From: a virus
Reading direction: 5' to 3' (one strand)
Virus record (IMG/VR): IMGVR_UViG_3300036828_000249
Span: 1 to 36,293 of that record
Length of the DNA stretch: 36,293 nt
Within the stretch, counting starts at the first letter, position 1. Each line of letters begins with the position of its first letter. The notes under the pieces are model-generated. The model was not told the DNA's origin, searched no databases, and saw nothing but the letters and a program-made list of their open reading frames with translations. The translations under genes were made by a program, and so were the position numbers. Positions 1-36,293 of this stretch are shown here, in pieces.

Positions 1-65
1 TTGCAGTTTTTGCGATTCCGTTTTCGGGCCGATGGCAAAATTGGCCGACGCTTGGCGAGGCGCCA

Positions 66-710
66 CTACCGGACGCCGAAAAGGTTGGAGCCCGCGACCG
101 CCGCAACCTGATAGTCCGTGTGCCCAACGTCATTCCATTTCGTCGGCGTGAACGCGTGCCATTGCCGGTCATTGGAAAGGCACGGCGCGGCCAGGATGAT
201 GGCGCTGGAATTGTCGCGGCGGATTATGGCCGCGTAACCCCATCGCTCCGCCTGGCGTTCAAGCCAGGCGCGGAGCTCCGGCGCCCGATGCGCGTCCGGA
301 TAGGCCGGATCAACCCATATCTGGATCACGGGATGCTCATGCATGACGCCATCCGCGCCGCTAGCGCGGATGAAATCCGGCGTCATGTCGATCACGTAAT
401 GCGCGCGGTCCGGACGCGGCAGGCCCGCGGTGCTCGCGTCGATCAGCCATAGGCAGGCCCACGTCCTGCATGATCCGGGGCGCCTCGCGTAGATCGTGCA
501 ACCCTTGCTGAAACGCGCGAACTGGCAGCGCTTGCCGGCCGGCTTGTCTAGGGAGGGGACCGGGACGAGCGTGCAACAGAGCGTGCACGTCCCGCACACG
601 CGGCCGGAGGGCTTGTCGCTCCATGACACCGTCGCGGAGCCGTCCTCCCCGGTCGTCAGCTTCATGTGGTCACCGGCCAGTTCGTAATCGGGAAAGAGCT
701 CAGTGGGCAT
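66..710 (-). CDS. YkgJ-like CxxCxxCC cysteine-cluster protein
   Basis: A 214-residue protein with a cysteine cluster near its N-terminus: C39-x2-C42-x2-C45-C46, then C62, C71 in a GCxIYxxRP context, C81 and C86. This is the signature of the YkgJ-type cluster family, thought to bind zinc or an iron-sulfur centre. The biochemical role of that family is unknown. The rest of the chain, after about residue 90, matches nothing I recognise. It is the last gene of the leftmost leftward operon and overlaps the 61-aa gene upstream by 11 nt. The ATG at 710 has GAGG just upstream. The family call is fairly secure; no function can be assigned. Confidence 0.75.
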   Translation of the reverse strand: MPTELFPDYELAGDHMKLTTGEDGSATVSWSDKPSGRVCGTCTLCCTLVPVPSLDKPAGKRCQFARFSKGCTIYARRPGSCRTWACLWLIDASTAGLPRPDRAHYVIDMTPDFIRASGADGVMHEHPVIQIWVDPAYPDAHRAPELRAWLERQAERWGYAAIIRRDNSSAIILAAPCLSNDRQWHAFTPTKWNDVGHTDYQVAAVAGSNLFGVR

Positions 711-885
711 GGCCTCGGTCCTGTTCGCGTGACAGCGCCAGCACGTCGCGGGCGTGCTTAATGATTACCTCCGGCAGCACGGCGCCGACCATTTCGTTGG
801 CGCGGCAGGCGCCGCTCGTGTAATCCACGTGATCCAAGATCAAGTCTATGATCGCGCGGAGCGCTCCCTCCATTGCCGAAGCCAT
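700..885 (-). CDS. Hypothetical 61-aa phage protein
   Basis: A short open frame with a strong Shine-Dalgarno (AGGAAGGA about 8 nt before the ATG at 885). It overlaps both neighbours (11 nt downstream, 40 nt upstream), as expected inside a compressed operon. It is mostly helical by composition and has no cysteine pair, membrane segment or motif I recognise. The good ribosome site and operon position are the main evidence that it is translated. Confidence 0.55.
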   Translation of the reverse strand: MASAMEGALRAIIDLILDHVDYTSGACRANEMVGAVLPEVIIKHARDVLALSREQDRGHAH

Positions 886-1217
886 CGCCGGTCCTTCCTG
901 TCAGTCCCCGTTGGCGGGGGCGCGAACACTCCCCGTCCGCACACCGCACAGACATCGGTTATTCCGTCGCCGTCGCCATCAATCCAAGCGTGATAGTCAC
1001 GCCACCGGCAGAGGAAGCGCTGGCGTAGAGAAACGCGGTGGCGCGCCGCGGCCACTCCGCCTTCCGCCAGGGTCCGTCGCGCCAGGTCGCCAAGCGTCCG
1101 CGTCGTCGCCTCCGTGGAGCCCGTGAGGGCGCGCCAGAGGGCGGCTTCCGTCTCCCCCCATGGTCCGCCGCGGTAGAAGAGCAAGACGGCCTCTGCAAGC
1201 CGCTGTGCGGGCGTCAT
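846..1217 (-). CDS. Hypothetical 123-aa protein with one CxxC
   Basis: It starts at an ATG preceded by GGGAGAA at good spacing. The N-terminal 60 residues are Ala/Arg/Leu-rich and probably helical. The C-terminal part holds a single CAVC pair (C90, C93) and another Cys at 70, so a metal site is possible but incomplete. The last ten residues are Arg-rich. It lies 3 nt after the stop of the DUF6283-like gene and overlaps the next gene by 40 nt. I do not recognise a family. Confidence 0.55.
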   Translation of the reverse strand: MTPAQRLAEAVLLFYRGGPWGETEAALWRALTGSTEATTRTLGDLARRTLAEGGVAAARHRVSLRQRFLCRWRDYHAWIDGDGDGITDVCAVCGRGVFAPPPTGTDRKDRRWLRQWRERSARS

Positions 1218-1220
1218 GGC

Positions 1221-1673
1221 CTATTCTCCCGGTTGCCAGGGGCGGCAGTCAGCGAGGGCCGGATCATCCTCCGGCACGCCGTTGGCCACCGCCATGTCAA
1301 AGTAGGAGTCGAAGAGCGCGGCGCCGGCAGGGCGCACCTTGCGCGGATCAAACTTGCCGAAGCTGGCCGCCAGGCGCCAGCCGATGCCGCGGTCGCCACG
1401 AAGGATAAAGCCGGCGCACGTCGCGGGCTTCGCGGCGCCGGACTGGTGACAGCCGAAGGTGTGGAGCGCTTCGTCGCCGAGCCTGCGTAGCGCGGAGCCG
1501 TCCGCGCCGGTCGTCGCGGATAGCCGGAAGGCCTCCGCGGGGAAGATGCCAACGGCGTCACGCCGCCAGGGGCAATCCGAGCACGGCCGCCGGCGGTAGC
1601 GTCCCTCGGTGCCCTTGACCGTGATTACGGCGTGATCCTCACCGGCCGGGCGCCGGCGCGTGACGCGGCTCAT
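1221..1673 (-). CDS. DUF6283-like cysteine protein
   Basis: A 150-aa protein with PCSDCPWRRD (C31, C34) followed by a conserved-looking FP, then HTFGCH (C75, H76) and C86 in a TCAGF context. The CxxCPWR...CH...CxGF arrangement is what I associate with DUF6283, small proteins of phages and actinobacteria with a probable metal site and no known function. An upstream in-frame start exists at 1754, but ATG 1673 forms a 4-nt overlap with the stop of the HTH gene, so coupled initiation there is more likely. The N-terminal 30 residues are very basic. Confidence 0.6.
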   Translation of the reverse strand: MSRVTRRRPAGEDHAVITVKGTEGRYRRRPCSDCPWRRDAVGIFPAEAFRLSATTGADGSALRRLGDEALHTFGCHQSGAAKPATCAGFILRGDRGIGWRLAASFGKFDPRKVRPAGAALFDSYFDMAVANGVPEDDPALADCRPWQPGE

Positions 1674-1978
1674 ACCGGAGCGCGCCCGACGACCGGCTTG
1701 CGTCCGGGCGTTCCTCGCGGCGGCCGGCCGGTGCCGAACCCTTGCCACTCCCAACCCTCGTCGCGCATCCGCTCAAGGACCTCGGGAAACTCCACTAGCA
1801 GGTTCAGGAACGCGGCGGCCTCGCCGGGGATCGCCGCCGCGCCTTGTGCCCATCGCTCCACGCGCCGGCGGATCGTCACTGGCGCCGCGGTGTCCCCAAG
1901 GTGCGTGAAGAGCCGCGCCAGGGCGCCTTGAGACATTTCCAGGTGCGCCAGCGTCGTGCGGAATTGGTTGTTCGTCAT
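1670..1978 (-). CDS. Small helix-turn-helix (XRE/Cro-like) protein
   Basis: A 102-aa protein. Residues 1-65 read as a Cro/XRE-type helical domain: an FRTTLAHLEMSQGALARL segment typical of helices 1-3, a TIRRRVERWAQG segment that resembles the recognition region of phage HTH proteins, and IPGEAAAFLNLL as the closing helix. The C-terminal 25 residues are Gly/Arg/Pro-rich and probably disordered. ATG 1978 is preceded by GGAGAG. Its promoter region contains the only degenerate copy of the 21-bp operator found elsewhere in the window. It is the only recognisable DNA-binding regulator here and therefore the candidate operator-binding protein; that link is inference. Confidence 0.6.
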   Translation of the reverse strand: MTNNQFRTTLAHLEMSQGALARLFTHLGDTAAPVTIRRRVERWAQGAAAIPGEAAAFLNLLVEFPEVLERMRDEGWEWQGFGTGRPPRGTPGRKPVVGRAPV

Positions 1979-1994
1979 GGTGCTCTCCGGCGGT

Positions 1995-2016
1995 CCGCCG
2001 GCGGGGGCGCCGGCGG
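1995..2016 (-). repeat. 9-bp GC inverted repeat in the leader of the HTH gene
   Basis: CCGCCGGCG at 1995-2003 pairs perfectly with CGCCGGCGG at 2008-2016 around a 4-nt loop. It lies between the decayed operator and the HTH gene, in the place where the other operators have their CCGGCG/CGCCGG leader hairpin, but about 7 nt further from the operator. Confidence 0.6.
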
Positions 2017-2031
2017 ATCAATCCTCTCCCT

Positions 2032-2826
2032 CTATACCAATGTTCCGAGGATATGCTCAGCCGCCCATCTGGCGTTCGTGCCCAACTGCCGTTGCCAGGC
2101 GCCTTCGCTTGGCGCCCAACGGAAGCCGGCGCTTTTCAAGGCCGCCCGCGTCGCCGCCTCCGGCTTGCCGGGGAAGAAGAGTTGAAGGCGGTTCTCTTCG
2201 ACGTTTTCCACGATCCGGACGCCGGACGCGTGCACCGTCTCGGACGGTTCCCGCTCCGCCGCTTTGGATAGATGGGCGATGCGCTGTTTAATGCGCCGGA
2301 TGTTCGCGCCGTTGTTCGATAGTTGAAAGTCGGCAAAGCCGATCCGCCCGGCGAAATCCGGCTTGAACAGTTCACGCGCCGCGGCGCGTGAGATACCGAG
2401 CCCGGCGGAGGCTATGGCGTCGGCGCCGGCCTCCGGATCGGCCTTGTGCTTGCGGATGAGCTTGTTCGCGGCGCTCATGCGGGCCTGGCCGGCTTCCAGG
2501 TCCGCCAGCTTCTCGCGGAGCTTCATCACCGCCTCCGGATCGTCCGATGACACGCCGGCGGAGCCGACTGACGCCGCGCGGGCCTCCGCGTCCCCGGCCG
2601 CCTTCAGGAGCCCTATCCCCTTCTCGATGTTGCCGCGGGCGCGGGCTCGATAGTTCCGGTCCCGCCCCTCAGAATGATGGCCGACCAGGATAGGCTGGCC
2701 GAAGGGGATCAACGCCAGCGCATCATCGCCCCTCTTCACGCGGGCGTTGCCGGCCTGGCGGAGCCTGGCAGCCCGCGCCTCAAGCCGAGCGCGCCGGGCC
2801 TCTTGCTTTTCTTCATAGCGGTTCAT
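2032..2826 (-). CDS. DUF3560 domain protein
   Basis: A 264-aa protein. The N-terminus (residues 1-30) is an Arg/Glu-rich helix, followed by FGQPILVGHHSE at 42-53, the hallmark of DUF3560, found on plasmids and phages with no established function. Residues about 95-200 look coiled. The C-terminus ends with FRWAPSEGAWQRQL, another segment usual in this family. The start overlaps the stop of the 105-aa gene upstream by 4 nt (ATGA), so the two are coupled. The domain call is good; the role is unknown. Confidence 0.75.
   Translation of the reverse strand: MNRYEEKQEARRARLEARAARLRQAGNARVKRGDDALALIPFGQPILVGHHSEGRDRNYRARARGNIEKGIGLLKAAGDAEARAASVGSAGVSSDDPEAVMKLREKLADLEAGQARMSAANKLIRKHKADPEAGADAIASAGLGISRAAARELFKPDFAGRIGFADFQLSNNGANIRRIKQRIAHLSKAAEREPSETVHASGVRIVENVEENRLQLFFPGKPEAATRAALKSAGFRWAPSEGAWQRQLGTNARWAAEHILGTLV
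2034..2054 (-). promoter_or_regulatory. Degenerate copy of the 21-bp operator
   Basis: The left half-site ATACCAA and the central TTCCG are kept, but the right half reads AGGATAT instead of TTGGTAT. Read leftward, a TATAGA -10 box is present and the -35 box (TGAGCA) is poor. The near edge is 55 nt from the HTH start codon. The site overlaps the stop codon of the DUF3560 gene. It is probably a weakened or lower-affinity version of the operator. Confidence 0.55.
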
Positions 2827-3140
2827 CGGGCCGCCCTCCGCCCTTCGCTCCGCATGGAGCGCAGCACGAGGCCGGTCACGGTGTTCGCCGGCAGGTGCAA
2901 GCGCTCCCGGTTCAAGTGTTCCGCGACGGCCTGCATGGTCGTCTCGTCGCCGAAGGCAAAGCGCTCCGGCAGGGGATAGTGGCCGGTCACGCCGTCGATC
3001 ACGATGGACAGGGCATAGGCGCCGCGATCCATGGTCGCCGTGTAGGCAAACAGGACCCGGCCGCGGCCGTTCATTTCGAGGACCCGATCCTCAAGAGCGG
3101 CGCAGAGCTCGTCGGACGGGACAGGTAAGGCGGTGTTCAT
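2823..3140 (-). CDS. Hypothetical 105-aa early protein
   Basis: First gene of the leftward operon driven by the promoter at 3188-3216. The ATG at 3140 lies exactly 50 nt beyond the operator and has a GGAG site. The sequence is an alpha/beta mix with a DGVTGHYPLPERFAFGDETTM stretch; there is no cysteine, membrane span or family I know. It overlaps the DUF3560 gene by 4 nt. Confidence 0.6.
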   Translation of the reverse strand: MNTALPVPSDELCAALEDRVLEMNGRGRVLFAYTATMDRGAYALSIVIDGVTGHYPLPERFAFGDETTMQAVAEHLNRERLHLPANTVTGLVLRSMRSEGRRAAR

Positions 3141-3160
3141 TGGAGGCTCCGAAGTTCACA

Positions 3161-3177
3161 CCGGCGCCCATCGCCGG
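3161..3177 (-). repeat. Leader hairpin CCGGCG-N5-CGCCGG
   Basis: Perfect 6-bp arms with a 5-nt loop, 14 nt from the edge of the 3191 operator. By the -10 position it would form about 4 nt from the 5' end of the transcript. The same element occurs at the same distance after four other operators. Confidence 0.75.
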
Positions 3178-3187
3178 CGGCAGGTGC

Positions 3188-3216
3188 ATTATACCAACAT
3201 TCCGTTGGTATTGCAA
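3188..3216 (-). promoter_or_regulatory. Sigma-70 promoter with embedded 21-bp operator
   Basis: Read leftward: -35 TTGCAA (3216-3211), 17-nt spacer, -10 TATAAT (3193-3188). The spacer and flanks form the palindrome ATACCAAC-N5-GTTGGTAT at 3191-3211, so a bound protein would block both boxes. It drives the genes from 3140 leftward. Confidence 0.85.
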
Positions 3217-3218
3217 TG

Positions 3219-3566
3219 TCAGCCTGCCCGCCGCGTCAAATCACCTGGATTGAACACGGACATCCAATAATAGGTCGTGCACATGATCGGCGCCGGCATG
3301 GAGCTCCCGGCGCTGACCATTTCGGCATACTTCGCAGGTCCGGCCGTCCTCGCCCATGCCAGCGCAGCGAGCGCCGCAATGGGATCGGTGGCCGGGACTG
3401 TGAGCGCTGATGCTCGCAGCGCCAGCGCGCCGCACGGGGAGGCGGTTCGCTCAACGGCCATCGGCGCGGCGAACAGGGCCGCGCCAAGCGCCAGGATTGC
3501 CAGGCCGCCCCATGGCGGCGGTCCCGCTCTCTCAAGGGCACTGGCGGCAGGTGATTCGGTTGTCAT
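3219..3566 (-). CDS. Small single-span membrane protein
   Basis: A 115-aa protein with one strong hydrophobic segment at about residues 20-40 (GGLAILALGAALFAAPMAV) and a mostly polar C-terminal domain with two cysteines. It is last in the operon from the 4034 promoter. ATG 3566 has a GGAGG site and a 4-nt overlap with the upstream zinc-ribbon gene, supporting the start. The segment could be a membrane anchor or an uncleaved signal. No family is recognised; lysis, exclusion or envelope roles are all open. Confidence 0.55.
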   Translation of the reverse strand: MTTESPAASALERAGPPPWGGLAILALGAALFAAPMAVERTASPCGALALRASALTVPATDPIAALAALAWARTAGPAKYAEMVSAGSSMPAPIMCTTYYWMSVFNPGDLTRRAG

Positions 3567-3784
3567 AGCTCATCCTCCGAAACGGCCTCGTAGGCGTCCG
3601 GCGGGATTTCAAACGGCGGGAGGCCTTGCTCCGCACGCTTGGCGTTGATGATGCCCATGCAGGACTGACACACCGGCTCCCGCTCCCCGGTGAACGCGCG
3701 CGTTGACGGGACCCGGACCGGATTGAAAGTGAAGAGGCGCCCGCATGTGATGCAGGCGCCGGCGCAAAAGACGAAGCCCATCAC
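3563..3784 (-). CDS. Small zinc-ribbon protein
   Basis: A 73-aa protein with two CxxC-like pairs: C11-x2-C14 (an ACITC context, with a further C7 nearby) and C39-x2-C42 (CQSC), separated by an FTFNP...VPS segment. This is the pattern of short phage and actinobacterial zinc-ribbon proteins of unknown role. GTG 3784 and ATG 3781 are adjacent possible starts behind GGAGG; the ATG has the better spacing. It is coupled to the membrane-protein gene by a 4-nt overlap. Confidence 0.65.
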   Translation of the reverse strand: MMGFVFCAGACITCGRLFTFNPVRVPSTRAFTGEREPVCQSCMGIINAKRAEQGLPPFEIPPDAYEAVSEDEL

Positions 3785-3794
3785 ACGGCCTCCG

Positions 3795-3983
3795 TCAGTA
3801 GATTAGCCGGAGGTCCGCGCGCTCAAATGTTCCTTCGAGCGTCTTGCCTTCCCATTCATACGTCCCCATCACGCGGCGCCTATCACGTGAGGTAATCAGC
3901 AATTCAAACGGCTCGCCATAAGCCGGGATCACTTTAACCGGCTTACCGCTACGGATCGCCTTGTCTGCTTGTTTCGGTGTCAT
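3795..3983 (-). CDS. Hypothetical 62-aa early protein
   Basis: It begins MTPKQADKAIRSGK. The open frame extends further upstream, through the operator, but ATG 3983 sits exactly 50 nt from the operator as in three sister operons, so it is the likely start. The C-terminal half (YEWEGKTLEGTFERADLRL) suggests a small beta-barrel-like fold. Its leader and first codons closely resemble those of the gene at 6314-6529, so the promoter-leader-start block may have been copied as a unit. Confidence 0.6.
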   Translation of the reverse strand: MTPKQADKAIRSGKPVKVIPAYGEPFELLITSRDRRRVMGTYEWEGKTLEGTFERADLRLIY

Positions 3984-4002
3984 CGGGAAGGTCCTCGTGC
4001 CG

Positions 4003-4020
4003 CCGGCGCCAATTCGCCGG
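4003..4020 (-). repeat. Leader hairpin CCGGCG-N6-CGCCGG
   Basis: Perfect 6-bp arms with a 6-nt loop, 14 nt from the operator at 4034. The loop differs in sequence and length from the 3161 copy while the arms are identical. Confidence 0.75.
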
Positions 4021-4030
4021 CAACACGTGT

Positions 4031-4059
4031 ATAATACCAACATTCCGTTGGTATGTCAA
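4031..4059 (-). promoter_or_regulatory. Sigma-70 promoter with embedded 21-bp operator
   Basis: Read leftward: a perfect -35 TTGACA (4059-4054), 17-nt spacer, -10 TATTAT (4036-4031). The operator palindrome spans 4034-4054. It drives the 3795-3983, 3563-3784 and 3219-3566 genes. Confidence 0.88.
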
Positions 4060-4085
4060 TGTCATTCCAGCCGAACCGGGAACGA

Positions 4086-4280
4086 TCAATAGGCGCCGGG
4101 GACTCCTGCCAGCGCATCGAGAAGCCCGTCAATGTCATCGAGCGGGCAGTCATCGCAGCGCGTATGGCGCCATTTGGCGCCCTCCCGGCCGTCGCTGACG
4201 CCGCATTGCTTGGCGCGGCAGGCCCGGCGCGCTTGCGCCAGGACCGCACTCGCCACGGCTCGCACGAGGTATTCGTCCAT
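4086..4280 (-). CDS. Hypothetical 64-aa protein with Cys pairs
   Basis: It begins MDEYLVRAVASAV and contains four cysteines, the last two as a CDDC pair, so metal binding is possible. ATG 4280 is preceded by GGAGG at ideal spacing; an alternative ATG at 4292 overlaps the preceding stop by one base. It is last in the operon from the 5034 promoter. No family is recognised. Confidence 0.55.
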   Translation of the reverse strand: MDEYLVRAVASAVLAQARRACRAKQCGVSDGREGAKWRHTRCDDCPLDDIDGLLDALAGVPGAY

Positions 4281-4291
4281 CACCGCCTCCA

Positions 4292-4609
4292 TCACGCCAG
4301 ATAGGCCATGCCATACGGGCCGCAGCCCGCGAGCGGCTTCTCGCCACGCAGGTTGCCGCGCGCATGCTTCGCCGGCGCCTTCCAACCGGACGACTTCAGC
4401 AGATCGCCGTTCATGCGATCAATGAACCCGTAGGCGGACCGGCTCCCGGCGTCCTCGGTGACGATCCGGCAGTAGCGCGAACCGTCCATGATCGTCACGC
4501 GCGGCGGATCGCCGACGTTGCCGGCCTTCGTGTGATGCTCGCGGAGCATGGCCTCAAGGGCAGTGCGGAACGTCTCGACTTCCGCGGCCGTCACCGGGCC
4601 GGTCATCAC
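4292..4609 (-). CDS. Conserved-looking small phage protein
   Basis: A 105-aa protein whose C-terminal half (GFIDRMNGDLLKSSGWKAPAKHARGNL) resembles a small protein common in phage early regions: a short beta domain whose conserved SWKAPAKHARGN tail has no assigned function. GTG 4609 and ATG 4606 are adjacent starts; the ATG forms a TGATG junction with the upstream gene. The resemblance is from memory of the motif and cannot be tested here. Confidence 0.6.
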   Translation of the reverse strand: MMTGPVTAAEVETFRTALEAMLREHHTKAGNVGDPPRVTIMDGSRYCRIVTEDAGSRSAYGFIDRMNGDLLKSSGWKAPAKHARGNLRGEKPLAGCGPYGMAYLA

Positions 4610-4983
4610 ACCGCCTCCGGCATGGCGAGAAAGCCGAAGCTATCGACCACCTGGCACTGGCCATTGACCTCAAACACGTCGCCGACCATGGAGCTTCGGC
4701 GCCCGTATTGCTGGTCGTCGCGGCCGATGTGGAAGCACGGCGCCACCGGCCGGCAACCCTCGCCGGGCTCCCGCGACCAGGAATTATCATCAATGTTGTT
4801 CGTGAGGAACCATGCGCGCTCCGCGTCCGCCGTCTCGACCTCGGCGACCAGCGTGTAGAAGCCGCGCGTCATCAGGTCCCGCGCCAGCGCCGGCCGGCGG
4901 AGCTCCGCGGCGTCGCCAGGGCAGGTAAGCCGCAGCATGTCGTCACGCGGCGCGTCTTCGTTTAGGTGGAAAACTCTAATCAC
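4606..4983 (-). CDS. Small early protein of a phage LTNxID/GDVF-type family
   Basis: A 125-aa protein starting with GTG 4983 behind a GGAG site, exactly 50 nt from the operator. Residues 60-70 (FLTNNIDDNSW) and 95-108 (RRSSMVGDVFEVNG) match a recurrent pattern in small phage and plasmid proteins of unknown function. It heads the operon that continues to 4292 and 4086. The GTG start is supported by the fixed operator distance. Confidence 0.65.
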   Translation of the reverse strand: MIRVFHLNEDAPRDDMLRLTCPGDAAELRRPALARDLMTRGFYTLVAEVETADAERAWFLTNNIDDNSWSREPGEGCRPVAPCFHIGRDDQQYGRRSSMVGDVFEVNGQCQVVDSFGFLAMPEAV

Positions 4984-5003
4984 TGTCCGCTCCGTCTGTC
5001 CCG

Positions 5004-5020
5004 CCGGCGCCTATCGCCGG
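5004..5020 (-). repeat. Leader hairpin CCGGCG-N5-CGCCGG
   Basis: Perfect 6-bp arms, 5-nt loop, 14 nt from the operator at 5034; the third copy of the leader element. Confidence 0.75.
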
Positions 5021-5030
5021 CAACACGCGC

Positions 5031-5060
5031 ATTATACCAACGGAATGTTGGTATAGTCAA
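5031..5060 (-). promoter_or_regulatory. Sigma-70 promoter with embedded 21-bp operator
   Basis: Read leftward: -35 TTGACT (5060-5055), 18-nt spacer, -10 TATAAT (5036-5031). The operator at 5034-5054 has its 5-bp centre in the opposite orientation from the 3191 and 4034 copies (GGAAT rather than ATTCC on the given strand), showing that only the arms need to be symmetric. Confidence 0.87.
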
Positions 5061-5181
5061 TGTCGGTGCGGAGCCCGGTCCCGCTTCACGCGCGGGCGCG
5101 CGGTGCGCTCAGTGCATGATGGCACCTGGCGCGATCACTGAAGATCAAGGCCGTCAACTCGCTTCCGCAAGGTGCGGATGC
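5061..5181. other. Intergenic stretch, no convincing gene
   Basis: Part of the roughly 420-nt gap between the leftward operon start and the first rightward frame. An open frame crosses it but has no ribosome site and runs through the palindromes that follow, so I do not call it coding. The TCAGTGCATGA around 5109-5119 recurs upstream of the small terminase gene near 12714-12724. Confidence 0.4.
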
Positions 5182-5210
5182 AAGTTATCACTGTGCCGCA
5201 GTGATAACTT
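5182..5210. repeat. Perfect 12-bp inverted repeat (putative operator)
   Basis: AAGTTATCACTG at 5182-5193 and its exact complement CAGTGATAACTT at 5199-5210 surround a 5-nt spacer. It is AT-rich against a GC-rich background and lies in a divergent control region just upstream of a candidate rightward promoter. The size suits a dimeric phage repressor site. It is unrelated in sequence to the ATACCAAC operator. Confidence 0.75.
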
Positions 5211-5216
5211 GGATTT

Positions 5217-5251
5217 CGTATATACGACGGTGCATGACGGTCGTATATACG
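5217..5251. repeat. Paired CGTATATACG palindromes (putative operators)
   Basis: CGTATATACGAC at 5217-5228 and its exact complement GTCGTATATACG at 5240-5251 are separated by 11 nt. Each arm contains the self-complementary decamer CGTATATACG, so this is two symmetric sites 23 bp apart, about two helical turns. That suits two repressor dimers binding cooperatively on the same DNA face. Confidence 0.75.
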
Positions 5252-5261
5252 TTGCTATAAA
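5234..5261 (+). promoter_or_regulatory. Candidate rightward promoter over the CGTATATACG site
   Basis: -35-like ATGACG at 5234-5239, 16-nt spacer, -10 TATAAA at 5256-5261. The second CGTATATACG palindrome lies inside the spacer, so occupancy would block the promoter. The -35 is weak (4 of 6). The transcript would run toward the small frame at 5478 with a leader of about 210 nt. Confidence 0.45.
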
Positions 5262-5477
5262 GACTAACTAACGGGGCACCGGCGCTGGCCGGAGCTCTGC
5301 GCTCCGTGACGGCCGGTGTTAGCGCCGGTTATGCTATTACCTGGCGCCGCAAGATGGCCTCACGGCCGTTCTCAGGGCGTTCTAGGGCATGGTCCGGTTC
5401 GGACGATTTGGGGAAATTCAGGCCGCTCGACGGAGCTAAAAAGGGAGCTCCGGCCTCAGCGAGCCCATGGGGGGCGC

Positions 5478-5675
5478 ATGATAGCTCGGCGGCTGTCCGA
5501 TTGGTTTGCCGATTTAGTGCTGCTCAGTTGGGCCAGGCACTTTCACCGGCTCGGCGACGACAGGACCGCGCAAGTCTACCTGGATCGGATGCAGCGTGAA
5601 GCTACCCTCACCGCGCCGGAGCCTGACGACCGCGACGATGACGGCGCCAGCCGGCTACCCAGAACCAGACCGTGA
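5478..5675 (+). CDS. Possible 65-aa protein
   Basis: Begins MIARRLSDWFADLVLLSWARHF behind a run of G that could act as a ribosome site. The N-terminal 35 residues look like an amphipathic or hydrophobic helix; the C-terminus is acidic then Arg-rich. It is the only plausible rightward gene after the 5234-5261 promoter. Its 3' end overlaps the leftward 5608-5736 gene by 68 nt on the opposite strand, so one of the two may not be real. Confidence 0.35.
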   Translation: MIARRLSDWFADLVLLSWARHFHRLGDDRTAQVYLDRMQREATLTAPEPDDRDDDGASRLPRTRP

Positions 5676-5736
5676 AGGGCACCGTCACAACCAGACCGAC
5701 CAATGGGAAGACTTGCCAGTAGGTTTGCGGGCTCAT
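5608..5736 (-). CDS. Very small single-span membrane protein
   Basis: A 42-aa frame starting at ATG 5736 behind GGAGG: MSPQTYWQVFPLVGLVV, a membrane span to about residue 30, then a strongly basic tail (GWRRHRRGRQ). A short span followed by a positive cytoplasmic tail implies N-out/C-in. It is coupled to the upstream membrane-protein gene by a TGATG junction. Role unknown. Confidence 0.5.
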   Translation of the reverse strand: MSPQTYWQVFPLVGLVVTVPFTVWFWVAGWRRHRRGRQAPAR

Positions 5737-5945
5737 CACAGCCTCCACCATAAATAGCCTTGCGCCGCCGCGATAAGGTTGGCGCCGAATATCAGCCACG
5801 CAGCCGCATGCAGTGTGTCGGTGATCGTGCCGCTGACGGCCGGCGTGATCGCGCCGGCTAAAATGAACCCGACGCCGACGTTGTTCAAGGCGGTGGCGAG
5901 TAGCTTGACTTGCTCCACATGGGAGCTCGCGGAGGACCCGCTCAT
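5736..5945 (-). CDS. Small two-span membrane protein
   Basis: A 69-aa protein with two hydrophobic segments, about 21-40 (NNVGVGFILAGAITPAV) and 47-66 (AAAWLIFGANLIAAAQGYLW), joined by a short turn. This resembles the small hairpin membrane proteins common in phages (holin-like or exclusion-like), but it has no diagnostic motif and lies among early genes, away from any endolysin. GGAG lies 9 nt before the ATG at 5945. Confidence 0.55.
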   Translation of the reverse strand: MSGSSASSHVEQVKLLATALNNVGVGFILAGAITPAVSGTITDTLHAAAWLIFGANLIAAAQGYLWWRL

Positions 5946-6011
5946 GGTGCCGCTCCGGCGGCTGTGAGCGCTGAAAGGGCGGCTCGCGCCGCCCGCCAGG
6001 TCGTCACCATA

Positions 6012-6308
6012 TCAGTCATTCCAGACGGTGACGCGGATGCAGCCAAACGGCTGGTCGTAATGGGCGCCCGTGTCATCCAGGCGGATCAGGGTCAGCGCCT
6101 GGCCGTTGCCGAGGTCCGTCTCGACGCGCGCCGGCCAGTGTCCCGGCGGCCAGCCGAGCGTGGAGGCCTCCACGCTGAAGGTGTGGAGCTCCGTCTCGGT
6201 CACTTGCTTTGCGGTAATGCCCATCATCAGCGATCCGGATTCCCGGATCAGTCTACGGACCGTCGCTTCGACGGCGTGTTGAAGGTCCGCGGCTTCCTCT
6301 CGCGTCAT
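6012..6308 (-). CDS. Hypothetical 98-aa protein
   Basis: Begins MTREEAADLQHAVEATVRRLI, a helix, then a beta-rich C-terminal part (LIRLDDTGAHYDQPFGCIRVTVW). ATG 6308 has GGAG at proper spacing; the in-frame GTG at 6317 would abut its own ribosome site, so the ATG is preferred. It is the second gene of the operon from the 6580 operator. No family is recognised. Confidence 0.55.
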   Translation of the reverse strand: MTREEAADLQHAVEATVRRLIRESGSLMMGITAKQVTETELHTFSVEASTLGWPPGHWPARVETDLGNGQALTLIRLDDTGAHYDQPFGCIRVTVWND

Positions 6309-6313
6309 TGTCC

Positions 6314-6529
6314 TCACTCCACTACGCGGTAAAGATGGCCGTGCTTCGTCAGCTTGCCCGCGCTCACCATGGCGCTCATCAGGCTTTCAAACTGGCTCAG
6401 ACTGATTCCGTAAGCCATCAGGGCGGCATACAGCACGCCACCGGGAGCGCCCATCGCGCCAGCGGCCTTCACGGCGTCAACGATGGCGTCGGCGATCATG
6501 CGGACAGCGGCGATCTGTGCAGGTGTCAT
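6314..6529 (-). CDS. Small winged-helix-like early protein
   Basis: A 71-aa protein, MTPAQIAAVRMIADAIVDAVK, then GAPGGVLYAALMAYGISLSQFESLMSAMVSAGKLTKHGHLYRV. The helix-turn-helix-strand pattern ending in GKLxxxGxLYxV is what a small winged-helix fold looks like, and I associate it with a family frequent in phage early regions. The start at 6529 is 50 nt from the operator; the longer frame upstream of it is rejected for that reason. It could bind DNA, but that is not shown. Confidence 0.6.
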   Translation of the reverse strand: MTPAQIAAVRMIADAIVDAVKAAGAMGAPGGVLYAALMAYGISLSQFESLMSAMVSAGKLTKHGHLYRVVE

Positions 6530-6549
6530 CGGAAGGGTCCTCAAAGCGG

Positions 6550-6566
6550 CCGGCGCCAATCGCCGG
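6550..6566 (-). repeat. Leader hairpin CCGGCG-N5-CGCCGG
   Basis: Perfect 6-bp arms, 5-nt loop, 14 nt from the operator at 6580; the fourth copy of the leader element. Confidence 0.75.
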
Positions 6567-6576
6567 CGGCAGTCCC

Positions 6577-6606
6577 CTTATACCAACATTCCGTTGGTAT
6601 ATGCAA
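6577..6606 (-). promoter_or_regulatory. Sigma-70 promoter with embedded 21-bp operator (leftward)
   Basis: Read leftward: -35 TTGCAT (6606-6601), 18-nt spacer, -10 TATAAG (6582-6577). The operator is at 6580-6600. It diverges from the rightward promoter 50 nt away, so one repressor would control both directions. Confidence 0.85.
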
Positions 6607-6654
6607 CATCAATCGTCATGCGCTAATGGAGGGTCCAGCGTGCACTGATTGCGC

Positions 6655-6683
6655 GTGACATACCAACGGAATATTGGTATGGT
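6655..6683 (+). promoter_or_regulatory. Sigma-70-like promoter with embedded operator (rightward)
   Basis: -35 GTGACA (6655-6660), 17-nt spacer, -10 TATGGT (6678-6683). The operator at 6660-6680 has one arm mismatch (ATTGGTAT in place of GTTGGTAT). This is the only intact copy facing right, and it drives the operon that ends in the methyltransferase / PP-loop / ParB genes. Both promoter boxes are weaker than in the leftward copies. Confidence 0.75.
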
Positions 6684-6718
6684 CTTGTCATGAGGGGCGC
6701 ACAGCGCGCCTCTCCCCT

Positions 6719-6762
6719 CCGGCGCGGGGCACCGCCGGACCGATCCCGGCCATGAGCCGGGA
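6719..6762 (+). repeat. Two consecutive leader hairpins
   Basis: CCGGCG (6719-6724) pairs with CGCCGG (6733-6738) across 8 nt, the same arms as the leftward leaders. TCCCGGC (6744-6750) then pairs with GCCGGGA (6756-6762) across CATGA. The second hairpin hides an ATG that has no ribosome site, which argues for the ATG at 6785 as the first start. Confidence 0.6.
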
Positions 6763-6784
6763 CGGTGAGCACCTAGAGGCTGAC

Positions 6785-6982
6785 ATGACCATGGCCACCG
6801 AAAAGACCCAGATCATTGAGACCCTTTTCCGCGAGGTTGAGCTGGCCGGCACGGTCTTCACGGTGCACTGGACCGGCAGGACGACGCGCCGGCAGATTTA
6901 CCGGATCAACGGCCGCCAGGTGACGATAAGGACCTGGCGGGCGCGGTATTTCGAGGCCTCCGCCGCGGCGGAGACGGTGTGA
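6785..6982 (+). CDS. Hypothetical 65-aa protein
   Basis: First gene of the rightward operon. ATG 6785 has AGAGG at correct spacing; upstream in-frame starts lack one. The sequence is basic and beta-rich (FTVHWTGRTTRRQIYRINGRQVTIRTW). It joins the next gene through a TGATG overlap. No family is recognised. Confidence 0.55.
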   Translation: MTMATEKTQIIETLFREVELAGTVFTVHWTGRTTRRQIYRINGRQVTIRTWRARYFEASAAAETV

Positions 6983-7197
6983 TGGCCGCCCGCAAGCCGA
7001 TTGACCGCACTTTCCTTTCCGGTCCCGTCAACGGGACCATCTACATCGCCGAATACGAGCGCCGGAACAGCCGCGTGCTCCGCTGGTCGGCGATGCCGGC
7101 CGAGCGTGCCGAGCTTGACGTGCCGATTGACGCGCGCCGCGTTCCTTTGCAGGTCCGCCGCGCCGCGGCCGAGTTCATGGCACGGGAGCCCGTGTGA
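6982..7197 (+). CDS. Hypothetical 71-aa protein
   Basis: ATG 6982 overlaps the preceding stop (TGATG); a GTG directly before it is an alternative. The chain is basic, with no cysteine or membrane span. It is followed by another TGATG junction, so the first three genes of this operon are likely translated in series. Confidence 0.5.
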   Translation: MAARKPIDRTFLSGPVNGTIYIAEYERRNSRVLRWSAMPAERAELDVPIDARRVPLQVRRAAAEFMAREPV

Positions 7198-7580
7198 TGG
7201 CCGCCCGGCGTCAGTGGATCGACGTTTGCGCCATCTGCGGCAAGCGCGCCGATACCAACGTCCCGCCGATCCCGCCCTCCGTTGAGTGGGTCGGCGTCTG
7301 CATGGCCTGCAACAAGGCCTCCGGCATCAGCGAGACGTATTCCGCCTGGCGTGACGCGAAGATCGCCGCTGACAAGGCGGCGGAGCGCGCGGCCGGCGCC
7401 GCCTTCTGGAAGGCCCGCGGGATCGAGGTCGGCGACCGCGTCCGCGTCTTTGGGAGCCACATGCTGTTCGGCCGCTTCGCCATCCATGGCGTCGCCAAGG
7501 TCGGCCGCGGCGGCGCCTACGTGGCCGCGAAGGGCCATCCCCGGCTTTCGCCGGCGGGCGCGGAGCGCGTGGCGGAGTAG
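7197..7580 (+). CDS. Zinc-ribbon protein, 127 aa
   Basis: Two CxxC pairs, CAIC (about residues 11-14) and CMAC (about 35-38), make a compact zinc ribbon. A helical Ala/Lys/Glu segment follows, then a beta-rich C-terminus with VGDRVRVFGSHMLFGRFAIHGVAKVGRGG, which reads like a small KOW/SH3-type barrel. The combination suggests nucleic-acid or protein binding, but I know no family. The start overlaps the previous stop. Confidence 0.6.
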   Translation: MAARRQWIDVCAICGKRADTNVPPIPPSVEWVGVCMACNKASGISETYSAWRDAKIAADKAAERAAGAAFWKARGIEVGDRVRVFGSHMLFGRFAIHGVAKVGRGGAYVAAKGHPRLSPAGAERVAE

Positions 7581-7585
7581 CCGCG

Positions 7586-7858
7586 ATGAGCGGGCTCTCC
7601 TACGTCACGTGCTGCATCAACAGCACGGCCGGCGCCATCCAAGACATGATCGACCTAGAGCGGCAGGTCACATACCGCACGGCGCTGAAGCGGATCGGCC
7701 GCGCGGAGCTCGCCAGGACGTTCCCGGATTATGACTGGCATCGCCGCGGCGGGCTCACCATGAAGCGCGATTGGCATGTCGGCTACTACAGGTCCCGTTA
7801 TCTCGGCCGACCCTGCTACTTCGTTCGGTGGTCAGCGATCGAGTTCATTTTCGCCTGA
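7586..7858 (+). CDS. Hypothetical 90-aa protein
   Basis: Begins MSGLSYVTCCINSTAGAIQDMID; aromatic-rich toward the C-terminus (YDWHRRGG, WHVGYYRSRYLGRPCYFVRW). Three cysteines but no paired metal motif. It sits 5 nt after the zinc-ribbon gene in the rightward operon. No family is recognised. Confidence 0.5.
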   Translation: MSGLSYVTCCINSTAGAIQDMIDLERQVTYRTALKRIGRAELARTFPDYDWHRRGGLTMKRDWHVGYYRSRYLGRPCYFVRWSAIEFIFA

Positions 7859-7900
7859 AACTCGCGCGCCTCGCGGCGGCGGAGCGGAGGACCTGACGCC

Positions 7901-8623
7901 TTGAACGATGCAGCATTGAACATCCGCCCGGTCACGCTCAACCGCATCAAGCGCTATCCCGCCGGCGTGGCCAGCGGCTTTGATGACCTCTCGGCCGACT
8001 ATGACGACACGTTCGGCTCGCGCCGTTGCCAGGCCGAGGACCGGCTGCTCGCCGTCCGGCTCCGCCGGTTCCTCGCCGGGCGTGACGGCCCGCTCTTAGA
8101 CGTGGGATGTGGCACCGGCGCATTGCTCCGGCTCATCTCGCTTCCGATGGCGGATTACACCGGCCTTGACGTGTCCGCCGGCATGATCGGCGCGGCCATC
8201 TTGAAGTATCCGCGCGCTGAGTTCGTGCATGCCTCGGTGGAGGCCATGCCGTTTCCGGTTGAGCGGTTTGACACGGTCGTGTCGATCTTCTCCGCGCTCT
8301 CCTACACGGCGGAGCCGGCGCTCGCGATGCAGGAGATACGCCGCGTCCTGCGGCCTGGCGGCAGGTGCTTCCTGATGGTCAATGCGCCTCGTTGGTATCG
8401 TCGCAACGCCGCTTGCGCCGGCGAGCTCCACGTCCATCTGGCGCCGGCCGCGTGGAACACGTGGCAGGCGGCCCGACGTTGCCACCTGGCGGGCCTCACC
8501 GAGATCCGGCTATCCGCCTTCTCGATCCTGCCGACGCCGCTCATGGGCCTTGAGGGGCCGCTCAGCGGCATGTTCCCGCAAGCCGGGCGCTACCTCATCA
8601 TTGAGGCCGCGCGGCCGGCATGA
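7901..8623 (+). CDS. Class I SAM-dependent methyltransferase
   Basis: A 240-aa protein with the class I Rossmann signature: motif I LLDVGCGTG at 65-73, an acidic residue in YTGLDVSAGMI for the ribose hydroxyls, and VVSIFSALSYT as the post-II strand, followed by EIRRVLRPGGRCFLMVNAP. This belongs with the methyltransferase-11/25 group, whose members methylate small molecules or modified bases. There is no target-recognition domain of a restriction-type DNA methylase. The start is TTG 7901 behind GGAG and GAGG; no in-frame ATG precedes the SAM motif. Its stop overlaps the next start by 4 nt, so it is coupled to the PP-loop gene. Confidence 0.85.
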   Translation: MNDAALNIRPVTLNRIKRYPAGVASGFDDLSADYDDTFGSRRCQAEDRLLAVRLRRFLAGRDGPLLDVGCGTGALLRLISLPMADYTGLDVSAGMIGAAILKYPRAEFVHASVEAMPFPVERFDTVVSIFSALSYTAEPALAMQEIRRVLRPGGRCFLMVNAPRWYRRNAACAGELHVHLAPAAWNTWQAARRCHLAGLTEIRLSAFSILPTPLMGLEGPLSGMFPQAGRYLIIEAARPA

Positions 8624-9780
8624 GCAAGAGCCGTTTGCGGACCGGGCTCGACGTATTCGAGCAAGGCTTGCAGCGGTTGACGGAGCTCTACGCCGGCGGT
8701 CACACGGTCGTCGTCGCGTTCTCCGCGGGGAAGGATAGCGGCGTCTGTCTTGAGCTCGCCATCATGGCGGCGCGAGCGACCGGCCGCCTCCCGGTGCATG
8801 TGTCCATGCGCGACGAAGAGGTGATGCTACCGGGGACGTTTGAATACGCGGAGCGCGTCGCGGTAAGGCCCGAGGTTGATTTTCGATGGTGCGTCGCCAA
8901 TCAGCCCATCGTCAACGTGTTCAACCGCCGCGCGCCGTATTGGTGGGTCTTTGATCCGGAGCTCCGGCCCGAGCAATGGGTCCGCCAGCCGCCCGAGTGC
9001 GCGGTCCGGATCGACGCGCTCGACATCTCGCGGATTATCACGCGGCAGACCTATCCGACCGCGGAGGGGAAGGATATTTTTGCCGTCATCGGCATCCGCG
9101 CCAGCGAAAGCCAGAACCGGCGCTATTCGGTGTTCGCCGCCGGCGGCCACCTGACGAAGCCGAACGCCATGGGCACGCGGAATTGCCGGCCGATCTACGA
9201 TTGGCAGGACGCGGACGTATGGCGCGCGGTCCGTGACAATCAGTGGGATTACAATTCGGCCTATAATACAATGATCCGGTTCAACATCCCGTTGTCAAAA
9301 ATGCGGATCGCTCCGCCGACACTCAACAGCGCCTCCGTCTATCTGCTTGAGATGGCGCGGAAGGCCTGGCCGCGGTGGTTTGACAAGGTGGAGGACCGGC
9401 TCCCCGGCGTGAAGACGGTGAGCCAGTTCGGTGCGCGGGCCGTCATGCCGCACCGGCGGAGCGGGGAGACGTGGCAGGACTGTTTCATGCGCGAGTGCAT
9501 CACGGAAGCGCCGGCGCCGTGGATCAAAGAGCGCGCCTCCAACATCATGCGCGCGATCCTCGGCTACCATGAGCATCATTCGACGGCGCCACTCCCGGAC
9601 ATGAAGCCTTGCTATATGTGCGTCGGCAATATGGGCGCCTGGCGGTCCCTCGCGATGGCGCTTTACAACGGGGACCCGTTCGCGCTGAAAACCCTTGGCA
9701 TCGGCGGCACGAAGGCGGTTGATCCGGAGTTCTTTCGGACCGGCGCCGGCAGCTGGGGCGGCGCGCCGACCTGGTCGTGA
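8620..9780 (+). CDS. PAPS-reductase-like PP-loop ATPase (IbrA/DndC-type superfamily)
   Basis: A 386-aa protein. VVVAFSAGKDS at 30-40 is the PP-loop that binds ATP pyrophosphate in PAPS reductases, ATP sulfurylases and DndC. GIRASESQNR at 158-167 and RNCRPIYDWQDADVW near 187-201 are further family signatures. Cysteines at 127, 189, 331 and 334 (CYMC) could hold an Fe-S cluster, as in DndC. Phage homologues usually sit beside a ParB-domain gene, as E. coli IbrA sits beside IbrB, and that is the case here. The chemistry is probably adenylation or sulfur/nucleotide transfer; real PAPS reduction is unlikely in a phage. It overlaps both neighbours by 4 nt. Confidence 0.85.
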   Translation: MSKSRLRTGLDVFEQGLQRLTELYAGGHTVVVAFSAGKDSGVCLELAIMAARATGRLPVHVSMRDEEVMLPGTFEYAERVAVRPEVDFRWCVANQPIVNVFNRRAPYWWVFDPELRPEQWVRQPPECAVRIDALDISRIITRQTYPTAEGKDIFAVIGIRASESQNRRYSVFAAGGHLTKPNAMGTRNCRPIYDWQDADVWRAVRDNQWDYNSAYNTMIRFNIPLSKMRIAPPTLNSASVYLLEMARKAWPRWFDKVEDRLPGVKTVSQFGARAVMPHRRSGETWQDCFMRECITEAPAPWIKERASNIMRAILGYHEHHSTAPLPDMKPCYMCVGNMGAWRSLAMALYNGDPFALKTLGIGGTKAVDPEFFRTGAGSWGGAPTWS

Positions 9781-11258
9781 ACATCGACATTCGGATTATG
9801 GGCTGTCACGTCCGCGATCACTTCATTGCGGACATGCTCAAGCAACTGCGGCTCCCGCAGAGCATTGTCACGTATGATGAGCGTCCCGTCCGTGGCCACG
9901 CGATGCATACCGCGCGAAAGTGCTGGCTGACACCGCTCCCGGAGGGCGCGACGCACCGCCTGGTTCTGCAAGATGATTTGGAGCTCTGTGACGACTTTAT
10001 CGGCATCGTGCACCGGGCCTCCGCTTACTTCCCGCGTGCAATGTTCAGCCTCTACAATCCGCGCCTCCGGTTTGAGCACCGCAAGTCGGCGTCGCCATAC
10101 GTCCTGACGCCAGGCGGCACGGCATGGGGTCAGGCGATCTTGATGCCGGGGGACCAGATTGAACCGTGCTTTGACTGGATCACGCGGACGCTCCCGGCGG
10201 ATTACAAGCACGATGATTGCGCGATCAGTGAATATGCCTGCGTGCATGGCGTCCAAATCATGACCACAGTGCCAAGCACGGTGCAGCATCTAGCCCCGAC
10301 CGCGAGCCTGCTCGGGTTCAATAACTTGCGGAAGGTGTCGAAGGTCTGGACGGGGCGCGACCTCTCCGGTGAGGACTGGCGGAACACCGACTACTGGCGA
10401 GCGGCCCATGTCAGGAACAACCTATATCTTCCGAAAGGCTACTCCATGCCGAAGCGTCCCGCGCCAATCAAGACGAACGTGGCACTGGAAACCCTGGCCA
10501 TAGATTACGTCCCGGTGGATAGCATCAAGGCGAACGCATACAACCCGAACCGCATGTCCGAAAAGGACTTTGAGCTCTTACTCCGCTCCATGCGGGAGGA
10601 CGGCTTCACGCAGCCGGTCATTGCCCAACGCGAGACACGGATCATCGTTGACGGGGAGCATCGCTGGCGCGCCGCGGCGCATCTCGGCATGGCGACGCTC
10701 CCGGTCGTGTTCGTCTCCATGACGGAAGAGCAAGCGCGGATCGCCACGCTCCGGCACAATCGCGCGCGCGGTTCCGAGGACCTGCAACTCTCGGCCGAGG
10801 TATTGCGGGACCTGGAAAAGCTAGGCGCTCTCGATTGGGCCGCGGACAGTCTGATGCTCTCGGACGCAGAGATTGAGAAGCTACTCGCGGACGTGCCGGC
10901 TCCGGACGCACTGGCAGGTGACGCCTATTCAACGGCGTGGGAACCCGGCGCCAGGCCGGAGGACGGCCAGATAACGGAGCGCGCCACGGACACCGAGGGC
11001 TCCGGCATTGTCATCACGTCCGCGGCCAGCGTGAACGCTTTGGAGGCGGAGCGGCGGCGGGAGGAACGGATCGCAGCGGCCCGGACCGAGGAAGAGCGCG
11101 AGCTCGCGCGGAAGGACGGCACGAGCTACCGGATCAACCTGATGTTCGCCGACGATGAGGCGAAGGTCGTCAAGGCGGTGCTCGGTGACAAGCCGGCGGA
11201 GCGCCTGTTGTCTATCTGCCGGGATTACGCGAGGACGGCGGAGGTTCAAACCGCCTGA
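9777..11258 (+). CDS. Glycosyltransferase-like domain fused to ParB/DGEHR domain
   Basis: A 493-aa protein with a GTG start overlapping the PP-loop stop. Residues 1-210 look like a GT-A or GT25-type glycosyltransferase: an N-terminal Rossmann-like strand, then THRLVLQDDLELCDDF with an acidic pair at D66/D67 where a DxD metal site is expected, and a later KHDDCAISEYA. Residues 242-340 are a ParB N-terminal-type domain: VPVDSIKANAYNPN, MREDGFTQPVIAQ, and the core VDGEHRWRAAAHLG at 291-304. Residues 400-490 are a charged helical tail. ParB-type domains partner PP-loop enzymes in IbrAB and, more distantly, in Dnd (DndB DGQHR). The glycosyltransferase assignment rests on motif shape and is less certain than the ParB call. 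Confidence 0.75.
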   Translation: MNIDIRIMGCHVRDHFIADMLKQLRLPQSIVTYDERPVRGHAMHTARKCWLTPLPEGATHRLVLQDDLELCDDFIGIVHRASAYFPRAMFSLYNPRLRFEHRKSASPYVLTPGGTAWGQAILMPGDQIEPCFDWITRTLPADYKHDDCAISEYACVHGVQIMTTVPSTVQHLAPTASLLGFNNLRKVSKVWTGRDLSGEDWRNTDYWRAAHVRNNLYLPKGYSMPKRPAPIKTNVALETLAIDYVPVDSIKANAYNPNRMSEKDFELLLRSMREDGFTQPVIAQRETRIIVDGEHRWRAAAHLGMATLPVVFVSMTEEQARIATLRHNRARGSEDLQLSAEVLRDLEKLGALDWAADSLMLSDAEIEKLLADVPAPDALAGDAYSTAWEPGARPEDGQITERATDTEGSGIVITSAASVNALEAERRREERIAAARTEEERELARKDGTSYRINLMFADDEAKVVKAVLGDKPAERLLSICRDYARTAEVQTA

Positions 11259-11536
11259 CCGCGGAGCTTCTGGTCCCGGTTCATAATGTTGGAAATGGCC
11301 CAATACTTATAGCCGTCGCCTAGCTCAATGTATCTGTAGTTCACCTTGCCGAACCGTTGCACATAGCCGTAATGTTTGATCGCGTTGAGCAGCCTGGCGA
11401 AGACTTCATTGTTCTCCGCGGATCGCACGATATACCAATGCGGTATCTCCGGCATGCTCTTGGCGAAACGCCACGGGAGGCCTGCGACAGCCTCCCGCAA
11501 TTCCGAGATCAGTGTGTCTAGGTCGTCAACTGCCAA
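11246..11536 (-). CDS. Small conserved-type phage protein, 96 aa
   Basis: The start is TTG 11536 with a textbook GGAGG 6 nt before it; it overlaps the upstream gene by 11 nt. The core MPEIPHWYIVRSAENNEVFARLLNAIKHYGYVQRF, then YRYIELGDGYKYWAI, is a pattern I recognise from small phage proteins that process or bind something unknown. Its 3' end overlaps the convergent ParB-fusion gene by 13 nt. The TTG start is unusual but better supported than the longer TTG-initiated frame to 11590. Confidence 0.6.
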   Translation of the reverse strand: MAVDDLDTLISELREAVAGLPWRFAKSMPEIPHWYIVRSAENNEVFARLLNAIKHYGYVQRFGKVNYRYIELGDGYKYWAISNIMNRDQKLRGQAV

Positions 11537-12587
11537 TGATGGCCTCCAATCCCGCGGCCGTGAGGCAGGTCTCAAGTGTCCTGCCTTCAACCCGGATGTC
11601 TATGAGGCCGCGGTGGCGAACCACTCTGGTCAATCCCGGCATCCGGCCTTTGGGTAGATTATGTGGCGAATCGCTGTCATGCACTGCGCCATACTTTACC
11701 CATTGTCCTACGCGCGCCTCAACCGGCTTGCCGGCGAAAACCTTCGCGTCACGGAGCGCCTTGAGGAACAGGATATGGTCAGGCGATAGGGCGCCCGTCG
11801 CCGGCGTAGGGGCCTTCCGCGGCGCCGCCGCCTTGCTGACCGGCTCCGCGGCAGGTGCGGGCTCCACGGCCGGGACCGTCACCGCCTTGGCGTATGGCCA
11901 CGTCTCCGTGCGGACTAGGACCTTCTCCGCGGGCTCCGCCGCCTTCGCCTTGCGCGCCTTGCGGAGCTCCGCCACGGCGGCCGACGCCACCTTGCGCGCC
12001 GCCTTCTCGGGATCGCCCTCGACGGTCCGGACCGGACCATGCAGCGACCGGAGCTCAACCGTCTCGCCGTTGATCGCGTTGATGGCCGTGGGAACATGGG
12101 CCTGCGACTTCTTCAGCGTCTCCCGGCCGGGCTTTGGGCCAAGCCGCGGGGACCGTCCGGCGGAACGGAGGCCCGGCTTCTCGACCGATGCGGAGATATT
12201 CCGCCCGGCGCACGCATGGCAGAGGGAAGAGCCGGCCTGCATGTTCTCGGCGGTGAGGGGCGCTTCGCAGTTCGCGCACACCGGCGCCGGCGCATAGGTC
12301 AACAGCTTGGGCGCCTCGGCCACGGGCTCCGCCGCGTCGTCTTGCTCCGGCCACGCATGCGTGCTCTCGGCCTGTGCTAGATCATAGGCCGCCGCGTCCG
12401 TGTCGGCCGGGACCGGCAGGCCGGCGCGCGCCAGGGCAACCGGCGCTGCGACGCCCATGCGGTCAAGCTCCGCGGTGGTCAGCGCCAGGGCGCGGGCGTG
12501 CGATTCAAATTTCTTGACCGGCTTCTCGCGGTCCGTCACGGCGTTGAACACTTTGACCAATTGTGCCGCGGAAAGTTTCTCAAGCAT
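11526..12587 (-). CDS. 353-aa early protein with internal zinc ribbon
   Basis: Residues 1-45 (LSAAQLVKVFNAVTDREKPVKKFESHARA) form a helical domain like those at the start of several plasmid and phage DNA-binding proteins. Residues 104-127 hold CANC...CHAC, a zinc ribbon. A long Ala/Lys/Pro linker (about 130-260) follows, and the C-terminal 90 residues (LSPDHILFLKALRDAKVFAGKPVEARVGQWVKYGA) are folded and might be winged-helix. It heads the leftward unit from the 12640 operator, 52 nt away. A nucleic-acid role is plausible; no family is secure. Confidence 0.6.
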   Translation of the reverse strand: MLEKLSAAQLVKVFNAVTDREKPVKKFESHARALALTTAELDRMGVAAPVALARAGLPVPADTDAAAYDLAQAESTHAWPEQDDAAEPVAEAPKLLTYAPAPVCANCEAPLTAENMQAGSSLCHACAGRNISASVEKPGLRSAGRSPRLGPKPGRETLKKSQAHVPTAINAINGETVELRSLHGPVRTVEGDPEKAARKVASAAVAELRKARKAKAAEPAEKVLVRTETWPYAKAVTVPAVEPAPAAEPVSKAAAPRKAPTPATGALSPDHILFLKALRDAKVFAGKPVEARVGQWVKYGAVHDSDSPHNLPKGRMPGLTRVVRHRGLIDIRVEGRTLETCLTAAGLEAIIGS

Positions 12588-12609
12588 CGGGGTAACTCCG
12601 GTTCGCTAA

Positions 12610-12626
12610 CCGGCGCCAATCGCCGG
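12610..12626 (-). repeat. Leader hairpin CCGGCG-N5-CGCCGG
   Basis: Perfect 6-bp arms with a CCAAT loop, 14 nt from the operator at 12640; the fifth copy, identical to the 6550 element through the loop. Confidence 0.75.
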
Positions 12627-12636
12627 TGTCATTCCC

Positions 12637-12665
12637 TTTATACCAACATTCCGTTGGTATATCAA
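12637..12665 (-). promoter_or_regulatory. Sigma-70 promoter with embedded 21-bp operator
   Basis: Read leftward: -35 TTGATA (12665-12660), 17-nt spacer, -10 TATAAA (12642-12637). The operator is at 12640-12660. It marks the boundary between the early block and the late structural genes. Confidence 0.85.
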
Positions 12666-12699
12666 ACTCAATAGTCACTCAAGCCATGCAGTGAGCAAG

Positions 12700-12716
12700 T
12701 GAACGCGCGGCGTTCA
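12700..12716. repeat. 7-bp inverted repeat upstream of the terminase genes
   Basis: TGAACGC (12700-12706) and GCGTTCA (12710-12716) flank GCG. It lies in the short gap where a late promoter or its control site should be. No clear -35/-10 pair is visible rightward. Confidence 0.45.
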
Positions 12717-12756
12717 GTGCATGAACCCTCTCCACGCGGCAGGAAATGGTGAACTG

Positions 12757-13344
12757 ATGAAAGGTCGTAAGCCTAAGCCGGCGGCGCTCCACGCGCTTGA
12801 GGGCACCCTCAACGTCACGAAGATGCGCGAGCGCGGGCCGGAGCCGGAGGCGCCGGGGGACCTGTTGGCGGACCCGCCCGACTGGCTCACGGACGGCCAG
12901 GCGGCCTCATGGCGCTATGCCGTGGAGCACGCGCCGAAGAGCATCCTGCGGTGCATAGACCGCGGCATGCTGACGGTATGGTGCGAGGCGGAGGATCGCC
13001 ACCGGCGCGCCACCGAGGCGCAAGCCATGCTCGACAAGCGCTCCCCGCGCCTGCCGTTCATGATGGTTCGCCGGAAGGGCAAGAAGGCTGCTGAAGGCGA
13101 GAAGGGTGAAGGCGAGAAGGGTAAAGGTGAGAGCGCCGGCACGGAGATAACGGAGATCACCGTCAGCCCGTATCTCGGCGTCATCAGCGCCGCCGGGCAG
13201 ATCATGGCGCGGACCGCCTCCGAGATGGGCTTTTCGCCGACCTCCCGGCCGCGCCTGGCACAGTCAAATCCAGGGGCGGCAGTGCCCAACGACTCGCCGT
13301 GGCACCGCCTGAAGGTGCTTCAGGGCGGCCGTGGGGGCGCATAG
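12757..13344 (+). CDS. terS: Terminase small subunit, P27 type
   Basis: A 195-aa protein starting MKGRKPKPAALHALEGTLN, the classic N-terminus of P27-family small terminases, followed by PPDWLTDGQAASWRYAVEHAP. It recognises the packaging site and hands DNA to the large subunit directly downstream. ATG 12757 is chosen on family grounds; the ribosome site (AGGAA) is rather far, and an ATG at 12721 lacks one. Residues about 107-128 are a low-complexity Lys/Glu/Gly repeat encoded by near-tandem DNA, an insertion compared with typical members. It ends 5 nt before TerL. Confidence 0.85.
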   Translation: MKGRKPKPAALHALEGTLNVTKMRERGPEPEAPGDLLADPPDWLTDGQAASWRYAVEHAPKSILRCIDRGMLTVWCEAEDRHRRATEAQAMLDKRSPRLPFMMVRRKGKKAAEGEKGEGEKGKGESAGTEITEITVSPYLGVISAAGQIMARTASEMGFSPTSRPRLAQSNPGAAVPNDSPWHRLKVLQGGRGGA

Positions 13345-13349
13345 GCGCC

Positions 13350-15080
13350 GTGCCGCGCCGCCCGCGTAGCCGACCCATCAACGTCACCGACTATCCGCCC
13401 GGCGTCGTGCAGGCGGTCCGCTACGCCGCCTCACTCGAAAGCGGGGACATACCGGCCTGCAAGCTCGCCGTCGCCGCCGCGCGCCGGTTCCTGGACGATC
13501 TGCGCAAGGCGGAGGGCGGGCGCGGGGAGTGGGAGTTTCGCGCCGGCGCCGCCGAGGCCGCCATGCTCTTCGCGAGCCTTCTGCCGAACATCAAAGGTCC
13601 GCTCGCCGGCAAGCCGCTGGTGATGGAGCCGTGGCAGTGCTTCATCCTGACCAACGTGTTCGGCTTCTATGAGCGCGGGACCGAGGCGCGGCGCTTCCGC
13701 CAGGCCGTCGTATTCGTCCCGCGGGGCAACGGCAAAACTACCGTCGCCGCGCCGATCGCGCTCTACCTGACGTTCTGTGAAGGCGAGGGCGGCGCGGAGG
13801 GTTACGCCGCGGCCGTCACGCGCGGGCAGGCCCGCATCCTGTTTGACACCGCTCAAGAAATGGTCCGGCGGAGCCCGGAGTTCCGCAGTGAATACGGCGT
13901 TGACACGCTGGAAAATGCGATTTTCCAACGGCGCTCCGCCTCCAAATTCGTGCCCGTGTCCTCGGACGCGAAGGCGCTCGACGGGCTCAATGTGCACGTG
14001 GCGGTGTGCGACGAGATTGCCAGCCACCGGACATCGCAGGTCTATGACGTGTTGCTCACGGCCATGGGCAAGCGCCTGCATCCGCTGCTCATCTCGATCA
14101 GCACGGCCACCGCGAATAACGCCGGCATCGGCCGGAGCCTTTGGAGCTACGCCGCGCGCGTGCTTGAGGGCCGCCAGGCGGACCCGCGGCTCTTCGCACT
14201 GATCCACGCGGCGGATGACACTGACGACATTTGGGATGAGCGCACCTGGCGCAAGGCCAATCCGAATTGGGGCGTCTCGGTGCAGCCGGATGCGGTCCGC
14301 GCCATCGCGCGGCAGGCCCGCAACAATCCAGTGCAAGAGAGCGCCTTCAAGACGCGCCATCTCAACCTATGGGTCGGCGCCGACGATGCGCTGTTCTCCA
14401 TGCGGGCCTGGCGGGCGTGCGCGCGGCCGGAGCTCCGGATAGAGGACTTCGCCGGCCGGCACTGCGACATCGCCGTTGACCTGGCGGCAAAGACGGACCT
14501 GGCGGCGGTGCAATTGACCTTCAGCCGGGAGGACCCGGACACCGGCCAGCTTCACTACACGACGTTCGGTCGATTTTACACGCCGGAGTCGGTGATCCTT
14601 GAGGGCCGCCAGGCGGAATACGCCGCATGGGCCGCCGGCGGTCACATGGTCGTCACGCCGGGCAATGAAATCGACTTCAGCACGATTGAGGAACACTTGC
14701 TTGAGGACTGCGCACGCTTCCGCGTCGGCTCCGTCGCATACGATCCGTGGAGCGCCACGCAGCTTGCGCAACGTCTCAGCGCGCAAGCTGTCCCGGTCAT
14801 TGAGTTCCGCGCGACGACGCAAAACTTCTCGGAACCGACGAAGGAGCTTGATGCGGCAATGCAGGCGAGCCGCATTGAACATGACGGCAACCCGGTCCTG
14901 GAATGGTGCATCGGCAATGTCGTCGGCCACTACGATCCGCGCGGCAACGTCTATCCGCGCAAGGCCAGGCCGGAACAGAAAATCGACGGAGCGATCACGC
15001 TCATTATGACGCTCGGCCGCGCGATGACCGCGCGGGAGGAAATTCCATACGCGGACGGTCGCGGCCTGCTGATCGTGTAG
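13350..15080 (+). CDS. terL: Terminase large subunit
   Basis: A 576-aa packaging motor with ATPase and nuclease domains. Walker A is PRGNGKTT (residues 124-131, from GTG 13350) and Walker B is VAVCDE, with D221 and catalytic E222. The nuclease half has acidic residues in CDIAVDLAAKTD and VAYDPWSA. The size and order suit the HK97/P27-partnered terminase-1 group. The frame is open upstream to 13299 inside terS; the GTG right after the terS stop is more likely. It is followed by the portal gene. Confidence 0.93.
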   Translation: MPRRPRSRPINVTDYPPGVVQAVRYAASLESGDIPACKLAVAAARRFLDDLRKAEGGRGEWEFRAGAAEAAMLFASLLPNIKGPLAGKPLVMEPWQCFILTNVFGFYERGTEARRFRQAVVFVPRGNGKTTVAAPIALYLTFCEGEGGAEGYAAAVTRGQARILFDTAQEMVRRSPEFRSEYGVDTLENAIFQRRSASKFVPVSSDAKALDGLNVHVAVCDEIASHRTSQVYDVLLTAMGKRLHPLLISISTATANNAGIGRSLWSYAARVLEGRQADPRLFALIHAADDTDDIWDERTWRKANPNWGVSVQPDAVRAIARQARNNPVQESAFKTRHLNLWVGADDALFSMRAWRACARPELRIEDFAGRHCDIAVDLAAKTDLAAVQLTFSREDPDTGQLHYTTFGRFYTPESVILEGRQAEYAAWAAGGHMVVTPGNEIDFSTIEEHLLEDCARFRVGSVAYDPWSATQLAQRLSAQAVPVIEFRATTQNFSEPTKELDAAMQASRIEHDGNPVLEWCIGNVVGHYDPRGNVYPRKARPEQKIDGAITLIMTLGRAMTAREEIPYADGRGLLIV

Positions 15081-15092
15081 GAGGGCAGGGCG

Positions 15093-16445
15093 ATGGCCTC
15101 TCTATGGTCCCGGCTCGTTGACGCGTGGCGTGACAAGAACACGGATGGCAACGGCGGCGGTGATGGCGGCGGCTCATCCTTCTCGGGTGACTGGGGCGAG
15201 TGGGGGATGTCGGAAGCCGGCGCGCCAGTGAATTCGTGGAGCGCGCTGCACCACGGGCCGGTGATGGCCGCGGTCAGCATCTTGGCGGAGGACTTGGCGA
15301 AAATCCCGGTCGGGGTGTTCCGGCGCACGAAGGACGGCGGCAAAGAGCCGGCAAAGGATCACGCGCTCCACCGGCTACTGCGACGGCCGAATACCTGGCA
15401 GACGACTTTCGAGTGGAAGGAAATGATGCAGGCGGCGCTTGTCCTTCGTGGCAACGCCTATTCGGTGATCCTACGCAACAAGCGCGGTGAACCGCTGCAA
15501 CTCATCCCGGTGCATCCGGACCGCGTGAACCTCTGGGAATCGCCGGACGGCCAGTGGTTCTACATGGTCACGCGCAATGGCCTGCATGAAATGGCCATGC
15601 TCCGCAACGTGCCGTCACTCGTGCCGGCGGAGGACATGCTTCATCTGCGATGGTTGCAGGTGTGGCACTCGCTGATGGGAAGCTCCCGCATCGCACTCGG
15701 CCGCGAACCAATCGGCCTCGGCATGAGCCTGGCGGAGCACCATTCGAGGTTCGCCGGCCAGGGGACGCGGCTCTCGGGCTTCCTCTCGACCGACAAATCC
15801 ATCCCTCGGGAAACCCGCGATCAGATCGCGTCGGACTGGCAGAAGGCGAAGGCCGGACCGCGCAACGCCGGCGGCACGGCGGTCCTGGAATACGGGATGA
15901 AGTGGGAACAGCTCGGCATGAGCATGGTCGATGCCGAGTTCATGGCATCGCGTGAATTCCAACTCCGCGAAGTAGCGCGCGTGTTCGGCATCCCGCCTTA
16001 CAAGCTCGGCATTCTCGGCGCTGACAGCGGGCCGTCCCTCGTGCAGCAAGGCCAGGAATATCTCAATGGCCCGATGTCCGGATACTGCGAGCGGTGGACT
16101 GCGAAACTTGAACAGGTGTTTGAGGTAGACGGGGAAGATACCTTCGTCGCTTGGGATTATGCGCACTTCCTGAAAGCCGACATTCAAACGCGCTTCACCG
16201 CGTATCGGCAGGCGGTTGGCGCGCCATGGATGGCGGTCAATGAGGCGCGGCGCGGGGAAGGCCTGCCGGATCAAGAGCACGGGGACGAGGTCCTTCAGCC
16301 GACCAATCTAGCACCGCTCGGGTGGGAGCCTCCGGAGAAGCCGGCCGGCGGCACCTCCGGCAGCGATCAAACGGGATCGCCCGGCCAAGGCGGGGACGGG
16401 GACGCCGAACGGCTCCCCGGTGAGGAACCGGCGCCATCCAACTGA
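15093..16445 (+). CDS. Phage portal protein, HK97 family
   Basis: A 450-aa protein at the normal portal size. It shows the usual HK97-portal run: PVMAAVSILAEDLAKIPVGVFRR, a DHALHRLLRRPN segment, LVLRGNAYSVILRNKRGEPLQLIPVHPDRV, and the VARVFGIPPYKLG and QQGQEYL segments in the C-terminal half. It forms the dodecameric ring through which DNA enters. The ribosome site AGGAGG is strong. The Gly/Asp-rich stretch at residues 15-30 and the Pro/Gly-rich C-terminus are probably disordered. Confidence 0.93.
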   Translation: MASLWSRLVDAWRDKNTDGNGGGDGGGSSFSGDWGEWGMSEAGAPVNSWSALHHGPVMAAVSILAEDLAKIPVGVFRRTKDGGKEPAKDHALHRLLRRPNTWQTTFEWKEMMQAALVLRGNAYSVILRNKRGEPLQLIPVHPDRVNLWESPDGQWFYMVTRNGLHEMAMLRNVPSLVPAEDMLHLRWLQVWHSLMGSSRIALGREPIGLGMSLAEHHSRFAGQGTRLSGFLSTDKSIPRETRDQIASDWQKAKAGPRNAGGTAVLEYGMKWEQLGMSMVDAEFMASREFQLREVARVFGIPPYKLGILGADSGPSLVQQGQEYLNGPMSGYCERWTAKLEQVFEVDGEDTFVAWDYAHFLKADIQTRFTAYRQAVGAPWMAVNEARRGEGLPDQEHGDEVLQPTNLAPLGWEPPEKPAGGTSGSDQTGSPGQGGDGDAERLPGEEPAPSN

Positions 16446-16456
16446 CGGAGGACGAC

Positions 16457-16786
16457 ATGAGCGATTCGGACCGCGGCAGGCGCACGGCTGATGCAGCGCC
16501 CAAGATCGACCCGAAACAGGCAGCGCTCCACGTGGATTTGTCGCACGTGGAGAACGCGCTCAGCGGCGGCCGGGACGGTGACGTGCGCTCCGTCGGCGCG
16601 GCCGTGTCGCATCTCGTGCGCGTGCTGAAGCGCCATCACACGCCGGACGCGGAGGCGGCGGCCGAGGCCGCGGCGGTGGAGGCAGAGGCCGCGGCGGCGG
16701 CGGCGGCGGCGCGCCAGGCGGCCATCGCGGCAGGCACCGAACCGGCGCCGGCGCTCTTCCAGCCGCCGGCCGCGGCAACGGCATAG
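16457..16786 (+). CDS. Hypothetical Ala-rich head-region protein
   Basis: A 109-aa protein with a good GGAGG site. The first 60 residues contain an amphipathic helix (VDLSHVENALSGG, VGAAVSHLVRVLKRHH); residues 63-90 are almost pure Ala/Glu, likely one long helix; the end is Pro/Ala. Its position between portal and protease suggests a minor head or scaffold-related part, but there is no family match. Confidence 0.55.
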   Translation: MSDSDRGRRTADAAPKIDPKQAALHVDLSHVENALSGGRDGDVRSVGAAVSHLVRVLKRHHTPDAEAAAEAAAVEAEAAAAAAAARQAAIAAGTEPAPALFQPPAAATA

Positions 16787-16797
16787 GCGCTCCCGTC

Positions 16798-17961
16798 ATG
16801 CGCCTAATCAGCGTCGAAGAGTTCCGCCAGGCGGCGCGAGAGAAGCGTCCGCACGGGAGCGATGGCGTGTTCCGCGTCAACACGCGGATCAAGCCGCGCG
16901 CACTCGATGACGGATCTCGGGCAATCCGCTTCTGCTTCAGCGACGGCTCCGTTGACCGCATGAGCGACACGATTGACCCGGCAGGTTGGGAGCTCTCCGA
17001 CTTCACAGCAAACCCGGTGGCGCTTTGGGCGCATGACTCGTCCGCTCCGCCAATCGGCCGCGCCGCCAATGTGGCCACCGAGGCGGACCGCCTCATGGGT
17101 GACATCACCTTTGCGGACGCCGCTACCTACGCCTTCGCCGACACGATCTACCGGCTCTACCTCGGCGAGTTTCTGAATGCCGTGTCCGTGGGCTTCCTGC
17201 CGCTTGAATATTCATTCGTGGAGAACGATCCGGAGCGCGGTTGGGGCATCGACTTCAAGCGGCAGGAGCTTCTGGAAATCTCGTGCTGCCCTATCCCGGC
17301 GAACCCAAACGCGCTCGCCGAAGCGCGCGCCACGGGGATCAACCTCACGCCGCTGGTCAAATGGGCGGAGGCCACGCTCGACGCCGGCGGCCTGGCCACC
17401 GTGCCGCGTGATGAATTGGACCGCCTCCGCAAGCAAGCAAAGGAGCTCAGCATGACAGTTCGCAGGCAGCCGCGGCGCCGCGCCGGTGACGATCCGGATG
17501 AGGACAAGCCAGAAGACAAGGTGCAGGCGACGTGCGGCCGGAAGGCTGACGCGGAGTGCGGCCTCAAGGACTCGTCTGAGTGCGCGATCCACGGCAAGGC
17601 GGAACCGGACGACAAGCCGGATGACGATGACGAGTCAAAGCGGCTCCGGCGCCTGTTGCGCCAGGAGCTCCGCCACGTGCTCCGCGCTGACGGCGATCCG
17701 GACGACCTGCCGATGGAGCACCATGACGCGGTGCGGATGGCGCACAAGTGCCTCCGCACCTCAAAGGCCTTCCTCGCGGAAGCGGTCACGCATCACAGCA
17801 AAGCTGTTGATCTGCTGAGCGGCGTCGTTGAAGCGCTGAATGGCGACAACGGCAACGGCGACAAACCGGACGAGGACCCGGACGACAAGCCGGACGAGGA
17901 GAAGGCGGCGCAACTGCGTCGTGCCGCGGAGCTCCGCACGCGGATCAGGTCGGTGGCCTGA
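16798..17961 (+). CDS. HK97 prohead protease (S78) with long acidic extension
   Basis: A 387-aa protein. Residues 25-185 are the prohead protease: H79 in LWAHD and S130 in NAVSVGF are the expected catalytic His and Ser. It cleaves scaffold or delta-domains during capsid maturation. Typical members are about 200 residues; here 170 more follow. That extension has a four-cysteine patch (CGRKADAECGLKDSSECAIHG, split over about 240-262), a helical region with EHHDAVRMAHKCL, and a highly acidic Asp/Lys/Pro tail. The tail may serve as scaffold; that is inference. Confidence 0.88.
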   Translation: MRLISVEEFRQAAREKRPHGSDGVFRVNTRIKPRALDDGSRAIRFCFSDGSVDRMSDTIDPAGWELSDFTANPVALWAHDSSAPPIGRAANVATEADRLMGDITFADAATYAFADTIYRLYLGEFLNAVSVGFLPLEYSFVENDPERGWGIDFKRQELLEISCCPIPANPNALAEARATGINLTPLVKWAEATLDAGGLATVPRDELDRLRKQAKELSMTVRRQPRRRAGDDPDEDKPEDKVQATCGRKADAECGLKDSSECAIHGKAEPDDKPDDDDESKRLRRLLRQELRHVLRADGDPDDLPMEHHDAVRMAHKCLRTSKAFLAEAVTHHSKAVDLLSGVVEALNGDNGNGDKPDEDPDDKPDEEKAAQLRRAAELRTRIRSVA

Positions 17962-18027
17962 GCGGGCTCTCTGCTTTTTTCCGCCTCACCGCCCTTGGGC
18001 AAGGCACGACCATCAGGAGAGACAAAC

Positions 18028-19395
18028 ATGGCCACACTCGCGTCGCTCCGCCAGGCCCTCGGCGTGGCGGTGGATCAACTGCCGGACCTGGCGGGGACAA
18101 AGGACTTCGCGACAGCCGAAAAGGCGATCGAGGCGCTTGAGCGCCAGATCGCGGACCTTGAGCGTGCGCAACGCCGCTCCGCCGCGCTGGCGCGTCCCGC
18201 CGGCGCCAACGGCGGCACGGAGCCCGACGACATCAACCCCATGCTGCGGACGATGACGCAAATCCGCTCCATGGACCCGCGGCCGGGCAAGCTCCGCGGC
18301 TTCGATGACTATTTGGGCCTGGCGCGCCGGGGACTGGACTTCACGCCGACGCGTGACGCCCATTTCCGGACCCTTGGCGAGCAGCTTCAGTCGATCGCCA
18401 AATACTATCTCGGCAAGGGCACGGACATTGACGGCAGGCTCGTGCGCGCGCCGACCGGAGCGAGCGAGGTGGACCCGACCGGCGGCGGCTTCCTCGTGCA
18501 GGTGGATTTTGCCGCGGCCATCTTCATGCTCGCACATGACTTGGGCCATCTGCTGGCGGACGTGAACAAAATCCCCATCAGCGCCAACAGCAACGGCCTC
18601 AAGATTCCGGGCGTGGATGAAACCTCCCGCGCCACCGGGAGCCGGTGGGGCGGTGTGGCGTCAACCTGGGTCGGGGAGGGCACGACCGTAACGCCGTCGC
18701 GGCCGAAATTCCGCATCGTGGAGTTCGACCTCAAGAAGATGATGTCGTTGATGTATGTCACCGATGAGATGTTGCAGGACAGCACGGCGCTTTCCGGCAT
18801 CGCCAGCCAGGCGTTCGCCGAGGAAATCGTCTGGATGACCGAGGACGCGATTTTTGAGGGCACCGGCAACGGCATGCCGCTCGGGATCATGGGCAGCGGC
18901 GCCAAGATCGCGGTCGCCAAGGACTCCGGCCAATTGACCGGCACGTTCACGGCTTCCAATGCGGTGCAAATGTGGGCGCGTCTGTGGGCGCGCTCCATGG
19001 GCAGCGCGAAGTGGTATATGCAACAGGACGTGTTGCCGCAGCTCTTGCAGATGAGCGTGGGCGTCAGCACGGCAGGCGGCCAGGTCGTATTCATGCCGCC
19101 TGGCGGATTGTCGGGGGCGCCTTACGGGACCCTGCTCGGTCGCGAAATCGTATTCACCGAATACGCCTCCGCGCTCAGCACGGAGGGGGACGTGTTGCTC
19201 GCGGACCTGTCACAATACACGCTGGTCGATAAGAACGGCGTGCAAGCGGCAAGCTCCGTGCACGTGGCTTTCAACACCGACGAAATGGTGTTTCGGGTGA
19301 CGTATCGCGTCGATGGCAAGCCCATGTGGTATGTGCCGCTGACGCCGGCGAAGGGCGTCACTAAGAGCCCGTTCATCACGCTGGCCTCGCGCTGA
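18028..19395 (+). CDS. Major capsid protein, HK97 fold
   Basis: A 455-aa protein. Residues 1-60 are a helical delta-like domain (LEQLADL-type coiled segment QIADLERAQRRSA) normally removed by the protease. The mature part has the HK97 pattern: PTGASEVDPTGGGFLVQVDF, a central IPGVDETSRATGSRWGG E-loop region, KKMMSLMYVTDEMLQD, FEGTGNGMPLGIMGS, and a C-terminal YRVDGKPMWYVPLTPAKG. ATG 18028 with AGGAG is preferred to an in-frame ATG at 17995. It is adjacent to the protease that matures it. Confidence 0.93.
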   Translation: MATLASLRQALGVAVDQLPDLAGTKDFATAEKAIEALERQIADLERAQRRSAALARPAGANGGTEPDDINPMLRTMTQIRSMDPRPGKLRGFDDYLGLARRGLDFTPTRDAHFRTLGEQLQSIAKYYLGKGTDIDGRLVRAPTGASEVDPTGGGFLVQVDFAAAIFMLAHDLGHLLADVNKIPISANSNGLKIPGVDETSRATGSRWGGVASTWVGEGTTVTPSRPKFRIVEFDLKKMMSLMYVTDEMLQDSTALSGIASQAFAEEIVWMTEDAIFEGTGNGMPLGIMGSGAKIAVAKDSGQLTGTFTASNAVQMWARLWARSMGSAKWYMQQDVLPQLLQMSVGVSTAGGQVVFMPPGGLSGAPYGTLLGREIVFTEYASALSTEGDVLLADLSQYTLVDKNGVQAASSVHVAFNTDEMVFRVTYRVDGKPMWYVPLTPAKGVTKSPFITLASR

Positions 19396-19460
19396 TCCTG
19401 GCCACGCTCTGACGCACGGCTCCGCGCTGGCGCGCTCCGCGTCCCGACTGTTCTCCATCC

Positions 19461-19487
19461 CGGCGCGACTCCCCATCGCGCCGTTTT
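19461..19487 (+). terminator. Weak possible terminator after the capsid gene
   Basis: GGCGCG (19462-19467) pairs with CGCGCC (19477-19482) over a 9-nt loop and is followed by GTTTTC. The stem is short and the T-run has only four T, so partial termination or attenuation after the highly expressed capsid gene is the most it could do. Confidence 0.35.
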
Positions 19488-19522
19488 CAACGCGCCGCTT
19501 TGGGGGGCGGCAGGAGATACCC

Positions 19523-20005
19523 ATGGCCCGTCAATTCAGTCTCGTCGCACAAATCCCGCCCGTCATGCTGCTCGCTCCGGCGGCGGACGCCGCGGGCCGC
19601 ACGAGCTCCTATCGGTCATTGCGCAACGCGCTCAAGGCCTATGTGACCGTGCATATCAATCAGGGCAATGCGGCAACCGTGCTGCTCTCGATCTTGCAGG
19701 CCTCCGCCGTGGCGGGCACTGGCAGCAAGGCGGTGACCGCCGTGCCGATCTGGTCAAACCTCGATACGTCCGTCAATGACACGCTCGCCGCGCGCACCGC
19801 GGCGGCAACCTACACGACGGACGCGGGCGTGAAAGACAAGATCGTTGTGTTTGAGATCACGCCGGAGGCCTGCATGGACCTGGCGGGCGGCTTCGACTGC
19901 ATCGCTGTTTCAACCGGCGCCTCCAATGCGGCGAACATCACGGAGGCACAATTGCACGTGCTCGGTTCCTTCCAGCCGCCGCCCAACACTTACACCGACA
20001 TCTGA
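19523..20005 (+). CDS. Head-region structural protein, probable
   Basis: A 160-aa protein with AGGAG before the ATG. It is beta-rich, with LKAYVTVHINQGNAATVLLSILQASAVAGTGSKA and, near the end, AGGFDCIAVSTGASNAANITEAQL. This composition and its position right after the capsid gene are common for decoration or minor head proteins. I have no firm family name. Confidence 0.55.
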   Translation: MARQFSLVAQIPPVMLLAPAADAAGRTSSYRSLRNALKAYVTVHINQGNAATVLLSILQASAVAGTGSKAVTAVPIWSNLDTSVNDTLAARTAAATYTTDAGVKDKIVVFEITPEACMDLAGGFDCIAVSTGASNAANITEAQLHVLGSFQPPPNTYTDI

Positions 20006-20010
20006 TTCTG

Positions 20011-20178
20011 ATGCAGTCGGATGACTATGAGGACCGCATGATGCGGTCCTCGCGCTACCCGTCAAAGGCCAAGCGCAAGGCGGCGCGGGGGGCTCTGAAG
20101 GCGGCGCAGAAGGGCAAGCGCAAGGCGCCCGCCAAGGCTGGATCATCTCCGCCGCCTGCCAAGCCGGAGCGGCGCTGA
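20011..20178 (+). CDS. 55-aa highly basic protein
   Basis: An ATG frame 5 nt after the preceding stop. After an acidic start (MQSDDYEDRMMR) about a third of the residues are Lys or Arg (AKRKAARGALKAAQKGKRKAPAKAG), ending SSPPPAKPERR. It joins the connector gene through a TGATG junction, which supports translation. The Lys/Ala/Pro composition resembles histone-H1-like tails, so nucleic-acid binding in the head is possible. It has no family I know. Confidence 0.5.
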   Translation: MQSDDYEDRMMRSSRYPSKAKRKAARGALKAAQKGKRKAPAKAGSSPPPAKPERR

Positions 20179-20822
20179 TGCGGACCACGCTCACCATCAA
20201 GACGCCGCCGGGGAGCGAGCCGGTGTCGCGGGACCTGGTGAAGCAACACGCGCGCATCTTCCATGACAGCGACGACGCCTTGATCGACGGCTATCTGATC
20301 GCGGCGCGCGTCATGGTGGAGGCGCATACCGGCCGCGCGCTGATGACGCAGACGATCACATGGTTGGCGCAACCGGAGGACACGCTCCGGCCCGAACAGT
20401 GGCATTACCTCACGCGCGGCCGGCCTTTGACCTTCCCGCGGGCGCCGGTGCAAGCCGTCAATTCCGTGTCGATCCTGGACACGCTTGGCAACGCCTCAAC
20501 GGTCGCGCCGGCGGCGCTTCCGGTGACGCCGCCGGTCCTGAACAACGGCTACATCGCCGACCTGGTCATGTCCCCGCCTATGATCCGCTTTGGCATGGAA
20601 ACCGTCATGTCGGACGGCCGCCCGTTGCGTGGCGTGAACCTGGCGCATGTCGCCGTGGAGTTCGTAGCCGGCTACGCGAATGCGGCGGCCATCCCGGCGC
20701 CGATCACGCAGGCCGTCTTGCTGGCGTTCGCGTTCCTCTATGAGCACCGGGGCGACGCGCCGGCGGAGCTCCCGGACGCGATTGCATGGTTGCTCACGCC
20801 ATACCGGCTCTTCTGGACCTGA
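20178..20822 (+). CDS. Head-tail connector, gp6-like
   Basis: A 214-aa protein with the gp6-type pattern: an N-terminal strand (LTIKTPPGSEPVSRDLVKQHARI), DDALIDGYLIAARVMVEAHTGRAL (the conserved helices that carry an xxYTGR-like motif), then FVAGYANAAAIPAPITQAVLLAFAFLYEHRGD at the C-terminus. It forms the ring under the portal. The start overlaps the basic-protein stop by one base. Confidence 0.85.
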   Translation: MRTTLTIKTPPGSEPVSRDLVKQHARIFHDSDDALIDGYLIAARVMVEAHTGRALMTQTITWLAQPEDTLRPEQWHYLTRGRPLTFPRAPVQAVNSVSILDTLGNASTVAPAALPVTPPVLNNGYIADLVMSPPMIRFGMETVMSDGRPLRGVNLAHVAVEFVAGYANAAAIPAPITQAVLLAFAFLYEHRGDAPAELPDAIAWLLTPYRLFWT

Positions 20823-20867
20823 CAGCATCGGCTCGCATCCATCGGTAGATAGTGGGCTGATTGGAGG

Positions 20868-20893
20868 CGGCGGGACTGCCGCGAGTCCCGCCG
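20868..20893 (+). repeat. Strong 10-bp stem-loop in the head operon
   Basis: CGGCGGGACT (20868-20877) and its exact complement AGTCCCGCCG (20884-20893) flank a 6-nt loop. No T-run follows, so it is not an ordinary intrinsic terminator. It lies in a 113-nt gap between the connector gene and the next start, one of the few real gaps in the late operon. Confidence 0.7.
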
Positions 20894-20935
20894 TCCTCTG
20901 CTACTGCCGCTCTTGAACTGACGGGAGTTTATGCC

Positions 20936-21373
20936 ATGGCCACGCCTGTCCCGCTTGGCGGCCTCGGGATGCGCGTCGATCTATTTGTGCACTTCGACGC
21001 GCTAATCATCACGGAGCAACCCGCGGCCTCCGCTGATGCTCTCACCGCTCTCACCGCTGCGGTCATCGGCTTACGGAAGGATATTCAAACCATGTCAGGC
21101 ACTCAAAACCAACTCGACGCCGAGATTGCGGACCTGCAAGCGAAGGTGGAGGCGGAAACCGGCGTGACCCAAAGCGCCGTGACGCTGCTCAACGGCATCC
21201 CGGCGCTCATCGCCACGGCGGTCGCGCAAGCGCAAGCCGCCGGCGCGACTGATGCGCAACTCGCCGCCATGAAGGCCCTCGGGAATACCATCGCGCAGAA
21301 CACGGGCGGCCTCGCCGGGGCGGTTGAGGCCAATACCTCGCCGCCCGCTCCGGCCGCGCCTGCCGCCGCATAG
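20936..21373 (+). CDS. Coiled-coil hypothetical protein
   Basis: A 145-aa protein if started at ATG 20936 (GGGAG 8 nt upstream). The second half, from MSGTQNQLDAEIADLQAKVEAETGV, is a coiled coil followed by Ala-rich helices (LLNGIPALIATAVAQAQAAGA) and a Pro/Ala tail. Similar coiled-coil proteins with a QLDAEIA start are frequent in phages, so an internal start at 21092 (about 93 aa) is also possible. The role is unknown. Confidence 0.55.
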   Translation: MATPVPLGGLGMRVDLFVHFDALIITEQPAASADALTALTAAVIGLRKDIQTMSGTQNQLDAEIADLQAKVEAETGVTQSAVTLLNGIPALIATAVAQAQAAGATDAQLAAMKALGNTIAQNTGGLAGAVEANTSPPAPAAPAAA

Positions 21374-21562
21374 GTGTTCCGCGTGCTGGCGTCGCCGGAC
21401 GTGTCGCCGCCGCCTGGCCTGGCGGAGTTTGAGGCCGCGGTCACGGCCGAGGACGGTCCGGCCATCGTCATGATCGACCGGGGCCTGGCGCGGCATCTGG
21501 TGCGCTATCTCCGCGACGTGGAGGGCCGGCTCGCGTCTGCCGAGGATGGGTATTTCTGGTAA
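21374..21562 (+). CDS. Hypothetical 62-aa protein
   Basis: A GTG start directly after the preceding stop and a TAATG overlap with the next gene. The sequence is a single alpha/beta unit (EFEAAVTAEDGPAIVMIDRGLARHLVRYLRDVEGRLASAEDGYFW). No family is recognised; tight packing in the head-tail operon is the main support. Confidence 0.5.
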   Translation: MFRVLASPDVSPPPGLAEFEAAVTAEDGPAIVMIDRGLARHLVRYLRDVEGRLASAEDGYFW

Positions 21563-21930
21563 TGCCCGACGCGGCCTATGAAATCGGCCGGCTCCGGCAT
21601 CCCGTCACCATCGCAGCGCGCGGCCAGGCCGCCGCGGACGGTGGCGGGATCTCGGAGTCCCTGACCAACCTGGCGAGCGTATGGGCCGACATTCAGCCCG
21701 TTGGCGCGTTGACGTTCTACAGCGGTGTCCAGGTTGATACACCGATCACGCATAAGGTGCGGCTCCGGTGGATGGACTGGCTCGACACGACGCACGTGTT
21801 GATCCGGGAGCTCCGCCGGCCGGATGGCACGGTGCGGCGGGAGACGTATCGCATCCGCCGCGTCAAAGAGGACGGCGCCTCCGCGCTCCGGTGGATCGAC
21901 CTTGAGTGTGAGCTCGAAAAGCGGGAGTGA
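21562..21930 (+). CDS. Head closure / head-tail joining protein (gp16/gp7-like)
   Basis: A 122-aa protein with the head-tail joining pattern: IGRLRHPVTIAARG at the start, SVWADIQPVGALTFYSG, VRLRWMDWLDTTHVLIRELRRPDG and a C-terminal YRIRRVKEDGASALRWIDLECE. Members of this small beta-barrel family seal the connector. Its position after the gp6-like gene fits. Confidence 0.82.
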   Translation: MPDAAYEIGRLRHPVTIAARGQAAADGGGISESLTNLASVWADIQPVGALTFYSGVQVDTPITHKVRLRWMDWLDTTHVLIRELRRPDGTVRRETYRIRRVKEDGASALRWIDLECELEKRE

Positions 21931-21933
21931 CGC

Positions 21934-22164
21934 ATGCAGGAAATGGTTGACAGCACTTCGGATCAGCGGACCGTGAACAACGTCATGCGCCACGCATACC
22001 GCGTGCTCTCGGATGATGAGAAGACGCAGATGCAGCGCGTCAAGGACCTTGGGCTCGCCTTCGTGGAGGCCTGCGACGCCATCGGCGCAAGCCGGGAGCT
22101 CGCGCTCGCAAAGACGAACGCGGAGCAAGCCGTCATGTGGGCCGTCAAGCATATTACGCGGTGA
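21934..22164 (+). CDS. Acb2/Tad1-hairpin-like small protein (possible anti-CBASS sponge)
   Basis: A 76-aa all-helical protein: QRTVNNVMRHAYRVLSDDEK, MQRVKDLGLAFVEACDAIG, then SRELALAKTNAEQAVMWAVKHITR. The C-terminal RELxLAxTxxEQAVMWAxxxIxR signature is what I know from phage proteins annotated as Acb2/Tad1 hairpin-domain proteins. Characterised Acb2 proteins form hexamers that sequester CBASS cyclic nucleotides. From memory, Tyr11 and Lys26 of the PaMx33 protein contact ligand; here Tyr22 and Lys37 have the same 15-residue spacing. It lies between the joining and tail-completion genes, with a good GGAG site. Many family members are untested, so the activity is inference. Confidence 0.7.
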   Translation: MQEMVDSTSDQRTVNNVMRHAYRVLSDDEKTQMQRVKDLGLAFVEACDAIGASRELALAKTNAEQAVMWAVKHITR

Positions 22165-22167
22165 CGC

Positions 22168-22692
22168 ATGGCCGCTGGCCTGAAGATCACTGTCCCGGCC
22201 TATACGCTCAGTTACGACCGGGCGGAGCTCCGCAAGGTCCTGCGTTCCGCCGGCGCCGAGGTTGCGGCGCTGGCGCGCGCCATGATCCGCAAGGCTTCCG
22301 GCGGCGGGCGCCGCTATTCAAAGCCCGGTGGCGGGCGCTACAGCGCCTCTCAGCCGGGCAATCCGCCGGTCTCCCGCACGAGGACCCTGGTGAGCTCGAT
22401 CCGCGTGCAGACCCGCCTGAAGGGGCTCAGCGTGCGGGTCATCGACGCAGCATTTTACAGCCGCTTCCTGGAAACCGGCGCCGTCGGCGGCGGGGGGGCG
22501 AAGGGGCAGCGGAACATCCGCCGCCGGCGTGGCGGCCGTCGCGGCAAATACGTGCTTCTGCAGGTCATCGGGCGCCGGCACATGGAGCCGCGGCCGTTCC
22601 TCACCGCCGCCATGGCGGCCAAGGGCGATTCGATCAGCGTGCGCGTGCGTGACGCGGTGATCCAGGGCATTGCCTTCAAGCGGCAAAAATGA
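22168..22692 (+). CDS. Tail completion protein, HK97 gp10-like
   Basis: A 174-aa basic protein: helical N-terminus (LRKVLRSAGAEVAALARAMIRKAS), then SQPGNPPVSRTRTLVSSIRV, VIDAAFYSRFLETGAVGGGG and RRHMEPRPFLTAAM. The YSRFLETG and PRPFLTxA segments are typical of gp10-type completion proteins at the head-tail interface. The basic RRRRGGRRGK patch near residue 120 is unusual. It overlaps the terminator gene by 4 nt. Confidence 0.8.
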   Translation: MAAGLKITVPAYTLSYDRAELRKVLRSAGAEVAALARAMIRKASGGGRRYSKPGGGRYSASQPGNPPVSRTRTLVSSIRVQTRLKGLSVRVIDAAFYSRFLETGAVGGGGAKGQRNIRRRRGGRRGKYVLLQVIGRRHMEPRPFLTAAMAAKGDSISVRVRDAVIQGIAFKRQK

Positions 22693-23252
22693 ACCTCGCG
22701 ACCGTCATCGGCCAGATCAAGGCGGCGGTCCCCGCGCTCGGCGGGCGCGTCAGTGGCGCGGCCGACTTCGCCTCCGGCCTGGAAACGACCGTCAATCTGG
22801 CGCTCCCCGCGTGCTTCGTGCTGCGCTTGGAGGATCAGGTGACGCCGAACGACGCGCAACCGGGCCTCAATCAGCTTGTCACGGAGCGCATCGGCGTCGT
22901 CGTGGAGTTTGACAATACGAGCAACGGGGACGCGGACCGGCGGACCGGATTTGCCGGCGCGAATCAGACTGACGACATGCGGGCCGGCTTATGGGGCGCG
23001 TTGCTCATGTGGCTCCCGCCGGAGCTCGCGGACCGTGCGCGTCAGGGCTTCAGCTACGACGGCGGCCACCTGCTCGATTTTGATCGGGCGCGGCTCTGGT
23101 GGCAGTGGGAGTTTTCAGTTGAAACGACGCTCACCGATGCGGACGGCTGGCCGCTCCGCGGTGATCCGCTCGTTGACGTGCAAGCGTCGCTGACCGTCGG
23201 CGCGGTCGATGTCCCTGAAATCACCATTGATATTCCCGTCCCTCCATCCTGA
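22689..23252 (+). CDS. Tail terminator protein (Mu gp37-like position)
   Basis: A 187-aa protein: TVIGQIKAAVPALGGRVSGAADFASGLE, LALPACFVLRLEDQVTPND, and TERIGVVVEFDNTS, a layout typical of terminators that cap the tail tube. It lies directly before the DUF2635 gene, as in Mu. Assignment rests on layout and position. Confidence 0.72.
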   Translation: MNLATVIGQIKAAVPALGGRVSGAADFASGLETTVNLALPACFVLRLEDQVTPNDAQPGLNQLVTERIGVVVEFDNTSNGDADRRTGFAGANQTDDMRAGLWGALLMWLPPELADRARQGFSYDGGHLLDFDRARLWWQWEFSVETTLTDADGWPLRGDPLVDVQASLTVGAVDVPEITIDIPVPPS

Positions 23253-23267
23253 CGACGGAGCGTTGCC

Positions 23268-23486
23268 ATGTATGTGAAGCCTGCCAAGCGGCCGGAGCAT
23301 CTGAAGGCTCCGGACGCACCGGATCATCTCGTGGTCCGGGACCCGATCAGCGGCCAGGTGATGCCGGCGGAGGGCCGGCACGTCCCGGACGGTGATCTCT
23401 ACTGGCACAAGCGCCTCATTGAAGGCGACATCGTGGAAGCGGAGCCGCCGGCTCCCGCGGCCGAGTCGGCTCAGCCGGCAGCATAG
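23268..23486 (+). CDS. DUF2635 protein (Mu gp38-like)
   Basis: A 72-aa protein, MYVKPAKRPEHL, then VVRDPISGQVMPAEGRHVPDGDLYWHKRLIEGDIVEAEP. This is the complete DUF2635 signature (VRDP...LPxxGxxVP...YWxRRLxxGDV), always found before the sheath gene in Mu-like tails. The function is unknown. The C-terminal 15 residues are Ala/Pro-rich. Confidence 0.85.
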   Translation: MYVKPAKRPEHLKAPDAPDHLVVRDPISGQVMPAEGRHVPDGDLYWHKRLIEGDIVEAEPPAPAAESAQPAA

Positions 23487-23498
23487 GGGGACGCCATC

Positions 23499-24983
23499 AT
23501 GGCCGCGCTCGCGTTCAAATACTTTCCCGCAATGTCCTGGCGCCCGTCCGGCGTCTATGCGGAGTTTGACCCGTCACAAGCGAACACCGCGCCGCAGAAC
23601 CAGCGCGCGCTTATCGTCGGGCAAGTGCTGGCGGCCGGGACCGCGACGCCGAACGTCCCGGTCCTGGCCTACAGCCAGGATCAGGTCAACGCGCTTTGCG
23701 GCGTGTTCTCCATGCTGGCGCTGATGTATGCGGCCTATCGCTTGCAGGACCCGTATGGCGAAGTCTGGATTTTGCCGGTGGCGGACGCCGGCGGAGGCAT
23801 CGCCGGAACGCAGACCTTGACGTTGGGCGGGGCCGCCACCGCGGCGGGCGCGCTGGCGCTCTACATCAACGGCGTGCCGATCCCGGTAGCGGTCAATTCC
23901 GGGGACGCCGCAAGCGCCATCGCGAGCAACGTCGTAACCGCGGTCAACCTGGCGCCGGTCCCGGCAACCGCCGGCGCCGTCGGCGCGGTTGTCACTTTGA
24001 CCGTCGATCACAAGGGCGTCGCGGTCGCGGACATGGACGTGCGGCTGAATTACTACGGCATCGCCAACGGCGAGGTCCTGCCGGCCGGGCTCACCGCGGT
24101 GGTCGCCGCCGGTGTGGCGGGCACGACAAATCCGACCTTCACAACGGCGCTCGCCAACCTAGGGACCATGCCCTTCGACTTCATCGTGTGGCCATATACG
24201 GACGCCACATCCATGGTCGCGATCGAGGGCGCGCTATCGGATCAAAGCGGCCGGTGGAGCGCCGTCCAAATGCTCTACGGTCACGCCTTCACGGCATTTC
24301 GCGGGACGGTGGGCACGCGCGCGACGTTCGGCACGGGCCGCAACAGTCAGCACGTCACCTGTCTCGGCTACTATGACAGCCCGACGCCGATCTACATCGC
24401 CGCGGCGGACTTTGCCGGCGCGCACGCGGCGCGCATCCGCGTCAACCCGGCGCAAGGTGTGGCGGAGCAAGCGCTCAACCTGATGGCGCCTCCGCTGCCG
24501 TCGCAGGACTCCGTCGGCAACCGCAACACGCTGCTATGGGATGGCGTCTCGACATTCTATGTCGATGCGGCCGGCGTGTGCCGGATCGACCGCAGCGTGA
24601 CGATGTATCAGAAGAACGCGGCCGGCGCTCCGGATGACAGCTACCTGAACACGAACCTGCTTTTCCAGGCGGCCTACGCGGCGCGCTACATCGCGGCCCG
24701 CCTGGCGAGTGAGTTCATTCAACCTGGTCGCATCCTCGTCTCGGACGGGACCGCTATCCCGATGGGAGCGCCGGCCGTCACGCCGAGCGTGATCTTCCAG
24801 GCCGTGTGCGGATACTACGCGTATCTCGCGTCCATCTTCATCGTGCAGAACCTGCAAAGCTTCAGCCGCAACGGCTATGCGCAACCGGGGAGCAAGGGGC
24901 AGGTTCAATTGTTCCTGCCGTTCGACTTTGCGGATCAGGTCATCCAGATCGCGGCTTTGATCCAGTTCCGCCAGAGCACATAG
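23499..24983 (+). CDS. Tail sheath protein (Mu L-like)
   Basis: A 494-aa protein at the Mu sheath size. It begins FKYFPAMSWRPSGVYAEFDPSQANTAPQNQRALIVGQ, as Mu-like sheaths do. The middle domain is beta-rich (LTLGGAATAAGALALYINGVPIPVAV), and the C-terminal half has YLNTNLLFQAAYAARYIAARLASEF and ends in FDFADQVIQIAALIQFRQST. It builds the contractile sheath and shows that the particle is a myovirus. Confidence 0.9.
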   Translation: MAALAFKYFPAMSWRPSGVYAEFDPSQANTAPQNQRALIVGQVLAAGTATPNVPVLAYSQDQVNALCGVFSMLALMYAAYRLQDPYGEVWILPVADAGGGIAGTQTLTLGGAATAAGALALYINGVPIPVAVNSGDAASAIASNVVTAVNLAPVPATAGAVGAVVTLTVDHKGVAVADMDVRLNYYGIANGEVLPAGLTAVVAAGVAGTTNPTFTTALANLGTMPFDFIVWPYTDATSMVAIEGALSDQSGRWSAVQMLYGHAFTAFRGTVGTRATFGTGRNSQHVTCLGYYDSPTPIYIAAADFAGAHAARIRVNPAQGVAEQALNLMAPPLPSQDSVGNRNTLLWDGVSTFYVDAAGVCRIDRSVTMYQKNAAGAPDDSYLNTNLLFQAAYAARYIAARLASEFIQPGRILVSDGTAIPMGAPAVTPSVIFQAVCGYYAYLASIFIVQNLQSFSRNGYAQPGSKGQVQLFLPFDFADQVIQIAALIQFRQST

Positions 24984-24995
24984 GGGGACTGATCC

Positions 24996-25397
24996 ATGAG
25001 CGGAACACTTGCACCCTCCACGCCGACCAACCGGCGCGTCGCCGGCATCACGAGCTTTACCGTGAACGGCTCCATGTTCGCCGTCACCGAGTTTTCATGG
25101 GACCCTGGCGCCATTACCCGCGAGACAATGACCAGCCTCTCCGGCGTGGACGGTTTTCGGGAAACGCCGATTGCTCCCTACATCAGCGGCAAGTTCCGTG
25201 ACGCGCAAAGCGTGAACGTCTCCGGCTTCGTCGGGCTCACATCCGCAACGGTGGTCGTGCAACTGGCGAACGGGAAACAGGTGGTCGGTCACAACCTTTG
25301 GTTTGTCGGGCGGCCCGGCGTCTCCGGCGCGGATGCGACATTCGATTTCCGCTTTGAAGGCAGCGCCGGGACCGTCGCGGAGCTCAACGTCGCATGA
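24996..25397 (+). CDS. Tail tube protein (Mu M-like)
   Basis: A 133-aa protein: RVAGITSFTVNGSMFAVTEFSWDPGAITRETMTSLSGVDGFRETPIAPYISGKFRD, followed by VQLANGKQVVGHNLWFVGRPG. The FxVNG, VxGF and LxNGxxVxGxN features are those of the Mu-type tube family. It overlaps the chaperone gene by 4 nt. Confidence 0.88.
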   Translation: MSGTLAPSTPTNRRVAGITSFTVNGSMFAVTEFSWDPGAITRETMTSLSGVDGFRETPIAPYISGKFRDAQSVNVSGFVGLTSATVVVQLANGKQVVGHNLWFVGRPGVSGADATFDFRFEGSAGTVAELNVA

Positions 25398-25792
25398 TGG
25401 ACGCCGCCACGCTCGCCCAAGAGGTAATCGAGGTCACAGCGCCGGCGCCGGAGCTCCCGGCCTATGCGCCGCCGCCGGAGCCCGTCACCTGGCAATTCCC
25501 GCGGCCGATCCAGTTCGGGCCCGCAAGCTATACGTCAGTCACGCTCCGCGCGCCGACCGCGGCCGAGGTCCTGAAGGCGGGCGCGCTTCCTAACGCCGCG
25601 CCGCTCGATATGACGCTCCGCCTCATCGCGGCGGTCAGCGGGGACGCCATCCCGTATGAAGCGCTCGTGCACGTCTCGGCCTGGCAGATCGGCCAGATGG
25701 CGGACTACATGGATAGCTTCGCCGGAGCACCGATGCCGGACCCTTTGGAGGCCTGGCGCCGCGCGCGCGTCGCGCGCTTCGCGCCGGGCTGA
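25394..25792 (+). CDS. Tail assembly chaperone, first frame (Mu gp41-like)
   Basis: A 132-aa protein with a Pro-rich N-terminus, then the chaperone core: TSVTLRAPTAAEVLKAGAL, DMTLRLIAAVSGDAIPYEALVHVSAWQIGQMADYMDSFAG. It lies between the tube and tape-measure genes, where Mu encodes its chaperone pair. The -1 frame stays open through its last third and past its stop into the next short gene, so a frameshifted longer product is possible. Confidence 0.8.
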   Translation: MMDAATLAQEVIEVTAPAPELPAYAPPPEPVTWQFPRPIQFGPASYTSVTLRAPTAAEVLKAGALPNAAPLDMTLRLIAAVSGDAIPYEALVHVSAWQIGQMADYMDSFAGAPMPDPLEAWRRARVARFAPG

Positions 25793-25818
25793 CGCGGCTT
25801 CCGTGCGGCGCGGCGCCG

Positions 25819-25989
25819 ATGCCGGTTCTGCGTGCCGCGGTGGAGCATGACTACCTGGCCATAGCCGCCGCAGCCGTTGGGCGCTTCTACCGTGACGGCC
25901 TGCAATGGGCGCTCCGCCTGCCATTGCCGGAGCTCATCGCCTGGCGCGCGCTGATGCCAGCCGTCCGGAGGGCCGAGGATGTCCGGTAA
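25819..25989 (+). CDS. Tail assembly chaperone, second frame (gp42-like, possible frameshift extension)
   Basis: A 56-aa frame from ATG 25819: MPVLRAAVEHDYLAIAAAAVGRFYRDGLQWALRLPLPELIAWRAL. The LPLPELIxW helix is what is expected of the second chaperone domain. It has no clear ribosome site and is in the -1 frame relative to the first chaperone gene. Upstream of the ATG the frame is open and reads LTRLPCGAAP, so it may be made mainly as a fusion by ribosomal frameshifting near 25780. It overlaps the tape-measure start by 11 nt. Confidence 0.6.
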   Translation: MPVLRAAVEHDYLAIAAAAVGRFYRDGLQWALRLPLPELIAWRALMPAVRRAEDVR

Positions 25990-28003
25990 AAGCGGCTTCG
26001 GCATCAGCATCAGCGCCACCGATTCCGGCGCCTCCGCGGTTATCGACAAGCTCAACAAGGGCATTCAGTCCCTCACCGCGAGCGGGGAGCGCACCGGCAA
26101 GGCGCTTGAGAAATTCGGCGAAGTCTCCGGTATCAACAAGCTCAATGAGGGCATGCAGGGGCTCCGCCGGACCGCGACCGACACCTTCCGCGCGATTGAC
26201 CAGACCGGTTCCTCTCTTGGCTCACTGATCGCACCGCTGACCATCGCCGGTGTCGTGGAGCTCACGCGCCGGTGGGGCGCGTTCGGCCAGGGCATGACGA
26301 ACATGGCGCATCGGCTCAACCTGCCGGTGGAGGCGCTGTCACGCTTGGAGAACGCCGCGCGCCTCGCCGGCGTCCCGGCGCAGACTATGACATCCGCGTT
26401 GGGGACCTTGCAGGAGAAGCTATACGGCGCCGCGTGGAACACCGACCCGGCGGCGGTGCACATCCTGCGTGACGTGCTGAAGATCGACCCTGGCACGCCA
26501 GGCCACGTGAGGAACACCGCGGAGGCCTTGGATGAGGTCGCCGCCGCGCTGCAAAAGGTCGGGGACCCGCACACGCGCCAGGCGATCCTGGACGCGCTCG
26601 GCATTGACCGCGCCATGCTGCCCTATCTGGAAAACTACAAGAAATTCCAGCAGGAAGCGGATCAAACCGGCGCCAACATCACGCACGATCAAGCCGAGCA
26701 CGCCTCCGCGCTAAAGGAGTCATGGGATCGCCTGGCGCTCGATTTGGAGGGTATCTACAACCGCATTCTGGACGGCTGGTCAGAGACGACCACTAAGGCG
26801 GTCAGCGCTACGAGCAGGTGGATTGAGGCCAACCAGCAACAAGCCGACTCCATCGCGAAAATCGGCGCCGCCATCGGCGCCCTTGCTCTTCTGAAGCCGG
26901 CCGCGTGGGTCCTGAAGCTGCTCGGCCTATCCGTCCCCGCTCCGGTCGCCGCTGTCACCGCTGGCGCCATCGCCGGGACGGCCGCGGCCATCGCTGAAGG
27001 CACGGAGGAAGACAAGGCGGCGGCGCTCGGTTTCCGGGCCGCGGCCATGCCGGGCTCGGTGTCCGAGTTCGGCCAGACCATGAGCTATTACAATCCGGCC
27101 ACGAAGGAATGGCTCACGAAGCCGGAGATGCAGCAACGCATCAAGGACGCCGACGCCAAGGCGGCGGAGGACAAGCCGGCGGAGCCGGCCACGGGCGGCA
27201 CCTTGGGGCCGCGCTCGGATGCAGGCACGCCAGGCGGCAATCAGTTCGCCGGTCCCGGCGTGCCGCTCCGGTTCGGTCCGGGCAAGGGCTACCGGTCATG
27301 GGACCCGGCGCAATGGTATCATCCGCCGGGTGCGGCAAACGCGGAGGACTCCGGCGGTTCGACCGGATCATTGAGCGGCGCGCTCGGCTTGAAGGAAGGC
27401 CAGTATGACGCGTTCCGCGGCTCCATCGCGCGGATTGAATCCGGCGGCAAATATAACATCATGGGCGGGAGCTCGGGGCGCTTCGCCGGCAAGTATCAAA
27501 TGGGCGCCGACGAGATACGCGAGACAGCCGCGCAACTAGGTGAACGCGCGCCGACGCAGCAAGAGTTCCTGTCCAATCCGGAGATGCAGGAGCGCTTTTT
27601 CGAGCGTTACACGCTCGGGCACCATCAATACCTCATGGCGCACAATAAGCGATACGCCGAGATGTCTCCGGAGGAACAAGCCGGCGTGCTCGGCTACGCG
27701 CACAATCAGGGCGCCGTTGGCGCAAGCCGCTGGCTCACTACCGGCGTCGCCGGGAGAGACGCTTTCCACACGAGCGGCACGCGGTATTCCGACGCGATCC
27801 ACGCCGCATTCACAAGGTTCGGCACGGCCGGCGATGGAGCTTCCGGCGCCGGCGGCCGGCAGACCGCCGAGGTGCAAGGCCACGTTCAGGTTGACGTGCA
27901 TCTGCGTGGAGCTCCGCCAGGCACGCAGGCCAACGTGACGACGACCGGCCAGGTGCGCGCCGCGCCGCCGCGCGTCGAAACCCCGATGCCGTTCGCGGCC
28001 TGA
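25979..28003 (+). CDS. Tape measure protein with C-terminal lysozyme-like domain
   Basis: A 674-aa protein. Residues 1-330 are helical and Ala-rich, including a tape-measure region (LRRTATDTFRAIDQTGSSLGSLIAPLTIAGVVELT, RLENAARLAGVPAQTMTSAL) and hydrophobic stretches near 290-340. A Gly/Pro linker follows. Residues about 475-625 look like a muramidase/transglycosylase: SIARIESGGKYN with candidate catalytic E487, then GRFAGKYQMG, typical of lysozyme-fold cores. It sets tail length and may open peptidoglycan on entry. Strong GGAGG before ATG 25979. Confidence 0.85.
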   Translation: MSGKSGFGISISATDSGASAVIDKLNKGIQSLTASGERTGKALEKFGEVSGINKLNEGMQGLRRTATDTFRAIDQTGSSLGSLIAPLTIAGVVELTRRWGAFGQGMTNMAHRLNLPVEALSRLENAARLAGVPAQTMTSALGTLQEKLYGAAWNTDPAAVHILRDVLKIDPGTPGHVRNTAEALDEVAAALQKVGDPHTRQAILDALGIDRAMLPYLENYKKFQQEADQTGANITHDQAEHASALKESWDRLALDLEGIYNRILDGWSETTTKAVSATSRWIEANQQQADSIAKIGAAIGALALLKPAAWVLKLLGLSVPAPVAAVTAGAIAGTAAAIAEGTEEDKAAALGFRAAAMPGSVSEFGQTMSYYNPATKEWLTKPEMQQRIKDADAKAAEDKPAEPATGGTLGPRSDAGTPGGNQFAGPGVPLRFGPGKGYRSWDPAQWYHPPGAANAEDSGGSTGSLSGALGLKEGQYDAFRGSIARIESGGKYNIMGGSSGRFAGKYQMGADEIRETAAQLGERAPTQQEFLSNPEMQERFFERYTLGHHQYLMAHNKRYAEMSPEEQAGVLGYAHNQGAVGASRWLTTGVAGRDAFHTSGTRYSDAIHAAFTRFGTAGDGASGAGGRQTAEVQGHVQVDVHLRGAPPGTQANVTTTGQVRAAPPRVETPMPFAA

Positions 28004-28006
28004 TCC

Positions 28007-29413
28007 ATGTCCGGCTTTTCCGGCGTCACCGGCTTTGCCGGCGGGAGCCTCGGCTCCGTGTTCATGGGCGCGCTGCAAAAGGCCTATTGGCGCGGCATCC
28101 CCTTCAGCGTGACGGGGGAGGTCACGCGCAAGGGCCGCAAGGTTGCCGTGCACGACTATCCGTTTCGCGATGGCGGTTGGGCCGAGGACATGGGCCGCCA
28201 GATGCGCGTGTTCTCATTCACCGGCTACCTGTCCGGTGACATCGCGCCGGTGCTGCAAATGGCGCTGGATCGAGCGGCCGAGGCGGAGGGTCCGGGGCTC
28301 CTGATCCATCCGACGATAGGCATGCAGCGGGTCATGCTCTTGTCGTGCGCCACCGCGGTCCGCAAAGAGGCGATGCGGGTCATTGAATGCCAGTTTGAAT
28401 TCATTGAGGCCGGTGAGCCGAATTTCATCATGTCCCTGGTCGCGACCGCGATACAGGTTGTCTCGGCCGCCACGTCCGGACTGACCGCGTTCGGCGGCTC
28501 CATCGGCTCCGGCGCCGGCGCCACGGCCTCCATCGGCTATCCGGTGATAGGGGAAGGCGTCGCCGTCATGACCGCGTTCGGCGCTGCATGCAGCATGGCC
28601 GGGGCGGACCCTGGCGGCCTCATCAGCCTGGCCACCGGGATCAACGTGCCGGACCCGGATCGGACGCTCGGCCGCTTCGCCTTTGGGAACGTCTCGCAGA
28701 TGACGACCTGCAATCTGGACGTGAACGGCAACCCGGACGTGCCGCAGACCGTGTCAACCATGACGGGCACCATCGCCGCCGGCCGCGCCACTCTCGCGCA
28801 AGCGATCACCGCGGGCACGTCCGCCGCGTCAACGTTCTCCACCGGGACCGCTGCCGCCATGGTGACGGCGCTCTCCACCGTCACGGAGGCGCTTCGTTCG
28901 ACCATGATGGACCCGGCCGACCAGGTCCGCGTGTTCCTCGGGCTTTCCGCGTGGAGCTACAGCGACTCAGTCGCCAATGCCGGCTTGACCGGGCTCCCGG
29001 CGGCCATGGGGACGATGCGCGATTCCATGGCCGTCACGGCCCGCCGCGTGGCGCTCAGCAGCCTTGCGCGCGCCGCCGCGGCCTACAGGCCGGTTTCCTA
29101 TCAGGACGCTCTGGCGCTACGGGAGGCCGTTTCCGGGGCCATAGAGACGGAGATGGTCGCCGCCGGGGACGCCGGGGATGACGCCACCTATACCGCGCTC
29201 CGCGCGCTCCGTGTCGCCGTCGTGGAGGACCTGACGACCCGCGGGGCCACGCTGCCGCAGATGACCACCATGACGCTCCCCATGCCCTTGCCGGCGCTCA
29301 CGGTGGCTCAACGGCTCTACCGGGACGCCTCCCGCGCCGACGAGGTCACGGCCGCGGCCGACGTGCCGCATCCCGCGTTCCTGCCGGTGACGTTGCAGGT
29401 GCTTGCCGCATGA
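28007..29413 (+). CDS. DNA circularisation N-terminal protein (Mu N-like)
   Basis: A 468-aa protein whose first 140 residues match the Mu N family: ALQKAYWRGIPFSVTGEVTRKGRKVAVHDYPFRDGGWAEDMG, FSFTGYLSGD, and MRVIECQFEFIEAGEPN. The rest is Ala/Thr-rich and helical. In Mu-like phages this protein belongs to the baseplate hub; the circularisation name is historical. It overlaps the next gene by 4 nt. Confidence 0.85.
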   Translation: MSGFSGVTGFAGGSLGSVFMGALQKAYWRGIPFSVTGEVTRKGRKVAVHDYPFRDGGWAEDMGRQMRVFSFTGYLSGDIAPVLQMALDRAAEAEGPGLLIHPTIGMQRVMLLSCATAVRKEAMRVIECQFEFIEAGEPNFIMSLVATAIQVVSAATSGLTAFGGSIGSGAGATASIGYPVIGEGVAVMTAFGAACSMAGADPGGLISLATGINVPDPDRTLGRFAFGNVSQMTTCNLDVNGNPDVPQTVSTMTGTIAAGRATLAQAITAGTSAASTFSTGTAAAMVTALSTVTEALRSTMMDPADQVRVFLGLSAWSYSDSVANAGLTGLPAAMGTMRDSMAVTARRVALSSLARAAAAYRPVSYQDALALREAVSGAIETEMVAAGDAGDDATYTALRALRVAVVEDLTTRGATLPQMTTMTLPMPLPALTVAQRLYRDASRADEVTAAADVPHPAFLPVTLQVLAA

Positions 29414-30642
29414 GCGGCGTCTTGAGCCTGTTCTCCGGCGCGCCTGGCGTGCCGGCGGGAGCGGACCCGGACGAGGTCTCCATCCAGATCGGCAACCGCC
29501 GCATCACCGGCTGGCAGACGGTGGCGATCACGCGAAGCGTGGAGGCCATCCCCAACAGTTTCCAGGTGACGGCCGCGGATCAGTTCAAGGACGATCCATC
29601 ACGCGTGATCTTCTATCCCGGCCAGGCCGGCGGGGAAGAGCTCAGCATCCGCATCGGCCCGGACCTGGTCATTACCGGCTACGCCGACCGCTATTCCGTC
29701 CAGGTCGGACCGCGCCAGCATGAGGTCATAATCAGCGGGCGGGGCAAAACGCAGGACCTCGTCGATTGCTCGGCGGACGTGCTGAAGAGCGCGGACCTGC
29801 AAGGCGCCTCGCTCAGCGCGCCGAATCTGCTTGACCTGGCGCAACGCCTCTGCCGGCCGTTCGGCTTGACGGCGCGGAGCGCGGTCGCGGACCTTGGCAA
29901 AGCTATCCCTAACTTCACCGTGGCCATCGGTGAAACGTCCTACGAGATATTGGAGCGGATCGCGCGTTTCGCCGGATACCTCGTCTATGAGGACGAAACC
30001 GGCAACCTCGTGCTCGATCAGGTCGGCACGCAGAGCATGGCCTCCGGCTTCACCATGCCGGGCAACATTGAGGGCGCCGCCTCCACGCTGGCGATTGACG
30101 GGCGTTTCAGTGATTACACGGCCGTATGGCAGTCGGTGAACGCCTATACGGAAATCAATCCGCTCGGAAATCAACGCGCCACCGCGAACGACGCGACCAT
30201 GCCGCGCTACCGGCCGCGGATCATCGTGTCGGAGCAAACCGACAATGACACGGAATTGGCGCAACGGCGTGTGGATTGGGAAATGGGCCGCCGAATCGGA
30301 CGCTCGCAGTCCATCTATCTGACCTGCGATTCCTGGCGGGACGCCGCGAACAAGCTATGGACGCCGAACCGCCTGGCGCCCATCTCCGCCGCCGCGTTGA
30401 AGCTGGTCAATGCCAAGTGGATCATCGGGACGGTGACGTTCCGGAAGGATCAGAGCGGCACGCATGCGGACCTGCAACTGATGCCGCCGGACGCCTTCAA
30501 GCCGGAGCCGGCGCCGCTCTACCTTTGGAACCGGGAGCTTGAACAGATGCCGCCAACCTCACAAACCCCGACGCCAGGCGGCTCGACCGGCCGGGGCGCC
30601 GGCGATCTGACCGGACCGTCCGGTGGCTCCGCCCTCGCCTGA
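29410..30642 (+). CDS. Baseplate hub protein (Mu P-like)
   Basis: A 410-aa protein. Signature segments: DEVSIQIGNRRITGWQTVAITRSVEAIPNSFQVTAAD, LVITGYADRYSVQVGPRQHEVIISGRGKTQDLVDCSA, and PNFTVAIGETSYEILERIARFAGYLVYEDETGNLVL. These are the hub-fold repeats of the gpD/P family on which the spike sits. The C-terminus is Pro/Gly-rich. Confidence 0.87.
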   Translation: MSGVLSLFSGAPGVPAGADPDEVSIQIGNRRITGWQTVAITRSVEAIPNSFQVTAADQFKDDPSRVIFYPGQAGGEELSIRIGPDLVITGYADRYSVQVGPRQHEVIISGRGKTQDLVDCSADVLKSADLQGASLSAPNLLDLAQRLCRPFGLTARSAVADLGKAIPNFTVAIGETSYEILERIARFAGYLVYEDETGNLVLDQVGTQSMASGFTMPGNIEGAASTLAIDGRFSDYTAVWQSVNAYTEINPLGNQRATANDATMPRYRPRIIVSEQTDNDTELAQRRVDWEMGRRIGRSQSIYLTCDSWRDAANKLWTPNRLAPISAAALKLVNAKWIIGTVTFRKDQSGTHADLQLMPPDAFKPEPAPLYLWNRELEQMPPTSQTPTPGGSTGRGAGDLTGPSGGSALA

Positions 30643-30669
30643 TGCACTCCGGCCAAGTCTGATCGCGCC

Positions 30670-30762
30670 GTGATAGCGCTGGTGGCCGTCTGCGTGTTCG
30701 GCGAGTGCGTGGTTGTCGTCGCGCTGGCGCTGGCTTTCATTTGGCTGATCGATGGACCTTGA
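30670..30762 (+). CDS. Possible 30-aa membrane peptide
   Basis: GTG frame: a run of Val/Ala/Leu with two Cys and a closing FIWLIDGP, one clean membrane span. It fills the 109-nt gap between the hub and spike genes and overlaps the spike start by 11 nt. No ribosome site is visible, so it may be accidental. Confidence 0.3.
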   Translation: MIALVAVCVFGECVVVVALALAFIWLIDGP

Positions 30763-31285
30763 AGCGCGCGTGGCGCAATTGGAGCGCCTGGTCGCCAGGC
30801 TCTCGCGCCAGAACGGCTCCGCGATCAGCTTCGCGCGGAGCACGATGGCGCCGGTTGACAGCGGCGCGGTGCAGACCGTGCAAGCGCAATTTGACGCTCT
30901 GACGGTGCGAGATGCGATCCCGGTAGTGCAGCAATACGGCCTCGCCTCCGCCATGCCGGCGGGCGGGGACAAGGTCGTGGCGCATCTTGGCGGCCAGCGC
31001 AGCCTCGCCGTGGCGATCGCCACCGGGCATCAAGCCTACCGCCAGCGCAATCAGGCCGTTGGCGAGGTGACGCTCTACGATATGTGGGGCCGCAACATTC
31101 GCCTCACCGCGGCCGGCGTCACCATCAACTGCGGCGCGCTCCCCATGACGATCACCGGCAACCTGCGTGTCACGGGCTCCGTCATTGCCGGCTACGGCGG
31201 AGCCGATCAGGTCGGCTTGCAGACGCACCGGCACGGGACCGGCACGAATGCGGCCGGCACGGTCGTTCCCACGGCGGGCCTTTGA
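30752..31285 (+). CDS. Baseplate spike protein (Mu gp45-like)
   Basis: A 177-aa protein: an N-terminal coil (MDLEARVAQLERLVARLSRQN), then an OB-like domain and a short beta-helix (LYDMWGRNIRLTAAGVTINCGALPMTITGNLRVTGSVIAG). It ends with HRH at about 159-161, the His motif that binds iron at the spike tip in this family, followed by the GTG...PTAGL tail. It punctures the outer membrane. Confidence 0.88.
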   Translation: MDLEARVAQLERLVARLSRQNGSAISFARSTMAPVDSGAVQTVQAQFDALTVRDAIPVVQQYGLASAMPAGGDKVVAHLGGQRSLAVAIATGHQAYRQRNQAVGEVTLYDMWGRNIRLTAAGVTINCGALPMTITGNLRVTGSVIAGYGGADQVGLQTHRHGTGTNAAGTVVPTAGL

Positions 31286-31288
31286 CCC

Positions 31289-31822
31289 GTGGCGCTCTTT
31301 CCCGTGGCGATGGAGCCGCCGGCCGGAGACATCCGACTCGTCTGGGACCCGGTCAACGCGCGCGCCGATGTGCGGATGCTCATCAGCGGCTCATTCCTGG
31401 ACACCGGGCATGAGCTTGAAAGCGCGGTGCTCATCAGCCTGTTCACCGATCAGATGGCGGACCCTGGCGACGTGCTCCCGGCGGACTTGTCAACCGACCC
31501 GCGCGGCTGGTGGGCAGACACGTATAGCGGGGATCTCATCGGCTCAAAGCTCTGGCAGGTGATGGGGCGCGTCCGCAATCAGGACACGCTCAACTTTGCC
31601 GGTGACGCCGTGCGCAAAGCGCTGGCGTGGATGATTGAGGATGTCGTGGCTAGCGCGGTGAATGTCGTGGCGAGCTTCTACGGCTCCGGAGGCCTCCGCC
31701 TGGACATTGCCATCACGTCCCCAACCGGGACAACAAACCGCTTCGCGTATGCGTGGTCGGACATGACCGAACGCATGGGCGGAGCCTTCTCTCATCTGGA
31801 CTTTGGCGGGGACTTCGTATGA
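31289..31822 (+). CDS. Baseplate wedge protein, GP46 family
   Basis: A 177-aa protein with a GTG start 3 nt after the spike stop. IRLVWDPVNARADVRMLISGSFLDTGHELESAVLISLFTDQMADPGDVLP and GWWADTYSGDLIGSKLWQ are the GP46 signature (DxxxxxGDLExAVxISLFTDrrA...GWWgD). It lies directly before a signal-peptide fibre-like gene, not directly before gp47 as in Mu. Confidence 0.88.
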   Translation: MALFPVAMEPPAGDIRLVWDPVNARADVRMLISGSFLDTGHELESAVLISLFTDQMADPGDVLPADLSTDPRGWWADTYSGDLIGSKLWQVMGRVRNQDTLNFAGDAVRKALAWMIEDVVASAVNVVASFYGSGGLRLDIAITSPTGTTNRFAYAWSDMTERMGGAFSHLDFGGDFV

Positions 31823-33105
31823 GACGCTGGCTCGGCCTTCTGCTTGCGGTGCTCCTGGCGGGTGATGCGCTCGCGCAATCGCCTGGCACAGTCCTGCTGC
31901 AAGGCCCATCGACCAATCCGGCCGCGCCGCTCCTATCGGCACAAGCGGTCTCTGACGCCATCAATCAGGCCCTCACGGCGAAAATGGATTATACGCCGTG
32001 GGGAGCTATCCCGCCGCTTGGCGGCACAACGCCGAACACCGGCGCGTTCACTTCATTGCAGGTGGGGCTCCCCGGCGGCTTCGCCTTCTCCAACAACCGG
32101 CTTCAGGTCACGGACAACGTCAACGGGTTTGCGCAGCTTGGCATTCAAAACCTGTCCGCCGGCACGACCGCATCATCCGATCTGATCGCCTCCACCGACA
32201 CCGCCACGGACTCGACCGGCTACGTGGATACGGGGATCAACGGCTCCGGAAACACTGATTCACTTTTCACCATCGCCGGAGCGCTTGACGGCTACAGCTA
32301 TGTCAACGGTGGCAACTATGCCATCGGCACCGCGACCGCGGGCAAGACGCTCAAATTCTTCACCGCGGGCACGCTGGCCGCCAATCTCCGCGTGACGATC
32401 AGCGACACCGGATTGCAGGGCGCCATCGGCGCCACGACGCCGTCAACCGGCGCCTTCACCACGCTGTCAGCAACCGGACAGATAACCTCGACACTGGCCA
32501 ATGGCACCGCGCCGTTTGTCGTTTCGAGTGCGACGTTGGTTGCCAACCTTAACGCCAGTTATATCGGCGGTCAGTCATGGAGTGCACCCGGAACAATCGG
32601 CTCTGCCACACCGAACACCGGCGCCTTCACGACGCTAAACGCAACCGGCCTTATCACGCCGTCCTCCACCGTAGGCGTCAAAGGCACCGCGACCAACGAC
32701 GCCGCGCAAGCGGGAAGCGTCGGGGAGTTTCTCTCTGCTACCGTTCTGGGCAACGCGGTATCACTCACGACGGTGACGCCGGCCAATCTTGTGACGCTTG
32801 CGCTGACCGCGGGCGACTGGGATTGCCACGGCTCCGCCAACTTTATCCCGGCCGGCACGACGACCGTTTCACTGATCCAGGAAGGGCTCAACACAACCTC
32901 AGCGACGTTCCCCGCCACTAATAGCTTGGGGCAGGTCGCTCTTACGAACGCGACGCTGACGACCGGGACTGTGCAGGTCATGGGTAATGTTGCCATGCGC
33001 GTCCTCTTGTCCGGGCCTAGCAACGTCTATCTCGTCGGGCAGATGAGTTTCGCCGTCTCGACCGCGACCGGCGGCGGCTACATCGGTTGCCGACGCGCGC
33101 GTTGA
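31819..33105 (+). CDS. Fibre-like repeat protein with Sec signal peptide
   Basis: A 428-aa protein with a start overlapping the GP46 stop by 4 nt (ATGA). Residues 1-19 are a clear signal peptide: MRRW, a Leu/Ala core, and cleavage after ALA before Q20. Three copies of a TPNTGAFTTL-type phage tail repeat follow (near residues 69, 207 and 266 of the mature region), within Thr/Ala/Gly-rich sequence typical of fibres. A tail fibre assembled in the cytoplasm should not carry an export signal. Possible explanations are a surface or secreted phage-encoded protein, a recently captured cargo gene, or a non-functional leader. Confidence 0.7.
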   Translation: MRRWLGLLLAVLLAGDALAQSPGTVLLQGPSTNPAAPLLSAQAVSDAINQALTAKMDYTPWGAIPPLGGTTPNTGAFTSLQVGLPGGFAFSNNRLQVTDNVNGFAQLGIQNLSAGTTASSDLIASTDTATDSTGYVDTGINGSGNTDSLFTIAGALDGYSYVNGGNYAIGTATAGKTLKFFTAGTLAANLRVTISDTGLQGAIGATTPSTGAFTTLSATGQITSTLANGTAPFVVSSATLVANLNASYIGGQSWSAPGTIGSATPNTGAFTTLNATGLITPSSTVGVKGTATNDAAQAGSVGEFLSATVLGNAVSLTTVTPANLVTLALTAGDWDCHGSANFIPAGTTTVSLIQEGLNTTSATFPATNSLGQVALTNATLTTGTVQVMGNVAMRVLLSGPSNVYLVGQMSFAVSTATGGGYIGCRRAR

Positions 33106-33108
33106 TCC

Positions 33109-34227
33109 ATGCCGTTCCTCCGCCCGACACTCACCGCGCTCCGCCAACAGGCGATGCAGGACATCACGGCGTCGGACCTGCCGGGCGCGGACGGCTTCCT
33201 TCGCCGCTCAGTGCTCCGCGTGCTGGCATGGGTGCAAGCCGGGCTCGCGCATCTGCATTACGGCTATCTCGACTGGATCGCGAAGGAGGCCATCCCGATC
33301 ACCTGCGACGCGGAGTTCCTGGAAGCGTGGGCAGGGCTGAAAGGCATCACGCGGGAGGCGCCTACCTTCAGCATCGGAACATGGTCGGGGACCGGGACCA
33401 TCGGCACGGACCTGCCGAGCGGCGCGCTGCTACTGCGCAATGACGGCTTTCAATACCGGACCACGGCGGACGCCACCGTTGGCGGCGGAGGCACCGTCAC
33501 CGCGCCGATTATCGCCTTGAGCGCGGGGCGCTCCGGCAACGCGGTCCCTGGCACGCCGATCAACCTGGCCGCGGTCATCGCCGGCATGAACACCGCCGGC
33601 TCCGTCGCCGGCGCCGTCACCGGCGGGGCGGACCTGGAAACCGATGACTCGCTCCGCGCGCGCATGCTCGCTATCTATCAGTATCCTCCGCAGGGCGGCT
33701 CAAAATCCGATTACGTTGAATGGTGCATGGCAGTCCCCGGCGTCACGCGCGCATGGTGCGCGCCGATGTTGGCTGGCGCCGGGACCGTCACCGTTTTTAC
33801 GATGTGGGATGCGGTGGAGGCGGCGCACTCTGGATTCCCGCAAGGCGCCAACGGTGGCGCCACCGGGGAGAGCCGCAACACGGACGCGACCGGCGATCAA
33901 CTTGCCGTGGCAAACTACATCTATCCGCTTCAGCCGGTGACGGCGCTGGTAGATTCGCGGGCTCCGGTGGCGCAAGCGCTCGCCTTCACCGTCGCCGGCC
34001 TCAATCCGTTTAACGCGACGACGCAGGCGGCCGTGACCACCGCACTGCAAGGCCTGCTCTACCTGAAGGCCTCGCCGCTGGCGGATACGCCGATCGATCA
34101 AAGTGACGTGGATGCGGCTATCTCGGCCGCGCCGGGTGTCGTGTCATTCCGCGTCACCGCACCGAGCTTTCCGCAGACGCCAACAGCGGGAAACATATTC
34201 ACGCTTGGCACGATCACGTGGGCATGA
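33109..34227 (+). CDS. Baseplate J-like protein (Mu gp47)
   Basis: A 372-aa protein: PFLRPTLTALRQQAMQDI, DWIAKEAIPITCDAEFLEAWAGLKGI, FQYRTTADATVGGGGTVTAPIIALSAGRSGNAVPGTPINL and GGADLETDDSLRARMLAIYQYPPQGGSKSDYVEW are the complete J-like signature. It forms the wedge with gp46 and gp48. Confidence 0.92.
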   Translation: MPFLRPTLTALRQQAMQDITASDLPGADGFLRRSVLRVLAWVQAGLAHLHYGYLDWIAKEAIPITCDAEFLEAWAGLKGITREAPTFSIGTWSGTGTIGTDLPSGALLLRNDGFQYRTTADATVGGGGTVTAPIIALSAGRSGNAVPGTPINLAAVIAGMNTAGSVAGAVTGGADLETDDSLRARMLAIYQYPPQGGSKSDYVEWCMAVPGVTRAWCAPMLAGAGTVTVFTMWDAVEAAHSGFPQGANGGATGESRNTDATGDQLAVANYIYPLQPVTALVDSRAPVAQALAFTVAGLNPFNATTQAAVTTALQGLLYLKASPLADTPIDQSDVDAAISAAPGVVSFRVTAPSFPQTPTAGNIFTLGTITWA

Positions 34228-34230
34228 CGC

Positions 34231-34779
34231 ATGGCCGGACCCGTCTTCACTGATGATGACTACACGCAGGCGATGGCCAACCTCATGCCGCGCGGGAGAG
34301 CCTGGCCGCGGGACCCGGACGCGTTCTTGATGGCACTCTTGCGCTCCCTGGCGCCGACCTATGCACGGTCCGGTGCCGCGGCGGCGGGCCTCGTTGATGA
34401 CGTGTTCCCCGCGACGACGAATAGCTTTCTCAACGAGTGGGAGGAATCGCTCGGCCTGCCGGACCCGTGCACGGTGCTGGGAGCTACGGTGACGCAGCGA
34501 CGCAACTCCATTCTCGCGAAACTCGTGGCCAACGGAGGCCAGTCTCCCGCTTACTTTATCGCCGTCGCCGCGGCGCTGGGCTTCACCGTGACGATCACGG
34601 AAGGCGCCGCCGGGACGCATCAATGGACCATACACGCACCGCTGACCAGCATCGTCTATTTCCGGGCGGGCGTCTCGACCGCGGGGGAACCGCTCGCGAG
34701 TTGGGGCAATTCAGAATTGGAGTGCAGATTGACTATGCTCAAGCCGGCGCACTCACAACTTCTGTTCGCATATAGCTGA
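34231..34779 (+). CDS. Baseplate protein gp48-like (DUF2313/YmfQ)
   Basis: A 182-aa protein: DDDYTQAMANLMPRGRAWPRDPDAFLMALLRSLAPTYARS, NSFLNEWEESLGLPDPCTV, TQRRNSILAKLVANGGQSPAYFIAVAAALGF. This is the standard DUF2313 pattern. It completes the wedge and anchors the fibre network. It follows gp47 as in Mu. Confidence 0.88.
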   Translation: MAGPVFTDDDYTQAMANLMPRGRAWPRDPDAFLMALLRSLAPTYARSGAAAAGLVDDVFPATTNSFLNEWEESLGLPDPCTVLGATVTQRRNSILAKLVANGGQSPAYFIAVAAALGFTVTITEGAAGTHQWTIHAPLTSIVYFRAGVSTAGEPLASWGNSELECRLTMLKPAHSQLLFAYS

Positions 34780-34785
34780 CGCGGT

Positions 34786-35805
34786 ATGTATCGCATCGAC
34801 AATCCAACCGCCGCGACCGTGTTCCCGCCGCCGGCGGCGGCAGGTCCTCGGCCGAACGGCTTTTTCACGGTGGGCTCCGCCGCCGGAGCGGTGCCCGCGA
34901 CCATCGTTGATATGGATTGGCTCAACTGCATCCAGGAAGAGATTTGCACCGTCGTTGCCGCTGGCCTCATCACGTTGTCAAAGAGCTCGCAACGCAACCT
35001 GCTCGACGCGATCAATTACCTCATCGCGCACTCTCTCGGTTTTACGCCGGTGCAACAGGGCGGCGGCGCCTCCCAACTGAACAACAAGGTTTATCTCGGT
35101 TGGGATGGCACGTCGCTGCGTGCGCAAGTGGATGCCACAGATCAAGGGCGGCTCGGCCTGCTCGGCAAAGGGCAGACCTGGACCGGAGCAAATTCGTTCA
35201 CGCAGAACGTCAACGTGCCAAGCCTGACCGGCACCGGGACCCTCTCCGCGCCGACAATCAGCGGGACAACCCTATCGGCCTCCGGAGGCGTCAGCGGCGC
35301 CAGCGTCACCGCCGCCGGCGCCGTGAGCGGCAATACTGTCACCGCCGCCGGCGCCGTGACTGGCGGCAGTGTCACCGGCACGACCGTTCAATCCATAGGC
35401 GGCAACATCACCGCCAACGGCGCGCGCCTCCGTGCAGCCTACGGCGCGCGCGGCTCCGGCGATGCAAATGCCGCGGTGATCCTCAATGATTATTTTTTCA
35501 CCGCCGCCGGTTCCGGATACTATTTGACCCTGCCGAACAACGTCATTCTCCAGTTCTTTCATACGCAGGCCTACGCCGCGGTGGGCACTATGTATGAAAC
35601 CGTGCAAAATCTGCCGGTCGCGTTCCCGTCCGGCGCACACTATTTTTCAAGCGCCTCATGGTGGGGGCCGTCGCCTCCGCAAGTGTGGTCGCCAGTGTCC
35701 GCCAGGCCTTACAATTCCTCGCAGGTCGGCTTGACCATCAACGGGCAAAGCGGCGTGACGATTCCCGGCTGGCTTGAGTGCAACGTGATTTCCATGGGCG
35801 TTTGA
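34786..35805 (+). CDS. Tail fibre protein
   Basis: A 339-aa protein. The N-terminus (MYRIDNPTAATVFPPPAAAGPRPNGFFTVG, then DMDWLNCIQEEICTVVAAG) is the baseplate-attachment domain common to fibres that follow gp48. Residues 150-215 are a repetitive SGxxVTAAGAVSGxxVTAAGAV shaft, encoded by near-identical DNA near 35300-35370. The C-terminal 120 residues are aromatic-rich and probably bind the receptor. Confidence 0.82.
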   Translation: MYRIDNPTAATVFPPPAAAGPRPNGFFTVGSAAGAVPATIVDMDWLNCIQEEICTVVAAGLITLSKSSQRNLLDAINYLIAHSLGFTPVQQGGGASQLNNKVYLGWDGTSLRAQVDATDQGRLGLLGKGQTWTGANSFTQNVNVPSLTGTGTLSAPTISGTTLSASGGVSGASVTAAGAVSGNTVTAAGAVTGGSVTGTTVQSIGGNITANGARLRAAYGARGSGDANAAVILNDYFFTAAGSGYYLTLPNNVILQFFHTQAYAAVGTMYETVQNLPVAFPSGAHYFSSASWWGPSPPQVWSPVSARPYNSSQVGLTINGQSGVTIPGWLECNVISMGV

Positions 35806-35806
35806 C

Positions 35807-36148
35807 ATGAAGCTAGCCGCATACAATCCAGCGGCGCCGCAACCGGCGCCGGTCATCGGCTGGTATGACCTAGACGCATTCGAGTATTCGACCCTGCCGG
35901 ACGCGCACATTGAACTGACTGAGGATCAATGGGCGCATCGACTGGCCGGATTCTGGGCCGTCTCGAATGGTGCGCTTGTGCCGCTTGCGCCTCCGGTCCC
36001 GCCGCCGTCGTCGGTCCCGGTCATAACGATTATCAATCAAAGCGCAACCGCGCTCGCGCTCTCGCAGGCGAAGGCCCTCGCCGCCAAGGGTGACACCGCC
36101 GGAGCGCTGGCCGCAGCACTGCAACTTCTCGAAGGAATCATCCCATGA
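35807..36148 (+). CDS. Tail fibre-associated small protein
   Basis: A 113-aa protein, MKLAAYNPAAPQPAPVIGWYDLDAFEYSTLPDAHIELTEDQWAHRL, resembling the start of fibre assembly or tail-tip proteins, then a Pro-rich linker and a helical C-terminus with AKALAAKGDTAGALAAALQLLEGIIP. It lies 1 nt after the fibre stop, where fibre chaperones usually sit. The assignment to a named family is weak. Confidence 0.55.
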   Translation: MKLAAYNPAAPQPAPVIGWYDLDAFEYSTLPDAHIELTEDQWAHRLAGFWAVSNGALVPLAPPVPPPSSVPVITIINQSATALALSQAKALAAKGDTAGALAAALQLLEGIIP

Positions 36149-36293
36149 CTGCGACCATCATCAGCAACGCCGCACCGCTCGGCGCTCTGACCAATCAGAC
36201 CGTGGCCGACCTGTTCGCGACCAACATGGCCATCACACGGCTACAGGCCGCGGTGGCAAATGCCGCCAGCGGCTTCGGCGGGACCGCCGGAAC
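36145..36293 (+). CDS. Partial hypothetical protein, cut by window edge
   Basis: The start overlaps the previous stop by 4 nt. The visible 49 residues (MTATIISNAAPLGALTNQTV, then ATNMAITRLQAAVANAASG) are Ala/Thr-rich and resemble a structural or coiled-coil protein. The remainder is outside the window. Confidence 0.6.
   Translation, partial: MTATIISNAAPLGALTNQTVADLFATNMAITRLQAAVANAASGFGGTAG

Follow-up and report, generated by a model that had tools for sequence, protein, structure and literature searches.

Does a short palindrome that recurs in front of the operons on the left of a viral genome mark a single regulon, and which protein would bind it? The question was raised by a first-pass annotation of the DNA studied here, a whole IMG/VR viral record of 36,293 bases (hereafter the window), in which a dispersed 21-bp operator was described as the basis of a one-repressor, many-promoter regulon. 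We compared the window with three relatives, IMGVR_UViG_3300025934_000539 (G1, 14.3 kb), IMG/VR 3300050821_007235 (G2, 20.7 kb), and IMG/VR 3300021478_000029 (G3, 63.6 kb), and these four phages together contain 19 operator copies, 16 of which are leftward. By an exact scan of viral contigs, G1, G2, and G3 were the sole contigs with several operator copies, and a terminase search returned the same three as the nearest relatives (82-90% identity). A further relative, G21 (56.6 kb), was called circular because a PAPS-reductase gene spans its contig ends. No cultured relatives were found among phage records by megablast with 12001-36000 of the window, tblastn with the helix-turn-helix (HTH) protein described below, or blastn with one cassette, and terminase identity in the cultured-relative search was at most about 41%. 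More distant terminase relatives showed no convincing operator copies, no other convincing repeated palindromes, and no early genes in common. The contigs of the window, G3, and G2 end (at 1, 1, and 20729, respectively) 1.3-1.7 kb past the HTH gene, and these similar ends may reflect either a physical end of the genome or a break in the assembly.

Copies and sequence of the operator

Both strands of the window were scanned for ATACCAAC-N5-GTTGGTAT, and matches with up to 3 mismatches were counted against shuffled sequence. The pattern occurs five times exactly and once with a single mismatch, at the six positions reported in the first-pass annotation (Table 1), while the chance expectation in the window, estimated from shuffles with up to 3 mismatches, was 0.01 matches. 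The copy that had been described as decayed was also recovered; everything else in the window has at least 5 arm mismatches. The sites span 9.5 kb, and the structural genes, rightward of 12.7 kb, contain zero copies, as had been claimed. When the motif scan was extended to related phages, as had been proposed, G1, G2, and G3 gave 4, 4, and 5 copies, respectively, all in promoters, with the five G3 copies at 2.3-10.9 kb.

The arms are invariant across the four phages except for arm position 8, where every single mismatch falls, leaving ATACCAA-N7-TTGGTAT as the strict core. It had been stated that only the arms matter. The arms are indeed near-invariant, but the centre is not wholly free, as its central base is A/T in 9/9 distinct centres of the four phages. 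The centres are 76% AT, compared with 42% for the flanks. Fixed arms around a variable centre with an A/T middle would be expected of a dimer that contacts the arms and bends the DNA between them. Separately, a variant palindrome, ATACCAAG-N7-CTTGGTAT, occurs at 1858-1880 of G3 and 18825-18847 of G2 within a small gene that precedes the HTH gene, and may be a coding coincidence because the two genes that contain it are very similar.

Table 1. Operators, leader hairpins, and genes of the window
Feature	Position	Strand	Remarks
Decayed operator	2034..2054	-	4/16 arm mismatches; precedes HTH gene; a different hairpin follows
Operator/promoter	3191..3211	-	Leftmost operon, including HTH gene; -35 TTGCAA 3211-3216, -10 TATAAT 3188-3193
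Operator/promoter	4034..4054	-	-35 TTGACA 4054-4059, -10 TATTAT 4031-4036
Operator/promoter	5034..5054	-	-35 TTGACT 5055-5060, spacer 18, -10 TATAAT 5031-5036
Operator/promoter	6580..6600	-	-35 TTGCAT 6601-6606, spacer 18, -10 TATAAG 6577-6582
Operator, rightward promoter	6660..6680	+	One mismatch; -35 GTGACA 6655-6660, -10 TATGGT 6678-6683; divergent from 6580
Operator/promoter	12640..12660	-	-35 TTGATA 12660-12665, -10 TATAAA 12637-12642
Leader hairpin	3160..3178	-	GCCGGCG-ATGGG-CGCCGGT
Leader hairpin	4002..4021	-	GCCGGCG-AATTGG-CGCCGGC
Leader hairpin	5003..5021	-	GCCGGCG-ATAGG-CGCCGGC
Leader hairpin	6549..6567	-	GCCGGCG-ATTGG-CGCCGGC
Leader hairpin	12609..12627	-	ACCGGCG-ATTGG-CGCCGGT
Small XRE-type HTH protein	1670..1978	-	102 aa; candidate repressor; homologues in G2, G3
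First gene of 3191 operon	2823..3140	-	105 aa; conserved in G2, G3
Operon of 4034 promoter	3219..3983	-	Three small genes
Operon of 5034 promoter	4086..4983	-	Includes DUF7717 protein
Operon of 6580 promoter	5736..6529	-	First gene 6314-6529, predicted winged helix, pLDDT 88
Operon of 6660 promoter	6784..11258	+	Methyltransferase, PAPS-reductase-like, ParB-domain protein
Operon of 12640 promoter	11246..12587	-	Two genes conserved in G1-G3

Position of the operator in promoters

As the first-pass annotation had noted, -35 and -10 boxes spaced 17-18 nt apart flank every operator copy, and across the four phages 19/19 copies fill the spacer of a predicted sigma70-like promoter. The operator covers the spacer and reaches into an extended -10 (TGGTAT), whose TAT it includes. 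Because the palindrome is symmetrical, the opposite strand provides a built-in control for promoter similarity. Over the 19 copies, the mean number of -35 matches was 4.4 in the gene-facing direction versus 2.4 on the opposite strand, the corresponding means for the last three bases of the -10 box were 1.8 and 0.3, and the gene-facing direction scored higher for all 19. None of 100,000 sign flips equalled the observed asymmetry, giving a p-value that is optimistic because the operator copies are related by duplication. The operator-to-start-codon distances given for the five leftward copies of the window (50, 50, 50, 50, and 52 nt) were also correct, and in leftward copies of the four phages the start codon lies 48-53 nt from the operator.

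A copied cassette with a leader hairpin

The operator is real as described, but the repeat unit is larger than 21 bp, since it takes in a conserved leader hairpin. In all four phages the leftward copies (16/16) have a near-identical hairpin 11-13 nt downstream of the operator. The stem, GCCGGCG/YGCCGGC, hardly varies and the loop has 4-6 nt; the hairpin is predicted to begin a few bases past the expected transcription start. Judged from the sequence, the repeat is a promoter-operator-leader cassette that has been copied. The hairpin was never found away from a start codon. Moreover, in G2 and G3 it precedes the HTH gene with no operator, and likewise one other gene in G3, and would therefore have a role of its own. 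At 6660 and in the corresponding rightward promoters of G2 and G3, the operator is kept and the common-type hairpin is lacking. The leader of this rightward promoter, GTGTTTCCT-GTAAGA-AGGAGACAC (15880-15915 in G2 and 5504-5535 in G3), is predicted to pair with its own ribosome-binding site.

The hairpin probably acts as RNA, and its variable loop length is easier to reconcile with RNA than with a rigid DNA site. Covariation did not demonstrate such a role, because the outer, lower stem showed no significant covariation (one test, p=0.09) and the apical stem is almost invariant. No Rfam family matched in the window.

Extent of the proposed regulon

The operons that follow the operators consist of small genes whose function is mostly unknown, together with the longer rightward operon (Table 1). 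The claim that the operator controls nearly all early operons, a label given from gene position, fits the window. It is too strong for the group: G3 has about 30 kb more genes without a site, and its 33-63 kb region, which includes replication-type genes and a CI/Cro-like pair, contains zero operator copies. The regulon would thus comprise the operons left of the structural genes, and not necessarily all early operons. Within these limits, a regulon is well supported by sequence because the four phages share conserved arms, the copies are all in promoters with none in structural genes, and no multi-copy host site was found. Some single protein probably binds all of the sites. As for the one-repressor, many-promoter regulon that had been proposed, the sequence supports one protein acting at many promoters well, and the position of the sites suggests that the control would be repression.

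Two further features of this region were observed. The PAPS-reductase-like and ParB-domain genes adjoin at 8620-11258 of the window, resemble the IbrA/IbrB pair, and occur in all relatives including G21; in the window, the ParB protein is extended at its N-terminal end by about 220 residues. A long non-coding stretch at 5182-5255 of the window carries an AT-rich inverted repeat, AAGTTATCACTG-TGCCG-CAGTGATAACTT, and two CGTATATACG palindromes. Related sequence occurs elsewhere in G3 (42050-42102), and the repeat is a possible origin or another control site.

The small HTH protein as candidate binder

The first-pass annotation named the HTH protein encoded at 1670-1978 for a gel shift and called the repressor unidentified. 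By co-occurrence this protein is the best candidate binder. Its homologues in IMG/VR are confined to the window, G2, and G3, all of which bear operators, and the G1 contig stops short of the expected place of the gene. In G21 a methyltransferase, a PAPS reductase, a ParB protein, and a winged-helix protein (54% identity) are present, and the operator, the hairpin, and the HTH gene are all absent. This co-occurrence is drawn from three genomes with both features and one with neither, and the HTH gene travels with other early genes. The gene lies downstream of an operator and in the same direction in the window (3191), G2 (17664), and G3 (2358), as in Aca-type systems, in which a small HTH gene belongs to an operon whose promoter has an inverted repeat. 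No intact operator is found directly upstream of it. While the whole HTH proteins of the window, G2, and G3 are about 70% identical, they do not differ in the stretch TIRRRVERWAQG, which is likely to be the recognition-helix stretch. A profile search gave the antitoxin/autorepressor HigA2 as the nearest solved relative, with a weak match (E=0.0098), and one PHROG regulator matched (E=0.0068); no Pfam HTH family did. The structure model was of low confidence (pLDDT 51), and a fold search from it was dropped for that reason. On balance we hold, with slightly less than even confidence, that the small HTH protein binds the operators.

A feedback scheme can be drawn from these positions. A dimeric DNA-binding protein would occupy the spacer and extended -10 and thereby exclude RNA polymerase. 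The promoters would fire upon phage entry, and the HTH protein, a later product of the leftmost operator-controlled operon, would accumulate and shut the left and right operons as well as its own, an Aca-like negative feedback. The leader hairpin, at the extreme 5' end of the transcript, would probably serve in mRNA protection or translational control. We regard this whole explanation, an HTH feedback repressor over the cassette operons, as evenly balanced. The HTH protein is favoured in this role because it follows the operator among genomes, the winged-helix protein does not, and the CI/Cro control region of G3 has no site.

The same protein could conceivably bind both the DNA operator and the leader hairpin of each mRNA, its own included, and so exert control at two levels. 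Aca2 reportedly combines DNA and RNA control in this manner, and the HTH mRNA in G2 and G3 is predicted to carry the hairpin only. We nevertheless find two-level control quite doubtful, because the operator and hairpin sequences differ.

Other candidate binders and readings

The strongest alternative, which we consider unlikely, is that a CI-type lysogeny repressor encoded outside the window binds the operators, so that the dispersed sites form an immunity regulon like those of phiC31 and P1. CI-type repressors usually bind their own control region. G3 does encode a CI/Cro-like divergent HTH pair, at 52338-53036 (-) and 53018-53371 (+), with HTH_31/HTH_3 and PHROG transcriptional repressor matches, but its intergenic region contains no operator palindrome. 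Furthermore, no integrase was seen among the G3 genes inspected, and relatives of the CI-like protein in viral contigs were limited to G3, although the contigs of the window, G1, and G2 may miss that region. Dispersed operators are themselves typical of CI-type repressors, as seen in our phiC31 scan and in P1 (PMC8546580).

It is very unlikely that the palindrome has no binder and merely reflects the duplication of promoter cassettes. The whole cassette from -35 to start codon is alike between copies, and duplication or conversion has clearly spread it. However, the arms have stayed constant while the centre, the -35 box, the last half of the -10 box, and the flanks have diverged, between phages too, and the rightward promoter keeps the arms despite its different leader. 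The left arm is conserved too, although it is not known to serve RNA polymerase.

Still less probable as the binder is the winged-helix protein whose gene (6314-6529) comes first to the left of the divergent pair. This gene adjoins divergent operators in the window and G2 and an operator in G1. G3 lacks it and has five operators, and circular G21 has it and no operator; on this co-occurrence the protein was rejected as the binder. A fold search also matched it to no known regulator at a significant score (best E 0.07).

That a host regulator binds, letting the phage sense its host through the operator, is only remotely probable: the 56 stretches found in 84,980 species genomes have a single copy each. 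A multi-copy host regulon was rejected on the same scan, which gave single copies only. In several bacteria the same arms do appear, one copy at a time, at promoters of genes resembling DUF4102-type (P4-like) integrases, but these sites have extra TACCAACA half-sites, look like integrase sites, and are possibly integrase arm or autoregulatory sites.

Comparison with known regulatory systems

Lambda-type operators cluster between the divergent CI and Cro genes. The sites described here were contrasted with these from the outset, and they are indeed dispersed, over 9.5 kb and with none near the CI/Cro-like pair of G3, so that a lambda-type operator cluster was rejected; but dispersal is not unprecedented, being found in phiC31, P1, and SIRV2. 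The feedback scheme most resembles the Aca repressors, whose inverted repeat is always within the core promoter and which share with it a small phage HTH protein, a promoter inverted repeat, and negative feedback (PMC9410906, PMC8434428). Aca systems often have a second inverted repeat near the promoter, as the leader hairpin is here. However, their IR2 resembles IR1, whereas our hairpin is unlike the operator, and they are described per operon, whereas one site serves six promoters here. In addition, no acr gene was identified here. In the archaeal virus SIRV2, one regulatory sequence precedes 11/13 small early genes, and their shut-down is proposed to be the work of Aca8, a small HTH protein (PMC11065993). 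The likeness lies in one conserved site shared by the small early genes of a viral genome and in a small HTH shut-down protein; the SIRV2 promoters are of the TATA/BRE type, and a leader hairpin goes unmentioned in the sections of that report cited here.

Among phages with dispersed sites, phiC31 served as a positive control, and the same palindrome scan found 15 copies of its inverted repeat. Many near-perfect palindromes are thus dispersed in both genomes, but those of phiC31 are unrelated in sequence and lie also among structural genes, whereas ours occur only in the non-structural arm, in each case filling a promoter spacer. In P1, one C1 repressor acts at 22 dispersed operators (PMC8546580), which are 17-bp and asymmetric, in contrast to the 8-5-8 palindrome found here. 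L5-type stoperators, 20-30 dispersed sites for one repressor (PMC6550527), are 13-14 bp, asymmetric, and mostly outside promoters, where they block elongation; since our site is palindromic and always in promoters, identity with stoperators was rejected. Finally, the SAS/ESAS repeats of cluster K, which have inverted repeats and lie upstream of many non-structural start codons (PMC3203893), are likewise restricted to the non-structural arm, but SAS, 13 bp long, lies at the ribosome site, in contrast to the present repeat, which unites a sigma70-type promoter with an operator and a leader hairpin.

Implications

Dispersed regulation itself has precedents, and what is new here is that operator, promoter, and leader hairpin are joined in one copied cassette. 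The cassette would be a compact, copied switch for the small uncharacterised non-structural operons of one phage group. If two-level control were true, it would represent a network-wide version of Aca2-type DNA-plus-RNA control, and the operator-less hairpin before the HTH gene makes such control directly testable. If shared control marks anti-defence genes, as has been argued for archaeal viruses, the cassette would offer a handle with which to search for them in these uncultured phages.

Follow-up and report, generated by a model that had tools for sequence, protein, structure and literature searches.

A modular phage gene cassette around a PP-loop enzyme and a ParB-like domain, a candidate nucleic-acid modification system

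Introduction

What would a phage do with a methyltransferase, a PP-loop enzyme and a glycosyltransferase-like domain joined to a ParB domain, all encoded in one run of overlapping genes? The question is raised by a locus in the window analysed here, which is the whole of IMG/VR record IMGVR_UViG_3300036828_000249 (36,293 bases) and in which contractile-tail, portal and terminase genes are also present. The original prediction, made from the letters of the DNA, had suggested a nucleic-acid modification system, and this idea is supported by the recurrence of the gene package in other genomes, by the exchange of enzymes within it and by its association with the PP-loop gene. We favour the reading that the locus is a modular phage cassette that modifies nucleic acid, most likely the phage's own DNA, and assign to it a probability of roughly 0.58.

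Results

Three coupled genes and their domains

Mechanical calling of open reading frames confirmed the three coupled genes that had been predicted, with the methyltransferase (MT) gene overlapping the PP-loop gene by 4 nt in an ATGA junction and the PP-loop gene overlapping the glycosyltransferase (GT)-ParB gene by 4 nt in a GTGA junction (Table 1). The window has a further -4 junction at 29410, so that the overlaps alone are weak evidence of linkage; the order of the cassette genes, for its part, is kept in distant phages. The four domain assignments were borne out by profile searches and, for the predicted GT-A fold, by a structure model.

Table 1. Positions of the cassette, its neighbours and two of the repeat copies in the window.
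Feature	Position	Strand	Remarks
Operator-like repeat, nearest upstream copy	6526..6600	+	GCCGGCGCCAATCGCCGGC ... ATACCAACATTCCGTTGGTAT
MT, class I SAM methyltransferase	7901..8623	+	240 aa; TTG start behind GGAGGA
PP-loop ATP pyrophosphatase, 'PAPS reductase-like'/IbrA superfamily	8620..9780	+	386 aa
GT-ParB fusion ORF	9777..11258	+	493 aa; GTG start
Predicted GT-A glycosyltransferase domain, N-terminal half of fusion	9777..10445	+	phrog_854, AlphaFold, PDB matches, GTGA overlap
ParB/sulfiredoxin-like domain, IbrB type	10446..11258	+	VDGEHR, RHNRARG motifs
Small domain of ~95 aa, fifth cassette part	11246..11590	-	comparative; convergent to ParB
353-aa protein, no PHROG	11526..12587	-	overlaps small-domain gene
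Fifth repeat copy	12586..12660		between minus-strand unit (11246-12587) and terminase small subunit
Terminase small subunit	12721..13344	+	conserved right-hand neighbour of slot
Terminase large subunit	13299..15080	+	conserved right-hand neighbour of slot

The MT matched Methyltransf_11 (E 1e-21) and carries the SAM motif DVGCGTG together with YxGxDxSxxM, both conserved throughout the cassette family. The PP-loop protein matched PAPS_reduct (E 1.6e-8) and phrog_2302 (E 9e-57), and its SAGKDS loop, GxRxxESxxR and PIYDWxxxDxW motifs are near invariant (the loop as SxGKDS) in an alignment of 105 relatives. As a single-protein query against genome contigs it found no match.

By annotation habit, such a gene would be read as a phage cysH, an auxiliary metabolic gene (AMG) that aids host sulphate assimilation, and cysH is counted as one of the most widely distributed AMGs of viruses (PMC9301287), though listed as 'not validated' (PMC12713726). 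The window protein, however, reached 15.5 bits against the CysH model NF002537 (cut-off 154), no alignment column held cysteine in more than 45% of the 105 homologues, and a ParB gene always adjoins, in 77 of 77 viral loci (non-redundant, from the best 80 matches). The label 'PAPS reductase' is thus disfavoured, and a metabolic role appears extremely unlikely.

A PAPS-like PP-loop protein beside a ParB-like one also recalls DndC and DndB, the latter assigned to the ParB superfamily (PMC10853773), and the cassette might accordingly insert sulphur, by phosphorothioation or otherwise, as a reduced Dnd or BrxP system. The window protein gave weak matches to BrxP and DndC, and in its own clade the PP-loop protein has a CxxC (KPCYMC). 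Its score against the DndC model TIGR03183 was nevertheless 16.3 bits (cut-off 290.4), and the conserved Fe-S cysteines and cysteine dyad of DndC (PMC10853773) lack a conserved counterpart in the 105 rows of the family. The distant resemblance to DndC-DndB that had been proposed therefore holds for the shared PP-loop superfamily and fails for DndC itself; DndC-type sulphur chemistry is disfavoured as the common function, and sulphur insertion here is improbable. As the family is devoid of conserved cysteines, the group installed would more likely be N- or O-linked than sulphur.

A predicted GT-A domain fused to ParB

The first half of the fusion ORF matched the phrog_854 glucosyltransferase profile over residues 1-173 (E about 1.7e-12 to 1.3e-11), and the second half matched ParB_N over residues 243-325 (E 9e-12). 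The GT was modelled alone, a joint MAFFT alignment of GT and ParB having placed GTs against ParB, and rows from annotated isolates were left out of the alignments used for structure models. The resulting AlphaFold model (36 sequences, pLDDT 90.9) has a GT-A fold, and its matches in the PDB are GT-A enzymes, e.g., GnT-I, POMGnT1 and ColGalT1. An acidic QDD motif (D66-D67) is accompanied by D147 and H171, and D66, D67 and D147 are essentially invariant among relatives, so that the domain has both the predicted fold and the conserved DxD-like acidic motif of GT-A enzymes. The DNA glucosyltransferases of T4 have a fold other than GT-A. Searches of isolate phages with the window's GT found no match, Hendrix being reached only by a sister GT, and megablast of positions 7000-20000 against isolate phages likewise found none.

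An in-frame ATG at 10446 (residue 224) lies where, in relatives, the separate ParB gene begins (window MPKRPAPIKTNV, relatives MAKRASKTPPIKTNV), which suggests that the fusion probably arose from separate GT and ParB genes through stop loss. In its motif VDGEHR, the ParB domain recalls the DGQHR/sulfiredoxin signature known from DndB-like and GmrS proteins (PMC4619093).

A GT-A fold close to enzymes that glycosylate proteins and glycans, together with the finding of related phage GTs away from PP-loop genes, would also suit a cassette that modifies a surface glycan, a protein or a small molecule, for superinfection exclusion or as part of metabolism. We consider this scarcely probable, given that the GT is fused to ParB and is exchanged with a DNA methyltransferase (see below), and that profile searches recognised no further sugar-pathway genes beside the cassette.

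A fifth part on the opposite strand, and flanking repeats

A small-domain gene, which the original prediction had missed, converges on the cassette and overlaps the 3' end of ParB by 13 nt. Its product follows the pattern AK..PH.Y ... YKYW ... NR, with H51, W97 and N104 invariant (numbered from 11590), and its true start is probably the TTG at 11536. In relatives this domain is encoded within the operon, and in the phages Hendrix and Leaf it is fused to the MT. It matched no Pfam family, and a fold search of the PDB with its model (pLDDT 87.9) gave no match (best E 0.16). The gene and that of the 353-aa protein probably belong to the same transcription unit.

The cassette had been placed under a shared operator. 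The repeat itself is genuine, with five copies of ~75 nt (starting at 3137, 3980, 4980, 6526 and 12586) that end in the palindrome ATACCAACATTCCGTTGGTAT, but the nearest copy is not adjacent, as 1.3 kb and several short ORFs separate it from the cassette. This copy and the fifth, which heads the minus-strand unit of the small domain, flank the region, and co-regulation of the cassette and this unit by the repeats is plausible from their positions.

Recurrence and exchange of the cassette parts

Loci were surveyed with home-made HMMs (one to 19 seeds each), taking the best 80 per scan and then making the viral PP-loop loci non-redundant (n=77). Besides the ParB gene common to all 77, the MT was found in 23, the small domain in 24, a DNA methyltransferase with a DPPW motif in 14 and the GT in 13, and oxygenase-like ORFs, of weak motif resemblance (Asp_Arg_Hydrox E 0.21), in three; in 41, PP-loop and ParB were the only ones present among the families searched. 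In the gene-order tally, no other arrangement comes near this pair on its own in frequency (87 loci). Among bacterial and archaeal contigs (best 80), the four closest have the MT, and most others have PP-loop and ParB alone. Where PP-loop identity is at least 43% (the closest clade), the MT stands upstream of the PP-loop gene in nearly all loci in which that side is present. Three loci (L021, L107 and L108, with L100 and L021 being one contig) run MT, PP-loop, small domain, GT, ParB, as does a Gemmatimonadetes MAG contig with a split PP-loop frame (L181), and, judged by gene order, the window's cassette is a rearranged form of this succession. The survey thus found the co-occurrence in other phages whose absence would have spoken against the original prediction.

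In three near relatives of the window (L002, L003 and L004; PP-loop 87-91%, ParB 77-85% identical), a DPPW methyltransferase lies between PP-loop and ParB, where the window has the GT. Its profile matches DpnA, CcrM and MboIIA, and the two enzymes probably share a substrate type. This replacement at the same place argues for DNA as the target, as does the slot to the left of the terminase, which holds DNA-modification genes in other phages.

The same exchange bears on whether the cassette might instead modify RNA, e.g., tRNA during infection, a target for which PP-loop enzyme, SAM methyltransferase and GT are a typical set. The PP-loop enzymes TilS and MnmA have tRNA as their substrate, and tRNA cmo5U methyltransferase is one of the many matches of the MT profile. 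Yet the enzyme that replaces the GT is closest in structure to DNA adenine methyltransferases, the position beside the terminase is one used for DNA-modification genes in other phages, and partners of the ParB/DGxHR kind typically occur in DNA systems (PMC12839542, PMC4619093), all of which makes an RNA target quite unlikely.

A scan centred on the GT found a PP-loop gene within 8 kb in 20 of 61 non-redundant loci among the matches listed. These 20 all have ParB, and 11 have the MT and 11 the small domain, versus two with ParB and none with MT, small domain or DPPW methyltransferase among the 41 listed loci without a PP-loop gene (Fisher 4e-7, ignoring phylogeny). Among the listed loci matched by terminases of the window's lineage, the package is present in the three with a PP-loop gene; the 67 without one have no MT, GT or small domain, with ParB in 23 and a match to the DPPW profile in three. 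Six terminase relatives of the window without a PP-loop gene have ParB and a DPPY motif in one frame.

On a tree of 114 PP-loop proteins, the GT changed state 13 times (18 carriers) and the DPPW methyltransferase 10 times (13 carriers), versus seven changes for the small domain (23 carriers) and five for the MT (20 carriers). Association of the GT with the MT and with the small domain was non-significant in an independent-pairs test on this tree, and the Fisher values are therefore no proof of co-evolution. Together, the state changes and the phylogeny-aware test suggest that MT and small domain are a lineage core, whereas GT and DNA methyltransferase are plug-ins, often gained and lost.

Relation to IbrA-IbrB and to other phage loci

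The predicted resemblance to IbrA-IbrB was supported, in that a PAPS-like PP-loop gene is followed directly by ParB with a common motif set, as in E. coli and in many phage and prophage pairs, the window's ParB being the C-terminal half of a fusion. IbrA-IbrB is a pair of genes; in the window, MT, GT and small domain are present as well, and DUF3440, which belongs to the IbrA protein, gave no match in the window's PP-loop protein at E 0.1 (the Hendrix protein matched it at E 1.2e-7). Rather than IbrAB with two extra enzymes, as had been thought, the locus represents one variant of a modular family in which enzymes can be exchanged.

This kinship raises the alternative that PP-loop and ParB co-activate phage or prophage genes and that the remaining enzymes, lying in a variable region, are passengers. 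The pair alone is the commonest arrangement, phage pairs carry a co-activator annotation, and the phenotype reported for IbrAB, in a work referenced in PMC10434257, is the activation of prophage eib genes. We nonetheless regard regulation as unlikely: the MT and the small domain track the PP-loop gene, as the terminase-matched loci indicate, the finding of either GT or DNA methyltransferase between one and the same pair of genes is left unexplained, and the effect of IbrA could itself lie downstream of DNA modification.

Among isolates, the Rogerhendrixvirus members Hendrix and Leaf (Microbacterium phages) have GT, MT with small domain, and PP-loop genes at the genome end, and the Hendrix record begins with ParB genes and terminase, i.e., the cluster continues across the record ends. 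Compared with the window, it adds GNAT and more GT genes, its GT is not fused to ParB, and the PP-loop proteins are ~23% identical. In Rosebush-type phages, the 7-deazaguanine (Dpd) genes likewise place a ParB-like protein beside a modifying enzyme immediately left of the terminase, with a TGT-type transglycosylase and Que enzymes in place of the window's PP-loop, MT and GT; profile searches with the cassette proteins found no TGT-family DpdA among them. The B-cluster mycobacteriophage Obutu has ParB, PP-loop and ParB genes left of its terminase, and in prophi79-1, a related prophage of M. abscessus, this place is taken by ParB genes, a PP-loop gene and a methyltransferase. Laurie, whose terminase is about 60% identical to that of Obutu, has in this place a ParB-like gene, a queuine-transferase (DpdA-like), QueC, QueE and FolE, genes of a type read as inserting preQ0 into DNA (PMC6392294). 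Phage ParB-DNA methyltransferase fusions of the phrog_498 type also bring ParB together with a modifying enzyme near the terminase, but have no PP-loop partner, the domain fused in the window being a predicted GT-A.

Discussion

Package parts and their order, swaps, motifs, association with the PP-loop gene and place beside the terminase all speak for a modular DNA modification cassette. The GT profile, against this, also finds phage GTs without a PP-loop gene (41 of 61 among the matches listed). The PP-loop/ParB core may have another primary job, as pair-only viral loci and most bacterial loci suggest. The window holds no precursor gene of the thymidylate synthase family.

In the mechanism that we propose, the PP-loop enzyme would adenylate a group of the target at the expense of ATP, in line with the chemistry of its superfamily, and the ParB/sulfiredoxin-type DGxHR domain would load, couple or drive it on DNA, by analogy with what DpdB, a ParB-like ATPase (PMC12839542), may do for DpdA. 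The MT would then methylate the activated or installed moiety, and an exchangeable last enzyme would cap or supplement it, here a GT-A enzyme of nucleotide-sugar type and in sister loci the DPPW methyltransferase. The putative sequence would run from ATP activation through group transfer and methylation to glycosylation or DNA methylation, the benefit probably being resistance to host restriction.

More tentatively, and at somewhat less than even odds, the family may represent a widespread, undescribed phage DNA hypermodification, in which PP-loop and ParB install a new, adenylation-dependent group, to be elaborated by interchangeable enzymes (methyltransferase, glycosyltransferase, oxygenase-like, acetyltransferase). 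We found no description of PP-loop-ParB cassettes as DNA modification in the open-licence literature.

If the modification reading is true, the small domain, matched by no Pfam family and no PDB fold, would be placed in a context, and many viral 'cysH' genes listed as sulphur AMGs would, at least in part, be DNA-modification genes. The cassette would then stand for a new family of phage modifications, of base or backbone, testable in the isolates Hendrix and Leaf, and the exchange of GT for DNA methyltransferase at a single place would offer a natural experiment on how phages protect their DNA.

Gene content around the cassette and its relatives

Among related mycobacteriophages, the gene content directly left of the terminase varies (Obutu L012, Laurie L259, AlanGrant L260 and prophi79-1 L261; L-numbers denote compared loci), the alternatives being que/DpdA-like genes, PP-loop-ParB, and a tryptophan-synthase-like gene with a kinase. 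Within the cassette, the exchangeable slot, held in the window by the glycosyltransferase and in sister phages by a DPPW DNA methyltransferase, is occupied in three loci by oxygenase-like ORFs, whose Pfam support was weak (Asp_Arg_Hydrox, E 0.21). PP-loop genes were tandemly duplicated inside a single cassette in L111, L112 and L089.

Features of the window and of compared loci
Feature	Locus	Coordinates	Strand	Remarks
2-oxoglutarate/Fe oxygenase-like ORF, exchangeable slot	L026	2733-3416		HxD...H by eye
2-oxoglutarate/Fe oxygenase-like ORF, exchangeable slot	L027	2857-3405		HxD...H by eye
2-oxoglutarate/Fe oxygenase-like ORF, exchangeable slot	L029	4270-4791		HxD...H by eye
ParB gene split by apparent intein	L024	2648-4369		LAGLIDADG-like stretch GWLAGFLDGEGCLS
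Tape-measure protein, C-terminal endolysin-like domain	window	25979-28003		phrog_5867, residues 466-623
353-aa protein	window	11526-12587	minus	adjoins operator copy at 12586; overlaps small-domain gene; no PHROG match found

The intein-like insert of the L024 ParB gene falls within the conserved DGFTQP motif, and this placement gives a hint of an essential role for the motif. In L196 and L209, PP-loop-ParB is accompanied by a DPPW-type methyltransferase gene in convergent orientation. Both contigs bear the title Candidatus Prometheoarchaeum (Asgard archaea) and may be viral or mis-binned.

Viral cysH has been classed as a core AMG (PMC9301287, PMC12713726). Hallmarks of CysH are missing from the PP-loop proteins linked to ParB that were analysed, and so misannotation may lie behind some viral cysH AMG calls.
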